Origin: Prevotella sp. | GTDB taxonomy: Bacteria > Bacteroidota > Bacteroidia > Bacteroidales > Bacteroidaceae | Length of the DNA stretch: 48,930 nucleotides | Direction: 5' to 3' | NCBI GenBank assembly: GCA_017458125.1 | Contig: JAFTGB010000008.1 | Coordinates: 1-48,930 of the forward strand | In this document: positions 1 to 48,930 of the stretch, piece after piece | Numbering within the stretch: position 1 is the stretch's first letter | Layout: each line of letters opens with the position of its first letter | The notes under the pieces: generated by a model | Database searches by the model: none | The model's input: the letters and a program-made list of their open reading frames with translations, nothing else | Told to the model about the DNA's origin: nothing | Translations under genes and position numbers: made by a program

Positions 1-2
1 AG

Positions 3-308
3 CGAGGAACTGCGGAGCAGGTCTTCGACCGCCAGAACAACGACTTCGGATGGGCGCACCTGCCAAAGTCGTTCATGAACCAGAACACCGTATTCCTGCT
101 TATCACTGCCATGGCTGCAAACTTCTACCGATACATCGTGGCATTGCCCCTCATGGCTGTCCTCTTTGGAATCAAGGCCACAGACAGAGTCAAGAGTTTC
201 CTGTTCAGATTCATCGCTGTGCCTGCCAAGTGGATTAAAACGGCAAGACAATACAAACTCAACATCTACTCAGAAAAGCCATACGACTTGATTTGGGAGC
301 ACGGATAG
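3..308 (+). CDS. IS1380-family transposase, C-terminal fragment
   Basis: Only the last ~101 codons are inside the window; the reading frame is open from base 3 and ends in TAG at 306-308. The translation contains 'FDRQNNDFGWAHLPKS' then 'NTVFLLITAMAANFYRY', a pattern I recognise from the C-terminal part of IS1380-type DDE transposases of Bacteroidales. The family cuts and pastes its own insertion sequence. No terminal inverted repeat or target duplication can be assigned because the left end is off the window. Whether the element is complete and active cannot be judged. An ATG at 75 would give a 77-residue product but is internal to the open frame. Confidence 0.75.
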   Translation, partial: RGTAEQVFDRQNNDFGWAHLPKSFMNQNTVFLLITAMAANFYRYIVALPLMAVLFGIKATDRVKSFLFRFIAVPAKWIKTARQYKLNIYSEKPYDLIWEHG

Positions 309-552
309 ATTAACACTCTTCGTTGATGCTTAGGTCAAAGCCTCTCGACCTTACGGGGTAAGGGGAAGGTGTCTGCATACAAGTCATGTCAAGAGCTTCT
401 AAGCCCAAAATCAGACAGAATCGGCGCAAGCAAGAGTAAAATCAGACAATCGATAATTATTTGCGGATTTTAGGTTTAACTGAAAACTTTAACAAAAAAA
501 GTAAAAGTATGGCTGGAAGGGCAACATGCAGTGCGCGAGTTCTGACACACAA

Positions 553-578
553 AGGGACTTACCTCACGGCAAGTCCCT
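553..578. terminator. Hairpin, possible bidirectional terminator
   Basis: AGGGACTT (553-560) and AAGTCCCT (571-578) form a perfect 8-bp stem with a 10-base loop. It is followed on the plus side by GTTGTTT and on the minus side by TTTGTGTG, so T-rich but not a clean T-run. It could end transcription leaving the IS or transcription arriving from the promoter at 635-642. Confidence 0.45.
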
Positions 579-634
579 GTTGTTTACTAAACTAAACAAA
601 TACTTTATGATAGTGTCTTTCGGTAATGCTGCTG

Positions 635-665
635 CAAAGGTAAGGAGAAATTGCCAATGAAGCAA
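635..665 (-). promoter_or_regulatory. Minus-strand promoter TTG-20-TACCTTTG
   Basis: Read on the minus strand, TACCTTTG (642 to 635) matches the Bacteroidetes -7 box TAnnTTTG exactly, with a TTG 20 bases upstream (665-663). It fires away from the AbgT-like gene towards the IS. With the hairpin at 553-578 it would give an RNA of about 80 bases and no ORF. Confidence 0.4.
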
Positions 666-683
666 TACCTAAAAATGGGGGTA

Positions 684-1268
684 TTAGGCAAAGACGAAGA
701 GCAGCGAGTAATAAAGCTGGGCCAGAAGCACGTAGAGAAGCAGCCAGGGAGCGGCAGCACGCAGGCCAGAGATCAGCGAGTCGAAGATGTCGGCAAGCGA
801 CGTGAAGCGGGCCGACACCAGTCCATAGACGATGCCTGCCATGGTGAGTCCCAAGGCTATGAGGGGCACCAGACTGTAGGAGAACGGAGACGCCCACAGC
901 GAACCGTCGGCAGCCAGCAGCACGGCATGGGGCACAACGGTCATCAGCAGCACGGCGCAGAGGAACACCAGCAGGAAGATGAGGGTAATGATGCGGGCAC
1001 GGCTCTCACGGTAGCTCCGTGCGTGCAGGCTGACACTCTTGGTGACGCAGCCGTAGGCCATGGACAGAAGCAGTATCCACACTAAGAGAGGCGTGGCCAG
1101 CACGTCGGCATAATGGCCGAGGAACCAGCGTATGCCCTCGCCAGAGAGCATGGAGCGCACACCACCCATAGGCAGGGCGGCACTCACTATCCACGACACC
1201 AGCATGAGCAGCAGCTGGGCGACGACCAGTGCGAGGGCGATGTGGGGCAGCAGTCGTTTAGTCAGCAT
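684..1268 (-). CDS. Small AbgT-like integral membrane protein
   Basis: A 194-residue hydrophobic protein with about five membrane spans. The stretch 'MLSGEGIRWFLGHYADVLA' followed by a glycine-containing hydrophobic segment resembles the conserved 'LLSGEGLR' region of AbgT transporters (p-aminobenzoyl-glutamate/antimetabolite export), but AbgT proteins are about 500 residues, so this is at most a short relative. I chose the ATG at 1266-1268: it overlaps the end of the response regulator (ATGCTGACTAA), which signals translational coupling; the longer frame upstream would lie inside that gene. It is the last gene of the kdgK-eda-kinase-regulator run. Function unknown; the family link is a weak pattern match. 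Confidence 0.5.
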   Translation of the reverse strand: MLTKRLLPHIALALVVAQLLLMLVSWIVSAALPMGGVRSMLSGEGIRWFLGHYADVLATPLLVWILLLSMAYGCVTKSVSLHARSYRESRARIITLIFLLVFLCAVLLMTVVPHAVLLAADGSLWASPFSYSLVPLIALGLTMAGIVYGLVSARFTSLADIFDSLISGLRAAAPWLLLYVLLAQLYYSLLFVFA

Positions 1269-1974
1269 CGGGCATGAGGTTGTCAACATCGATGATGCCC
1301 AGCTCAATGGCACGGACAACAAGACGGGTGGCATTGACGCTTTCACCACCGGGGAAGAGCTTCTTGACCAGTTCGTTCTGGCGTTTCTCCAAGCTCTTGA
1401 CGCCGAAAGGCATGCCGCGCAAACCCGTTATCTGCTCCTTGGTATAGCCAAGGGCCAGGTGGCGCAGGAAGCGTTCGTCGTACTCGTCTATCTCGTAGTC
1501 GATAAGGGCTTCCTGACGTGCCAGCTGCGAAGAGACAGCATGCTTGAAACGCTCGACTATCTTTTTCAGTATGGGTTCGTTGAACACCAGCTGCTTGCCC
1601 TCCATGACAGCGCGCACATCGGCACGTGTAAGCAGCTCGCCGCTCTTGAGAATGATGCCGTCGGCACCGGCATCCAGCACGTCAACCCACAGCTTCTCGT
1701 TCAGGATTTCGCCCGTGAAGATGAGTATCTTGACCTGCGGGTACAACTCCTTGGTCTGCCGGCAGATTTCAACTCCAACGGTGGTGGAGCCGCCCAAGCC
1801 CAAGTCCAGCAGCACAAGGTCGGGCTGCTGACGCTTGATGAGCTTCCAGTAGGAGGCTTCGTTGTCTGTCGTCCCGATGATTTCAGCCTCGGGTATCTCG
1901 TTGCGTACAATGCCTTCCGTGCCTTTCAGTTCGAGGGGCACATCCTCGACGATAATCAGTTTAAAGTTTTCCAT
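1258..1974 (-). CDS. NarL/LuxR-type response regulator
   Basis: 238 residues. The N-terminal receiver domain has the acidic pair E10-D11, phospho-acceptor D57 in 'LVLLDLGLG', T87 in 'ILIFTGE' and K110 in 'IILKSGE'. The C-terminal part (about 165-235) has the spacing of a LuxR/NarL helix-turn-helix ('FLRHLALGYTKEQI' then 'VKSLEKRQNELVKKL'), so the likely output is DNA binding. The start ATG (1972-1974) lies 14 bases inside the end of the sensor kinase gene, and the end overlaps the next gene, so kinase, regulator and membrane protein are translated as a coupled set. It should be phosphorylated by the neighbouring composite kinase. Target genes are not visible; the adjacent kdgK-eda pair is a guess. 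Confidence 0.9.
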   Translation of the reverse strand: MENFKLIIVEDVPLELKGTEGIVRNEIPEAEIIGTTDNEASYWKLIKRQQPDLVLLDLGLGGSTTVGVEICRQTKELYPQVKILIFTGEILNEKLWVDVLDAGADGIILKSGELLTRADVRAVMEGKQLVFNEPILKKIVERFKHAVSSQLARQEALIDYEIDEYDERFLRHLALGYTKEQITGLRGMPFGVKSLEKRQNELVKKLFPGGESVNATRLVVRAIELGIIDVDNLMPDAD

Positions 1975-4900
1975 TATATCTTGGCAATGTGATGTAAATA
2001 GTCTTGTCCTCAATAGTGATGCCGCAGCCACGTCGGTGGGTAGCGTCGCCATGGTCGCGCAGTATCTGACGGCACAGCAGGTAGTCAATGTCAGACAACG
2101 GTTGCTGGCGGTGTACCGTGCAGACCACATAGCGGTCGTCCTTAGGCTGCGCAGTGACGTCGGCAGCTTTCAAGATGTCGAACAGGTAGTGCAGCATGTT
2201 GGCGTCGCCCAGCACCACCTGCCCGTAGAGTTCGGTCTTGGCGACATGCGTCTTCACCAGCTCTACCTGCCGCATGGCCTGCTCGCTCAGTATGCCGTAG
2301 ATGTCGCGGTAGTAGCGTGTCACCTCGCCCAGCGAGCGCGTGTCACCCTTGTCCACCAGCTGGCGTATGCGGCTGGGATAGTACATAGTCTCATGCTTCA
2401 GCGTCGACAGGCAGTTGTCTAAAACGGCATTGACCACATGCAGTTTGGCATTCTCAAACTCAGCGCGCCGCAGTTCGTCGTCCACCATTTCGATACTGGC
2501 CAGCTGCATGCTCTCACGGCGATGACGGTTGTAGAGGCGGTGGCGGTAATAGAGCAAGTAGTAAGCCGGCACAATGAGCAGCAGGATGACGATGAGCAGG
2601 ATGACGGCGATGCGCTTGTTGGACTGCGACTGCTGCATGGTGCGGCAGTAGTCGCCCAGCGTGCTGTCAGCCGACAATTCCTTGAAGAGCTGGGTATACA
2701 CCTTATTATTATAGGCATAGAGGTTCCACTCATGCAGGGCCAAAGCAGCCACGGCACTCTCGTTGCGGATGTCAAGGATGACTTGGTAGTTGGCATCGAT
2801 GCCGTCGTGGTACCATTGAATCTCTGCCACAGGCTGCGACGTGTCGTCTTCGGCCATCATCAGCAGGTGTCCATTGGGACGCTGGCGCTGGTATTGCAGG
2901 TTGAAGTACTTGCGGCAGGAGTCGGCAAACTGCAGGGTACGCACATAGGTGCCGTTGATGTTGCTGAAGAATGCCGAGTCGGCATAGATGTGGGCCTGGG
3001 TCTTATAGTCATGAACTGACGCCGAGGCCATGGCGGGCAGTGCAAGCAGCAACAGCAGTACCATACGCCTGACGCCCTTGGGCAGACGGAAGAAGAAGCG
3101 CGAGCCATGCCCCTGCTTGCTTTCTGCCGACAACTGGCAGACGCTGAACAGCTGGCTCATCTTGCGGTACTTCTCAATGATACCCTTGCAATTCATCAGG
3201 CCGAAGCCATGACCGGCCACTATCTTATGGTCAAAGATGCTGCTCAGTTCGGCCTCGCTCATGCCCCGTCCTGTGTCGGTGACTGATACTTCGACATAGT
3301 TGTCAGCCTCTTGGGCGGCAATGACCACATGCCCACCCTTAGGCGTAAACTTACGCGCATTGTCGGCCAACGTGTTCAGCATGAAGAGCGTCAGCACGCG
3401 GTCGGCCTTTACCGTGGCTTCCGTTGGCTCCACGCGCAGCTCCACGCCACTCATCTCGAAGGTGGTACGTCCGCGTCCCACCATGTCGAACAGCGGTTGC
3501 AGGGGGAAGCTCTCAATGTGCAGTCGCAGTTCCCCCTGACGCAGCTGTATCCAGTGCGTCAGCAGGTCATTCTGCTCGTTAATCTTATCCGTCAGTTCAC
3601 GGATGTAGTCTAATTGTCCGCTAACCACTCCCTCATCACGGGCATGGTCAATGGTCATTGGCAAGTGGTCAATGGTATATAGGATGCGGTCGATGAAGGG
3701 CGTGATGCTGTTGACCAGCGACACCTTGGCACGCTGTTCTACATGCAGACGCTCAGATTTCTCGACACTCATGCGGCGCATGCGCAGCTCATCGTTCTTC
3801 TGTTCCAGCACGTCGTCCAACTGGTCATCGTCTTTCCGCCGGCGGTTGAGCCAGTTGAAAAGCCAAAGCAGAAACACCAGCAGCACGATGGCGCCCACGA
3901 CAGCCCACAACATGACGTTGAGCTGACCGACAGCCTTGTCAAGCAGTCCGGCACGAGCCTCCAACTCACGGTCCTGACGGGTCTGTTCCTGCAAGTCCAG
4001 ATACTGGTTGCGGTTATAGTCGCTGGCCGACTTGTCGTCAACAGCAGCGTAAGCCACCGAGAGTTGTTCGCGGATGCTGGCCACCAAGTCTGGCGCCTGG
4101 TTGACCGTGCTGTCCGCCAATGCTTTGTGCAAGTAATAGAGAGCCTGCTCGTCGTCGCCTACGGCATGGCAGCAGGTAGCCAGCGTGCGATAGGCACCGG
4201 CTATCTGGTAGACGTCGCCATACTGCTGAAACAGGAGCAAGGACTCGTCGGCCAGCTGCAAGTCGCCGGTATGTTCTGCCAGTCCCTCCTTGGCCTGTGC
4301 CACGAAGTATATGTAACCATGACGCTCGGCCACGGTCATACAGCGGTGCAGCATGTCCACCTCTTCCTGCTCAATCTGGTCGGGCGTCCCCTCCGTCAAG
4401 ACACCGCCCGCACCGACGTTATAGAGGTAGTTCAGGTATTGTGCCGTGTCGTGGCGCAATTCGTCAATATTCAACTGCTCTAACGCCTCCCTCGACTGGC
4501 GCTCCAGTCCCACATAATAATAATAGGTGGAGGTGACGATGGCCATCTCTGACTCAGCATAGAGCAGACGCTGGCGCTGATGGTCGGACAACCGTTCGCG
4601 CTCCTCGTTAATTCGTTTCAGCGCGTTCACAGCCTGTTCCCGGTACTCGTAGAACTGGCGGTTCATGCTCCTGCGCTGACACAGGCGCATGTGCTGAATA
4701 TGGCTCACCAAGAGTTCCAGCTGGTTGTCGGTCAGTGCAAGTGCACTATCCAACTGAGCCGCAGCCTTCTGGTAGTCCATGCGGATAATGCTGACAAAAG
4801 CCAGGTTATTGAGTGCTTCAGCCTTGCCGTCGTCACAGTCAGAGAGCAGGAAAGCACGACGGGCATAGTGCTCCGTAGAGTCGATGTTTCGGTAATGACA

Positions 4901-4987
4901 GGCGTAAGAAAGCGTGTTCAGCCAGTCCACCGTCTGCCTGTCTTCGGACGAACACGCTGAAAAGAGTAAAAGGCCCAATATGGCCAT
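1961..4987 (-). CDS. Composite DUF5112/DUF5113-like sensor histidine kinase
   Basis: 1008 residues from ATG 4987; an in-frame TTG at 5038 would add 17 residues including K/R before the hydrophobic lipoprotein-like signal 'GLLLFSAC', so it may be the real start. Order: signal, TPR-like helices (~20-340), membrane span (~359-379), coiled coil, a kinase-like dimerisation segment with 'VNSITPFIDR' instead of a His box, and an HATPase domain (~523-636; N box 'LNTLADNARKF', 'DTGRGM', 'GHGFGLMNC'). Then comes a second hydrophobic segment (~641-657), an extracytoplasmic stretch, another span (~792-813), and a second dimerisation-like region with 'LKHETMYYPSRI' (H864), followed by a tail without recognisable ATP-binding boxes. 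The arrangement resembles proteins annotated as DUF5113/DUF5112 in Bacteroidales. ATP-binding and His-carrying functions appear to lie in different modules. It lies 31 bases downstream of eda and overlaps the response regulator by 14 bases, so they are probably a cognate pair. Confidence 0.8.
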   Translation of the reverse strand: MAILGLLLFSACSSEDRQTVDWLNTLSYACHYRNIDSTEHYARRAFLLSDCDDGKAEALNNLAFVSIIRMDYQKAAAQLDSALALTDNQLELLVSHIQHMRLCQRRSMNRQFYEYREQAVNALKRINEERERLSDHQRQRLLYAESEMAIVTSTYYYYVGLERQSREALEQLNIDELRHDTAQYLNYLYNVGAGGVLTEGTPDQIEQEEVDMLHRCMTVAERHGYIYFVAQAKEGLAEHTGDLQLADESLLLFQQYGDVYQIAGAYRTLATCCHAVGDDEQALYYLHKALADSTVNQAPDLVASIREQLSVAYAAVDDKSASDYNRNQYLDLQEQTRQDRELEARAGLLDKAVGQLNVMLWAVVGAIVLLVFLLWLFNWLNRRRKDDDQLDDVLEQKNDELRMRRMSVEKSERLHVEQRAKVSLVNSITPFIDRILYTIDHLPMTIDHARDEGVVSGQLDYIRELTDKINEQNDLLTHWIQLRQGELRLHIESFPLQPLFDMVGRGRTTFEMSGVELRVEPTEATVKADRVLTLFMLNTLADNARKFTPKGGHVVIAAQEADNYVEVSVTDTGRGMSEAELSSIFDHKIVAGHGFGLMNCKGIIEKYRKMSQLFSVCQLSAESKQGHGSRFFFRLPKGVRRMVLLLLLALPAMASASVHDYKTQAHIYADSAFFSNINGTYVRTLQFADSCRKYFNLQYQRQRPNGHLLMMAEDDTSQPVAEIQWYHDGIDANYQVILDIRNESAVAALALHEWNLYAYNNKVYTQLFKELSADSTLGDYCRTMQQSQSNKRIAVILLIVILLLIVPAYYLLYYRHRLYNRHRRESMQLASIEMVDDELRRAEFENAKLHVVNAVLDNCLSTLKHETMYYPSRIRQLVDKGDTRSLGEVTRYYRDIYGILSEQAMRQVELVKTHVAKTELYGQVVLGDANMLHYLFDILKAADVTAQPKDDRYVVCTVHRQQPLSDIDYLLCRQILRDHGDATHRRGCGITIEDKTIYITLPRYNGKL

Positions 4988-5018
4988 GAGCCATACTGAG
5001 CCTTTCAGATGCAGATAG

Positions 5019-5687
5019 TTATGCGCGAGCCTTAGCAACGTAACCTAATGCTTCCTTGCACTTGTCGGTAACATACTGCCAGTCACCGGCTTTCACCTTG
5101 TCGCTGGGGAAGAGCTTCGAGCCCATGCCTACGCAGAACACGCCAGCCTTGAACCACTTCTGCAGGTTCTCCTCCTCGGGAGCCACACCGCCGGTCACCA
5201 TAATCTTCGACCAAGGCATGGGCGCCTTCAGGCCTTTCACCATGTTAGGACCAACGACGTCGCCGGGGAACACCTTTGTCAGGTCGCAACCCAGTTCCTG
5301 AGCCTTACCAATCTCAGAGACGGTCATACATCCCGGGCAGTAGGGCACGAGACGACGGTTGCACACAGGAGCAATGTCGGGGTTGAACAGCGGGCCTACC
5401 ACGAAGCATGCACCCAGCTGGATGTAGAGGGCTGCAGTGGGAGCATCGACAACGCTGCCGATACCCAGTGCCAGTTCGGGGCACTCCTTGTCGGCCCACT
5501 TCACCAGTTCGCCAAACACTTCCTGTGCGAAGTCACCGCGGTTGGTGAACTCAAAGGCGCGTACGCCGCCTTCATAGCAAGCCTTCACTACGTTCTTGCA
5601 AATCTCCAGGTCTTTGTTGTAGAAAACGGGAACCATACCGGTGTCACCAATTTTCTTTAATACTGCAATTTTATCAAACTTTGCCAT
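5019..5687 (-). CDS. eda: 2-dehydro-3-deoxy-phosphogluconate (KDPG) aldolase
   Basis: 222 residues, usual length for the class I KDPG/4-hydroxy-2-oxoglutarate aldolase. It splits 2-keto-3-deoxy-6-phosphogluconate into pyruvate and glyceraldehyde 3-phosphate in the cytoplasm. The (beta/alpha)8 landmarks are present: E46 and R50 in 'RAFEFTNRG', 'YCPGCMT' (116-122), and the Schiff-base lysine K138 in 'DLTKVFPG'; 'MVTGG' near the C-terminus binds phosphate. It follows kdgK on the same strand after a 145-base repeat-rich gap, so the two should carry hexuronate (pectin/alginate-type) breakdown products into glycolysis. Confidence 0.95.
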
Positions 5688-5696
5688 CTTTTTATT

Positions 5697-5830
5697 TTAC
5701 GATTTTACTATTTTACTTTTTTACGATTTCAACATTTTACGATTTCACTATTTGACTATTGCTGGCAGCTATCATGAAATAGTCCAATCATGCAATAGTC
5801 CAATAGTGAAACGGTCAAATAGTCAAATCA
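5697..5830. repeat. AT-rich short-word repeats with inverted repeat (kdgK-eda gap)
   Basis: The gap is built of variants of 'TTTACGATTT / TTTACTATTT' in loose tandem (5697-5760). TTTCACTATTTGACTATT (5743-5760) is answered by AATAGTCCAATAGTGAAA (5794-5811), 17 of 18 bases complementary, giving a long hairpin between two genes of one operon. Similar words recur at 25876-25910 and 30299-30360. Confidence 0.65.
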
Positions 5831-5832
5831 CC

Positions 5833-6855
5833 TTAGCGCTGTACGCGACCACTGGCGTTACCGCCGGCAAGCGACTCTACCTCGTCGACACCCACCAGGT
5901 TGAAGTCGCCGTTGATGGTGTGCTTCAGAGCCGATGCAGCCACAGCGAACTCCAGAGCCTCGCCCTGAGTCGGCTTGGTCAGCAGACCGTGGATAAGACC
6001 ACCCGAGAACGAGTCGCCACCGCCTACGCGGTCGATGATGGGGTTGATTTCGTAGCGCTTAGACTGATAGAACTCCTTGCCGTCGTAAATCAGGGCCTTC
6101 CAGCCGTTGAACGTAGCCGAGAAGCTCTCGCGGAGCGTAGAAACGACATACTTGAAGCCGAACTCTTCCTTCATCTGCTTGAAGATGCCCTCATATCCGG
6201 CAGCGTCCGTCTTGCCACTCTCCACGTCAGCATCGGGCTTGAAGCCTAAGCAGAGCTCAGCGTCCTCCTCGTTGCCGATGCAGACATCCACATACTGCAT
6301 CAAGGGGCGCATGATGCTGATAGCCTTCTCCGAGGTCCACAGCTTCTTACGGAAGTTCAGGTCGACAGACACGGTGACGCCGTGACGCTTGGCAGCCTCA
6401 CAAGCCAGCTTGGTCAGCTCGGCAGCCTTGTCGCTGATAGCAGGCGTGATGCCCGACCAGTGGAACCAGGCAGCCCCCTCCATGATAGCATCGAAGTCGA
6501 AGTCTGAGGGATCAGCCTCGGCTATGGAGCTGTGAGCACGGTCATAGATGACCTTCGAGGGACGCATCGAGGCACCCGTCTCGGCATAGTACAGTCCCAC
6601 GCGGTCGCCGCCACGGGCGATGAACTGCGTGTTGACACCGTAGCGACGCAGTGCGTTTACGGCAATCTGACCAATCTCATGCTTCGGCAGCTTGCTGACG
6701 AAGTAAGCCTCATGACCATAGTTAGCCACGCTGACAGCAACGTTAGCCTCGCCACCACCGGGGATAATGCGGAATGATTCACTCTGAATAAAACGGTCGT
6801 TGCCGTTCGGAGACAGGCGGAGCATAATCTCGCCTAAAGTTACGATTTTTGCCAT
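5833..6855 (-). CDS. kdgK: 2-keto-3-deoxygluconate kinase (PfkB family)
   Basis: 340 residues, normal length. It phosphorylates 2-keto-3-deoxygluconate with ATP to KDPG, the substrate of the next gene (eda). PfkB signatures: 'GGGEANVAVSVANYG' (33-47) at the N-terminal substrate/lid region, 'VSVDLNFRKKLW' mid-protein, and the C-terminal 'DRVGGGDSFSGG' (275-286), whose D281 is the catalytic base and whose glycines form the anion hole. Sugar specificity is inferred from the eda neighbour and overall resemblance to KdgK. It is the first gene of the minus-strand run, with a good promoter just upstream (6904-6934). Confidence 0.93.
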   Translation of the reverse strand: MAKIVTLGEIMLRLSPNGNDRFIQSESFRIIPGGGEANVAVSVANYGHEAYFVSKLPKHEIGQIAVNALRRYGVNTQFIARGGDRVGLYYAETGASMRPSKVIYDRAHSSIAEADPSDFDFDAIMEGAAWFHWSGITPAISDKAAELTKLACEAAKRHGVTVSVDLNFRKKLWTSEKAISIMRPLMQYVDVCIGNEEDAELCLGFKPDADVESGKTDAAGYEGIFKQMKEEFGFKYVVSTLRESFSATFNGWKALIYDGKEFYQSKRYEINPIIDRVGGGDSFSGGLIHGLLTKPTQGEALEFAVAASALKHTINGDFNLVGVDEVESLAGGNASGRVQR

Positions 6856-6903
6856 TTGTTTTAGTATTATATTTGAAAAAAATTAATTTTTAATATTCGT
6901 GCA

Positions 6904-6934
6904 CAAAGATAGCACTATTTTTCCAAACGACAAA
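6904..6934 (-). promoter_or_regulatory. kdgK promoter TTTG-19-TATCTTTG
   Basis: On the minus strand TATCTTTG (6911 to 6904) matches TAnnTTTG exactly, preceded at 19 bases by TTTG (6934-6931). It lies 48 bases before the kdgK ATG and is the only strong promoter seen for the kdgK-eda-kinase-regulator-AbgT-like run. Confidence 0.7.
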
Positions 6935-6963
6935 ATAAACGGCCAATTCTTTTTATTTTTTGC

Positions 6964-6994
6964 TTGGCAGGTTCGTTTTTTTTGACTACTTTTG
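6964..6994 (+). promoter_or_regulatory. relA promoter TTG-20-TACTTTTG
   Basis: TACTTTTG (6987-6994) matches the -7 box exactly, with TTG at 6964-6966 twenty bases upstream. Its last base is only 9 bases before the relA ATG (7004), so the message would be leaderless or nearly so. An in-frame TTG at 6992 lies inside the box and is rejected as start for that reason. Confidence 0.65.
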
Positions 6995-7003
6995 CCCACT
7001 GTT

Positions 7004-9244
7004 ATGGAGAAACTTACATTCACCACTGCCGAACGCGAGGAGACACTGTCACTTTACCAGGCCATCCGCCAGGAAATCAGCACCTCGCTTCATGACGACG
7101 ACGAGGAGCGCCTGCGCCACTACCTGATGGCTGCCATCAGTCAGCAGCAGGTAGTCCGCAACGAGTTCGGGCTGAACCCTATTCTGCTCAGTTTCCAGAC
7201 GGCCAAGCTCGTTGTCGAGGAGATAGGTCTGAGACGCGACGCCGTGATTGCCGTGCTGCTACGCCCCAGTGTGGAGGAGGGCTTCCTGACCATCGACGAC
7301 GCCCAGGCCGACTACGGCGAGTCCGTAGCCCGCATTCTGAGGGGTCTTCAGCGCATCCAGCAACTCTACAAGAAGAACCCCGTCGTCGAGTCCGAGAACT
7401 TCCGCAACCTGCTGCTGTCGTTTGCCGAGGACATGCGTGTCATCCTCATCATGATAGCCGACCGCGTTAACCTTATGCGCCAGATTCGCGACACCAATGC
7501 CGAGTCCACGAAGCGCGAAGTGTCAGAGGAAGCAGCCTACCTGTATGCCCCTCTGGCTCACAAGTTAGGCCTCTACAAACTGAAGAGCGAGCTGGAGGAC
7601 CTGTCGCTGAAATACCTGGAGCACGACGCCTACTACCATATCAAGGACAAACTGAGCGAGACCAAGAAGAGCCGCGACGCCTACATCGACGGCTTCATCA
7701 AGCCCGTCGAGGAAAGACTGCGCGAGGCCGGACTGCATTTCCACATCAAAGGACGCACGAAGTCCATACACAGCATCTGGCAGAAGATGAAGAAGCAGCG
7801 CTGTCCCTTCGAGGGTGTCTACGACCTTTTTGCCATCCGCATCATCCTGGACGTCAGCGACGAGCATCTTGAGCCCAAGGACCTGCACCGCCGCGAGATT
7901 ATGCAGTGCTGGCAGACCTTCGCCATCATAACGTCGATGTACCAGCCCAACCCCAAGCGACTGCGCGACTGGCTGAGCGTGCCTAAGTCGAACGGCTACG
8001 AGTCACTGCACATCACCGTCTTAGGACCTGGCCAGAAATGGGTAGAGGTGCAAATCCGCACCGAGCGCATGGATGCCGTGGCCGAGCGCGGTGTGGCTGC
8101 CCACTGGCGCTATAAGGGCGTCAAGGGCGAGTCAGGCCTTGACGAGTGGCTGTCCAACATCCGCTCGATGCTGGAGACGGCCGACGGCTTAGAAGCCATG
8201 GACCAGTTCAAGATGGACTTGTACGAGGACGAAGTCTTCGTCTTTACGCCTAAGGGCGACCTCTACAAGTTTGCCAAGGGTGCCACGGTGCTCGACTTCG
8301 CCTACCACATCCACTCCAAGATAGGCAACCAGTGCACTGGCGCACGCATCAACGGCAAGGTGGTTAGCCTGCGCCAGCAGTTGCAGAGCGGCGACCAGGT
8401 TGAAATCGTCACGTCCTCGCAGCAGAAGCCGCGCCAGGAGTGGCTCAGCATCGTCAAGACGTCACGTGCCAAGTCGAAGATTCGCCTGGCACTGAAAGAG
8501 ACGCAGGTTAAGGAAGGACTCTTTGCCAAGGAGATGCTGGAACGCAAGTTCAAGAACCGCAAGCTGGAGATGGAGGACAGTGTCATGCAGCAGTTAGTCA
8601 AGAAGCTTGGCTTCAAGGAGATGAGCGACTTCTACCGCCAGGTAGCCTCCGGCGAGTTAGACATCAACACGGTGATTGACCGCTACGTGGAGCTGCAGCA
8701 GGGCGACCAGCCCGTGACGGGCAACAACGTGGCCGAGAGTGCCGCCAACTTCGTACTGGAAAACGCCCAGCTTTCGCCGCTGACCACCCATCCTTCTGAC
8801 GACGTGCTCATCATAGACCGTAACCTGAAGGGGGTCGACTACCAGCTGGCGCGTTGCTGCCAGCCCATCTACGGCGACAAGGTTTTCGGCTTCGTCACCG
8901 TCAGCGGCGGCATCAAGATACACCGCGAGGACTGCCCCAACGCCCCCGAATTGAAGAAACGCTTCGGTTACCGCGTCGTGCGTGCCGTATGGAGCGGCAA
9001 GGGAGCGTCGCAGTATGCCATTACGCTGCGTGTCATCGGCAACGACGACATCGGCATCGTCAACAACCTGACCAACATCATTTCGCGCGACGAGAAGCTC
9101 GTCCTGCGTAGCATCAACATCGACTCGCACGATGGACTCTTCAGCGGCAACCTGACCATTATGATTGACGACACCACCCGCCTGGACGCGTTGCTTAAAA
9201 AGCTGCGCGGCATAAAGGGTGTAAAACAAGTGGAGCGCTTCTGA
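7004..9244 (+). CDS. relA: RelA/SpoT-type (p)ppGpp synthetase with degenerate hydrolase
   Basis: 746 residues. Order: pseudo-HD hydrolase (~30-180), synthetase (~235-375), TGS (~409-470), helical/zinc-finger-like region with 'ARCCQPIYGD', and a C-terminal ACT domain. Synthetase elements are intact: 'GRTKSIHSIWQKMKK', 'GVYDLFAIRII', 'SNGYESLHITV', 'VEVQIRT'. The hydrolase metal site is not: where bifunctional enzymes read 'LLHDVVED' this has 'LLRPSVEEG' (85-93), and the first His position is in 'LSFQTAK'; only 'DRV' (153-155) survives. It should therefore make but not destroy (p)ppGpp, with hydrolysis left to another Rel enzyme outside this window. Its motif 'KRLRD' (318-322) is of the basic type usual in bifunctional Rel rather than the acidic RelA type. 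Monocistronic, closed by a 16-bp hairpin. Confidence 0.9.
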   Translation: MEKLTFTTAEREETLSLYQAIRQEISTSLHDDDEERLRHYLMAAISQQQVVRNEFGLNPILLSFQTAKLVVEEIGLRRDAVIAVLLRPSVEEGFLTIDDAQADYGESVARILRGLQRIQQLYKKNPVVESENFRNLLLSFAEDMRVILIMIADRVNLMRQIRDTNAESTKREVSEEAAYLYAPLAHKLGLYKLKSELEDLSLKYLEHDAYYHIKDKLSETKKSRDAYIDGFIKPVEERLREAGLHFHIKGRTKSIHSIWQKMKKQRCPFEGVYDLFAIRIILDVSDEHLEPKDLHRREIMQCWQTFAIITSMYQPNPKRLRDWLSVPKSNGYESLHITVLGPGQKWVEVQIRTERMDAVAERGVAAHWRYKGVKGESGLDEWLSNIRSMLETADGLEAMDQFKMDLYEDEVFVFTPKGDLYKFAKGATVLDFAYHIHSKIGNQCTGARINGKVVSLRQQLQSGDQVEIVTSSQQKPRQEWLSIVKTSRAKSKIRLALKETQVKEGLFAKEMLERKFKNRKLEMEDSVMQQLVKKLGFKEMSDFYRQVASGELDINTVIDRYVELQQGDQPVTGNNVAESAANFVLENAQLSPLTTHPSDDVLIIDRNLKGVDYQLARCCQPIYGDKVFGFVTVSGGIKIHREDCPNAPELKKRFGYRVVRAVWSGKGASQYAITLRVIGNDDIGIVNNLTNIISRDEKLVLRSINIDSHDGLFSGNLTIMIDDTTRLDALLKKLRGIKGVKQVERF

Positions 9245-9264
9245 CGACGCGCTCCACTTGTTTT
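9223..9264. terminator. relA/GH43 convergent terminator
   Basis: A perfect 16-bp stem (9223-9238 with 9249-9264) with a 10-base loop that contains the relA stop codon (9242-9244), followed by a T-run on the plus strand and A-run complement on the minus strand. It should serve both relA and the convergent GH43 operon. Confidence 0.85.
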
Positions 9265-9273
9265 TTCTTATCA

Positions 9274-10947
9274 TCACTTTGTCACCCTGATCCAGTCGGC
9301 TTCCACCCAGCCTTTGTCGCTCTTGGGATTGGTGTCGTAGGCCACGAAGCCGAACTTGGCACCTATCCACTTGCCCTGCTTCATCGTGTACTGGCCGCCG
9401 CAGTCCTTGAACTTCTTGCCGTCCAGACTGTAGGCAAAGCTCACTAACGGCGTGCCGCCACCGGCCTCGCCGGCCTTGGCGTTGCTCACCTTCAGGCGCA
9501 GATAGATGTCCTCGTGTATGCCGGGCTTGTAGTCTATCTTGTCTTCGGCAGTGGGCTTCAGCGTGGCTATCAGCTGTTCCTCCTGCGGTTTGTTGCGGTC
9601 GGCGTCCTTACACGTCACGACGAGCAGCTGGAAGGCCTTGCCCTCGCGCTTCAGCACCAGTGCCTGATAGTTGTGACCCATCATGATGATGCCGCCATAC
9701 TGGCCGTCGGCCTTCGACGTGAAGCGCAGCTTGGCCGTGGCGGTAAACACGTCGGCGGGCGTCTTCTGCAGCAGCATGTTGGGGATGCACCACAGGTTCT
9801 TCCACTCCTCTGTCCACTTATGGGTGTAAATGCGCATGGTGCCGAAGGCCGTGGGCATGCCGTAGAACTGGTGGTAGTTGGCGTGCCACTGCCACTGCTT
9901 GCCCAACACGGGGCTGTTGAACTCGTCGCTCTCCGCCGGATTGACGACGGTGGTGGACGACGACTTCGGCTTCTTGTACGTTGTCACCGGCTCACCCTTC
10001 TTGCCCATCACGGGCCATCCTGTCGACCAGTCCACGGGGTTCAGGTGCACCACACGGCCGTAGGCTTCCTTGTCCTGGAAGTGCAGGAACCAGTCTTCCC
10101 CGTACTTGTTGTGCACCCAGCCGCCCTGATGAGGGCCGTTGACGGCCGTCTTGCCCTGCTCCAGCACGATTTTGTGCTCGTAGGGACCGTAGGGCGACTT
10201 GGAGCGCATGGCCAGCTGGAAGCCGGTGGGCACGCCGCCTGCGGGACACATAATCCAGTACCAGCCGTCGCGCTTGTAGAACTTCGGTCCCTCGCAGGTG
10301 CGGTTCTCCGTGCCGTTGCCGTCGAAGACGATGACCGGATTGCCTATGGGCTTCGTACCCTCCTTGTTCAGCTCGCGCACACAGAGTACGGAGGCGAACT
10401 TAGAGCGCGAATTGGCCCACCCGTTCACTAAGTAGCAGCGTCCGTCCTCGTCCCACAGCGGACAGGTGTCTATGATGCCCTGTCCCGGAATGACGCAGAC
10501 CGGAGCCTCCCATTCGCCTGCGGGGTCCTTCGTTTTCACCATGTAGCAGCCGTAGTCGGGGTCGCCCCAGTAGATGTAGTATTCGCCGTTGTGGTAGCGG
10601 ATGCTGGGTGCCCACACCCCGGCGCCGTGCTGCGGCTTGGAGAAGTGCTTTATCTGCTCTCCGTTGCCGGTGTAGAGTTCCTTGAGCGCATAGCCCACTA
10701 TCTCCCAGTTCACCAGGTCGCGCGAGTGCAGTATGGGCAGTCCCGGCGTGCACTGGAAGCTGGAAGCCGTCATGTAGTAGTCCTCGCCCGAGGGTCCCAC
10801 GCAGACGTCCGGGTCGCTGTAGTCTGCGTTGATGACGGGGTTTTTGTAGGTGCCGTCGCCGTTATCGGGGCTCCACACCTGCGATTTGTACTGTGCCGAC
10901 GCCGTCAGTGCGCCCAGCACGAGTGCTGCAAGAATAGCTTTTCTCAT
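9274..10947 (-). CDS. Secreted glycoside hydrolase family 43 (xylosidase/arabinosidase-like)
   Basis: 557 residues with a classic signal peptide (1-18, 'LGALTASA' then Q19). The N-terminal five-bladed GH43 domain has the expected acids: D45 in 'DYSDPDV' (base), D160 in 'GIIDTCPLWDEDG' (pKa modulator), E219 in 'TCEGPKFY' (acid); 'GVWAPSIRY' is the usual strand. The C-terminal ~210 residues form a second beta-sandwich as in xylosidase-type members. It probably trims xylose or arabinose side chains from plant polysaccharide in periplasm or outside; the exact linkage cannot be read. Its ATG overlaps the stop of the upstream ATP-grasp gene (ATGA), so translation is coupled. There is no SusC/SusD pair nearby, so this is not a standard polysaccharide locus. 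Confidence 0.9.
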   Translation of the reverse strand: MRKAILAALVLGALTASAQYKSQVWSPDNGDGTYKNPVINADYSDPDVCVGPSGEDYYMTASSFQCTPGLPILHSRDLVNWEIVGYALKELYTGNGEQIKHFSKPQHGAGVWAPSIRYHNGEYYIYWGDPDYGCYMVKTKDPAGEWEAPVCVIPGQGIIDTCPLWDEDGRCYLVNGWANSRSKFASVLCVRELNKEGTKPIGNPVIVFDGNGTENRTCEGPKFYKRDGWYWIMCPAGGVPTGFQLAMRSKSPYGPYEHKIVLEQGKTAVNGPHQGGWVHNKYGEDWFLHFQDKEAYGRVVHLNPVDWSTGWPVMGKKGEPVTTYKKPKSSSTTVVNPAESDEFNSPVLGKQWQWHANYHQFYGMPTAFGTMRIYTHKWTEEWKNLWCIPNMLLQKTPADVFTATAKLRFTSKADGQYGGIIMMGHNYQALVLKREGKAFQLLVVTCKDADRNKPQEEQLIATLKPTAEDKIDYKPGIHEDIYLRLKVSNAKAGEAGGGTPLVSFAYSLDGKKFKDCGGQYTMKQGKWIGAKFGFVAYDTNPKSDKGWVEADWIRVTK

Positions 10948-12005
10948 AGTTTGTTTATGCTTAGTTTATAATGAGTTGTGTACGTTATGCGCATGACGCG
11001 ACGCACGTCGTCGTCGGTCGGCGACACGGCCAGGGCCACATGTCCCATAGTGCGCCGCAGGTTAATCTCCACACAGGGGTGCAGCAGGCACGTCCCGCCG
11101 GTCTCGGCGGCCACGGCGCCGACTGGTCTGACCAGCATCATGTCGACACCAAAGGGTCCGCAGTAGGGACCCAGCTCGCAGGTGGCGACAATTTTTTCCC
11201 TGACGGCGTCCAACAGCTGCAACGGCAGATAGCGGCTCAAAGCGTCGCGCTTGGCCTGCTCGGTGGCCAGCACGTTGCCCGTATAGGCCCCGTTCTGGGT
11301 GTGGAAGAGCGACAGCCCTTCGTAGCGTATGCCTTCGGGGGTGGCCGTGAACTCCATGCCGAAGTCTTTCACCTTATCATAATAGGGTTCCACCATGACG
11401 CTGCCCTGACGGCGGATGACGTTGCACAGCCAGTTGCGCAGATGGGCCAGGTGGGCGAGCTCGGTCACGAAACGCACGCCACGCCCGCTGGACGACCAGG
11501 GAGCCTTAACGACCACCCTGCCCTCGCGGGCCAGCGCCTCCTCCACGGCGTCTACGCTGTAGCACTCTGTGACCTCTCCCACGGTGCCCTCCATCTGGAG
11601 CAACGGCAACAGGCGGGCTGCCGTGCGACGGTGCGACAGCTGGCGCACCTGCTCCAGTTCCTTTTTCAACGGCAGCACGTCGTCCCTCACGCGCTTGCGC
11701 CTCAGTGCAGCCACCAAGGCATTGTCCCAGCCCCACGGCTCCACATAGTCTATGGCGAGGTGCAACAGTTCGTCGGCACTGACGAAGCGCACCTCCTTCG
11801 CCCCCACCCTATTGCGCAGGCGGGCGAACGCGCGTTGTGCCGACGCCACATGGTCTACCAGCACGCAGTCGCCTTCTGCGGCCCACAGTGCGGGCAGAAA
11901 TCCCAAGTCGCCCCGCAGCTGCCGGCCGGCGTGCGGAGCGGTAAAGTTGGACAGTCCTGACGCTAACGCTATGTCATGTTCTGGATTGAATACGTGCAGT
12001 GTCAT
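10944..12005 (-). CDS. ATP-grasp-like protein of unknown substrate
   Basis: 353 residues, cytoplasmic. ATP-grasp landmarks: K167 and the glycine/serine loop in 'VVKAPWSSSGRGVRF' (165-179), 'MVEPYYDKVKDFGMEF' (204-219), and the metal-binding strand pair 'GPFGVDMM' (D288) and 'HPCVEINLRRT' (E313, N315, R317). Such enzymes join an acyl-phosphate to an amine or thiol. The N-terminal 'FNPEHDIALASGLSNFTAP' is a recognisable Bacteroidales signature but I know no assigned function. The start is 1 base after the upstream reductase stop; the end overlaps the GH43 start by 4 bases, so it is the middle gene of a three-gene operon whose joint purpose is unclear. Confidence 0.65.
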   Translation of the reverse strand: MTLHVFNPEHDIALASGLSNFTAPHAGRQLRGDLGFLPALWAAEGDCVLVDHVASAQRAFARLRNRVGAKEVRFVSADELLHLAIDYVEPWGWDNALVAALRRKRVRDDVLPLKKELEQVRQLSHRRTAARLLPLLQMEGTVGEVTECYSVDAVEEALAREGRVVVKAPWSSSGRGVRFVTELAHLAHLRNWLCNVIRRQGSVMVEPYYDKVKDFGMEFTATPEGIRYEGLSLFHTQNGAYTGNVLATEQAKRDALSRYLPLQLLDAVREKIVATCELGPYCGPFGVDMMLVRPVGAVAAETGGTCLLHPCVEINLRRTMGHVALAVSPTDDDVRRVMRITYTTHYKLSINKL

Positions 12006-12006
12006 T

Positions 12007-13362
12007 TTATCTTCTCAGTATTTCCACTATACGCGCCATCTGGTTGGGGATGCGGATGGTCTGCGGACATTTCGACAGACACTCCTCGCAGTCCACGCAG
12101 CTGCGCGCCCACTTCTCGGTGTCGGGCAGCGCCTTGCGCAGTCCGTCCTGGAACTGCTTCTTGCGCGCTGCGTAGTTGGCGTCCTGTTTGTCGGGCAGCG
12201 GCAGTATATGCTCGTTGACAGCCTCGTTGTAATAAGCGAAGTTGCCGGGGATATCCACGCCGTAGGGGCACGGCATGCAGTAGGCACAGGTGGTACAAGG
12301 TATGGTGGGGAACCCGGCCATCTGGTCGGCAATCTGGGCCAGCAGCTTGTTCTCGGCCTCCGTACAGGGGTCTAACGGCGAGAAAGTCTGCACGTTGTCC
12401 TCTAAGTGTTCCATCTGGTTCATGCCGCTCAGCGTAGTCAGAATGTTGGGGTATGAGCCTACCCAGCGGAACGCCCACCGTGCCGTGCTATGGTCGGGGT
12501 GCACGGCTTTGAGCTGCTCTTCCAGCTCCTTGGCCATGCGTCCGAAGGCACCGCCACGCAGAGGTTCCATGATGACGCACTGCACTCCGGTCTTCAGACA
12601 CTTGTTATACAGGTATTCGGCGTCGGCGTCCACCCTGCGTCCCGTCTTCAGCGACGCATGGCGCCAGTCCAGGAAGTTCATCTGTATCTGCACGAAGTCC
12701 CAGTGGTACTCGTCGTTGTGGTCCAGCAGGTAGTCGAAGGGACGTATGTCGCCGTGGTACGAGAAGCCCAGATGCTTGATGCGTCCGGCCTCGCGCTCCT
12801 TGAGCAGGAAGTCCAACACGCCGTTGTCGAAGAAGCGGCCGCGCAGCGTTTCCATGCCCCCGCCGCCGATGCTGTGCAGCAGGTAGTAGTCTATGTAGTC
12901 CACTTTCAGCCGCTCGAACGACTGTTCGTACAGCCGTTTCGACTCGTCGAACGTCCACAGGCGTTGGTTCTGGTTCGACATCTTGGTGGCCACGTAGTAT
13001 TTGTCGCGCGGGTGACGGCTCAGGGCGTTTCCCGTGAGCACCTCCGACTGACCGCCCATATACATCGGTGCCGTGTCGAAGTAGTTCACGCCGTGGCTGA
13101 TGGCGTAGTCCACCAGACGGTTCACCTCTTCCTGGTCTCTCGGCAGGCGCATCATGCCGAAGCCCAGCAGCGAGATGTGCTCGCCCGTGCCGTGCTGCAC
13201 GCGGTAGGTCATGCGGTTGGCCGCCGGCTGCGCCTTCGTCTCGTCCTGCGCCAGCGTGCGCAACGGACCCAGCACGCTCATGGCCATGGCTGCGCCCGCG
13301 CCCACGCCCAACCGTTGCAGAAACTGGCGACGGCTCATGTCGGTCTGTCTTTTCTCCCTCAT
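12007..13362 (-). CDS. Tat-exported aldo/keto reductase with ferredoxin-like tail
   Basis: 451 residues from ATG 13362; an upstream TTG frame to 13413 is rejected because it runs through the promoter, and ATG 13338 (MSRRQFLQ) is an alternative. Twin-arginine signal 'SRRQFLQRLG' plus hydrophobic segment means folded export, consistent with a cofactor. The (beta/alpha)8 aldo/keto reductase domain has the tetrad D96, Y101 ('YFDTAPMY'), K127, H163 ('DYYLLHS'). The C-terminus has two 4Fe-4S-type motifs: C356-C359-C362-C365 and C422-C425-C428-C432 followed by Pro. This matches the ferredoxin-type AKR group common in Bacteroidales and likely couples reduction to electron transfer at the membrane. 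Substrate unknown. First gene of the operon with the ATP-grasp and GH43 genes. Confidence 0.88.
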   Translation of the reverse strand: MREKRQTDMSRRQFLQRLGVGAGAAMAMSVLGPLRTLAQDETKAQPAANRMTYRVQHGTGEHISLLGFGMMRLPRDQEEVNRLVDYAISHGVNYFDTAPMYMGGQSEVLTGNALSRHPRDKYYVATKMSNQNQRLWTFDESKRLYEQSFERLKVDYIDYYLLHSIGGGGMETLRGRFFDNGVLDFLLKEREAGRIKHLGFSYHGDIRPFDYLLDHNDEYHWDFVQIQMNFLDWRHASLKTGRRVDADAEYLYNKCLKTGVQCVIMEPLRGGAFGRMAKELEEQLKAVHPDHSTARWAFRWVGSYPNILTTLSGMNQMEHLEDNVQTFSPLDPCTEAENKLLAQIADQMAGFPTIPCTTCAYCMPCPYGVDIPGNFAYYNEAVNEHILPLPDKQDANYAARKKQFQDGLRKALPDTEKWARSCVDCEECLSKCPQTIRIPNQMARIVEILRR

Positions 13363-13400
13363 CTTTCGTTCCTGGTTTGTTACCTTATCGTTCTCGGTGA

Positions 13401-13408
13401 CAAAAGTA
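13401..13408 (-). promoter_or_regulatory. Aldo/keto reductase promoter -7 box TACTTTTG
   Basis: Minus-strand TACTTTTG (13408 to 13401) fits TAnnTTTG exactly and lies 38 bases before the chosen ATG at 13362. No clean TTTG was seen at the 19-20 base spacing, so only the -7 element is claimed. Confidence 0.5.
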
Positions 13409-13496
13409 CACAAAATTTTCGAGATTACTGCCCTGACGCCATAAAATTTCTAAAATTCTTGTCAAAAGCGACGCCGGACCTTGCCAAACAGCGCCC

Positions 13497-13641
13497 GCAG
13501 TCTTGACATTTATCAGCGACGGCGTTGCAATTTAAATTAAATTGCTGAGCAAATTAAATTAAATTGGTGAGCAATTTAAATTAAATTGGTGCGCAATTTA
13601 AATTAAATTGCAAAACGCCCGGTGCTGTTTGTCAAGACTGC
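13497..13641. repeat. 12-bp inverted repeat enclosing the 22-bp tandem array
   Basis: GCAGTCTTGACA (13497-13508) and TGTCAAGACTGC (13630-13641) are perfect inverted repeats. They bracket the four-unit tandem array, and further in GCGTTGCAATTT faces AAATTGCAAAACGC, so the whole 145-base block could fold as one large nested hairpin or cruciform. Confidence 0.7.
13527..13614. repeat. Four tandem 22-bp repeats (GCAATTTAAATTAAATTGsTGA type)
   Basis: Units at 13527-13548, 13549-13570, 13571-13592 and 13593-13614, each starting GCAA(T/A)TTAAATTAAATTG and differing only at a few bases. Each unit core is nearly palindromic. The period of 22 bp is two helical turns. The array lies between the divergent promoters of the aldo/keto reductase operon (13401) and the phosphatase-kinase-receptor operon (13731), with no coding frame through it. 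It could be an operator array for a dimeric AT-preferring regulator; that is inference. Confidence 0.85.
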
Positions 13642-13730
13642 CGCTGCCGTCCGGCATAGCTTTCCGTCCTGTCTGTCAACTGTTTCCGTCGTTATTTAAC
13701 GCCTTCTATATAAAAAGATGTATAGCTTCG

Positions 13731-13762
13731 TTTGGTGGTTTTAAAAGATTTCATTATCTTTG
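13731..13762 (+). promoter_or_regulatory. Promoter of the six-gene signalling/receptor operon, TTTG-20-TATCTTTG
   Basis: TTTG (13731-13734), 20 bases, TATCTTTG (13755-13762): an exact match to both boxes at consensus spacing, 30 bases before the ATG at 13793. A TTG frame starting at 13760 overlaps the box and is rejected as start. Confidence 0.8.
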
Positions 13763-13792
13763 CAGCGTATTTTAAATAAAAAAAAGAACCGA

Positions 13793-14962
13793 ATGAACCC
13801 AGTAAAGATTTTAAGCGTTGACGACGAGATAGACCTCGAATTGCTCCTCACGCAGTACTTCCGCAGAAAGATACGCAAGGGCGAATATGAATTCTACTTT
13901 GCACACAACGGACTGGAAGCCCTGAGCATCCTGCTGAAGCACAAAGACATTGACATCATCCTCAGCGACATCAACATGCCCGAGATGGACGGCCTGACGC
14001 TGCTCACCAAGGTCAACGAGATGCACAACCCGGCCCTGAAATGCATCATGGTGTCGGCCTACGGCGACATGGGCAACATCCGGCAGGCCATGAACGGCGG
14101 CGCCTTCGACTTCGCCACCAAGCCCATAGACCTGGAAGACCTGGAGCGCACCATCGACAAAGCCGTGGAGCAAATCAGCTACATCAAGAACTCGATGGAA
14201 GAGCACAACCAGCTGGAGTCGCTGAAGACCGAACTGACAGTGGCCGGCGAGATACAGCAGGCCATACTGCCCTCCATATTCCCCCCATTCCCGGAGTATG
14301 ACGACGTGATGGACCTGGCGGCGCTGATGACGCCGGCCAAGAACGTGGGCGGCGACTTCTACGACTTCTTCCGCATTGACCAGGACCGCATAGGCGTGGT
14401 CATTGCCGACGTCAGCGGCAAGGGCATCCCGGCAGCCATCTTCATGGCCGTGAGCCGCACGCTCATACGCACCATCGGACTGCAGAACGTGTCGCCGGGC
14501 ACCTGCCTGACCAAGTCAAACGACCTGCTGTGCCAGGAGAGCGTCAACTCCATGTTCGTCACCGTGTTCTACGCCATATACAATGTCAAAACGGGTGAGC
14601 TGTCGTACTGCAACGGAGGACACAACGCGCCCTACATCCTGCGCGCCGACGGAAGCGTGGAGCTGCTGCTGACGAGCATCAACTGCATGGTGGGCGCCGT
14701 CGAGGGCATCAACTTCGCCAACGACACGGCGCAGCTGGGCATAGGCGACACGCTGGTGATGTTCACCGACGGCGTGAACGAGGCCTTCAACACAAGCAAC
14801 GAGGAGTACGGCGACGAGCGTCTGCAGCAGTCGCTGGCCACCCTGAAGGGCAAGAACTGCCGCGAACTGATAGAGGCCCAATTGGCCAACGTCAAGGCTT
14901 TTGCCGGCGATGCCGCCCAGAGTGACGACATCACGCTGATGGCATTGCAGAGGAGAAGCTGA
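13793..14962 (+). CDS. Receiver domain - PP2C/SpoIIE-type phosphatase
   Basis: 389 residues. The N-terminal receiver has D10-D11, phospho-acceptor D59 in 'IILSDINMPEMDG', S88 and K110 ('FATKPID'). A helical linker (~125-160) containing 'AGEIQQAILPSIFPP', typical of RsbU-like proteins, leads to a PP2C fold with the metal-binding acids in 'NVGGDFYDFF' (184-193), 'VIADVSGKGIPAA' (203-215), 'MFTDGVNEAFN' and 'QSDDITLMAL'. The expected reaction is removal of phosphate from a Ser/Thr-phosphorylated partner, classically an anti-anti-sigma (STAS) protein, switched by phosphorylation of D59. No STAS or anti-sigma gene is present in the window. First gene of a six-gene operon; the soluble kinase at 19406 is the obvious candidate phosphodonor. 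Confidence 0.93.
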   Translation: MNPVKILSVDDEIDLELLLTQYFRRKIRKGEYEFYFAHNGLEALSILLKHKDIDIILSDINMPEMDGLTLLTKVNEMHNPALKCIMVSAYGDMGNIRQAMNGGAFDFATKPIDLEDLERTIDKAVEQISYIKNSMEEHNQLESLKTELTVAGEIQQAILPSIFPPFPEYDDVMDLAALMTPAKNVGGDFYDFFRIDQDRIGVVIADVSGKGIPAAIFMAVSRTLIRTIGLQNVSPGTCLTKSNDLLCQESVNSMFVTVFYAIYNVKTGELSYCNGGHNAPYILRADGSVELLLTSINCMVGAVEGINFANDTAQLGIGDTLVMFTDGVNEAFNTSNEEYGDERLQQSLATLKGKNCRELIEAQLANVKAFAGDAAQSDDITLMALQRRS

Positions 14963-15006
14963 GCGTTTAAGAGGCAAGAAGTTAAAGACTGAAAAACGAT
15001 TTTCGA

Positions 15007-16569
15007 ATGAAGAAGACAACGGCCATAGTCTCAGTAGCCGCAGTTGCGGCACTGGCGGCAGGCATCGGACTATACACCCTCTACCACCAAGAGCAGGAGA
15101 AGGTGAAAGAGTTAGAGACGCAGCTGAGCGAACTCAGCAAGCGCGAGAAGGAGTCTGCCGTCATGCAGAGCGTCAACGCCCAGATGGAGCAGATAGCCGA
15201 CCAGGAGCGCAAAATCAGCGACGAGCAGCGCGAGAAGGCCGAGCAGCAGACACTCATAGCCAACGCCGAGCGCGAAAAGGCAGAGACCGAGGAGCGCAAG
15301 GCGCGCGAGTCGGAGCACAAAGCACGCGAGTCGGAGCTGAAAGCCGTGGCCGCGTCGGAACTGGCTGAGCAACAGCGCGCCATTGCCGAGCAACAGCGCG
15401 CCCAGGCCGTCCACTCGCGCCAGATGGCCGACACGCTGAGCTACATCAATCTGGGGCGCACCCTGGGCAACACCGCCGTCATGCAGATGCAAGCCGACAA
15501 CCACGAGCTGGCCCAGCTGCTGGCCTACGCCGCATACTCCTTCACCGAACGCTACAGGGGCAACCTCTACCACCCCAGCGTCTACCAGGCACTGGCCCGC
15601 ACCAGCATGGGACGCCTGCAGTGGAACAAGCACAAGGGGACGGTGACCGACATGGCCTTCGTCAACAACGACCGCAACCACTTCTACTCGTGCAGCACCT
15701 ACGGCGAGCTGTTGGAGCACCGCCAGTCGGGCGGCAACCTGCAGACTGAGACCATCATACAGAACAAGAACTACGACTTCCGCGACATCTACCTTGACCA
15801 CAATAGCGGCACGCTCTACGCCGTCAGCCGCACCGGACAGCTCATCATCAAGCAGGGCAAGGACACCAAGGTCATCACCGTCAACGACATAGGCCACCTG
15901 ATGCGCATAGACCCCACCGAGAGCCAGATGCTGCTCTTCGGCGACCGCGGCGTGGCACTGGTGGACCAGCAGAGGCACGACGTCGTGCGCACGCGCACGC
16001 TGCCGTTCCGCATCGTGTCTCTTGACCGCCACGACAGCGCCGTCCTCACCTTCGACGACCAAGGACGCCAGCACCTCTTCCGCACCATCGACAAGGTGGA
16101 AAGCAGCAGCGTGCCCGTCAAGGGGCAGGTGACGTCGTTCGCCAGCTCCAAGAACACCAAGACCAGGGTCTACGGCATGAGCGACGGCACCATATACTTC
16201 GTAGACAAAAACGGCAGGACAAGCCGCCTCATCGGTCACCTCTCGCGCATCACACGAGTCAAGCTCAACGGCTGGCGCCTCTACTCGTCGAGCTACGACG
16301 GCACCATCAACCTCTGGATGACCAACACGTCGAAGATAGAACCCATGACCATCTACAGTTCCAACGGCTGGATCACCAACTTCGTCTTCGATGTCAACAA
16401 GTCCATCATCCTCACCGGAGACCAGAAGGGCAACCTGATAGAAAACTACATCTCCATACATGCCATGGTGGACCGTCTGAAGGCACGACTGAAGCGCAAC
16501 CTGACACGGGAGGAGTGGAACTACTACATCGGACCCAACGTGCCGTATGAGAAATTTGTCAACCCATAA
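15007..16569 (+). CDS. Membrane-anchored coiled-coil / WD40-like propeller protein
   Basis: 520 residues. An uncleaved-looking N-terminal anchor (~6-25) is followed by a long charged coiled coil rich in E/K/Q/R/A (~28-140, with 'REKAE', 'ARESE' and 'AEQQRA' near-repeats), then a short helical part with 'LAQLLAYAAYSFTERY', and a beta-propeller of WD40-like blades (~205-480; 'DGTINLWMTN' is the clearest). The C-terminal 'KRNLTREEWNYYIGP' resembles tails on WD40 proteins linked to signalling and peptidase modules in Bacteroidetes. No enzymatic motif. It probably acts as a scaffold at the inner membrane. It sits 44 bases after the phosphatase and 16 bases before the sensor gene. Confidence 0.75.
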   Translation: MKKTTAIVSVAAVAALAAGIGLYTLYHQEQEKVKELETQLSELSKREKESAVMQSVNAQMEQIADQERKISDEQREKAEQQTLIANAEREKAETEERKARESEHKARESELKAVAASELAEQQRAIAEQQRAQAVHSRQMADTLSYINLGRTLGNTAVMQMQADNHELAQLLAYAAYSFTERYRGNLYHPSVYQALARTSMGRLQWNKHKGTVTDMAFVNNDRNHFYSCSTYGELLEHRQSGGNLQTETIIQNKNYDFRDIYLDHNSGTLYAVSRTGQLIIKQGKDTKVITVNDIGHLMRIDPTESQMLLFGDRGVALVDQQRHDVVRTRTLPFRIVSLDRHDSAVLTFDDQGRQHLFRTIDKVESSSVPVKGQVTSFASSKNTKTRVYGMSDGTIYFVDKNGRTSRLIGHLSRITRVKLNGWRLYSSSYDGTINLWMTNTSKIEPMTIYSSNGWITNFVFDVNKSIILTGDQKGNLIENYISIHAMVDRLKARLKRNLTREEWNYYIGPNVPYEKFVNP

Positions 16570-16585
16570 CAGAAAGGAGCAAGAC

Positions 16586-19399
16586 ATGATGACGACACGT
16601 ACACTCCAACACACACTTTACAAGACGGCGGCACTGGCGCTGACGATGCTTTGCCTGCTCACGGCAAAGGCCAACGCACAGGGCGTACCCTTCATCCGCA
16701 ACTTCACGGCTGCGACCTATCAGGGCCACAACCAGAACTTCGACATCATCACGGGCGACGACGGCACCATATACGTAGCCAACTTCGAGGGACTGCTCTA
16801 CTACGACCAGGCCCGCTGGCACATGCTGCACACGTCGGGCATCACCCGCATCACATCCGTATTCCGCGACAGCAAGGGCAGAATATGGACGGGAGGCTAC
16901 AACTACTTCGGCTTCGTGGAAAAGCGCGAAAACGGCAGGCTGCACCTGAAAAGCCTCAACTACCAGAAGAACGCTGACAACGAGGTGCTATGGATATGGG
17001 AGCGAGAGGGCCGCATCTGCTTCTTAGCCAGCGACGACAATATCTATCAGGTCAACAACGACAAAATAACGCTGGCCCCAGGCATGAGCCTGCCCAAGCA
17101 GGGAAAGTCGGTGCTCAGCACGACGCACAACATCAACCAGGTGCAGAAGCTGGACTTCGGACTGAAAGCACTGGCCACCACGGGACAGGGCATCATCATC
17201 ACCAACGCCGAGGACCAGCAGCTGATGAACATCACCATTGACAACGGACTGTGCTCTAACAACGTCAGCCACATCACCTACGACGGACACGGCGTGCTCT
17301 GGGGAGCCACCGACAACGGCATCTTCGCCATGGCCGTACCCTCGGTATACTCACGCCTGACCACCCACGAGGGACTGCAAGGCGAAGTGCTGGCCATCGA
17401 GAAACTGGACGGACAGGTGTTCGTGGGCACGCTGAGCGGACTCTACCGCGTAAAAGACCACCACTGCACACCCGTCGGCGGCATAAGCTACGCCTGCTGG
17501 CAACTGACACGCCAGGGCAACCGACTGCTGGCCGCCACGGCAAACGGTGTCTACACCATCACGGCCGACGGAGCCACCAAGCAGCTGACAACTACCGGAG
17601 CGCTCTCCATACTGGTGGTAGCCGACGGCATCTACATAGGCGAGATGGACGGCCTCTATCACATCAACGCACAAGGCAGAAAGGTCAAGCTGCACGAGAT
17701 GGAGAAACCCACCCGCATAGTGCGCGACGCGCAGGGCTACATCTGGGTGCAGAACCTGTACGGCAACGTGTGGTGCAACCACGGCGACAACCGCTTCGAG
17801 CCTTACAAGAAGGACGGACGCGACAACGAGGCCATGACGCTGCTCTGCACGAACGGCCGTGTTCAGACCATCTCCGTCAGCGACACCAAGCCCTTCCCCT
17901 ACCCGCTCTACTACTATGCCGAACCCAACGGACTGCTCTGGCTGACCGACAACAAGGGCAAGCACCTCTACGCTTTCAAGAACGATGCAAGACAGGCAGC
18001 ACAGTCGGAAACGGTCATACCGCTGCAAGACTACTCCATGCGCGCCATGATGCGCGACGGCAACCATCTGTGGATAGGCGGCGACAGGGGCATCGTGGTG
18101 CTCAACAGCGACTACAAAGACCCCATGCAGCATGCGAAGCCGAAACTGCTGATACGCACCATACGCTTAGGCAACGACAGCGTCCTGTGGGGCGGACACG
18201 GACAGCTGCCCCAGCAGCTGCCCCGACAAGACGGAAAGGAGCGCCACCTGAGCATCGACTTCGCACTGAACTACCCGGGCATCATAGGAAAGGTGTACTA
18301 CCGTTACCGCATCAACGGAGGACAGTGGAGCACATGGGACGTGGACACCAACGCCGAGCTGTTCAACCAGCCCTACGGCGAGAACGTCTTCGAGGTACAG
18401 GCCCGCGACGCCTGGGGACGGCAATCGGAGATAGTCAGGATAGAATTCAGCTATGCCTACCCGTGGTACATGCAGTGGTACATGCTGACGCTCTACATGC
18501 TGCTGGCCATACTCGCCATACTGGGCATCAGCCAGTGGCGACTGAACCGGGTGGAGAAAGAAAAGAACCGGCTGGAGACCATCGTCCGCGAACGTACCGC
18601 CGAGGTGGTGCGCCTGGAGAAGATGGCCACCACGGGCAAGCTGACACAAGGTCTGATAGACCGCATTCTGAACCCGCTGAACTACATCAACAACTTCGCC
18701 AAGCTGTCGCAAGGACTCATCAACGACGTCACGGCCAACATTGAGGACGAGAAAGAACACATGGACGCCGACAACTACGAGGACACCGCCGACATCCTGG
18801 ACATGCTGAAGGGCAACCTGCAGAAGGTCAGCGAGCACGGAGCCAGCACGACACGCATACTGAAGGCCATGGAGGAGATGATGAAGGACCGCTCGGGCGG
18901 CATCGTCAGGATGAACCTCACCACCCTGCTGCACCAGAACGAGGAGATGGTGCGCAAATACTACGAGAAGGAAATCGGCGAGCACCACATACACTGCGTC
19001 TTCCAACTGCCGCAGAACGACATCTTCGTCAACGGCAACGCAGAGCAGCTCAGCAAGACGTTCATGAGCATGCTGGGCAACGCCGTCTATGCCGTCAGCA
19101 AAAAAACGCAACGCCCGCACGACGCCGACTACGTACCGGAGATAGCCATGAAGGCCACCACCATGAACGGCGGGAAACAGATTGTGCTGCACATACACGA
19201 CAACGGCACGGGCATCGAGAAGACCATCATCAGCAAAGTCTTCGACCCCTTCTTCACGACCAAGACAACGGCTGAGGCCACGGGCATAGGACTCTACCTC
19301 TGTCAGGAGATAGTACAGAACTGCGGAGGCACCATCAGCGTGGACTCGGAGAAGAACGTGTTTACTGAATTTACCATTACTTTACCAACTATTGCATAA
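16586..19399 (+). CDS. Propeller-type sensor with histidine-less kinase core
   Basis: 937 residues from ATG 16586, which has the only clear Shine-Dalgarno here (AAAGGAG, 16574-16579); the longer frame from 16547 overlaps the upstream gene. Signal peptide (to ~A31), two-component-regulator propeller repeats (~40-510), Y_Y_Y-like sandwich (~555-622), one span (~629-650), then a kinase core. The dimerisation helix reads 'LTQGLIDRILNPLNYINNF': compared with 'LTAGIAHEIQNPLNFIINF' in the next gene, D692 and R693 replace the catalytic His and Glu. The ATP-binding domain looks intact ('MLGNAVYAV', 'DNGTGIEK', 'FDPFFTTK', 'ATGIGLYLC'). It cannot autophosphorylate in the usual way but may bind ATP and either phosphorylate or gate the downstream kinase. 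Ligand unknown. Confidence 0.88.
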   Translation: MMTTRTLQHTLYKTAALALTMLCLLTAKANAQGVPFIRNFTAATYQGHNQNFDIITGDDGTIYVANFEGLLYYDQARWHMLHTSGITRITSVFRDSKGRIWTGGYNYFGFVEKRENGRLHLKSLNYQKNADNEVLWIWEREGRICFLASDDNIYQVNNDKITLAPGMSLPKQGKSVLSTTHNINQVQKLDFGLKALATTGQGIIITNAEDQQLMNITIDNGLCSNNVSHITYDGHGVLWGATDNGIFAMAVPSVYSRLTTHEGLQGEVLAIEKLDGQVFVGTLSGLYRVKDHHCTPVGGISYACWQLTRQGNRLLAATANGVYTITADGATKQLTTTGALSILVVADGIYIGEMDGLYHINAQGRKVKLHEMEKPTRIVRDAQGYIWVQNLYGNVWCNHGDNRFEPYKKDGRDNEAMTLLCTNGRVQTISVSDTKPFPYPLYYYAEPNGLLWLTDNKGKHLYAFKNDARQAAQSETVIPLQDYSMRAMMRDGNHLWIGGDRGIVVLNSDYKDPMQHAKPKLLIRTIRLGNDSVLWGGHGQLPQQLPRQDGKERHLSIDFALNYPGIIGKVYYRYRINGGQWSTWDVDTNAELFNQPYGENVFEVQARDAWGRQSEIVRIEFSYAYPWYMQWYMLTLYMLLAILAILGISQWRLNRVEKEKNRLETIVRERTAEVVRLEKMATTGKLTQGLIDRILNPLNYINNFAKLSQGLINDVTANIEDEKEHMDADNYEDTADILDMLKGNLQKVSEHGASTTRILKAMEEMMKDRSGGIVRMNLTTLLHQNEEMVRKYYEKEIGEHHIHCVFQLPQNDIFVNGNAEQLSKTFMSMLGNAVYAVSKKTQRPHDADYVPEIAMKATTMNGGKQIVLHIHDNGTGIEKTIISKVFDPFFTTKTTAEATGIGLYLCQEIVQNCGGTISVDSEKNVFTEFTITLPTIA

Positions 19400-19405
19400 A
19401 GACCT

Positions 19406-20230
19406 ATGGAAAAACAGATTGAAACCTTAAAACTTCAGCTGAAGGAGCAGGAGAAACTGGCCGCTCTGGGAATACTCACTGCGGGCATAGCCCATGAAAT
19501 ACAGAACCCCCTGAACTTCATCATCAACTTCAGCAAACTGTCGACCAAGCTGTTGGACGACCTGACCGACATCGTCAACGACAACAAGGACAAGCTGGAC
19601 GCCGCAGACTGCGAGGAACTGAACGACATCGTGGCTGACCTGGAGGGCAACATGGACAAGATAGTCGAACACGGCGAGCGCGCCATCAGCATCATTCAGG
19701 GCATACTGCTCGTATCGCGAGGCAAGGAGGACGAATATCTGCCCTCTGACGTCAACCGCATAGTCAAGGAATACGTCTGGCTCTCCTACCACGCACTGAG
19801 GGCCAACCACAGGGGCTTCAACGTCAGCATACACGAGCAGTACCAGGAGGGGCTGCCCCAGATGATGGTCATCCCACAGGACCTGAGCCGCGCCGTGCTC
19901 AACCTGATGAACAACGCCTGCTACACCGTGTGGGACAAGGCACAGACGGCCAGCGACGACTACCAGCCTACCATCGACGTGAGTGTAACCTCCGACGGGC
20001 AACAGGTAACCATCACCATAGCCGACAACGGTAAAGGCATGACGAAGGAGGTGCAGCAGCACCTGTTCGACAACTTCTACACCACCAAGCCTGTCGGACA
20101 AGGCACCGGACTGGGCATGGGCATCACGCGCGACATCATCGAGAACAAGCACAACGGCACGCTGCGCTACGAAACGGAAGAAGGTGTGGGCACGCGCTTC
20201 ATCATGACCATACCCATCAGGACGAAATGA
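19406..20230 (+). CDS. Soluble histidine kinase, no sensor domain
   Basis: 274 residues, no signal or membrane span. A short coiled start is followed by the His box 'GIAHEIQNPLNFI' (H30) and an HATPase domain with N box 'VLNLMNNACYTV', 'ADNGKGM', 'FDNFYTTK' and 'GTGLGMGI'. All elements for autophosphorylation are there. It starts 6 bases after the propeller sensor, whose kinase core it closely resembles (both share 'LNPLNY/QNPLNF' helices and a ~45-residue acidic insert between the dimerisation helices), so it probably arose by duplication and works with it as a heterodimer. It overlaps the following receptor gene by ATGA. Likely partner: receiver of the phosphatase at 13793. Confidence 0.93.
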   Translation: MEKQIETLKLQLKEQEKLAALGILTAGIAHEIQNPLNFIINFSKLSTKLLDDLTDIVNDNKDKLDAADCEELNDIVADLEGNMDKIVEHGERAISIIQGILLVSRGKEDEYLPSDVNRIVKEYVWLSYHALRANHRGFNVSIHEQYQEGLPQMMVIPQDLSRAVLNLMNNACYTVWDKAQTASDDYQPTIDVSVTSDGQQVTITIADNGKGMTKEVQQHLFDNFYTTKPVGQGTGLGMGITRDIIENKHNGTLRYETEEGVGTRFIMTIPIRTK

Positions 20231-22632
20231 GCAGAACCCTACACCTTATTTATATTATAGTATTACTGCTGCTGGCGTGTCCCAACGGGACACAGGCGCA
20301 GAAAGCCACGCACGAAGACAATGCGCAGGTGCTGGAGCATGCCGAAGAGGACTACCGGATAGGCCGATTCGACAGGGTTCTTGACGTGCTCGGAAGTCGT
20401 ATGCACGGCTTCCAGCAGAGCGACCGGCAGAAAGCGCTGCGTCTGGTAGCCCTCTGCTACCTGGCACAGGACAACGAGGCAAAGGCTGAGGAGTACGCAC
20501 GGCAGTTAGTGGAGGCCAACAACTACTATGCCGGCGTGGACGACCCGATACGCTTCCAGGAAATGGTGGAACGGCTCAGGGGCGGACGCGCCGTCACCGT
20601 CACCACGGCATCGAGCGTGGCCGAGGGCATAGAGGAGGCTCCCGTGCCGGTGACCATCATCACCGCCGAGATGATAGAGAACCTGGGGTACAACAAAAAC
20701 CTCAGCCACATACTGGCCGCATACGTACCGGGCATGACGGACGTGATGGCAGAATGGGAGGAGAACATCGCCATGCACGGAGCCTTCGCGCGCGACCAGG
20801 AGCTCATACTCGTCATGGAGAACGGGCACCGACTGAACAACCACACCTACAACAGCTGCTCATTGGACTACTCACTCAGCACGGAGAAAATAGACCGCAT
20901 AGAGGTGCTGCGCGGACCGGCGTCGTCGCTCTACGGCAACGTGGCCCTGTCGGCCGTGGTCAACATCATCACCAAACAGGGGGCCGACGTCAACGGCATC
21001 AAGGCCAAGTACGGCTACGGCACGTTCAAGACGCACAAGGCAGACATCACCATGGGCACCAGTTTCTTAGACGCCGACATCTTCGCATGGGGCTCGTTCT
21101 ACCAAAGCGACGGCGACGAACGCTCCATCAGCTCGGACATGATGGAGAAATTCCTGGCCAGATACTACATCACCCCGGCTGCCGGGCAGTACGCCCATGT
21201 GGAACGCTACCGCGACAAGCCGTGCTACGACATCGGCATGACTTTCCGCTTCAAGGACTTCCGCCTGTCACTGTCGCGCAAGAACTCACGCTCCGTCAAG
21301 CAGTTCACGGACAGCTGGGGCATCTATAACTACGACCGCTATGCCTTCTGCAACGGCATCAAGCCGGGCAGCAACAGGGTCAACAACCACATACACATGG
21401 ACTACAGCCACCAGTTAGGCTCTGTCACGCTCAACGCCACAGCCTACGGCGACTGGCACGACATGAGCTACTACAACGCCTCCAGCGCGGAGATGCCGGA
21501 CCAGGAAGCACTGCCCGAAGAAGAGCGTGCCTTCTCCATCGGCACGTTCAGCAAACGTGACATCGAGGAATACACCCTCGGGGGCAACCTGCATGCCAGC
21601 ACCACCTACAAACTGGGGAGCATGACGGGCAACCTGTTAGTGGGCACACAGTTTGAGCACTTCACACTGAGCGATTACCAATACTTCGGCGGCAACGATT
21701 ACTCGATAGTCTACGAACAAGACCTGCAACCCGATGACACCTACTCCATCAAGGGAAAGGAGAATAGCGTGTCGTTCTATGTTCAGGACAAGCACACGTT
21801 CACACGCCACCTCATACTGAATGCCGGTCTGCGCTACGACATCAAGCACCGCCGACTGATGGACAATATCACATCATGGTCGCCCAGACTGGCACTCATC
21901 TACATGCCAAGCCAGAACTTCAGCACGAAACTCACCCTCTCACGTTCGTTCGTCGACATGGCCTACTACTACCGCAATGAAGGCAGAGTCGTCAACGAGA
22001 ACTACCTGCCGCAGTACCTCACCGCCATACAGCTGTCGGCCATGGGCAAGATACCGAACCTGCACCTGTCCTACGATGTCAACTTCTCGTACAACAGATT
22101 TAAGAATCTGTACTGCAACCACAACAGCAGCCAGAAATGGGCCAACGAGGGAACGTTCAAGAACCTGGCATTCGAGGCCAGTGTCTACTACAGCTGGCAA
22201 CGGCTCACGGCCAACCTCAACTTCTACTGGAGCCGCGTGCTTGACGCCACGTCATACTACTACAGCGAAACGGAGAACCGCGTGGCCTGCGTGCCCAACC
22301 AGACGGCCAACCTGAACGTGGGCTGGAAACTCATTGACCACGGCCGACACCAGCTCAAGCTCTACGGCAACATGCAGTACACGGGGGAGACGCTGGTGCA
22401 GACCCAAGACTTCAAGGGATATTCCGAAATAGTGAAAAATGACTATTTCATGGACCGCCGCGTCATCTTCGACGCCGGAGTGAAGTACACCTACAACAAG
22501 TTCGCGCAAATAGCACTGGAATGCGAGAACCTGCTGAACACCGACCGCTACGTCATAGGCCCGGAGTGGAACATGTATCCGGAAATGCTGCGCGGACGCA
22601 ACCTCATGGCATCGGTAGCCTTCACCTTCTGA
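20227..22632 (+). CDS. TonB-dependent outer-membrane receptor with TPR-like N-domain (copy 1)
   Basis: 801 residues with a signal peptide (to ~A24). Residues ~28-120 are helical and TPR-like ('ALRLVALCYLAQDNEAKAEE', then 'DDPIRFQEMV'), replacing the carboxypeptidase-like domain usual in this phylum. Next comes the plug ('VPVTIITAEMIENLG', 'VLRGPASSLYGNVALSAVV') and a 22-strand barrel ending in aromatic F ('ASVAFTF'). It imports or senses a ligand across the outer membrane using TonB energy. No SusD partner. Start ATG overlaps the kinase stop (ATGA). A relative follows directly. Ligand unknown; metal chelate or small peptide are as likely as sugar. Confidence 0.9.
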   Translation: MSRTLHLIYIIVLLLLACPNGTQAQKATHEDNAQVLEHAEEDYRIGRFDRVLDVLGSRMHGFQQSDRQKALRLVALCYLAQDNEAKAEEYARQLVEANNYYAGVDDPIRFQEMVERLRGGRAVTVTTASSVAEGIEEAPVPVTIITAEMIENLGYNKNLSHILAAYVPGMTDVMAEWEENIAMHGAFARDQELILVMENGHRLNNHTYNSCSLDYSLSTEKIDRIEVLRGPASSLYGNVALSAVVNIITKQGADVNGIKAKYGYGTFKTHKADITMGTSFLDADIFAWGSFYQSDGDERSISSDMMEKFLARYYITPAAGQYAHVERYRDKPCYDIGMTFRFKDFRLSLSRKNSRSVKQFTDSWGIYNYDRYAFCNGIKPGSNRVNNHIHMDYSHQLGSVTLNATAYGDWHDMSYYNASSAEMPDQEALPEEERAFSIGTFSKRDIEEYTLGGNLHASTTYKLGSMTGNLLVGTQFEHFTLSDYQYFGGNDYSIVYEQDLQPDDTYSIKGKENSVSFYVQDKHTFTRHLILNAGLRYDIKHRRLMDNITSWSPRLALIYMPSQNFSTKLTLSRSFVDMAYYYRNEGRVVNENYLPQYLTAIQLSAMGKIPNLHLSYDVNFSYNRFKNLYCNHNSSQKWANEGTFKNLAFEASVYYSWQRLTANLNFYWSRVLDATSYYYSETENRVACVPNQTANLNVGWKLIDHGRHQLKLYGNMQYTGETLVQTQDFKGYSEIVKNDYFMDRRVIFDAGVKYTYNKFAQIALECENLLNTDRYVIGPEWNMYPEMLRGRNLMASVAFTF

Positions 22633-22666
22633 ACATAACAGCAAACCATACACACACAACAATAAA

Positions 22667-25174
22667 ATGAACATACGACACTGCATACTCACAATAGCCT
22701 GCTGCACCGCGCTGACCATAAGCGCACAAGGGTCCGACGACAACTACCGCAACATCTACGACCAGGCTGAGCAACACTACGACATAGGACAGCTGGAACA
22801 GGCTGAAAAGGAACTGACCGACAACATGAAGAACTTCCCGTTCAGCATGCGCCAGGGGGCCTTGAGACTGCTGTCGCTCTGCTACATAGGCATGGACCGC
22901 GACGAAGACGCTGAAGACTGCGTGCGCATGCTGCTGGAAGAGAACCCCTACTACAGCACCTCCATGGACGACCCCCAGCGGTTCATCGACATGGTGCAGG
23001 ACATCAAGTCGGGACTGGTGGCCACCATCACCACGGCATCCAGTCAGGCTGAGTCGCTGAACGAGGTACCCGTGCCCACGACGCTGATAACGGAGCAGAT
23101 GATACGGGACTCGGGAGCGCGCAACCTGCAGGAAGTGCTGGCCATCTATGTGCCGGGCATGTATATCATAGACTGCAACGACGACATCAACATCGCCATG
23201 CGCGGCGTCTACAGCAACGGACAGGAGAAGATACTCTTCATGCTCGACGGACACCGCATGAACAGCTACTGCACCAACACGGCGGCACCGGACTTCAGCA
23301 TATCGCTGGAGAAGCTCAAACAGATAGAGGTGCTGCGCGGACCGGCATCGTCGCTCTATGGCGGCGTGGCACTGACGGCGGTGGTCAACCTCATCACCAA
23401 GCAAGGTGCTGACATCGACGGCATCAAGGTGCGCGGAGGCATAGGCAACTACGGACAGTATCACGGCGACATCATCTTCGGCAAGCGGTACTTCGACTTG
23501 GACATACTGGTCTGGGGAACACTGAACGCCATCAAAGGACAGACCTTCCATGTAAACAAGGAAAACACCGGACTGGGACTCCATGGAGGCGACGTCACCG
23601 TGGGGGGGATAGGCAGACGCCCGAGCTACGACTTCGGAGCCACCATCAAGTACAAGAACCTGATGTTCCTCTACAACACGCAGTTCTCGCAGGTGCAGGC
23701 TCCCATGACCATGACGCATACCTTCACACCATACAACATCGACAAGTACAAGACATTCTACGGCAACAGACCCAGCCACACCACGCTGACACACCATGCC
23801 GACCTGAGCTACGGGCAGCAGTTCGGACAGGTCTACCTGAAAGGTCAGGTAGCTTTCGACAACAGTGACCTGTCACACTATCAGGCCATCAGCGACATCG
23901 CGCTGCCGGGATTTGCCAGCATCCTGCCGCTGCCTGACACGTCAAAGAAAATGCTGACTGACACGACTGGCGGACTGGCTCGCTACATCAGCGGTCAGGA
24001 GCACACCATCGGTGCCAAGGTGCAGGGCGAATGGAGCTACTTGAACACAGGACTGCACAAGGGACTGCTCAGCTTTGGTGCCGAGTATAACTATTTCCAG
24101 CTGGACGACGCACGCTACGTCTTCGTCTACGACTTCGTAAACACACTGCCGGAAACCGTCAGAATCTCGGAATTAGGAAAGGGACACGAGAACAATGCCA
24201 ACGTCTATGCACAGCTGAAGCACCAGTGGGGACCCGTCATCCTCAATGCCGGACTGCGCTTCGACTACAAGGGACGCTACGACGACACCACCATCCGCGA
24301 GTTCTCACCACGTGTGGCACTCATCTATGTGCAACCCAAGTGGAACGTCAAGCTCAGCTACGCCAAAGCATTCATCGACGCTCCATATCTCTACCGCAAG
24401 ACCAACCAGTTCCTCTCCGTACTAATGAACAACATGGGACATAACGACCTGCCCCTCACGCCGGAGTCGCTGCACTCCTACCAGCTGACCTTCGGCACCA
24501 CCCAGTGGGTCAAAGGACTCGACATGGAGGTGAACGCCTTCTACAACCGCGCGCGCGACCTTATCTATATGGACATCATCGAACACTACAACATGGGCAA
24601 CTCGAACATCTTCGGAGTGGAGGTCTCGGGCAAGTACCAACACAAACGCTTTGCCGCCCACGCGTCCGCCACGTGGCAGAAGATAGCCAAGTACGAACTG
24701 TATTTCGAAAAGCTGGACCGCGCCTTCAACATGCCGCGCTTCATTGCCAAAGGCGTGCTGGCCTGGCAGGCCACCAAACAGCTCAGGCTTCACACCACCT
24801 TCAACTTCAGCACACGACAGGTGACCGACTACATCAACGTATTCACCTATCAAGAATGGTACAAGGCGTATCTCCTCTCCGAAACACTGCATGAGAAAGA
24901 GATTGCCCAAGGCCATCTCTCGCCCGAAGAACAGATGCAAATGGAGAGTGCCCGCAAAACAAGCGATGAATTAGCGGAAAAGACATACCTCCAGAAAAAC
25001 GTTCCCCCCTACTTTGTCATGGACCTCGGTGCCAACTATAACATTGGACGCCTGGAACTGAGCCTGAACGTACATAACGTGCTCAACCGTAAATACTCGC
25101 TCAGCGGTGCCTGCACGGGACTCATCCCGCAGAAGGGACGATGGTTCAGGTTTGACGTGGCATACAAATTCTAA
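22667..25174 (+). CDS. TonB-dependent outer-membrane receptor with TPR-like N-domain (copy 2)
   Basis: 835 residues, signal peptide (to ~A20), the same architecture as the preceding gene: helical TPR-like region (~25-115, 'ALRLLSLCYIGMDRDEDAED', 'DDPQRFIDMV'), plug ('VPTTLITEQMIRDSG', 'VLRGPASSLYGGVALTAVV'), barrel ending 'FDVAYKF'. The N-domain and plug are clearly related to copy 1, the barrel much less, so the pair are diverged duplicates probably binding different ligands. It follows 34 bases after copy 1 and is closed by a strong terminator, so it is the last gene of the operon. The N-domain position, in the periplasm before the plug, suits protein-protein signalling to an inner-membrane sensor. 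Confidence 0.9.
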   Translation: MNIRHCILTIACCTALTISAQGSDDNYRNIYDQAEQHYDIGQLEQAEKELTDNMKNFPFSMRQGALRLLSLCYIGMDRDEDAEDCVRMLLEENPYYSTSMDDPQRFIDMVQDIKSGLVATITTASSQAESLNEVPVPTTLITEQMIRDSGARNLQEVLAIYVPGMYIIDCNDDINIAMRGVYSNGQEKILFMLDGHRMNSYCTNTAAPDFSISLEKLKQIEVLRGPASSLYGGVALTAVVNLITKQGADIDGIKVRGGIGNYGQYHGDIIFGKRYFDLDILVWGTLNAIKGQTFHVNKENTGLGLHGGDVTVGGIGRRPSYDFGATIKYKNLMFLYNTQFSQVQAPMTMTHTFTPYNIDKYKTFYGNRPSHTTLTHHADLSYGQQFGQVYLKGQVAFDNSDLSHYQAISDIALPGFASILPLPDTSKKMLTDTTGGLARYISGQEHTIGAKVQGEWSYLNTGLHKGLLSFGAEYNYFQLDDARYVFVYDFVNTLPETVRISELGKGHENNANVYAQLKHQWGPVILNAGLRFDYKGRYDDTTIREFSPRVALIYVQPKWNVKLSYAKAFIDAPYLYRKTNQFLSVLMNNMGHNDLPLTPESLHSYQLTFGTTQWVKGLDMEVNAFYNRARDLIYMDIIEHYNMGNSNIFGVEVSGKYQHKRFAAHASATWQKIAKYELYFEKLDRAFNMPRFIAKGVLAWQATKQLRLHTTFNFSTRQVTDYINVFTYQEWYKAYLLSETLHEKEIAQGHLSPEEQMQMESARKTSDELAEKTYLQKNVPPYFVMDLGANYNIGRLELSLNVHNVLNRKYSLSGACTGLIPQKGRWFRFDVAYKF

Positions 25175-25180
25175 GACACA

Positions 25181-25211
25181 AAAAACGCTCCCAGTTTTGG
25201 GAGCGCTTTTT
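25181..25211. terminator. Convergent terminator (receptor operon / rplT)
   Basis: CGCTCCC (25186-25192) pairs with GGGAGCG (25199-25205), flanked by AAAAA on the left and TTTTT on the right, so it works for both converging transcripts. Confidence 0.85.
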
Positions 25212-25230
25212 GATTACTGCTTTACTGCTT

Positions 25231-25575
25231 TTACTTCACCTTCTCAACGATGGCCTTGAAAGCCTGGGGGTTGTTCAGGGCGAGGTCGGCGAGCACCTTG
25301 CGGTTAATCTCGATGCCGGCCTTGGCCAGCTTGCCCATGAGTGCTGAGTAGCTCATACCCTCCTGACGGGCGGCAGCGTTGATACGCTGAATCCACAGTG
25401 CACGGAAGGTGCGCTTCTTGTTCTTGCGGTCACGGTAGGCATAGGTGAGACCCTTCTCCCAAGTGTTCTTGGCTACTGTCCAAACATTCTTGCGGGCACC
25501 AAAGTAGCCGCGGGTGAGTTTAAGAATTCTTTTACGCTTAGCACGTGATGCGACGTGATTTACTGATCTTGGCAT
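25231..25575 (-). CDS. rplT: 50S ribosomal protein L20
   Basis: 114 residues, standard length. Begins '[19 protein letters not shown]', with '[15 protein letters not shown]' and '[19 protein letters not shown]', the L20 core that binds 23S rRNA early in 50S assembly. Third gene of infC-rpmI-rplT. In other bacteria L20 represses this operon; I see no L20-like leader fold that I would assert here. Confidence 0.98.
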
Positions 25576-25610
25576 AGTTTTCTTCTTTTAAATGTTCGAC
25601 AATAGGTGAA

Positions 25611-25808
25611 TTAACGGAGACACAACAGGTCACGAACCTGCTTCATGTTCGAGGTGTCAACAATGGTTGAACCCACAAGGTTGCGCTTCTGCTTCTTGGT
25701 CTTCTTAGTCAGAATGTGACTGTGGTAGGCGTGGTGTCTCTTTACCTTACCTGTTCCGGTAAACGAGAAACGCTTCTTCGCTCCGGAGTTTGTCTTTACT
25801 TTTGGCAT
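25611..25808 (-). CDS. rpmI: 50S ribosomal protein L35
   Basis: 65 residues. '[20 protein letters not shown]' and '[14 protein letters not shown]' are diagnostic. Small basic 50S protein between infC and rplT, 35 bases upstream of rplT. Confidence 0.98.
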
Positions 25809-25875
25809 TGTTTTTAAAATTTAATTTGTTATTAATTATCGGCGACTACGCATATACCTGGCGCGACGCCTTTAG

Positions 25876-25910
25876 CTATTTACGATTTAACGATTTACTA
25901 TTTACGATTT
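25876..25910. repeat. Short-word repeat TATTTACGATTTA in the infC-rpmI gap
   Basis: Within the 114-base gap the words CTATTTACGATTT, AACGATTTA and CTATTTACGATTT follow each other, the same vocabulary as in the kdgK-eda gap (5697-5760). Here too it lies between two genes of one operon. Confidence 0.55.
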
Positions 25911-25922
25911 GAGTATTGACTT

Positions 25923-26609
25923 TTACTCGCTTTCGATATTCAGCTTCTTCAGCGCATCGGCAGAGATTTTGGCATTGGCCAGCAAACCGCCGCCCTGCGG
26001 CTTCTCGTCAACTTGCTGGCGAACCGTTTCCTTTGCCTCAGCCTCGCTGGCCTCACGGTCACGGGCCTGCTGGCTCTTCTTGGCTACACCGGCCTTCTTG
26101 GGAGCCAGGTAGAGGAACATCTTCTTGCCCTCCAGAGACGGCATCGACTCCACCTTGCCATACTCCTCCAAATCGTTGGCGAAACGCAGCAACAGCACCT
26201 CGCCCTGCTCTTTGAACAGAATGGAACGTCCGCGGAAGAAGACATAGGCACGCACCTTGTTGCCTTCCTCCAGAAATTCCTTGGCATGCTTCAGCTTGAA
26301 CTGGTAGTCGTGCTCATCGGTCTGGGGACCGAAGCGTATCTCCTTGACCTCCACCTTCACCTGTTTGGCCTTCATCTCCTTCTGGCGCTTCTTCTGCTGG
26401 TAGAGGAACTTCGAGTAGTCAATGAGACGGCAGACAGGCGGGTTGGCATTCGGCGAAATCTCAACAAGGTCAACACCTTGCTCGCGGGCCATGTCCATAG
26501 CTTGGCGCGTAGGCACAACGGTGCTTCCACCATCGCCCACTATGCGCACCTCACGTACACGTATCTGCTCATTGATACGGTACTGGTTCTTCATTTTGTC
26601 GTTCTTCAT
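25923..26609 (-). CDS. infC: Translation initiation factor IF-3
   Basis: 228 residues. N-domain '[19 protein letters not shown]', linker rich in K ('[21 protein letters not shown]' region), C-domain '[20 protein letters not shown]' and '[10 protein letters not shown]'. It binds 30S and checks start codon/initiator tRNA. The protein runs ~45 residues past the usual end ('[12 protein letters not shown]') with an E/A/K/Q-rich tail, common in Bacteroidetes. ATG 26609 is taken; ATG 26594 (MKNQYRI) is equally possible. Promoter at 26635-26665. Confidence 0.96.
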
Positions 26610-26634
26610 TAACCAGTTTTATCGAAATCGGCTG

Positions 26635-26665
26635 CAAAATTACGACATTTTTCGGAAAGTACAAA
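26635..26665 (-). promoter_or_regulatory. infC operon promoter TTTG-19-TAATTTTG
   Basis: Minus strand TAATTTTG (26642 to 26635), with TTTG (26665-26662) 19 bases upstream, 25 bases before the infC ATG. Confidence 0.7.
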
Positions 26666-26734
26666 ATAAATGTGCCTGTTTTTTACCAAGATACCAAAAA
26701 ATCAAAGCTATGAGAGACGGAGCGTCACCAACCG

Positions 26735-26844
26735 ACAAAGGAAGCCGCTCCGTCCGACATAAGGAGCCGCTCCGTCCGACAAAGGAAGCCGCTCCGTCCG
26801 GGAGAGGAAACCGCTCCGTCCGATGGAGGAAACCGCTTGATAAC
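26735..26844. repeat. Tandem 22-bp repeats (ACAAAGGAAGCCGCTCCGTCCG type)
   Basis: Units at 26735-26756, 26757-26778, 26779-26800, 26801-26822 and a decayed fifth at 26823-26844. Units 1 and 3 are identical; 2 and 4 differ at the 5' half only, the core CCGCTCCGTCCG being constant. Just upstream GACGGAGCG (26716-26724) is the reverse complement of the CGCTCCGTC in every full unit. GC-rich, in an AT-rich setting, between the divergent infC and acyl-CoA ligase promoters. A 22-base period does not keep a reading frame, so it is not coding. Confidence 0.85.
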
Positions 26845-26908
26845 ATTGTTCATATAGTAATAACTTTGTTCTATTTTTCCGCTAAGTATAAAAAACTGCA
26901 CAAAAAGT

Positions 26909-26939
26909 TTTGGAATGTGCATGAAACATATTATCTTTG
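26909..26939 (+). promoter_or_regulatory. Acyl-CoA ligase promoter TTTG-19-TATCTTTG
   Basis: TTTG (26909-26912), 19 bases, TATCTTTG (26932-26939); ATG follows 23 bases later at 26963. This rules out the longer frame starting at 26915. Confidence 0.75.
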
Positions 26940-26962
26940 CACAAAATTTTGAATATTGTGCA

Positions 26963-28621
26963 ATGAACGACCCCAACAGTTTCAATTCCTGCATAGAGAA
27001 AACCATCAAGGAAAACTGGCTGCTCGACGCGCTTACCGACTACAAGGGCACTACGCTGCAATATCACGACGTAGCCCGCAAAATAGAAAAGCTGCACATC
27101 ATGATGAACGCTGCAGGCATCAAGAAAGGCGACCGCATAGCTGTATGCGGCCGCAATTCCGCCCACTGGGCCGTAGCCTTCCTGGCCACGCTGTCCTACG
27201 GTGCCATGATAGTGCCCATCCTGCATGAATTTAACAGAGAACAAATACACAACATCGTCAACCACTCGGAGGCGCGACTGCTGTTTGTGGGCGACTACGT
27301 GGTGAACCAGATAGACGAACAGCAGATGCCTCACTTGGAAGGCATCTTCAACCTGCCGGACTTCTCGCTCTACGTGTCGCACAACGACCAACTGACCGAC
27401 GCCCGCGAACGGCTCAACGAGCTCTTCGGGCGTAAATATCCCAACGCTTTCCGCCGCGAGGACATCCATTGGCATCAGGGCACGGACGAGGACTTGTGCA
27501 TGATCAACTACACCAGCGGCACGACGGGGTTCTCCAAGGGTGTCATGCTACCCTACCGCGCACTTTCAGGCAACGTGGAATACTGCCAAAACAGGCTCGG
27601 AGTCCACATGCCTAAATTCTCGCGCACGCTGAGCATACTGCCCATGGCACACATGTACGGCATGTCCATGGAGTTTCTATTCCCTTTCTGCTCGGGCTAC
27701 CACCTCTACTTCCTGACGCGCCTGCCCTCGCCTGCCGTCATTGCCGAGGCCTTCAAGGAGATTCAGCCCGACGTCATCATCGCCGTACCCCTCATCATTG
27801 AGAAGATTGTACGCAAGCGCGTATTCCCAAAGATACAAAGCAACGCCATCAAGCTGCTGCTGCAGATGCCCGTAGTGTCGAAGAAAGTCAAAGAGCGCAT
27901 CTGCCAGGAAGTCTACACGGCCTTCGGCGGACGACTGTACGAAGTCATCGTCGGCGGCGCCCCGCTGAACCAGGAGATTGAACAATTCCTGTACGATATC
28001 GACTTCCCCATCACCGTAGGCTACGGCACCACCGAGTGCGCACCCCTCATTTCCTATAGCGACTACCACGACTTCGTACCCGGGTCCTGCGGTACGGCTG
28101 TCGACAACATGGAGGTCAGGATACTGAGCGACGACCCGCAGAACCGCGAGGGCGAGATAGTGACCCGAGGCAAGCACGTCATGCTGGGCTACTACAAGAA
28201 CGAGGAGGCCACACGCAAAGCCTTGGACAAAGACGGCTGGTACCACACGGGCGACCTGGCCACCATGTCGCCCGACGGCCACATATTCATCCGCGGCCGT
28301 CTGAAGAACATGCTCCTTGGAGCCAACGGGCAGAATGTCTACCCCGAGGAAATTGAGGACAAGCTGAACTCGATGACCATGGTCAACGAGAGCATCGTCG
28401 TGCAACGCGGCGACAAGCTGGTGGCACTGGTATACCCCGACATGGACGAGGCGCGCAACATGGGATTCACCCAGGACGACCTGCAGAACATCATGGAGCA
28501 GAACCGCCAGGAGCTGAACCAGACATTGCCTGCCTACAGCCGCATACAGGCCTTCGAGCTGCAAGAGAAAGAATTTATGAAAACCCCCAAGAAGAGTATC
28601 AAACGTTATCTATACAAATAA
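26963..28621 (+). CDS. AMP-forming acyl-CoA ligase (copy 1)
   Basis: 552 residues, ANL superfamily. It activates a carboxylic acid, probably a fatty acid, to acyl-AMP then acyl-CoA. P-loop 'YTSGTTGFSKGVM', 'GYGTTECAP' (A5), 'GWYHTGDLA' (A7), 'RLKNML' hinge (A8) and the C-terminal catalytic lysine motif 'TPKKSIKRYLYK' (A10) are all present. No signal or membrane span. The next gene is a close paralogue, 6 bases downstream, so they are co-transcribed. Substrate range cannot be read; long-chain fatty acid is the usual assignment. Confidence 0.9.
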   Translation: MNDPNSFNSCIEKTIKENWLLDALTDYKGTTLQYHDVARKIEKLHIMMNAAGIKKGDRIAVCGRNSAHWAVAFLATLSYGAMIVPILHEFNREQIHNIVNHSEARLLFVGDYVVNQIDEQQMPHLEGIFNLPDFSLYVSHNDQLTDARERLNELFGRKYPNAFRREDIHWHQGTDEDLCMINYTSGTTGFSKGVMLPYRALSGNVEYCQNRLGVHMPKFSRTLSILPMAHMYGMSMEFLFPFCSGYHLYFLTRLPSPAVIAEAFKEIQPDVIIAVPLIIEKIVRKRVFPKIQSNAIKLLLQMPVVSKKVKERICQEVYTAFGGRLYEVIVGGAPLNQEIEQFLYDIDFPITVGYGTTECAPLISYSDYHDFVPGSCGTAVDNMEVRILSDDPQNREGEIVTRGKHVMLGYYKNEEATRKALDKDGWYHTGDLATMSPDGHIFIRGRLKNMLLGANGQNVYPEEIEDKLNSMTMVNESIVVQRGDKLVALVYPDMDEARNMGFTQDDLQNIMEQNRQELNQTLPAYSRIQAFELQEKEFMKTPKKSIKRYLYK

Positions 28622-28627
28622 GGTATT

Positions 28628-30289
28628 ATGGAAAACTACCCAAGTTTTAACCAGCTCATTGAGCAAAGCATTATAGAGAACTGGGATCTGGATGCGCTGA
28701 CCGACTACAAAGGAGCCACCCTGCAGTACCACGACGTAGCACGTAAGATAGAGAAACTACACATCCTGTTTGAGAACTGCGGTGTGGAGCGAGGCGACAA
28801 GATAGCCCTCTGCGGACGGAACAGCAGCCAGTGGGCCGTGGCCTTCCTGGCCACGCTGACCTACGGAGCCGTAGCCGTACCGATACTGCACGAGTTCATG
28901 GCCGACCAGATACACAACATCGTCAACCACTCGGATGCCAAGCTGCTCTTTGTGGGCGACCATGTGGCCACACAGATAGACCCGTTGGAGATGCCCCATT
29001 TGGAGGGTATCATCAACAACCCCGACTACTCACTGATGGTGTCGCGTACCGACAAGCTGACGTATGCCCGCGAGCACCTCAACGAGCTGTACGGCAAGAA
29101 GTACCCCAAATATTTTAGAAAGGAACACGTACATTATTATATAGAGAGCAACGGCGACGAGCTGGCGGTCATCAACTACACCAGCGGCACGACAGGATTT
29201 TCCAAGGGCGTCATGCTGCCCTACCGTGCCCTTTGGTCGAACTACGACTTCGCCGAGCATGTGCTGGGCAAGATTATCAGCACTGGCGACCGCGTCATCA
29301 GCATACTGCCCATGGCCCACATGTACGGCATGGCCTTTGAGTTCATCTTCGAGTTCCTGCACGGCTGCCACGTCTACTACCTCAACCGCGTGCCCTCGCC
29401 GGCCATCATCGCACAGGCCTTTGCCGACATCAAACCCAAGATTATCATCGCCGTACCGCTGGTCATCGAGAAAATCATCCGCAAGAAGGTGTTCCCAAAG
29501 ATACAGAACAACCGCATGCGACTGCTGCTCTCCATGCCCGTCATATCGAAGAAGGTGCGCCAGATAATATGTCAGGAAGTGCTGAAAGCCTTCGGCGGCG
29601 AGCTCTACGAAGTCATCATCGGCGGCGCAGCCTTCAACCAGGAGGTCGAGGCCTTCCTCAAGAAGATAGAGTTCCCCTACACCGTGGGCTACGGAGCCAC
29701 CGAGTGCGCACCCATCATCTGCTACCGCGACTGGCAGACCTTCGTGCAAGGGTCGTGCGGACAGGAGGCTTACCACATGAAGGTGAAAATCAAGTCCACC
29801 AACCCCGCCGAGATTCCGGGCGAGATACTGGCCAAGGGTCCCAACGTCATGCTGGGCTACTACAAGAACGAAGAAGCCACCCGCGAAACCATCGACAAGG
29901 ACGGCTGGTATCACACCGGCGATCTGGGCACCATGGACTACGACGGCAACGTGTTCATCAACGGCCGTTCGAAGAACATGCTCTTAGGCCCCAATGGCCA
30001 GAACATCTATCCCGAGGAGATTGAAGACAAGCTGAACTCCATGGCCATGGTGGTCGAGAGCGTCGTCGTGCAGCGCGACACCAAGCTGGTCGGTCTGGTC
30101 TATCCCGACTACGACGAGGCCAAGAACATGCGCTTCAACGAAACCGACATCCGCAACATCATGGAGCAGAACCGCCAGCAGTTGAACGAGCAGCTACCTG
30201 CCTACGAGAAAATCAGCGAGATAGAAATCCGTACGACGGAATTCGAGAAGACGCCCAAGCGCAGCATCAAACGATACCTCTACAAATAA
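28628..30289 (+). CDS. AMP-forming acyl-CoA ligase (copy 2)
   Basis: 553 residues, tandem paralogue of the preceding gene with the same start ('ENWDLDALTDYKGATLQYHD') and end ('TPKRSIKRYLYK'). All ANL motifs are intact ('YTSGTTGFSKGVM', 'GYGATECAP', 'GWYHTGDLG'), so both copies should be active. Differences concentrate in the segment after the P-loop ('LWSNYDFAEHVLGKIISTGD') and mid-protein, where acyl chain choice is set, so the two may take different acids. Followed by an AT-rich hairpin and the thrA promoter. Confidence 0.9.
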   Translation: MENYPSFNQLIEQSIIENWDLDALTDYKGATLQYHDVARKIEKLHILFENCGVERGDKIALCGRNSSQWAVAFLATLTYGAVAVPILHEFMADQIHNIVNHSDAKLLFVGDHVATQIDPLEMPHLEGIINNPDYSLMVSRTDKLTYAREHLNELYGKKYPKYFRKEHVHYYIESNGDELAVINYTSGTTGFSKGVMLPYRALWSNYDFAEHVLGKIISTGDRVISILPMAHMYGMAFEFIFEFLHGCHVYYLNRVPSPAIIAQAFADIKPKIIIAVPLVIEKIIRKKVFPKIQNNRMRLLLSMPVISKKVRQIICQEVLKAFGGELYEVIIGGAAFNQEVEAFLKKIEFPYTVGYGATECAPIICYRDWQTFVQGSCGQEAYHMKVKIKSTNPAEIPGEILAKGPNVMLGYYKNEEATRETIDKDGWYHTGDLGTMDYDGNVFINGRSKNMLLGPNGQNIYPEEIEDKLNSMAMVVESVVVQRDTKLVGLVYPDYDEAKNMRFNETDIRNIMEQNRQQLNEQLPAYEKISEIEIRTTEFEKTPKRSIKRYLYK

Positions 30290-30310
30290 AGCATAAATTA
30301 AGGCAAAAGG

Positions 30311-30360
30311 GTAAAAAGGTAAAAAAGGCTTTACTTTTTTACCTTTTTGCTTTTTTACTT
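30311..30360 (+). terminator. AT-rich hairpin terminator after acyl-CoA ligases
   Basis: GTAAAAAGGTAAAAAAG (30311-30327) and CTTTTTTACCTTTTTGC (30334-30350) pair at 16 of 17 positions, followed by a T-run (30351-30356). The words are of the same 'TTTAC' type as the other AT-rich repeats in the window. Confidence 0.6.
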
Positions 30361-30373
30361 TTATTTTATTTCG

Positions 30374-30381
30374 TACCTTTG
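30374..30381 (+). promoter_or_regulatory. thrA promoter -7 box TACCTTTG
   Basis: Exact TAnnTTTG match 66 bases before the thrA ATG; the upstream TTTG is 24 bases away, wider than usual. The 66-base leader between it and the ATG holds no obvious leader peptide rich in Thr or Ile. Confidence 0.55.
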
Positions 30382-30447
30382 CAGCGCCGTTGGAGCAAGT
30401 CCCCAATTGTCAAGGGGTACCGGCGGCAAGACAAATTGCATAGGAAT

Positions 30448-32910
30448 ATGAAAGTAATGAAATTCGGCGGGACGTCCGTAGGTTCCGCAAAAAGCATTCT
30501 CAGCTTGAAGAAAATCGTGGAGACAGAGGCTCGGACGCAACCTGTCGTAGTAGTAGTTAGTGCACTGGACGGCATCACCGACAAACTGATTGCCACGTCC
30601 GAAATGGCTCAAAGGGGCGAGGCCGCCTATCGCGAGGAGTTCGACGCCATGGTCAGGCGTCACCACCAGATGATAGACACCATCATTCAGGACGACAAGA
30701 AGCGCATAGACCTCTTTAACAACGTAGACCAGCTGTTCGAGCAGCTCCGCAGCATCTACTACGGTGTCTACCTTATTCACGACCTTTCCAAGAAAACCCA
30801 AGACACCATCATCTCATACGGCGAGCGACTCAGCTCACACATCGTGGCTGCCATGGTGAAAAATGGCATCCGCATGAACGCCCGCGACTTCATCCGCACG
30901 GAGAAGAAGCAGGGCAAGCATGTGCTGAACACCGAGCTCACCAACCAGTTAGTGAAGGAGCAGTTCACTTCGCTCTCGACAGGCAACATCTACGTCGTGC
31001 CGGGATTTATAGCCCGCGACAGCGACAGCCACGAGACCACCAACCTGGGACGCGGAGGCTCTGACTACACCGCAGCCGTCATCGCAGCAGCCCTCGACGC
31101 TGAGGTGCTTGAGATATGGACCGACGTAGACGGCTTCATGACAGCCGACCCGAAAGTCATCAAGACGGCATACACCATCAACGAGCTGTCGTATGTCGAG
31201 GCTATGGAGCTCTGCAACTTCGGAGCCAAAGTCATCTACCCGCCGACCATCTACCCCGTCTGCGTCAAGAACATCCCCATCAAGGTCAAGAACACCTTCA
31301 ATCCCGAACACCCGGGAACACTCATCAAGGACCACATAGAGAACGACCAGAAGCCCATCAAGGGCATCTCCAGCATCAAGGGCACGACACTCATCACGGT
31401 GACGGGCCTCTCCATGGTCGGTGTCATCGGTGTCAACCGCCGCATTTTCACCACGCTGGCCAACAAGGGCATCTCGGTGTTCATGGTCAGTCAGGCCTCG
31501 TCAGAGAACTCCACCTCCATCGGTGTGCGCGACGAGGATGCCCAGGCTGCCGCAGAAGTGCTGAACCAAGAGTTTGCCAAGGAGATAGAGACGGGTGCCA
31601 TGTTCCCCATGCAGGTCGAGAGTGGGCTGGCCACCATTGCCATCGTCGGCGAGAACATGAAGCAGACACCGGGCATTGCCGGCAAGCTGTTCGGAACCTT
31701 GGGACGCAGCGGCATCTCCGTCATAGCCTGTGCCCAGGGTGCTTCTGAAACCAACATCTCGTTCGTTGTCGACGGACGCTTCCTGCGCAAGTCGCTCAAC
31801 GTGTTGCACGACTCGTTCTTCCTGTCAGAGTACAAGGTGCTCAACATCTTCATCTGCGGCATTGGTACCGTGGGCGGCATGCTGCTCGAACAGATACGCA
31901 CCCAGCAGCAGTTCCTGATGCAGACCAAGCGCTTGAAGCTCAATGTGGTGGGCATCAGCGACGTCGACAACTTCGTACTGGACCGCGACGGCATCGACCT
32001 CAACAACTACGAGAAGACGCTGCGTGCCGGATACCCTGCCAATACGGAGCACATGCGCGACGAGATAGTCAAGATGAACATCTTCAACAGCGTCTTCGTC
32101 GACTGTACGGCCAGCAAACAGATAGCACAGCTCTACCAGACCTTCTTAGAGCACAACATCAGCGTGGTGGCTGCCAACAAGATAGCAGCCTCCAGCGACT
32201 ACGACAGCTACGTCAAGCTGAAGCAGACGGCTCGCGACCGCGGGGTGTGGTTCCGCTACGAGACCAACGTAGGCGCCGGACTGCCCATCATCGGCACCAT
32301 CAACGACCTGTGCAACTCGGGCGACAAGATTCTGAAGATTGAGGCCATCCTCTCAGGTACGCTCAATTTCATCTTCAACGAGATAGCTGCCGACGTGCCC
32401 TTCTCGGAGACGGTACGCCGTGCCAAGGAGCAGCGTTATTCCGAGCCCGACCCGCGCATCGACCTTTCGGGTACCGACGTCATACGCAAGCTGGTCATCC
32501 TGACTCGCGAGGCTGGTTACAAGGTGGAGCAGGCCGACGTGGAGAAGCACCTTTTCGTGCCCGACGACTACTTCGAGGGTTCGCTGGACGACTTCTGGAA
32601 GCGACTGCCTGAACTTGACGCCGACTTCGAAGCCCGCCGCAAGGTGCTCGATGCCGAAGGCAAGCGCTGGCGTTTCGTGGCTACCATGGAGGCTAACGAG
32701 GACAACCCGTCAGACTTCAAGACCAGCGTAGCTCTGAAGGAGGTACCTTCCGACCATCCTTTCTACCCGTTAGAGGGGTCGAACAACATTGTCCTGCTCA
32801 CCACCGAGCGCTACAAGGAGTACCCCATGCTCATCCAGGGCTACGGTGCCGGTGCCGCCGTTACCGCAGCGGGCGTCTTTGCCAACATCATGTCGATTGC
32901 TAACATTTAA
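30448..32910 (+). CDS. thrA: Bifunctional aspartokinase / homoserine dehydrogenase
   Basis: 820 residues from ATG 30448 ('MKVMKFGGTSVGSA'); the frame extends to 30379 but that part overlaps the promoter. Aspartokinase (~1-290) with 'KFGGTSVGS' and 'GRGGSDYTAAVIA', two ACT regulatory repeats (~310-460), then homoserine dehydrogenase (~460-820) with the NAD(P) motif 'FICGIGTVGGMLLE' and 'NVGAGLPIIGTI'. It performs the first and third steps from aspartate to threonine/methionine, usually inhibited by threonine through the ACT region. It is followed by the ApgM-like gene; thrC is not in this window. Confidence 0.96.
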   Translation: MKVMKFGGTSVGSAKSILSLKKIVETEARTQPVVVVVSALDGITDKLIATSEMAQRGEAAYREEFDAMVRRHHQMIDTIIQDDKKRIDLFNNVDQLFEQLRSIYYGVYLIHDLSKKTQDTIISYGERLSSHIVAAMVKNGIRMNARDFIRTEKKQGKHVLNTELTNQLVKEQFTSLSTGNIYVVPGFIARDSDSHETTNLGRGGSDYTAAVIAAALDAEVLEIWTDVDGFMTADPKVIKTAYTINELSYVEAMELCNFGAKVIYPPTIYPVCVKNIPIKVKNTFNPEHPGTLIKDHIENDQKPIKGISSIKGTTLITVTGLSMVGVIGVNRRIFTTLANKGISVFMVSQASSENSTSIGVRDEDAQAAAEVLNQEFAKEIETGAMFPMQVESGLATIAIVGENMKQTPGIAGKLFGTLGRSGISVIACAQGASETNISFVVDGRFLRKSLNVLHDSFFLSEYKVLNIFICGIGTVGGMLLEQIRTQQQFLMQTKRLKLNVVGISDVDNFVLDRDGIDLNNYEKTLRAGYPANTEHMRDEIVKMNIFNSVFVDCTASKQIAQLYQTFLEHNISVVAANKIAASSDYDSYVKLKQTARDRGVWFRYETNVGAGLPIIGTINDLCNSGDKILKIEAILSGTLNFIFNEIAADVPFSETVRRAKEQRYSEPDPRIDLSGTDVIRKLVILTREAGYKVEQADVEKHLFVPDDYFEGSLDDFWKRLPELDADFEARRKVLDAEGKRWRFVATMEANEDNPSDFKTSVALKEVPSDHPFYPLEGSNNIVLLTTERYKEYPMLIQGYGAGAAVTAAGVFANIMSIANI

Positions 32911-32919
32911 AACAGTCGT

Positions 32920-32949
32920 GCTGGACGGTTCTCCGTCCAGCCCTTTTTT
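32920..32949 (+). terminator. Terminator-like hairpin between thrA and apgM-like gene
   Basis: GCTGGACGG (32920-32928) and CCGTCCAGC (32933-32941) form a perfect 9-bp stem with a TTCT loop, followed by CCTTTTTT. The T-run ends 6 bases before the ATG at 32956. Either thrA transcription mostly ends here or the hairpin tunes expression of the next gene; no promoter is visible between them. Confidence 0.75.
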
Positions 32950-32955
32950 CTCTTT

Positions 32956-34224
32956 ATGAAACGAATTATCATCCTGGGCGACGGAATGGCCGACCACAAG
33001 GTGGCCAGTCTGGGCAACAAGACGCTGTTGCAGTACGCCCGTCCTGAATACATGAACCGGCTGGCTCGTGCCGGACGCACGGGCAGGCTTGTCACCGTAC
33101 CCGAAGGCTTTCCCCCGGGTTCCGAAGTCGCTAACACTGCCATACTGGGCTACGACCTGAACCAGGTGTACGAAGGCCGCGGTCCGTTAGAAGCCGCCTC
33201 CATCGGCTACGATATGGCCGACGACGACTTTGCCATCCGCTGCAACATCATCACGCTGCAGGACGGGAAGATTATCACCCACAACGGCGGCAACTTAGAG
33301 ACGGAGGATGCCCGCGTGCTCATCGACTACCTGAACAAGGAGCTTGCCGACCCCATCAACCGCGAAGAGGGTTGCGAGCGCGTCAAGTTCATCACCGGCA
33401 TCCAGTATCGCCATCTGCTCGTCATCAAAGGTGGCTCCAAGCACATCGTCTGTGCCCCACCCCACGACCACCCCAACGAGCCGTGGAAACCACTGTTGGT
33501 CAAGGCCGGCAATGTGGCCAGCAGTTCTCCCGCAGATATCAACCGCCTCACACCACAGCAGACTGCAGACCTTATTAACCGCCTGATACTCAAGTCGCAG
33601 GAGTTATTGGCTAAACATCCCTACAACCTCGCCAAGGCAGCCAAAGGCGAGCGTCAGGCCAACAGCATCTGGCCTTGGAGCGGAGGCTACCGCCCCGAAA
33701 TGCAGACACTGATGCAGCAGTATCCGCAGGTCAAGACGGGAGCCGTCATCTCAGCTGTCGACCTCATTCAGGGCATCGGCCGCTATGCCGGACTGCGCAT
33801 CATCAAAGTGCCCGGAGCCACCGGACTGGCCAACACCAATTACGAGGGAAAGGCACAGGCAGCTATCGACGCCCTGAAGCAGGACGACTTCGTCTTCGTC
33901 CACGTAGAAGCCACCGACGAGGCCGGCCATGATGGCGACCTGGAGTTGAAGCTCAAAGCCATCGACTATTTGGACCAGCGGCTCATCAAGCCCATCATGG
34001 AAGCCATCGGGCAGATGGACGAACCCGTCCGCGTAGCCATACTCCCCGACCACCCCACTCCCGTGGAGCTGCGCATCCACGTCAACGAGCCCGTGCCTTT
34101 CATCATCTGGCAGCGCGACATCGAGCCGGACGACGTACAATACTACGACGAGGAGTCGTGCGTCAGCGGAGGCTACGGACTGCTGCGCCTGCAGGAATTC
34201 ATGCACGTCTTCATGCAACATTAA
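32956..34224 (+). CDS. ApgM-like protein, probable functional analogue of homoserine kinase
   Basis: 422 residues of the alkaline phosphatase superfamily, archaeal-type cofactor-independent phosphoglycerate mutase group: 'IIILGDGMADHKV', 'FPPGSEVANTAILGYD', 'EGRGPLEAASIG', 'HVEATDEAGHDGD', 'LPDHPTP'. The family interconverts phosphoglycerates, but in Bacteroidetes the copy next to thrA is thought to stand in for the missing homoserine kinase (ThrB); I rely on that gene-context assignment and on the absence of a GHMP-type thrB here. It would then make O-phosphohomoserine for threonine synthase. Separated from thrA only by the hairpin at 32920-32949. Confidence 0.8.
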   Translation: MKRIIILGDGMADHKVASLGNKTLLQYARPEYMNRLARAGRTGRLVTVPEGFPPGSEVANTAILGYDLNQVYEGRGPLEAASIGYDMADDDFAIRCNIITLQDGKIITHNGGNLETEDARVLIDYLNKELADPINREEGCERVKFITGIQYRHLLVIKGGSKHIVCAPPHDHPNEPWKPLLVKAGNVASSSPADINRLTPQQTADLINRLILKSQELLAKHPYNLAKAAKGERQANSIWPWSGGYRPEMQTLMQQYPQVKTGAVISAVDLIQGIGRYAGLRIIKVPGATGLANTNYEGKAQAAIDALKQDDFVFVHVEATDEAGHDGDLELKLKAIDYLDQRLIKPIMEAIGQMDEPVRVAILPDHPTPVELRIHVNEPVPFIIWQRDIEPDDVQYYDEESCVSGGYGLLRLQEFMHVFMQH

Positions 34225-34265
34225 GCCCCATTCGGCGGACAAACGGCAGGCATATAGGGCTAAAA

Positions 34266-34297
34266 TTTGGTCATGTCGCAGAAATTAGCTACCTTTG
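34266..34297 (+). promoter_or_regulatory. ABC-F gene promoter TTTG-20-TACCTTTG
   Basis: TTTG (34266-34269), 20 bases, TACCTTTG (34290-34297), 35 bases before the ATG at 34333. Confidence 0.75.
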
Positions 34298-34314
34298 CAG
34301 CCGCTAATATTTAA

Positions 34315-35946
<1,632 letters not shown>

Positions 35947-35991
35947 TGTTGGCACGATGTTTGCAGTAGAGACCTGAAAATCACTATAGCT

Positions 35992-36555
35992 ATGAACGAA
36001 GAAGAAAAGAAGAACGTGGAAGAAGAGGAAATCCTCGACAACACGGAGAACCAAGAGACAGCAGAAGAAACTCCCGTCGCTGACGAGGAGCAGGCTGAAG
36101 AGAAAGACCCGCTGGAAGCTGCTCAGGAAGAGATAGAACAGCTGAAAGACAAATACTTGCGCTCAGTAGCAGAGTTTGACAACTACCGCAAGCGCACGCT
36201 GAAAGAAAAGACGGAGCTCATTCTGAACGGTGGCGAGAAGGCTATCACGGCCATACTGCCCGTTATCGACGACATGGAGCGTGCCATTGAGAATGGAGCC
36301 AAGACCGACGACCCCGTCGTGCTGCGCGAAGGCATGGAGCTTATCTACCACAAGATGATGAAAGTGCTGGAAAGCCTCGATGTCAAGAAGATAGACACCG
36401 AGAATGCCGACTTCAACACCGACATGCACGAGGCCGTAGCCATGGTTCCCGGCATGGGCGACGACAAGAAAGGCAAGGTCATCGACTGTCTGCAAGCCGG
36501 TTACCAGCTCAAGGACAAAGTCATCCGTCACGCCAAAGTGGCAGTGGGGCAATAA
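35992..36555 (+). CDS. grpE: GrpE nucleotide exchange factor
   Basis: 187 residues. An acidic disordered start (1-45, mostly E) precedes a long coiled coil ('EEIEQLKDKYLRSVAEFDNY'), 'ILPVIDDMERAI', and the C-terminal beta-wing 'NADFNTDMHEAVAMVPG'. It releases ADP from DnaK. dnaJ follows after 16 bases; dnaK is not in the window. Confidence 0.96.
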   Translation: MNEEEKKNVEEEEILDNTENQETAEETPVADEEQAEEKDPLEAAQEEIEQLKDKYLRSVAEFDNYRKRTLKEKTELILNGGEKAITAILPVIDDMERAIENGAKTDDPVVLREGMELIYHKMMKVLESLDVKKIDTENADFNTDMHEAVAMVPGMGDDKKGKVIDCLQAGYQLKDKVIRHAKVAVGQ

Positions 36556-36571
36556 CAATGCATAATTTATA

Positions 36572-37726
36572 ATGGCACAAAAAAGAGACTACTATGAGGT
36601 GCTTGGCGTAGACAAGAACGCCACAGAAGACCAAATCAAGAAAGCGTACCGCACCATCGCCATCAAGTACCATCCTGACCGTAACCCCGGCAACAAGGAA
36701 GCCGAGGAGAAGTTCAAGGAGGCTGCCGAGGCATACGACGTGCTACACGACCCGCAGAAACGTCAGCAGTACGACCAGTTCGGGTTCAACGGCCCCGGTG
36801 TCGGCGGTTTCGGCGGCTTCAACGCCACCAGCATGAACATGGACGACATCTTCTCCATGTTCGGCGACATCTTCGGAGGCCGTGCCGGTTTCGGCGGTTT
36901 CGGTGGTAGCGCGCGCGGCCCACAGGTGCATCGCGGCAGCGACCTGCGCTTGAAGGTCAGGCTCACCCTGCAGGAGATAGCCCACGGCGTGACCAAGAAG
37001 TTCAAGGTGCGCAAGGATCTCACTTGTTCGCATTGTAAAGGCACGGGTGCCGAAGCTGGCAGCACCAGCGAGCAGTGTCCTACGTGTCACGGCAGCGGTG
37101 TCATCACCCACACCACGCAGAGCATCTTCGGCATGATGCAGACCCAAGGGGTTTGTCCGACGTGTAACGGCAGCGGCTCCGTCATCAAGAACAAGTGCCA
37201 CCACTGTGGCGGCACCGGTGTGGAGAAAGGTGAGGAAGTCGTTGAAATCAAGATTCCCGCTGGAGTGGCCGATGGCATGATCATCAATGTGGAAGGCAAG
37301 GGTAACGCCGGACACAACAAAGGTATCAACGGCAACATACAGGTTTACATCGAGGAGGAAGAAAACGATACCTTCATCCGCGACGACAAAGACCTCATAT
37401 ACAACCTGTTGCTCGATTTCCCGACAGCAGCACTTGGAGGCGAGGTGGAGATTCCGACCGTCGACGGCACCAAGCTGAAAGTAAAGCTGGAGCCGGGCGT
37501 ACAGCCAGGCAAGACGCTGCGCCTGCGCGGTAAGGGACTGCCCGCCATTCCGGGCTACGGCCACGGCACCGGCGATCTGGTGGTGAATGTCAGCGTCTAT
37601 ATCCCCCGCACACTGTCGTCTGAGGAAAAGGCAGCCATCGAAAAGTTCCGCCACAGCGACAACTTCAAGGGCGATGCTGCCACCAAGCGCAACATCTTCC
37701 AACGGTTCAAAAACTACTTCAGTTAA
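36572..37726 (+). CDS. dnaJ: Chaperone DnaJ
   Basis: 384 residues, type I (class A) Hsp40. J domain with '[10 protein letters not shown]' (HPD triad), G/F-rich linker (~75-115), four zinc repeats 'CSHCKGTG', 'CPTCHGSG', 'CPTCNGSG', 'CHHCGGTG', then the substrate-binding C-terminal domains ('[13 protein letters not shown]'). It delivers unfolded proteins to DnaK and stimulates its ATPase. Co-transcribed with grpE; folC begins 7 bases later. Confidence 0.97.
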
Positions 37727-37733
37727 AAACCAA

Positions 37734-39050
37734 ATGAACTACACGGAGACCTGCGAATACCTGTATAGCCAGATGCCCATGTTCGAGAGACAGGGTGCAT
37801 CAGGCTATAAGGAGGGACTGGCCAACACGCTGGCACTGGACGAACACTTCGGTCACCCACATCAGGCTTTTGCCACCATCCATGTGGGCGGCACCAATGG
37901 AAAGGGAAGCGTGTCGCACACCATCGCTGCCGTACTGCAGGAAAGCGGATACCGCGTAGGACTCTATACCTCCCCCCACCTTGTTGATTTCCGCGAGCGC
38001 ATCCGCGTCAACGGCTGCCCTATCACAGAAGAGTACGTCGTTGATTTCGTCGACCGCGAGCGAACATTCTTTGAGCCGCTGCACCCCTCCTTTTTCGAGG
38101 TCACCACGGCCTTGGCCTTCAAGTATTTCAAGGATATGCAGATAGACATTGCCGTCATCGAGGTGGGACTGGGCGGCCGTCTGGACTGCACCAACATCAT
38201 CACGCCCCTGGTGAGCGTCATCACCAACATCAGCTTCGACCACACGCAGTTCTTAGGCGACACGCTGGCCAAGATAGCCGCCGAGAAAGCCGGCATCATC
38301 AAGAAGGGCATTCCTGTCGTCATCGGCGAGAGCAACGAAGAGACGCGTCCCGTGTTTGAAGCCAAAGCCCGCGAGATGGACGCCCCCATCACCTTTGCCG
38401 ACGATGACCCCGAAGTGGTGAGTGCCTCGGTCACAAAGAAAGGCGGCATGCACTACGTCACCCGCCACTTAGGCGAGTACGACGGTGAACTGGGCGGCAT
38501 CTATCAGCAGAAGAACCTGAACACCGCACTTTTCGCCCTGCGCGAACTGACCAAGCAAGGCTTCCTCTGTTATTGCGAGCAGCCGGAAAACATAGAGAAG
38601 TGCAGCTATGAACTACAAGAAGCCATCAGCCACATTATCGGACATACCGGACTCATGGGACGCTGGCAGACCGTCAGGCAGTCACCGCGGGTGGTATGCG
38701 ACACCGGCCACAACGTCGGCGGTTGGCAGTATCTCAGCCAACAGCTGAAGACCGTGGAGTGCCGCAAGATGCACATCGTCTTCGGCATGGTGGACGACAA
38801 AGACATAGAAGGTGTGCTCAACCTGCTGCCTAAAGATGCCGTGTACTATTTCACCAAGGCCCACACGAAGCGCGCCATGAAAGAAAACACCCTGCAGCTG
38901 TTGGCCACCCGTCACGGGCTTAGCGGGACCTGTTATCCCACTGTACGTGAGGCATACGAAGCCGCATTACACCAAGCCAGCCACGACGATTTTATTTTCG
39001 TCGGAGGCTCTTCCTACGTTGTTGGTGACTTCCTGCGTGCTTTCGTTTAG
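37734..39050 (+). CDS. folC: Folylpolyglutamate / dihydrofolate synthase
   Basis: 438 residues from ATG 37734, just after the dnaJ stop; the frame runs back into dnaJ but that part is a shadow. Mur-ligase fold: P-loop 'HVGGTNGKGSVSH', 'LYTSPHLVDFRERI', 'VIEVGLGGRLDCTN', 'NISFDHTQFLGDT', 'KAGIIKKG', and C-terminal 'VCDTGHNVGG'. It adds glutamate to folates (and/or dihydropteroate) using ATP. Sits behind grpE-dnaJ, probably by read-through. Confidence 0.95.
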   Translation: MNYTETCEYLYSQMPMFERQGASGYKEGLANTLALDEHFGHPHQAFATIHVGGTNGKGSVSHTIAAVLQESGYRVGLYTSPHLVDFRERIRVNGCPITEEYVVDFVDRERTFFEPLHPSFFEVTTALAFKYFKDMQIDIAVIEVGLGGRLDCTNIITPLVSVITNISFDHTQFLGDTLAKIAAEKAGIIKKGIPVVIGESNEETRPVFEAKAREMDAPITFADDDPEVVSASVTKKGGMHYVTRHLGEYDGELGGIYQQKNLNTALFALRELTKQGFLCYCEQPENIEKCSYELQEAISHIIGHTGLMGRWQTVRQSPRVVCDTGHNVGGWQYLSQQLKTVECRKMHIVFGMVDDKDIEGVLNLLPKDAVYYFTKAHTKRAMKENTLQLLATRHGLSGTCYPTVREAYEAALHQASHDDFIFVGGSSYVVGDFLRAFV

Positions 39051-39114
39051 TTGTTTTTAACATTTACGAAACGTTTTTTTTGCTGTTTCTTTCGTTAGTC
39101 TCGTTTTTTTTCGG

Positions 39115-39122
39115 TTACTTTG
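39115..39122 (+). promoter_or_regulatory. galM operon promoter, -7 box TTACTTTG
   Basis: TTACTTTG differs from TAnnTTTG at one position and lies 31 bases before the galM ATG in a T-rich stretch. The clean upstream TTTG is not at consensus distance, so confidence is modest. Confidence 0.4.
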
Positions 39123-39153
39123 CAAATAGATTTGTAACTAAAACCAAAATAAC

Positions 39154-40245
39154 ATGGCTAACACTTCAGAAACAGCGAATTTATGTGGTTTGAACCGCAA
39201 GGATTTTCAAACCACGGTGAACGGAAAGAAAACAGATTTATACATTCTTAAAAACCGTAAAGGCTACGAGGTAGCCGTCACGAACTACGGAGGCGCCATT
39301 GTAGCCATCATGGTTCCTGACAAAGACGGGAAAGTAGGCAACGTCATCCAAGGCCACGACAACATCCAGGATGTCATCAACTCACCTGAACCATTCCTCT
39401 CCACGCTTATCGGACGCTATGGCAACCGCATTGCCAAGGGACAGTTCACGCTGAACGGCAAGGAGTACCAACTGGCCATCAACAACGGTCCCAACGCCCT
39501 GCACGGCGGTCCCACCGGCTTCCATGCCCGCGTGTGGGATGCCAAGCAGATGGGTCCCCGTTCGCTGGCCCTGACCTACACCTCTGCCTACGGCGAGGAA
39601 GGATTTACCGGCGAGTGCCGCATCACGGTGGAGTACACCTTCACCGACCTCAACGAACTGGTCATCGAGTACCTGGCCACCACCAACAAGAAGACCATCA
39701 TCAACCTGACCCACCATGCCTTCTTCTCGCTGACGGGCATTGCCAACCCCACCCCGACCATCGAAAAGCAGGTGATGGAAGTCAACGCCGACTTCTTCAT
39801 TCCCATTGACGACACATGCATTCCTACGGGCGAAATCCTGAAAGTGGCCGGCACGCCCTTCGACTTCCGCACGCCCAAAACCGTAGGACAGGACATTGAT
39901 GCCGACAACGAGCAGATCAAGAACGGCGCAGGCTACGACCACTGCTTCGTACTGAACAAGTGCGAGGAGGGTGAACTGAGCTTTGCAGCCCGTCTGACCG
40001 AGCCTGAAAGCAAGCGCACGTTAGAAGTCTACACCACCGAACCCGGCATGCAGGTGTATAGCGACAACTGGGCCGACGGCTACAAGGGCCAGCACGGTGC
40101 CACCTTCCCCCGCCGCTCGGCCATCTGCTTCGAGTGCCAGCACTTCCCCGACAGCCCCAACCGTCCCTACTTCCCCTCGGTGGTGCTCAATCCCGGACAG
40201 CAGTACAAGCAGAAGACTATCTACCGCTTTGGTGTAGAAGAATAA
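39154..40245 (+). CDS. galM: Galactose mutarotase (aldose 1-epimerase)
   Basis: 363 residues, no signal peptide, cytoplasmic. Interconverts alpha and beta galactose before phosphorylation. Motifs: 'GRYGNRIAKGQF', 'NGPNALHGGPTGFH' (substrate His), 'NLTHHAFFSLTG' (catalytic His), 'AGYDHCFVLN', and the C-terminal catalytic Glu in 'SAICFECQHFPDSPN'. First of galM-transporter-galK. Confidence 0.96.
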   Translation: MANTSETANLCGLNRKDFQTTVNGKKTDLYILKNRKGYEVAVTNYGGAIVAIMVPDKDGKVGNVIQGHDNIQDVINSPEPFLSTLIGRYGNRIAKGQFTLNGKEYQLAINNGPNALHGGPTGFHARVWDAKQMGPRSLALTYTSAYGEEGFTGECRITVEYTFTDLNELVIEYLATTNKKTIINLTHHAFFSLTGIANPTPTIEKQVMEVNADFFIPIDDTCIPTGEILKVAGTPFDFRTPKTVGQDIDADNEQIKNGAGYDHCFVLNKCEEGELSFAARLTEPESKRTLEVYTTEPGMQVYSDNWADGYKGQHGATFPRRSAICFECQHFPDSPNRPYFPSVVLNPGQQYKQKTIYRFGVEE

Positions 40246-40288
40246 AACTAACACTTTGACTTAAAGATATTTATCGATCGCATACATT

Positions 40289-41530
40289 ATGTCACAGAAA
40301 CAAACCCCGAATTATACATTCGCACTGATTGTCGTCTTCATCGTGTGCTTCCTCATCGGATTTATCACCACGATGAACAACTCCATGATAGCCTTCTGCT
40401 CCGAGGCCTTCAACCTGACCGCCCAGCAGGGACAGTACGTCAACTCCGCCTTCTACGGCGCCTACCTGCTGGCCATCCCCTTCTCGCTGCTTATGAGCAA
40501 GATAGGCTATAAGGGCACGCTCATCCTGGGTCTCGCCGTAGCCGGCATTGGCTTCGTCATCAACTCGTTAGGCATCTCGGCCGCCATCTCGGCTGCTGCC
40601 AATGTCTACGCCGTATTCCTCGGCTCCATGTGCTTAGTGGCCATGGGTGTGGTGATGCTGCAGAATGTGGCCAACCCCTACGTCATGGTGCTTGGCGCTC
40701 CCGAAAAGGGCGCTTTCCGCATGACCCTCTCGCAGGCTCTCAACTCGGTGGCCACCACCGTAGCCCCCATCTTCATCACCAGCGTTATTCTGGCTGGCGA
40801 GGTGCCCGCACCGGAGCTCGTCCCCGGACCCTTCCTCGGACTGGGCATCTTCACCTTACTTATCTGCCTCATCCTGGTGTTCCTGAAGCTGCCGAAGATT
40901 GACGAGGGCGAACAGAGCAAGGAGCAGAACCAGCACCCGCCTTTGAAGAACAGCGTCTTCTCCTACCCGCACGTCTGGCTCGGTGCCATAGGCATCTTCA
41001 TGTATATGGGTGTCGAGATTGGCGTTCCCTCCATGCTACCCTACCGTTTCCAGCAGTTAGGCATCAACGACAGCGACATCGTCACCAGCTACCTGGCCTT
41101 CTACTGGGGAGGCATGATGGTTGGCCGTTTCGTAGGTGCAGGCATCCTCACCAAGTTCCAGCCCCGCGTGCTGCTGTCGTGCTGCGTCAGCCTCGGCGCA
41201 CTCTGCATTCTGCTGTCGCTGTTCTTCGCCAACAGCATGTTCGGCATCTGGCTCATGCTGGCCGCTGGTCTGTTCCACTCCGTCATGTGGCCCCTCATCT
41301 TCAACTTAGGACTCATGCACTTAGGCCGCCACACCAAGGCCGCTTCGGGTATCATTAACACGGGAGTCATCGGTGCTGCCGTCCTGATGCCCATCATGGG
41401 TGCCGTCGTCGACGTCACGGGTGTCATCATTGCCATGTGCGTGATGTTCATCTACTACGCCTACATCTTCTGGTTCTGCAACTGGGGCAGCCGCATTGGT
41501 CTGGAGGACCGTATGAAATACTACGAATGA
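40289..41530 (+). CDS. gluP: Glucose/galactose MFS transporter (FucP family)
   Basis: 413 residues with about 12 membrane spans. FucP/GluP-type: 'FLIGFITTMNNSMIAF', 'YGAYLLAIPFSLLMSKIGYK' (loop 2-3), 'GVVMLQNVANPYV', and 'SYLAFYWGGMMVGRFVGAG' in the second half. Proton-driven hexose uptake at the inner membrane; placement between galM and galK points to galactose. 43 bases after galM, 34 before galK. Confidence 0.9.
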   Translation: MSQKQTPNYTFALIVVFIVCFLIGFITTMNNSMIAFCSEAFNLTAQQGQYVNSAFYGAYLLAIPFSLLMSKIGYKGTLILGLAVAGIGFVINSLGISAAISAAANVYAVFLGSMCLVAMGVVMLQNVANPYVMVLGAPEKGAFRMTLSQALNSVATTVAPIFITSVILAGEVPAPELVPGPFLGLGIFTLLICLILVFLKLPKIDEGEQSKEQNQHPPLKNSVFSYPHVWLGAIGIFMYMGVEIGVPSMLPYRFQQLGINDSDIVTSYLAFYWGGMMVGRFVGAGILTKFQPRVLLSCCVSLGALCILLSLFFANSMFGIWLMLAAGLFHSVMWPLIFNLGLMHLGRHTKAASGIINTGVIGAAVLMPIMGAVVDVTGVIIAMCVMFIYYAYIFWFCNWGSRIGLEDRMKYYE

Positions 41531-41564
41531 ATAAACTATTAACTTTAACATAATATCACTGATT

Positions 41565-42731
41565 ATGATGGACATTGAATTTGTAAGAAGCCGCTTTATC
41601 AAGCACTTTGATGGTAAGACTGGTAACGTATATGCCTCTCCCGGCCGTATTAACCTCATTGGCGAGCACACCGACTACAACGGCGGGTTCGTGTTCCCCG
41701 GAGCAGTGGACAAGGGCATCATGGCCGAGATGCGCGCCAACGGCACGGAAGACACCGTCATGGCCTACGCCATAGACCTGAAGGACCGTGTGGACTTCAA
41801 GCTCAGCGACCCCGCAGGTCCCCGTGCCTCGTGGGCACGCTACATCTACGGCATAGCCAAGGAGTTCCAGAAGCTGGGCGTTCCCGTCAAGGGCTTCAAC
41901 ATCGCCTTCGCCGGCGACGTGCCCCTCGGTGCCGGCATGTCGTCAAGTGCAGCCATGGAAAGCTGCTTCGCCTGCGGACTGAACGACATCTTCGGCGACA
42001 ACAAGGTCAGCCAGTGGGACATGGTGCTGGCCGGACAGGCTACCGAGCACAACTACTGCGGTGTCAACTGCGGCATCATGGACCAGTTTGCATCCGTCTT
42101 CGGCAAGGCAGGCTGCCTGATGCGCTTAGACTGCCGCAGCCGTGAGTTCGAGTATTTCCCCTTCAAGCCCGACGGCTACCGTCTCGTACTGCTTGACAGC
42201 GTGGTGAAGCACCAGCTGGCCGGTTCGCCCTACAACGACCGACGCAACTCGTGCGAGAACGTCGTCAAGCACATCCAGGCCAAGCATCCGGAGAGCAAGT
42301 TCGAGACTCTGCGCGACTGCACATGGGAACAGTTGGACGAGGTGCGCGCCGAGGTTGGCGAAGAGGACTACAAGCGCGCCAAGTTTGTGCTGGGCGAGAA
42401 AGACCGCGTCTTAGCCGTCTGCGACGCCTTGAACGAGGGTGACTACGAGAAGGTCGGCGAAATGATGTACCAGACGCACGAAGGCCTGTCCAAGGACTAC
42501 GAGGTGAGCTGCGAGGAGCTGGACTTCCTCAACCAGATAGCCAAGGACAACGGCGTCACCGGCTCACGCATCATGGGCGGCGGCTTCGGCGGCTGCACCA
42601 TCAACCTGGTGCGCAACGACCTCTACCGCCAGTTCATTGCTGACGCCAAGAAGCGTTTCAACGAGAAGTACGGCCACGAGCCCAAGGTCTACGATGTCGT
42701 CATCGGCGACGGCTCACGCAAACTCTGCTAA
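41565..42731 (+). CDS. galK: Galactokinase
   Basis: 388 residues, GHMP kinase. Signature 'GRINLIGEHTDYNGGFVFP', ATP loop 'PLGAGMSSSAAME', 'GVNCGIMDQFASVFGKAG' with catalytic Asp, and 'RIMGGGFGGCTINLV'. Phosphorylates galactose at C1 (Leloir pathway). A second ATG three bases in is an equally good start. galT and galE are not in the window. Closed by a 15-bp hairpin. Confidence 0.97.
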   Translation: MMDIEFVRSRFIKHFDGKTGNVYASPGRINLIGEHTDYNGGFVFPGAVDKGIMAEMRANGTEDTVMAYAIDLKDRVDFKLSDPAGPRASWARYIYGIAKEFQKLGVPVKGFNIAFAGDVPLGAGMSSSAAMESCFACGLNDIFGDNKVSQWDMVLAGQATEHNYCGVNCGIMDQFASVFGKAGCLMRLDCRSREFEYFPFKPDGYRLVLLDSVVKHQLAGSPYNDRRNSCENVVKHIQAKHPESKFETLRDCTWEQLDEVRAEVGEEDYKRAKFVLGEKDRVLAVCDALNEGDYEKVGEMMYQTHEGLSKDYEVSCEELDFLNQIAKDNGVTGSRIMGGGFGGCTINLVRNDLYRQFIADAKKRFNEKYGHEPKVYDVVIGDGSRKLC

Positions 42732-42759
42732 AAGAAAACAACGACTTACACATAAAAAT

Positions 42760-42801
42760 TTCTGATGGTCATCGTCGTCACGATGACCATCAGAATTTTT
42801 T
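42760..42801. terminator. Convergent terminator (galK / M4 peptidase)
   Basis: TTCTGATGGTCATCG (42760-42774) and CGATGACCATCAGAA (42781-42795): perfect 15-bp stem, 6-base loop, T-run on the right, A-run on the left. Serves galK and the convergent protease. Confidence 0.9.
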
Positions 42802-44581
42802 ATTCACCATCCACAGCGTTCACCACCTTCTTACCATTATAGATATACACCCCCTTCTGGGTGGGACGACCGTCGAGCCGACGACCGTCGAGCGTGAACC
42901 AAGCCTTAGTATGCACAGCGCGGCCACCGTCAGTGCGCAGCGTCTCAATGCCGGAAGGAGTGGGAGCGCTGACGCCTACTGCCGTCCACGCCTTGGCCAC
43001 GGCCTGCGCCTCGTCACCGTTCACGCCATAAAGCTCCTGCGCGGCGTTGAGCCAGCTTTCGCGTATGTTGGAATAGTCAGACTCCGGCGAACAGTATTTC
43101 GTCAGCGTCAGATAAGCTATCTGCGTACCCTTCTCTATGCCAATGCCCGTCAAGTCGTACTCGGTGCCATTGTCGTTGGTGCCCTTGCCTCCCTGGCAGA
43201 GCAAGTAGTAGAAGTAGCTCTGAACGGCACTCATGTTGTACTTGTTCTTACCGTCCCAACACTTCCCTTTGTAGGTGTCCGGTGCCGGGGCGTCGCCGTC
43301 TCGGCTGTGCTTGGGGTCAGCCATATTCCGCAGATTGCTCTTCCCCACTATCAGCCCATTGCCGCCAATGAGCCACGGGGTCTCGGGACCATTGCCGTAA
43401 GTGGCATTTTTCATCAGGCTGATGGCCATGATGTCCGAGAACGACTCGTTGAGCGCACCTCCCTCGTTGTTGCCACTCGACAGGTTGGCCGTGCTCTTGG
43501 TGATGAGGTGCGTAAACTCGTGGCACAGCACCGAGAGCTCAGCTGCCGGGCAGACGGAAAAGTGGCTCATGTTGCTGATGCCGCCCGTTCCGTAGGCCAT
43601 CAGCTTGAAGGCATACGACGACATGGCTTCGGCACCTAACTGTCCGCCCTGCGGTCTGATGACGCCCACCATCTCCTGCTGCAAGGCACGTAAAGCACCG
43701 CTTGAATGCAGGAGTCCGTCTTGTGCAGCTTCTGAGGCCGGTAAGTCCATACACACTCCACTCGGATAGGCAACGTTGTAGATGGGTGCACCTTTGCCGT
43801 CGTAGCTGTCGCGCCCCAGTACGTTCTTGTAGAAGTCGTAGGTGCGTGCCATGCCCCAGTGTATGTCCGTCATGTAGCTGCCGGCAGCCTCGTAAGTGAC
43901 TACGCCCTTGATGCCGTTCTGGTCGAAGGCGAAGGTACCGCTGCCGTCGGGGGTGAACTCCAGCATGAAAGCCTCCTGGTCGCTGCCGTCGGCCTGACGT
44001 CCCGCAGCAATCACCAGCAGCACGCCATCGTTAGGAACGATGCGTTTCTGCGCCGCTATATCGTCAACGGCAATGGGCGAGCCGGTCACGCCCATGGCCA
44101 CATAGTCCCAGAGGTGGACGGTCTGCGTGCCTTTATACGTCATGGCCACGCCGAACGTGCTTAACGGAGCCTCGGCCGTTGGCATCAGGCTCTGCCCTGT
44201 CGTAGGACTCGTCATCGCGTCAATGCGGATGCTCTTCAGTATGTAGGCTGTGGTCGGCGCGCCGGGGGCGTATGTCGCGACGGCGTTTTGCAGTACGGTC
44301 GTGAGTTTCTGCCGGTCGTTCACGATGTTGTCGGCCTCCTTGTCCGATGCCACCTCGGCTATCTTGGCCGCGTTGACGGTATAGATGCGGCGGTTCGGGT
44401 CGTACAACCTGATGCTGCCGTCGGCGCTTTTCGTCACGTCGAGTGTCAACTCGCCTGTCGAGTACATTCCTCTGCTGCTGATAGTGGTCTTGTCGTCAGA
44501 TGCCAGCCTGGCCTGCGCAACGGTAGCGCACAAAAAGAGGGCGGCAAACATCCATTTCGCTTGTTTTTGTGTTTTTTCCAT
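42800..44581 (-). CDS. Exported M4-family (thermolysin-like) metallopeptidase with His-to-Tyr change
   Basis: 593 residues: signal peptide (to ~A24), pro-region (~25-225), catalytic domain starting near 'TDIHWGMARTYDFYKN'. Zinc site 'CHEFTH' (H354, E355, H358) and third ligand E379 in 'GALNESFSDI'. Where M4 enzymes have the transition-state His in 'GGVHTNSGVQNYWFYLL', this protein reads 'KNKYNMSAVQSYFYYLL', so Y448 replaces that His. The rest of the domain ('GKGTNDNG', 'GIGIEKGTQIAYL') is conserved. The C-terminal 'WFTLDGRRLDGRP' and 'GVYIYNGKKVV' is a tail typical of Prevotella secreted proteins. It may be a weak protease or a zinc-binding non-enzyme. Own promoter upstream. Confidence 0.9.
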   Translation of the reverse strand: MEKTQKQAKWMFAALFLCATVAQARLASDDKTTISSRGMYSTGELTLDVTKSADGSIRLYDPNRRIYTVNAAKIAEVASDKEADNIVNDRQKLTTVLQNAVATYAPGAPTTAYILKSIRIDAMTSPTTGQSLMPTAEAPLSTFGVAMTYKGTQTVHLWDYVAMGVTGSPIAVDDIAAQKRIVPNDGVLLVIAAGRQADGSDQEAFMLEFTPDGSGTFAFDQNGIKGVVTYEAAGSYMTDIHWGMARTYDFYKNVLGRDSYDGKGAPIYNVAYPSGVCMDLPASEAAQDGLLHSSGALRALQQEMVGVIRPQGGQLGAEAMSSYAFKLMAYGTGGISNMSHFSVCPAAELSVLCHEFTHLITKSTANLSSGNNEGGALNESFSDIMAISLMKNATYGNGPETPWLIGGNGLIVGKSNLRNMADPKHSRDGDAPAPDTYKGKCWDGKNKYNMSAVQSYFYYLLCQGGKGTNDNGTEYDLTGIGIEKGTQIAYLTLTKYCSPESDYSNIRESWLNAAQELYGVNGDEAQAVAKAWTAVGVSAPTPSGIETLRTDGGRAVHTKAWFTLDGRRLDGRPTQKGVYIYNGKKVVNAVDGE

Positions 44582-44611
44582 ATTTCATCACTTCATTTCT
44601 AAATTTTGCTG

Positions 44612-44643
44612 CAAAATTACCATAAAGGGCTTGAACAGCCAAA
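44612..44643 (-). promoter_or_regulatory. M4 peptidase promoter TTTG-20-TAATTTTG
   Basis: Minus strand TAATTTTG (44619 to 44612), with TTTG (44643-44640) 20 bases upstream, 30 bases before the ATG at 44581. Confidence 0.75.
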
Positions 44644-44680
44644 TTTATTTATGACATTTTTTGGACGAATAAGCACAGAA

Positions 44681-44790
44681 TGATGTCTGGCGAAACCAAA
44701 TTTGATTAGCCAATTGCCCAAGACGGATGGTACTTTTTTCACCGCAGGGCATATAATTCAATGCCGCCGGACATCAGATTCCGGCGGCAT
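44681..44790. repeat. Hairpin and alternative pairing arm between small exported gene and M4 gene
   Basis: ATGCCGCCGGA (44761-44771) and TCCGGCGGCAT (44780-44790) form a perfect 11-bp stem without a following T-run. TGATGTCTGGCG (44681-44692) can pair with CGCCGGACATCA (44765-44776) at 11 of 12 bases, so two mutually exclusive folds exist. It may end transcription of the gene at 44841. Confidence 0.5.
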
Positions 44791-44840
44791 GATAAAACCT
44801 GACTATTTGACAAGGCTTACAGAAGGGTTCTTAAAGCTAT

Positions 44841-45407
44841 CTATTCAACTGTGAACGTTGTCACTTTCATGCCATTCTTTGTGTTTGCATTATTGGGATC
44901 ACCGATGATGATGCCATATTCCCCCGGTTCCAAATCTTCAAGCTGAATCAGGTACGAGGATTCACCATACTTCTTTGCCTTATATTCGACGCTTGCTAAA
45001 TTGCTGGTTTTAGTGGCGGACAAAGTACCTGCTTCTGCCAGCTGGTATCTGCGCTCCTTATTCTTATAAATGTCAAACTTGAATATGTTGATAAACGAAT
45101 TGGGATCGGTCGAATTATCCTTTGCCTTGACAATAAGGCGAGTAGTTCGCTGTGCCTTAACGTCATTTACCGATTTGACACCATCTATTGTCAAGCGTGA
45201 CTTCACTTTGCCAATACCCGTCAAATAGAGGCTTGCACCTGCTTTTGTCTTAACATATCCGCTCTCTCTCTTCAGTTTAATTCCCTCTGAGTCTGACGTC
45301 AGCAACAGCGTCTCTTCCGAAAACTCTGGCTCTGCTACTGTTACCTGCGCCGTAGCAGACATCGTTACAAACAAGCTCAAAACAAGAGCCGTCATCATTT
45401 TTTTCAT
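44841..45407 (-). CDS. Small exported protein of unknown function
   Basis: 188 residues with a signal peptide ('MKKMMTALVLSLFVTMSATA' then Q21). The mature part is mostly beta, with 'TRLIVKAKDNSTDPNSFINI' in the middle and a C-terminal 'LEDLEPGEYGIIIGDPNNAN' that looks like a single compact beta-sandwich. I recognise no family. AT-richer than the genes to its left and similar to the methylase gene to its right; no clear promoter in the 57-base gap, so it may be read from the methylase transcript. Confidence 0.8.
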   Translation of the reverse strand: MKKMMTALVLSLFVTMSATAQVTVAEPEFSEETLLLTSDSEGIKLKRESGYVKTKAGASLYLTGIGKVKSRLTIDGVKSVNDVKAQRTTRLIVKAKDNSTDPNSFINIFKFDIYKNKERRYQLAEAGTLSATKTSNLASVEYKAKKYGESSYLIQLEDLEPGEYGIIIGDPNNANTKNGMKVTTFTVE

Positions 45408-45464
45408 AATCTTTCCGCTTGACCGTGATGCGTAGGGCTTAGTTATACAATGTTAGTTAACAAG

Positions 45465-47792
45465 CTATTTCAAAAACTTATATTTAAACAACATTGGCAC
45501 TATTTCTTTCAGATAATACTGCTTGACCATAGCTGCCAAAGTCTGAATGTTGCCGTTTAGGCTCGGATACTTGTAAATTGTATTGCCTGTTTTATCGTCC
45601 TTATACGACTCGTTGAGTTCCTGTTTTATTTGGTACAGCCCATAGGTGGTTCCTGGGTTGTATCTTACTGTCTGTCTTGCATCAGCCATCACCTTGTTCC
45701 ATTGGTCAACCAATGCCTTTTCTTCTTTATTGCATACCAAGCCTTTAATGTCCTTCGAAGCCAAAGTCTCATGGGCCGAGGTGTCGAATGTTAACTCATT
45801 AATGTACTTGCGCCCGTCTGACCCAATGAATGTCAGCATGTGATTCTGTGGCTCTAACACTGTGAAAAGCAGGCATTTCAGAAGGAATTGGTCCAGTTTG
45901 CCATTCCTTACATCGCGGAAAAATGACTTTGAACCGTCAGCAGACTTCATAATTCGTCCTCGTTCAGTCCACGAACGATTATAGGTGACGTATCGGCTGG
46001 CTGCAAACATTGGAAGTTTTTCCAGATAGTTATTGCTGCGCAGATAGAAGCCATTGCCGTCATATCTCGCTGCTCGAACAAGGGTTGACATATTGTCTGG
46101 GTTATCAAAGCCGCTGCTATATACGGCCATGTAGCCGATGATGTTGTCGTTCACGATAGGTCTTACACGGATACTGTTTGTAGTCATCTTCTCATAGCCG
46201 TTTTTCTCGCAAACTATGCCTTCTTGCTTGTCATCCTCATATTTGTTCTTATCGAAATAGACCTCACTATACATCTTGTGAACTTTTTCTACCTGAAGGG
46301 TCTTCACAAACTTTACTTGGTTGTCTGTACCTATTTCATAGCCCTGGATGTTGAACTTTTCAAGTTGCTCATCATCTTCATTGCTCCATAAGGCACACAT
46401 AATACAAGCATTCTGATTGCGGTGGAAATGACGGCGATTGAATCCATAGCCCTCAATAAACTTCTTACTAATCAGGTGCTGAACCTTCCAATATTTTACA
46501 GGCGAATAAACCACGTAGCTATCTGTAGGCTGACGCAGGAAATACTCAAAAGCCGACCAAATAAAAGCGTTACCGAGTTCATTGGTAGCAGAGCCTTTTA
46601 CATGCTTTTTCATCTGTTGCACCACATAACTCTTCTTCCATACTGATGATTTCTTGCCTGCTTTCTGTTTCTGATGCTCGATAGATGTAGTATCCGAAAA
46701 TGGGGGATTCTCAAAGAGGATAATGCTGCATTTCTCATTGTTCACATAGTGACGGATGATTGCGTTGTTCACAAATTCTTCACTGAGTGCATCGGCACCT
46801 CTGACAAGTCCCATATTGAATGTGTCTTCTCGCTCTGTTGGTGGTATAATGTGACGCACCTTGTCACCCAACTTCTCCATCAGCACCTTATATTCATAGT
46901 ATTCCAATGTCGACACAATCACGTGACTTAACTCTTCTGATGTCAATGCTTCTTCCAAATTACCCGTGCCGGCACAGCGGTCGATAATCACATAGTCATT
47001 ACCCTCTGGCACGCGGTCAATAGCCTTTCGCAGCAAGTCATGCGATTTCTTGGCATAGGTGCTGTGAGTGTAGAAAGCACCAAGGTTCTTCTTTTGGAGG
47101 AAATCATTCAGTTTATCCATCAGATACTCGAACTTCAGATTCGTATCACCTTGATATGGAAGAATGAACTTCTTCAACACCTCAGGACGGCGTATCTCGC
47201 CGATAATCGCCACCTTACCACTTTTGTCACCAATGAAGTCTGCTTTTCGAGCTTCTGGCTGCAACCTATAGTAAGTCTGAGCCCATCCAACAATGCAGTT
47301 TTCATCAATGTTTATGGGGGTATACTTTTCTGTTTTCAGCACGGCAATCATCTGCGACTCCTGCCAGTCGTTGCTGTAATCATACTGCTCAATGGGAGAA
47401 TCGCACTTAAAGCCCTCAATACCTTTTGAAGATGCGCCAACATACACCTTTTCAATATCACTCCTATAGTCAGCAGAGTGATAAAGGTAGGCCTTATGGT
47501 CATTGAGTGACACAAGAAGAATGTTGGCAGGAATAGGCTTACCCTTCACACGCATTGCAGAAAGGTATCTGATAACCTGCGAGAGTACCTTGTTAAGATT
47601 AGATATCGAGAGTTTAAACTCAATAATATTGCCGTTGACCACACCGTCAGAATAATCCTGACGTACGGTATCTTCCGAATACACCCTGTTGATTCTGGGC
47701 AAATAAGTCCTATAGAAGTCCTTACTGCCCTCGGCCTCGTCGTCATAATGTGACAACAGGCTGCTGATTCCGTTATAATCTAAGTCTGCCAT
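45465..47792 (-). CDS. Restriction-methylase-like enzyme (type IIG-like N6-adenine methyltransferase)
   Basis: 775 residues. The N-terminal ~120 residues carry 'YSDGVVNGNIIEFKLSI' (D49, E58, K60), the D...ExK spacing of PD-(D/E)xK nucleases. A methyltransferase domain follows: 'GAFYTHSTYAKKSHDLLRKA' (239-257), motif I 'VIIDRCAGTGNLEE' (268-281) for S-adenosylmethionine, and motif IV 'FENPPF' (360-365), the NPPF of adenine-N6 enzymes. The remaining ~400 residues likely hold target recognition ('FLRSNNYL'-type strand-rich part). One polypeptide with both activities and no separate specificity subunit fits type IIG; without the nuclease it would be an orphan methylase. Clearly AT-richer than most of the window, suggesting transfer. 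The start ATG 47792 follows a long leader. Confidence 0.75.
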   Translation of the reverse strand: MADLDYNGISSLLSHYDDEAEGSKDFYRTYLPRINRVYSEDTVRQDYSDGVVNGNIIEFKLSISNLNKVLSQVIRYLSAMRVKGKPIPANILLVSLNDHKAYLYHSADYRSDIEKVYVGASSKGIEGFKCDSPIEQYDYSNDWQESQMIAVLKTEKYTPINIDENCIVGWAQTYYRLQPEARKADFIGDKSGKVAIIGEIRRPEVLKKFILPYQGDTNLKFEYLMDKLNDFLQKKNLGAFYTHSTYAKKSHDLLRKAIDRVPEGNDYVIIDRCAGTGNLEEALTSEELSHVIVSTLEYYEYKVLMEKLGDKVRHIIPPTEREDTFNMGLVRGADALSEEFVNNAIIRHYVNNEKCSIILFENPPFSDTTSIEHQKQKAGKKSSVWKKSYVVQQMKKHVKGSATNELGNAFIWSAFEYFLRQPTDSYVVYSPVKYWKVQHLISKKFIEGYGFNRRHFHRNQNACIMCALWSNEDDEQLEKFNIQGYEIGTDNQVKFVKTLQVEKVHKMYSEVYFDKNKYEDDKQEGIVCEKNGYEKMTTNSIRVRPIVNDNIIGYMAVYSSGFDNPDNMSTLVRAARYDGNGFYLRSNNYLEKLPMFAASRYVTYNRSWTERGRIMKSADGSKSFFRDVRNGKLDQFLLKCLLFTVLEPQNHMLTFIGSDGRKYINELTFDTSAHETLASKDIKGLVCNKEEKALVDQWNKVMADARQTVRYNPGTTYGLYQIKQELNESYKDDKTGNTIYKYPSLNGNIQTLAAMVKQYYLKEIVPMLFKYKFLK

Positions 47793-47858
47793 AATTACAA
47801 TTGATAGCCTTTAAATTTTGCATCGACTATCAATCGCATAAACGCAAACATAACAGAA

Positions 47859-47935
47859 GCGTGATGCCCCTTATCGCGTTTAGCACGGGGCGGCGTCGGA
47901 TGGAGCCCCGGAATATCTATAAGTATGCATCACGC
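47859..47935 (-). ncRNA. Structured leader of the methylase transcript (putative)
   Basis: GCGTGATGC (47859-47867) and GCATCACGC (47927-47935) form a perfect 9-bp outer stem; inside, CGGGGC (47886-47891) pairs with GCCCCG (47905-47910), and GCCCC at 47866-47870 offers an alternative partner. The 77-base, GC-rich block stands out in AT-rich surroundings and lies in what would be the 5' leader of the methylase gene. Could be a regulatory leader or part of an element boundary; no known riboswitch was recognised. Confidence 0.4.
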
Positions 47936-48140
47936 CTTGTCAGCGCAAATGCATTGCTAAAATAGATATTACGAAGGCATATAGCATACGATTGCCACCG
48001 TCACTACTATGATTCCGTGCTTGTTATTCCAAATGAGTTTCCGACGCTCTTGGCTAAACGCGAAATAATAGCGAATGCTTTTGTTTTACCCACAATGTCT
48101 TGCAATAGCCACTACCGACAAAGGTGCAGCTATGATGGTG

Positions 48141-48148
48141 CAAAAATA
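48141..48148 (-). promoter_or_regulatory. Possible methylase-gene promoter, -7 box TATTTTTG
   Basis: Minus strand TATTTTTG (48148 to 48141) fits TAnnTTTG, but no TTTG lies at 19-20 bases. It would give a ~340-base leader including the structured block at 47859-47935. Confidence 0.35.
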
Positions 48149-48518
48149 CAAAAACTTTTGCGAATAGAGAACGCTTGGAGCGAAAAAAAAGAAAAAATGG
48201 TATGACAAATGGCGAAAGACGAAAACCTTTCCGTCACGACAGACAGCGAAAGGGATCGCAATGTATAGTTGGCAAAAAACACCGCCGAACTCGTAACGCT
48301 GGCCGAAAACTGATGACGACACAAATCGTCATTCTTATCGTATTCACTATACGTACCTACAAATCGGATGAAGATATGACAGTTTCTTCCACTCTGCCTT
48401 TTTTGCAATGTCACACCTATCTCTCTACAGTTTAGCTTGCAAACATCATGTTTTCAGTACCTTAGTATCATACTTTGAAGGTCTAAACATCATGCTTTGC
48501 CTGCCTGTCCGACTCGTT

Positions 48519-48627
48519 TATGAAGGTATGAAGGTAGAATATTAAACTTTATATATAGGAAAACATTTAGGTCGGGGGTAAATAATTTAATAGAAAAAGT
48601 CGCAAAAGCCATGTTCATACCTTCATA
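48519..48627. repeat. 14-bp inverted repeat TATGAAGGTATGAA / TTCATACCTTCATA
   Basis: TATGAAGGTATGAA (48519-48532) and TTCATACCTTCATA (48614-48627) are perfect inverted copies 81 bases apart, enclosing an AT-rich stretch with TTTATATATAGG. The right arm overlaps the end of the gene scrap at 48623-48742. I have an impression that such 'ATGAAGGTATGAAGGT' blocks sit near mobile genes in Bacteroidales, but cannot verify it. Confidence 0.7.
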
Positions 48628-48742
48628 TTGCGTCATTCTTCAGGTACCTGTCAATGTCCTTCTTGTTAATCTTGCCATAGCGAGTCAATGCAAATCGGCT
48701 TGATAGCTTGTCGCCAAATGAACTATAAGCAGACGTATCATT
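48623..48742 (-). pseudogene. Gene scrap, C-terminal end of an unidentified protein
   Basis: On the minus strand a 39-codon frame without ATG reads '..SSFGDKLSSRFALTRYGK' then 'INKKDIDRYLKNDAI' and stops at 48623-48625; a stop also precedes it directly. The composition looks like a real protein tail rather than random sequence, so I suggest the remnant of a deleted gene near the rRNA operon. No family recognised. Confidence 0.3.
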
Positions 48743-48794
48743 TCACACTCAAGCTAAATGAAAACCTACAAAAAACATGATTGTTTAACACAAA

Positions 48795-48830
48795 GAAAAA
48801 GCCCCGAGTCTTTCTTCAGACTCAGGGCTT
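48795..48830 (-). terminator. rRNA operon terminator
   Basis: Minus strand AGCCCTGAGTCT - loop - AGACTCGGGGCT followed by TTTTTC (48829 down to 48795): a long stem with one mismatched position and a T-run, directly after the 5S gene. Confidence 0.85.
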
Positions 48831-48842
48831 CCCTCTCAAAAA

Positions 48843-48930
<88 letters not shown>

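Follow-up and report, generated by a model that had tools for sequence, protein, structure and literature searches.

The window analysed here, a stretch of DNA of 48,930 nucleotides, carries six genes, referred to below as g1 to g6, on one strand (Table 1). Their intergenic spacings are 44, 16 and 6 bases, followed by an ATGA overlap between g4 and g5 and by 34 bases between g5 and g6; the tight packing described in an earlier note on this DNA follows from the coordinates. The open frame of g3 begins at 16547, ahead of its listed start.

Table 1. Genes and transcription signals of the operon
Feature	Position	Strand	Description	Basis
Promoter	13731-13762	+	Bacteroidales type, TTTG-N20-TAnnTTTG	Pattern scan
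g1	13793-14962	+	Receiver plus SpoIIE/PP2C phosphatase, 389 aa	Pfam
g2	15007-16569	+	Predicted periplasmic protein: inner-membrane anchor, long helix/coil, WD40 propeller, 520 aa	
g3	16586-19399	+	Reg_prop propeller sensor, transmembrane segment, histidine kinase core with Asp for the phospho-accepting His	
g4	19406-20230	+	Soluble histidine kinase, intact His, 274 aa	Pfam
g5	20227-22632	+	TonB-dependent receptor, helical N-domain, plug and barrel, 801 aa	Pfam (plug and barrel)
g6	22667-25174	+	TonB-dependent receptor, helical N-domain, then TITTAS, then plug, 835 aa	
Terminator	25186-25205	+	Intrinsic-terminator-like stem, then CTTTTT	Terminator scan

The promoter pattern occurs at six sites in the window versus 0.48 in shuffles, and the site ahead of g1 is the sole full match inside the operon. 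As the pattern scan found no TAnnTTTG between 13763 and 25796, the earlier claim of a single promoter holds for the Bacteroidales type, with no internal promoters by this pattern. A full promoter also lies upstream of 45 of the 91 g1 relatives (P. communis being counted twice) versus 1.1% of 3680 control pieces. An E. coli-type promoter scan was at chance (5 versus 5.5) and was not used. The terminator scan was likewise at chance overall (13 versus 13.9), though the stem behind g6 is the strongest among those 13, which agrees with the one terminator proposed before. Pfam places Reg_prop and HATPase, without HisKA, in g3, HisKA and HATPase in g4, and TonB plugs in g5 and g6. Among the best 25 NCBIfam rows per protein, no model exceeded its cut-off (for g1 the top row is RssB, with 115 bits where 700 are required), and hence no family name was transferred to any of the proteins.

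For comparison, 401 relatives of g1 were matched and 80 were kept. The catalytic His is replaced by Asp in all 87 readable g3 frames (86 distinct; motif GL[IV]DRILNP), and it is retained in all 83 readable frames of g4 (GIAHE[IV]QNPLNF). Compared with a canonical histidine kinase, g3 thus lacks the phospho-accepting His, and g4 possesses both the HisKA His and an ATP-binding domain. The dead His box of the propeller protein and the live one of a separate kinase, as read from the single locus, are therefore constant features; decay or a sequencing accident was dropped as the cause of the His loss because Asp is found in every readable frame. Within the genome, the g3 kinase core matches g4 far better than any other protein (126 bits versus 40 for the next one), and g3 and g4 together look like an obligate split kinase. 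It is possible, if rather unlikely, that g3 is instead a negative regulator, which sequesters g4 or favours the removal of phosphate from g1 until a signal frees g4. Histidine-kinase-like inhibitors of a partner kinase exist, RetS acting on GacS being the precedent, and a protein that never carries the His would suit this role. However, the ATP-site boxes of g3 are largely retained among the relatives by a motif check, suggesting that catalysis or nucleotide binding still counts.

The WD40 repeats of g2 are just above the Pfam cut-off (29.6 versus 27 bits), and its structure model consists of a rod plus a propeller (mean pLDDT 89.4). Positive-inside flanks are present in 75 of 85 g2 proteins; of the 14 fused g2 relatives, the script picked up 11, and all of these have them too. 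The WD40 part of g2 is thus predicted to face the periplasm, with the rod spanning it from the inner membrane. In other families, g2 relatives carry an N-terminal nSTAND1 NTPase (two were scanned, both with a PF20703 match). Like these nSTAND1-TM-WD40 proteins of Bacteroidales, to whose C-terminal half it is homologous, g2 adjoins N-domain proteins; unlike them, it has no NTPase domain and gave no PF20703 match. At all 14 inspected other-family loci, which stand outside the 151-genome profile used below, the g2 relative adjoins an outer-membrane barrel with the same helical N-domain as that of the receptors described next. This domain sits there on proteins of two sizes, and at five of the loci (L142, L144 and L148-L150) no g1, g3 or g4 relative was seen in the fetched stretch.

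The model of g6 (mean pLDDT 86.9) shows five helices at residues 23-117, followed by plug and barrel. By eye, TITTAS between the N-domain and the plug resembles a TonB box. The best Foldseek matches of g6 are FoxA and FhuA, and the N-domain of g5 aligns with that of g6. Two TonB receptors with TPR-like N-domains had been suggested; the helical nature of the domain is borne out by the model, but Pfam gave no TPR match in these N-domains (nor an STN match at E up to 0.01, the domain being all-helical in the model), and one receptor is usual. A receptor match lies behind g4 in 59 of the 80 titled loci. Two receptors were seen only in L047, L083 and the window, although some contigs are too short for a second one to be seen, and we dropped the pair as a module-defining trait, considering the second receptor a local variant. 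Fourteen g4 loci have no receptor match; of the 12 inspected, 10 have g4 followed immediately by a frame that by eye is NRPS-like. As to the ligand, only sub-threshold hemin/siderophore models were present among the NCBIfam matches listed.

These data bear on whether the receptor and the WD40 protein provide the input at all. The same cytoplasmic circuit could operate with the g3 propeller alone sensing a periplasmic solute; the receptor would then serve uptake only, under shared regulation, and g2 would be a kinase scaffold or envelope tether. Reg_prop propellers are periplasmic sensors in hybrid two-component systems; an NRPS-like gene can occupy the place behind g4; and in L026 the four signalling genes have no receptor match beside them. 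In addition, the barrel co-varies less with the signalling genes: by distance correlation, the N-domain gives slightly higher values than the barrel with both propellers and with the g3 kinase, though the bootstrap intervals of the differences include zero. With the g2 coil, the correlations are 0.16 for the N-domain versus 0.18 for the barrel, and with the g2 propeller individual stretches of the barrel 97 columns long give values of up to 0.37, so that the co-variation between N-domain and propellers is a weak hint. However, the N-domain adjoins the g2 relative at every one of the 14 other-family loci, on proteins of both sizes and also at the five loci just mentioned, and P. communis keeps its receptor behind the NRPS-like gene. 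Sensing by g3 alone is therefore doubtful, and a receptor that signals through its N-domain appears to be the better account.

At the cytoplasmic end, the Pfam domains support the earlier assignment of g1 as a receiver-PP2C protein. The D, D and K motifs of the receiver (PF00072) are present in 92 of 92 relatives (89 distinct proteins), and the four metal-binding acidic motifs of the SpoIIE/PP2C domain (PF07228, 168.5 bits) in 90-92 of 92. Among solved structures, 3eq2/3f7a alone matches g1 with an E value of 1e-20 or less. Full-length g1 occurs in 11 of 151 genomes (at least 703 bits; the next best match has 248 bits), and these 11 module genomes are spread over six genera. The sets of SpoIIE-bearing and RsbW-bearing genomes are identical, with 52 in each. 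An RsbW without a nearby SpoIIE (1.5 kb, same strand) was found in 11/11 module genomes versus 6/140 others (p 8e-13), or versus 3/140 others when 5 kb on either strand was considered (p 2e-14), both p-values overstating independence because the module genomes belong to only six genera. Thus, a few non-module genomes also carry RsbW away from SpoIIE. Against the association, in G445, a further module genome, the one standalone strong RsbW read lies about 3 kb from a same-strand SpoIIE. In the complete genome of P. communis, g1 is the sole strong SpoIIE (185 bits, next 29.5), and one strong RsbW (95 bits, next 25) adjoins one small STAS.

Several relatives show direct linkage. In two genomes (G031 and G001), a STAS gene lies 66-67 bases behind the receptor gene, with RsbW about 2 kb further. 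In L136, STAS, RsbW, a 186-aa frame, g1, g2, g3, g4 and the receptor follow one another on one strand; in L137 the g1 relative, RsbW and STAS lie in a row; and in L141 a g4-like gene, a g1-like gene and a STAS-domain frame are consecutive. The earlier note had suggested looking for a STAS/anti-sigma pair elsewhere in the genome, and such a pair is present: on contig C37 of the window genome, RsbW (with LALEEAVVN) and STAS (with SSSG, an SSG-type site) adjoin a RelA/SpoT-type gene. In four module genomes, a gene of this type neighbours the RsbW/STAS pair. Of the pieces checked, 9 of 10 show the STAS pattern and 10 of 13 that of RsbW. Since the window genome also encodes four SpoIIE proteins besides g1, and two RsbW/STAS sets besides that on C37, the pairing of g1 with C37 is one that we infer. 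An unlinked target, as previously proposed, would fit the window genome if that target is the C37 pair, but not those relatives with STAS/RsbW in or beside the operon.

From these comparisons, g1 probably works a STAS/RsbW partner switch, contrary to the earlier view of a module apart from such switching. In one reading of that view, g1 would act on a Ser/Thr protein outside the STAS/RsbW families. No STAS or RsbW gene linked to the operon was seen by eye among the translations of 12000-27500 in the window, and in four of the 11 module genomes (G006, G034, G038 and G124) the stretches fetched yielded no STAS gene. Nevertheless, the identical genome sets, the association in 11 of 11 module genomes and the direct linkage in G031, G001 and other families make such a target improbable.

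Of the 80 titled loci, 72 keep the order g1-g2-g3-g4 on one strand; the median spacings within this block, taken over 82 loci, are -4, -4 and +3.5 bases. The same order is present in 9 of the 10 genomes of the same family in which the WD40 relative is nearly complete. L136, from a different family, retains it together with the receptor. As exceptions, L103 is without g2, L097 has g1 alone, and L088 and L035 are rearranged. This conservation refutes in practice a chance or hitchhiking neighbourhood with no joint function, even though the module is patchy (g2 in 0 of 9 same-genus genomes sampled). The locus thus seems to be a signalling module conserved across Prevotella and certain gut bacteria related to it. 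Both the distinctness claimed for it and the statement that no system of this make-up had been described agree with our results, as the genes co-occur in order and the literature searched contained no description of such a module.

We favour the notion, with a probability of roughly 0.55, that the operon encodes a trans-envelope signalling relay leading from an outer-membrane receptor to the phosphatase, with known parts in a new combination. In such a relay: the TonB receptor g6, and here also g5, would sense a ligand or its transport and move the helical periplasmic N-domain, much as FecA-type signalling TonB receptors do with a different domain; the N-domain would be read by the g2 propeller on its inner-membrane-anchored rod, by the g3 propeller, or by both; the sensor pseudokinase g3, whose anatomy is clear, would act through its paralogue g4, most simply as a heterodimer; g4 would set the phosphorylation of the g1 receiver and hence PP2C activity, as the complete active sites and the operon order suggest; and g1 would dephosphorylate a STAS antagonist, enabling it to bind an RsbW-like kinase and so release the client of that kinase. 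The last step has strong comparative support, and the C37 pair is the likely partner of g1 in the window genome.

Hybrid two-component systems unite a Reg_prop sensor, histidine kinase, receiver and HTH in one protein. Like them, g3 has a Reg_prop propeller, one transmembrane segment and a kinase core; unlike them, it has no receiver or HTH match in Pfam, and its His is replaced. In contrast to a SusC/SusD polysaccharide locus, the six genes include no SusD-type lipoprotein by Pfam. RsbY, too, is a PP2C phosphatase. Control of g1 by a histidine kinase would resemble RsfS-RsfR of Mycobacterium smegmatis, where a histidine kinase controls a receiver-PP2C protein and RsfR dephosphorylates the anti-sigma antagonist RsfB (PMC10950880), and RsbK-RsbY of Bacillus cereus, where a histidine kinase controls RsbY (PMC9912610). 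There, however, one ordinary kinase does the job and the sigma client is known, and the abstract mentions neither an outer-membrane receptor nor a WD40 rod; in the present operon, sensing belongs to one protein and the phospho-acceptor to its paralogue. In FecA/FecR/FecI, a TonB receptor signals from the cell surface to a protein of the inner membrane, and an extra periplasmic domain precedes its TonB box and plug (PMC9249621). In g6, too, the TonB-box-like stretch and the plug are preceded by a periplasmic domain, but this domain is all-helical without an STN match, a FecR/ECF pair is absent among the six genes, and the proposed inward route is a kinase pair plus phosphatase. PMC8256260 has no hit for Bacteroid or TonB. 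Dma2 is a Bacteroidota protein reported to extend through both membranes and to govern a sigma-type output, being an anti-sigma factor whose own sigma partner is Das2. Similarly, g2 would reach across the periplasm; unlike Dma2, it has no anti-sigma domain in Pfam and a predicted anchor in the inner membrane only.

Signalling from the outer membrane to the cytoplasm in Bacteroidales is known mainly via FecR/ECF-type and hybrid two-component routes. If the relay is real, it would be a third such route in gut and rumen Bacteroidales, with a fixed split-kinase pair, and would supply an input to partner switching in this order. More tentatively, and with the odds against it, it might represent a new class of trans-envelope signalling in which: TonB receptors with helical N-domains (other barrels in the case of STAND-fused relatives) are read by a WD40 protein on a rod; a pseudokinase and a kinase form an obligate heterodimer; and the STAS/RsbW switch possibly has as its target not a sigma factor but an alarmone enzyme of the RelA/SpoT type. 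The RelA/SpoT-type neighbour in four module genomes raises this new kind of output. With one strong SpoIIE, one strong RsbW and one small STAS, the complete genome of P. communis offers named partners.

The earlier note had described a packed six-gene operon with one promoter and one terminator, and this layout was confirmed by ORF coordinates, Pfam searches and scans for promoters and stems (see the table below). Matches to the Bacteroidales-type promoter number six in the window versus 0.48 in shuffled sequences, and the total of terminator-like sites (13) is at chance level. Between the operon promoter and the divergent gene, at window 13527-13611, an AT-rich near-palindrome of 22 bases is repeated in tandem (3.9 copies). 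Arrays of this unit are present at 12 other places in the genome, adjoining seemingly unrelated genes, with 72 genome matches to the unit on both strands at one mismatch or fewer (control, 0).

Features of the operon and of related loci
Feature	Location	Strand	Remarks
Six-gene operon	13793-25174	+	gaps of 44, 16 and 6 bases, ATGA overlap, gap of 34 bases
g1			receiver + SpoIIE/PP2C (Pfam)
g2			WD40 repeats, barely above cut-off (Pfam)
g3			Reg_prop + HATPase, without HisKA (Pfam)
g4			HisKA + HATPase (Pfam)
g5, g6			TonB plug proteins; barrel match in g5 only (Pfam)
Bacteroidales-type promoter	13731-13762		sole full match within the operon
Terminator-like stem	25186-25205		strongest among the 13 terminator-like sites of the window
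RsbW, STAS, RelA_SpoT-type, 196-aa frame, in a row	L174:6950-9434		contig C37 of the window genome
NRPS-like gene	behind g4 in L044, L050, L079, L081, L086, L091, L092, L104, L107, L119
NRPS-like gene	L176:467-5797

Some match to g2 was found in 15 of the 151 family genomes, the window genome included. It spans most of the protein in 10 other genomes (in two pieces for four of them); the remaining four genomes have short, weak matches, and none of the six genes was found near these in the fetched stretches (E up to 1e-5). Relatives of g1, g3 and g4 adjoin g2 in all 10 genomes with a nearly complete g2. Nine of the 10 keep the gene order of the window, locus L035 being rearranged, and one TonB receptor gene belongs to the set in nine; no TonB receptor was found at L026. 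From titled records, 80 loci were retained out of 401 relatives of g1, every one under the label Prevotella, Prevotellaceae or uncultured Bacteroidales. The earlier note had proposed looking for co-occurrence of the six families in order, and this was borne out for the first four, with g1-g2-g3-g4 in order on the same strand in 72 of the 80. When these are pooled with the nine family loci and L136, a locus from another family, 82 of 92 are in order, P. communis being present twice among the 92 (L079, L213). The sequence stops before the full set in L042, L060, L108, L113 and L115, and the other exceptions are L103 (g1-g3-g4 without g2), L088 (rearranged) and L097 (g1 only). The oddities of L103, L097 and L088 may reflect assembly error. 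Median intergenic gaps over the 82 ordered loci are -4, -4 and +3.5 bases. A receptor match lies behind g4 in 59 of the 80 titled loci, and two such matches in L047 and L083 only. No g2 was found in nine sampled genomes of the same genus, and the distribution of the module (g1 to g4, usually with one receptor gene) is patchy.

At the His position, g3 carries the motif GL[IV]DRILNP, with Asp replacing His in 87 of 87 readable frames (86 distinct, as P. communis g3 was counted twice; three frames were cut), and no His box was found in 84 nearly full-length g3 frames. The motif GIAHE[IV]QNPLNF is present in all 83 readable g4 frames, one frame being cut. The other kinase patterns are largely present in both proteins: N-box in 75, G1 in 82, F-box in 81 and G2 in 84 of the 84 nearly full-length g3 frames; and N-box in 69, G1 in 84, TTKP in 83 and G2 in 82 of 84 g4 frames. 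Within the window genome, the best match to the g3 kinase core is g4 (126 bits over 262 residues), and no other match exceeded 40 bits with 28 candidates scored. As g3 and g4 are neighbouring paralogues, always with the sensor but no acceptor in g3 and the acceptor but no sensor in g4, the two would most simply form a heterodimer.

A single TM segment lies close to the N-terminus of g2. In other families, the best relatives of g2 form the C-terminal half of proteins (about 1040 aa) whose N-terminal part is an nSTAND1 NTPase (two scanned); K plus R are richer before the TM than after it in 11 of 11 fused proteins caught by script, of 14. Net charge is higher before the TM in 75 of 85 g2 frames. 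Because the charge excess stands before the TM, the WD40 part of g2 should be periplasmic. The distance from the TM to the cap that precedes the propeller is 108-123 residues (69 of 88 g2 frames with both marks readable). A model of g2 (59 sequences, mean pLDDT 89.4) has helices at 3-65 and 79-162 and a propeller at 204-481, with the stretch 53-82 poorly modelled, and its Foldseek matches are WD40 propellers. By arithmetic, at 1.5 A per residue and a typical periplasm width, the modelled rod could span the periplasm.

In the model of g6 (53 sequences, mean pLDDT 86.9), five helices at 23-117 precede the plug and barrel. For other families, 15 of the 63 genomes with a g2 match were fetched, and a profile of the receptor N-domain, the helical periplasmic domain ahead of plug and barrel, matches all 15 loci. 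Because L136 helped build this profile, the independent count is 14 of 14, and in each the gene carrying the N-domain adjoins the g2 relative. Eight of the carriers have the size of TonB receptors (one scanned), and the other six are frames of 343-364 aa, of which the one scanned matched OMP_b-brl_2. The N-domain thus adjoins the g2 relative in two kinds of protein, and so the pairing of N-domain with WD40 stays constant while the barrel differs. In L143-L146, L148 and L150, a gene of nSTAND1-TM-WD40 size is followed by the 343-364-aa N-domain protein, and L144-L146 have an additional frame of 2145-2308 aa. Over 61 loci, N-domain distances gave partial r of 0.31-0.34 with the g2 propeller, g3 propeller and g3 kinase versus 0.14-0.19 for the barrel, the bootstrap intervals of these differences including zero; with the g2 coil, the N-domain (0.16) is not higher than the barrel (0.18).

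On the output side, the module genomes are the 11 of the 151 with full-length g1 (at least 703 bits; next match 248 bits). SpoIIE was called at E of 1e-10 or lower and an RsbW-like protein at 1e-15 or lower, with the C37 protein as query; each occurs in 52 of the 151 genomes, exactly the same 52, and partner switching therefore looks all-or-none among the genomes sampled. A STAS/anti-sigma pair elsewhere in the genome, which the earlier note had suggested seeking, was found as RsbW plus STAS on C37, with a RelA_SpoT protein after it (Pfam). The row RsbW-STAS-RelA_SpoT recurs in P. communis, G443 and G070, and such a neighbour is present in 4 of 14 genomes with an inspected RsbW away from SpoIIE (G442, G443 and G444 in addition to the 11 of the sample).

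When "away" means no SpoIIE within 1.5 kb on the strand of RsbW, such an RsbW is present in 11 of 11 module versus 6 of 140 other genomes (p 8e-13), or 6 of the 41 RsbW-bearing non-module genomes (p 2e-7), and within 5 kb on either strand the comparison is 11 of 11 versus 3 of 140 (p 2e-14); these p-values overstate independence because the 11 module genomes fall in six genera. The sole SpoIIE is g1 in G006, G104 and G113. The scores in P. communis are 185 bits for g1 against 29.5 for the next SpoIIE, and 95 bits for one RsbW against 25 for the next; one small STAS adjoins this strong RsbW. In a further module genome, G445, the one standalone strong RsbW inspected lies about 3 kb from a same-strand SpoIIE and does not fit this pattern well.

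Against a STAS output, the stretches fetched for G006, G034, G038 and G124 yielded no STAS. Other genomes show direct linkage. The receptor gene of G031 and that of G001 are followed on the same strand by STAS, 66 and 67 bases away, with RsbW about 2 kb farther, beyond an opposite-strand transporter-like frame. G205, from another family, has on one strand STAS, RsbW, a 186-aa frame (DJ-1/PfpI-like, named by eye), g1, g2, g3, g4 and the receptor. In G204, a g1 relative and then RsbW and STAS stand upstream of a STAND-WD40 gene and receptor, and in G249, g4-like, g1-like and STAS-domain frames are consecutive. A glycogen-debranching-like gene (by eye) adjoins STAS genes in two other families (L136:13235-15639, L149:4523-7430).

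The cytoplasmic end of the module would operate like RsfSR and RsbKY, and its receptor end like FecA signalling, from which it differs in that the receptor domain has no STN match and the six genes include no FecR/ECF pair. g3 is not an HTCS. No description of the module was found among the open-licence papers searched. The parts, their order, the active-site motifs, the Asp/His split and the association with RsbW away from SpoIIE are read directly from sequence. The contacts, direction of control, ligand and client are inferred, for a proposed relay in which: the receptor N-domain would contact the g2 WD40 rod, the g3 propeller or both; the signal would then reach the g3/g4 kinase pair; this pair would act on the g1 receiver and through it on the g1 PP2C; and PP2C would act on STAS, STAS on RsbW, and RsbW on a putative client. 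In PMC10950880, phosphorylation of RsfR is described as lowering its phosphatase activity.

Among the 14 loci having g4 without a receptor match, 12 were inspected, and an NRPS-like frame (named by eye) is directly 3' of g4 in 10, an arrangement of some Prevotella. In P. communis, a scan of this frame (1776 aa) found two AMP-binding, one condensation and two carrier domains, with a thioesterase match below cut-off, and the receptor comes after it.
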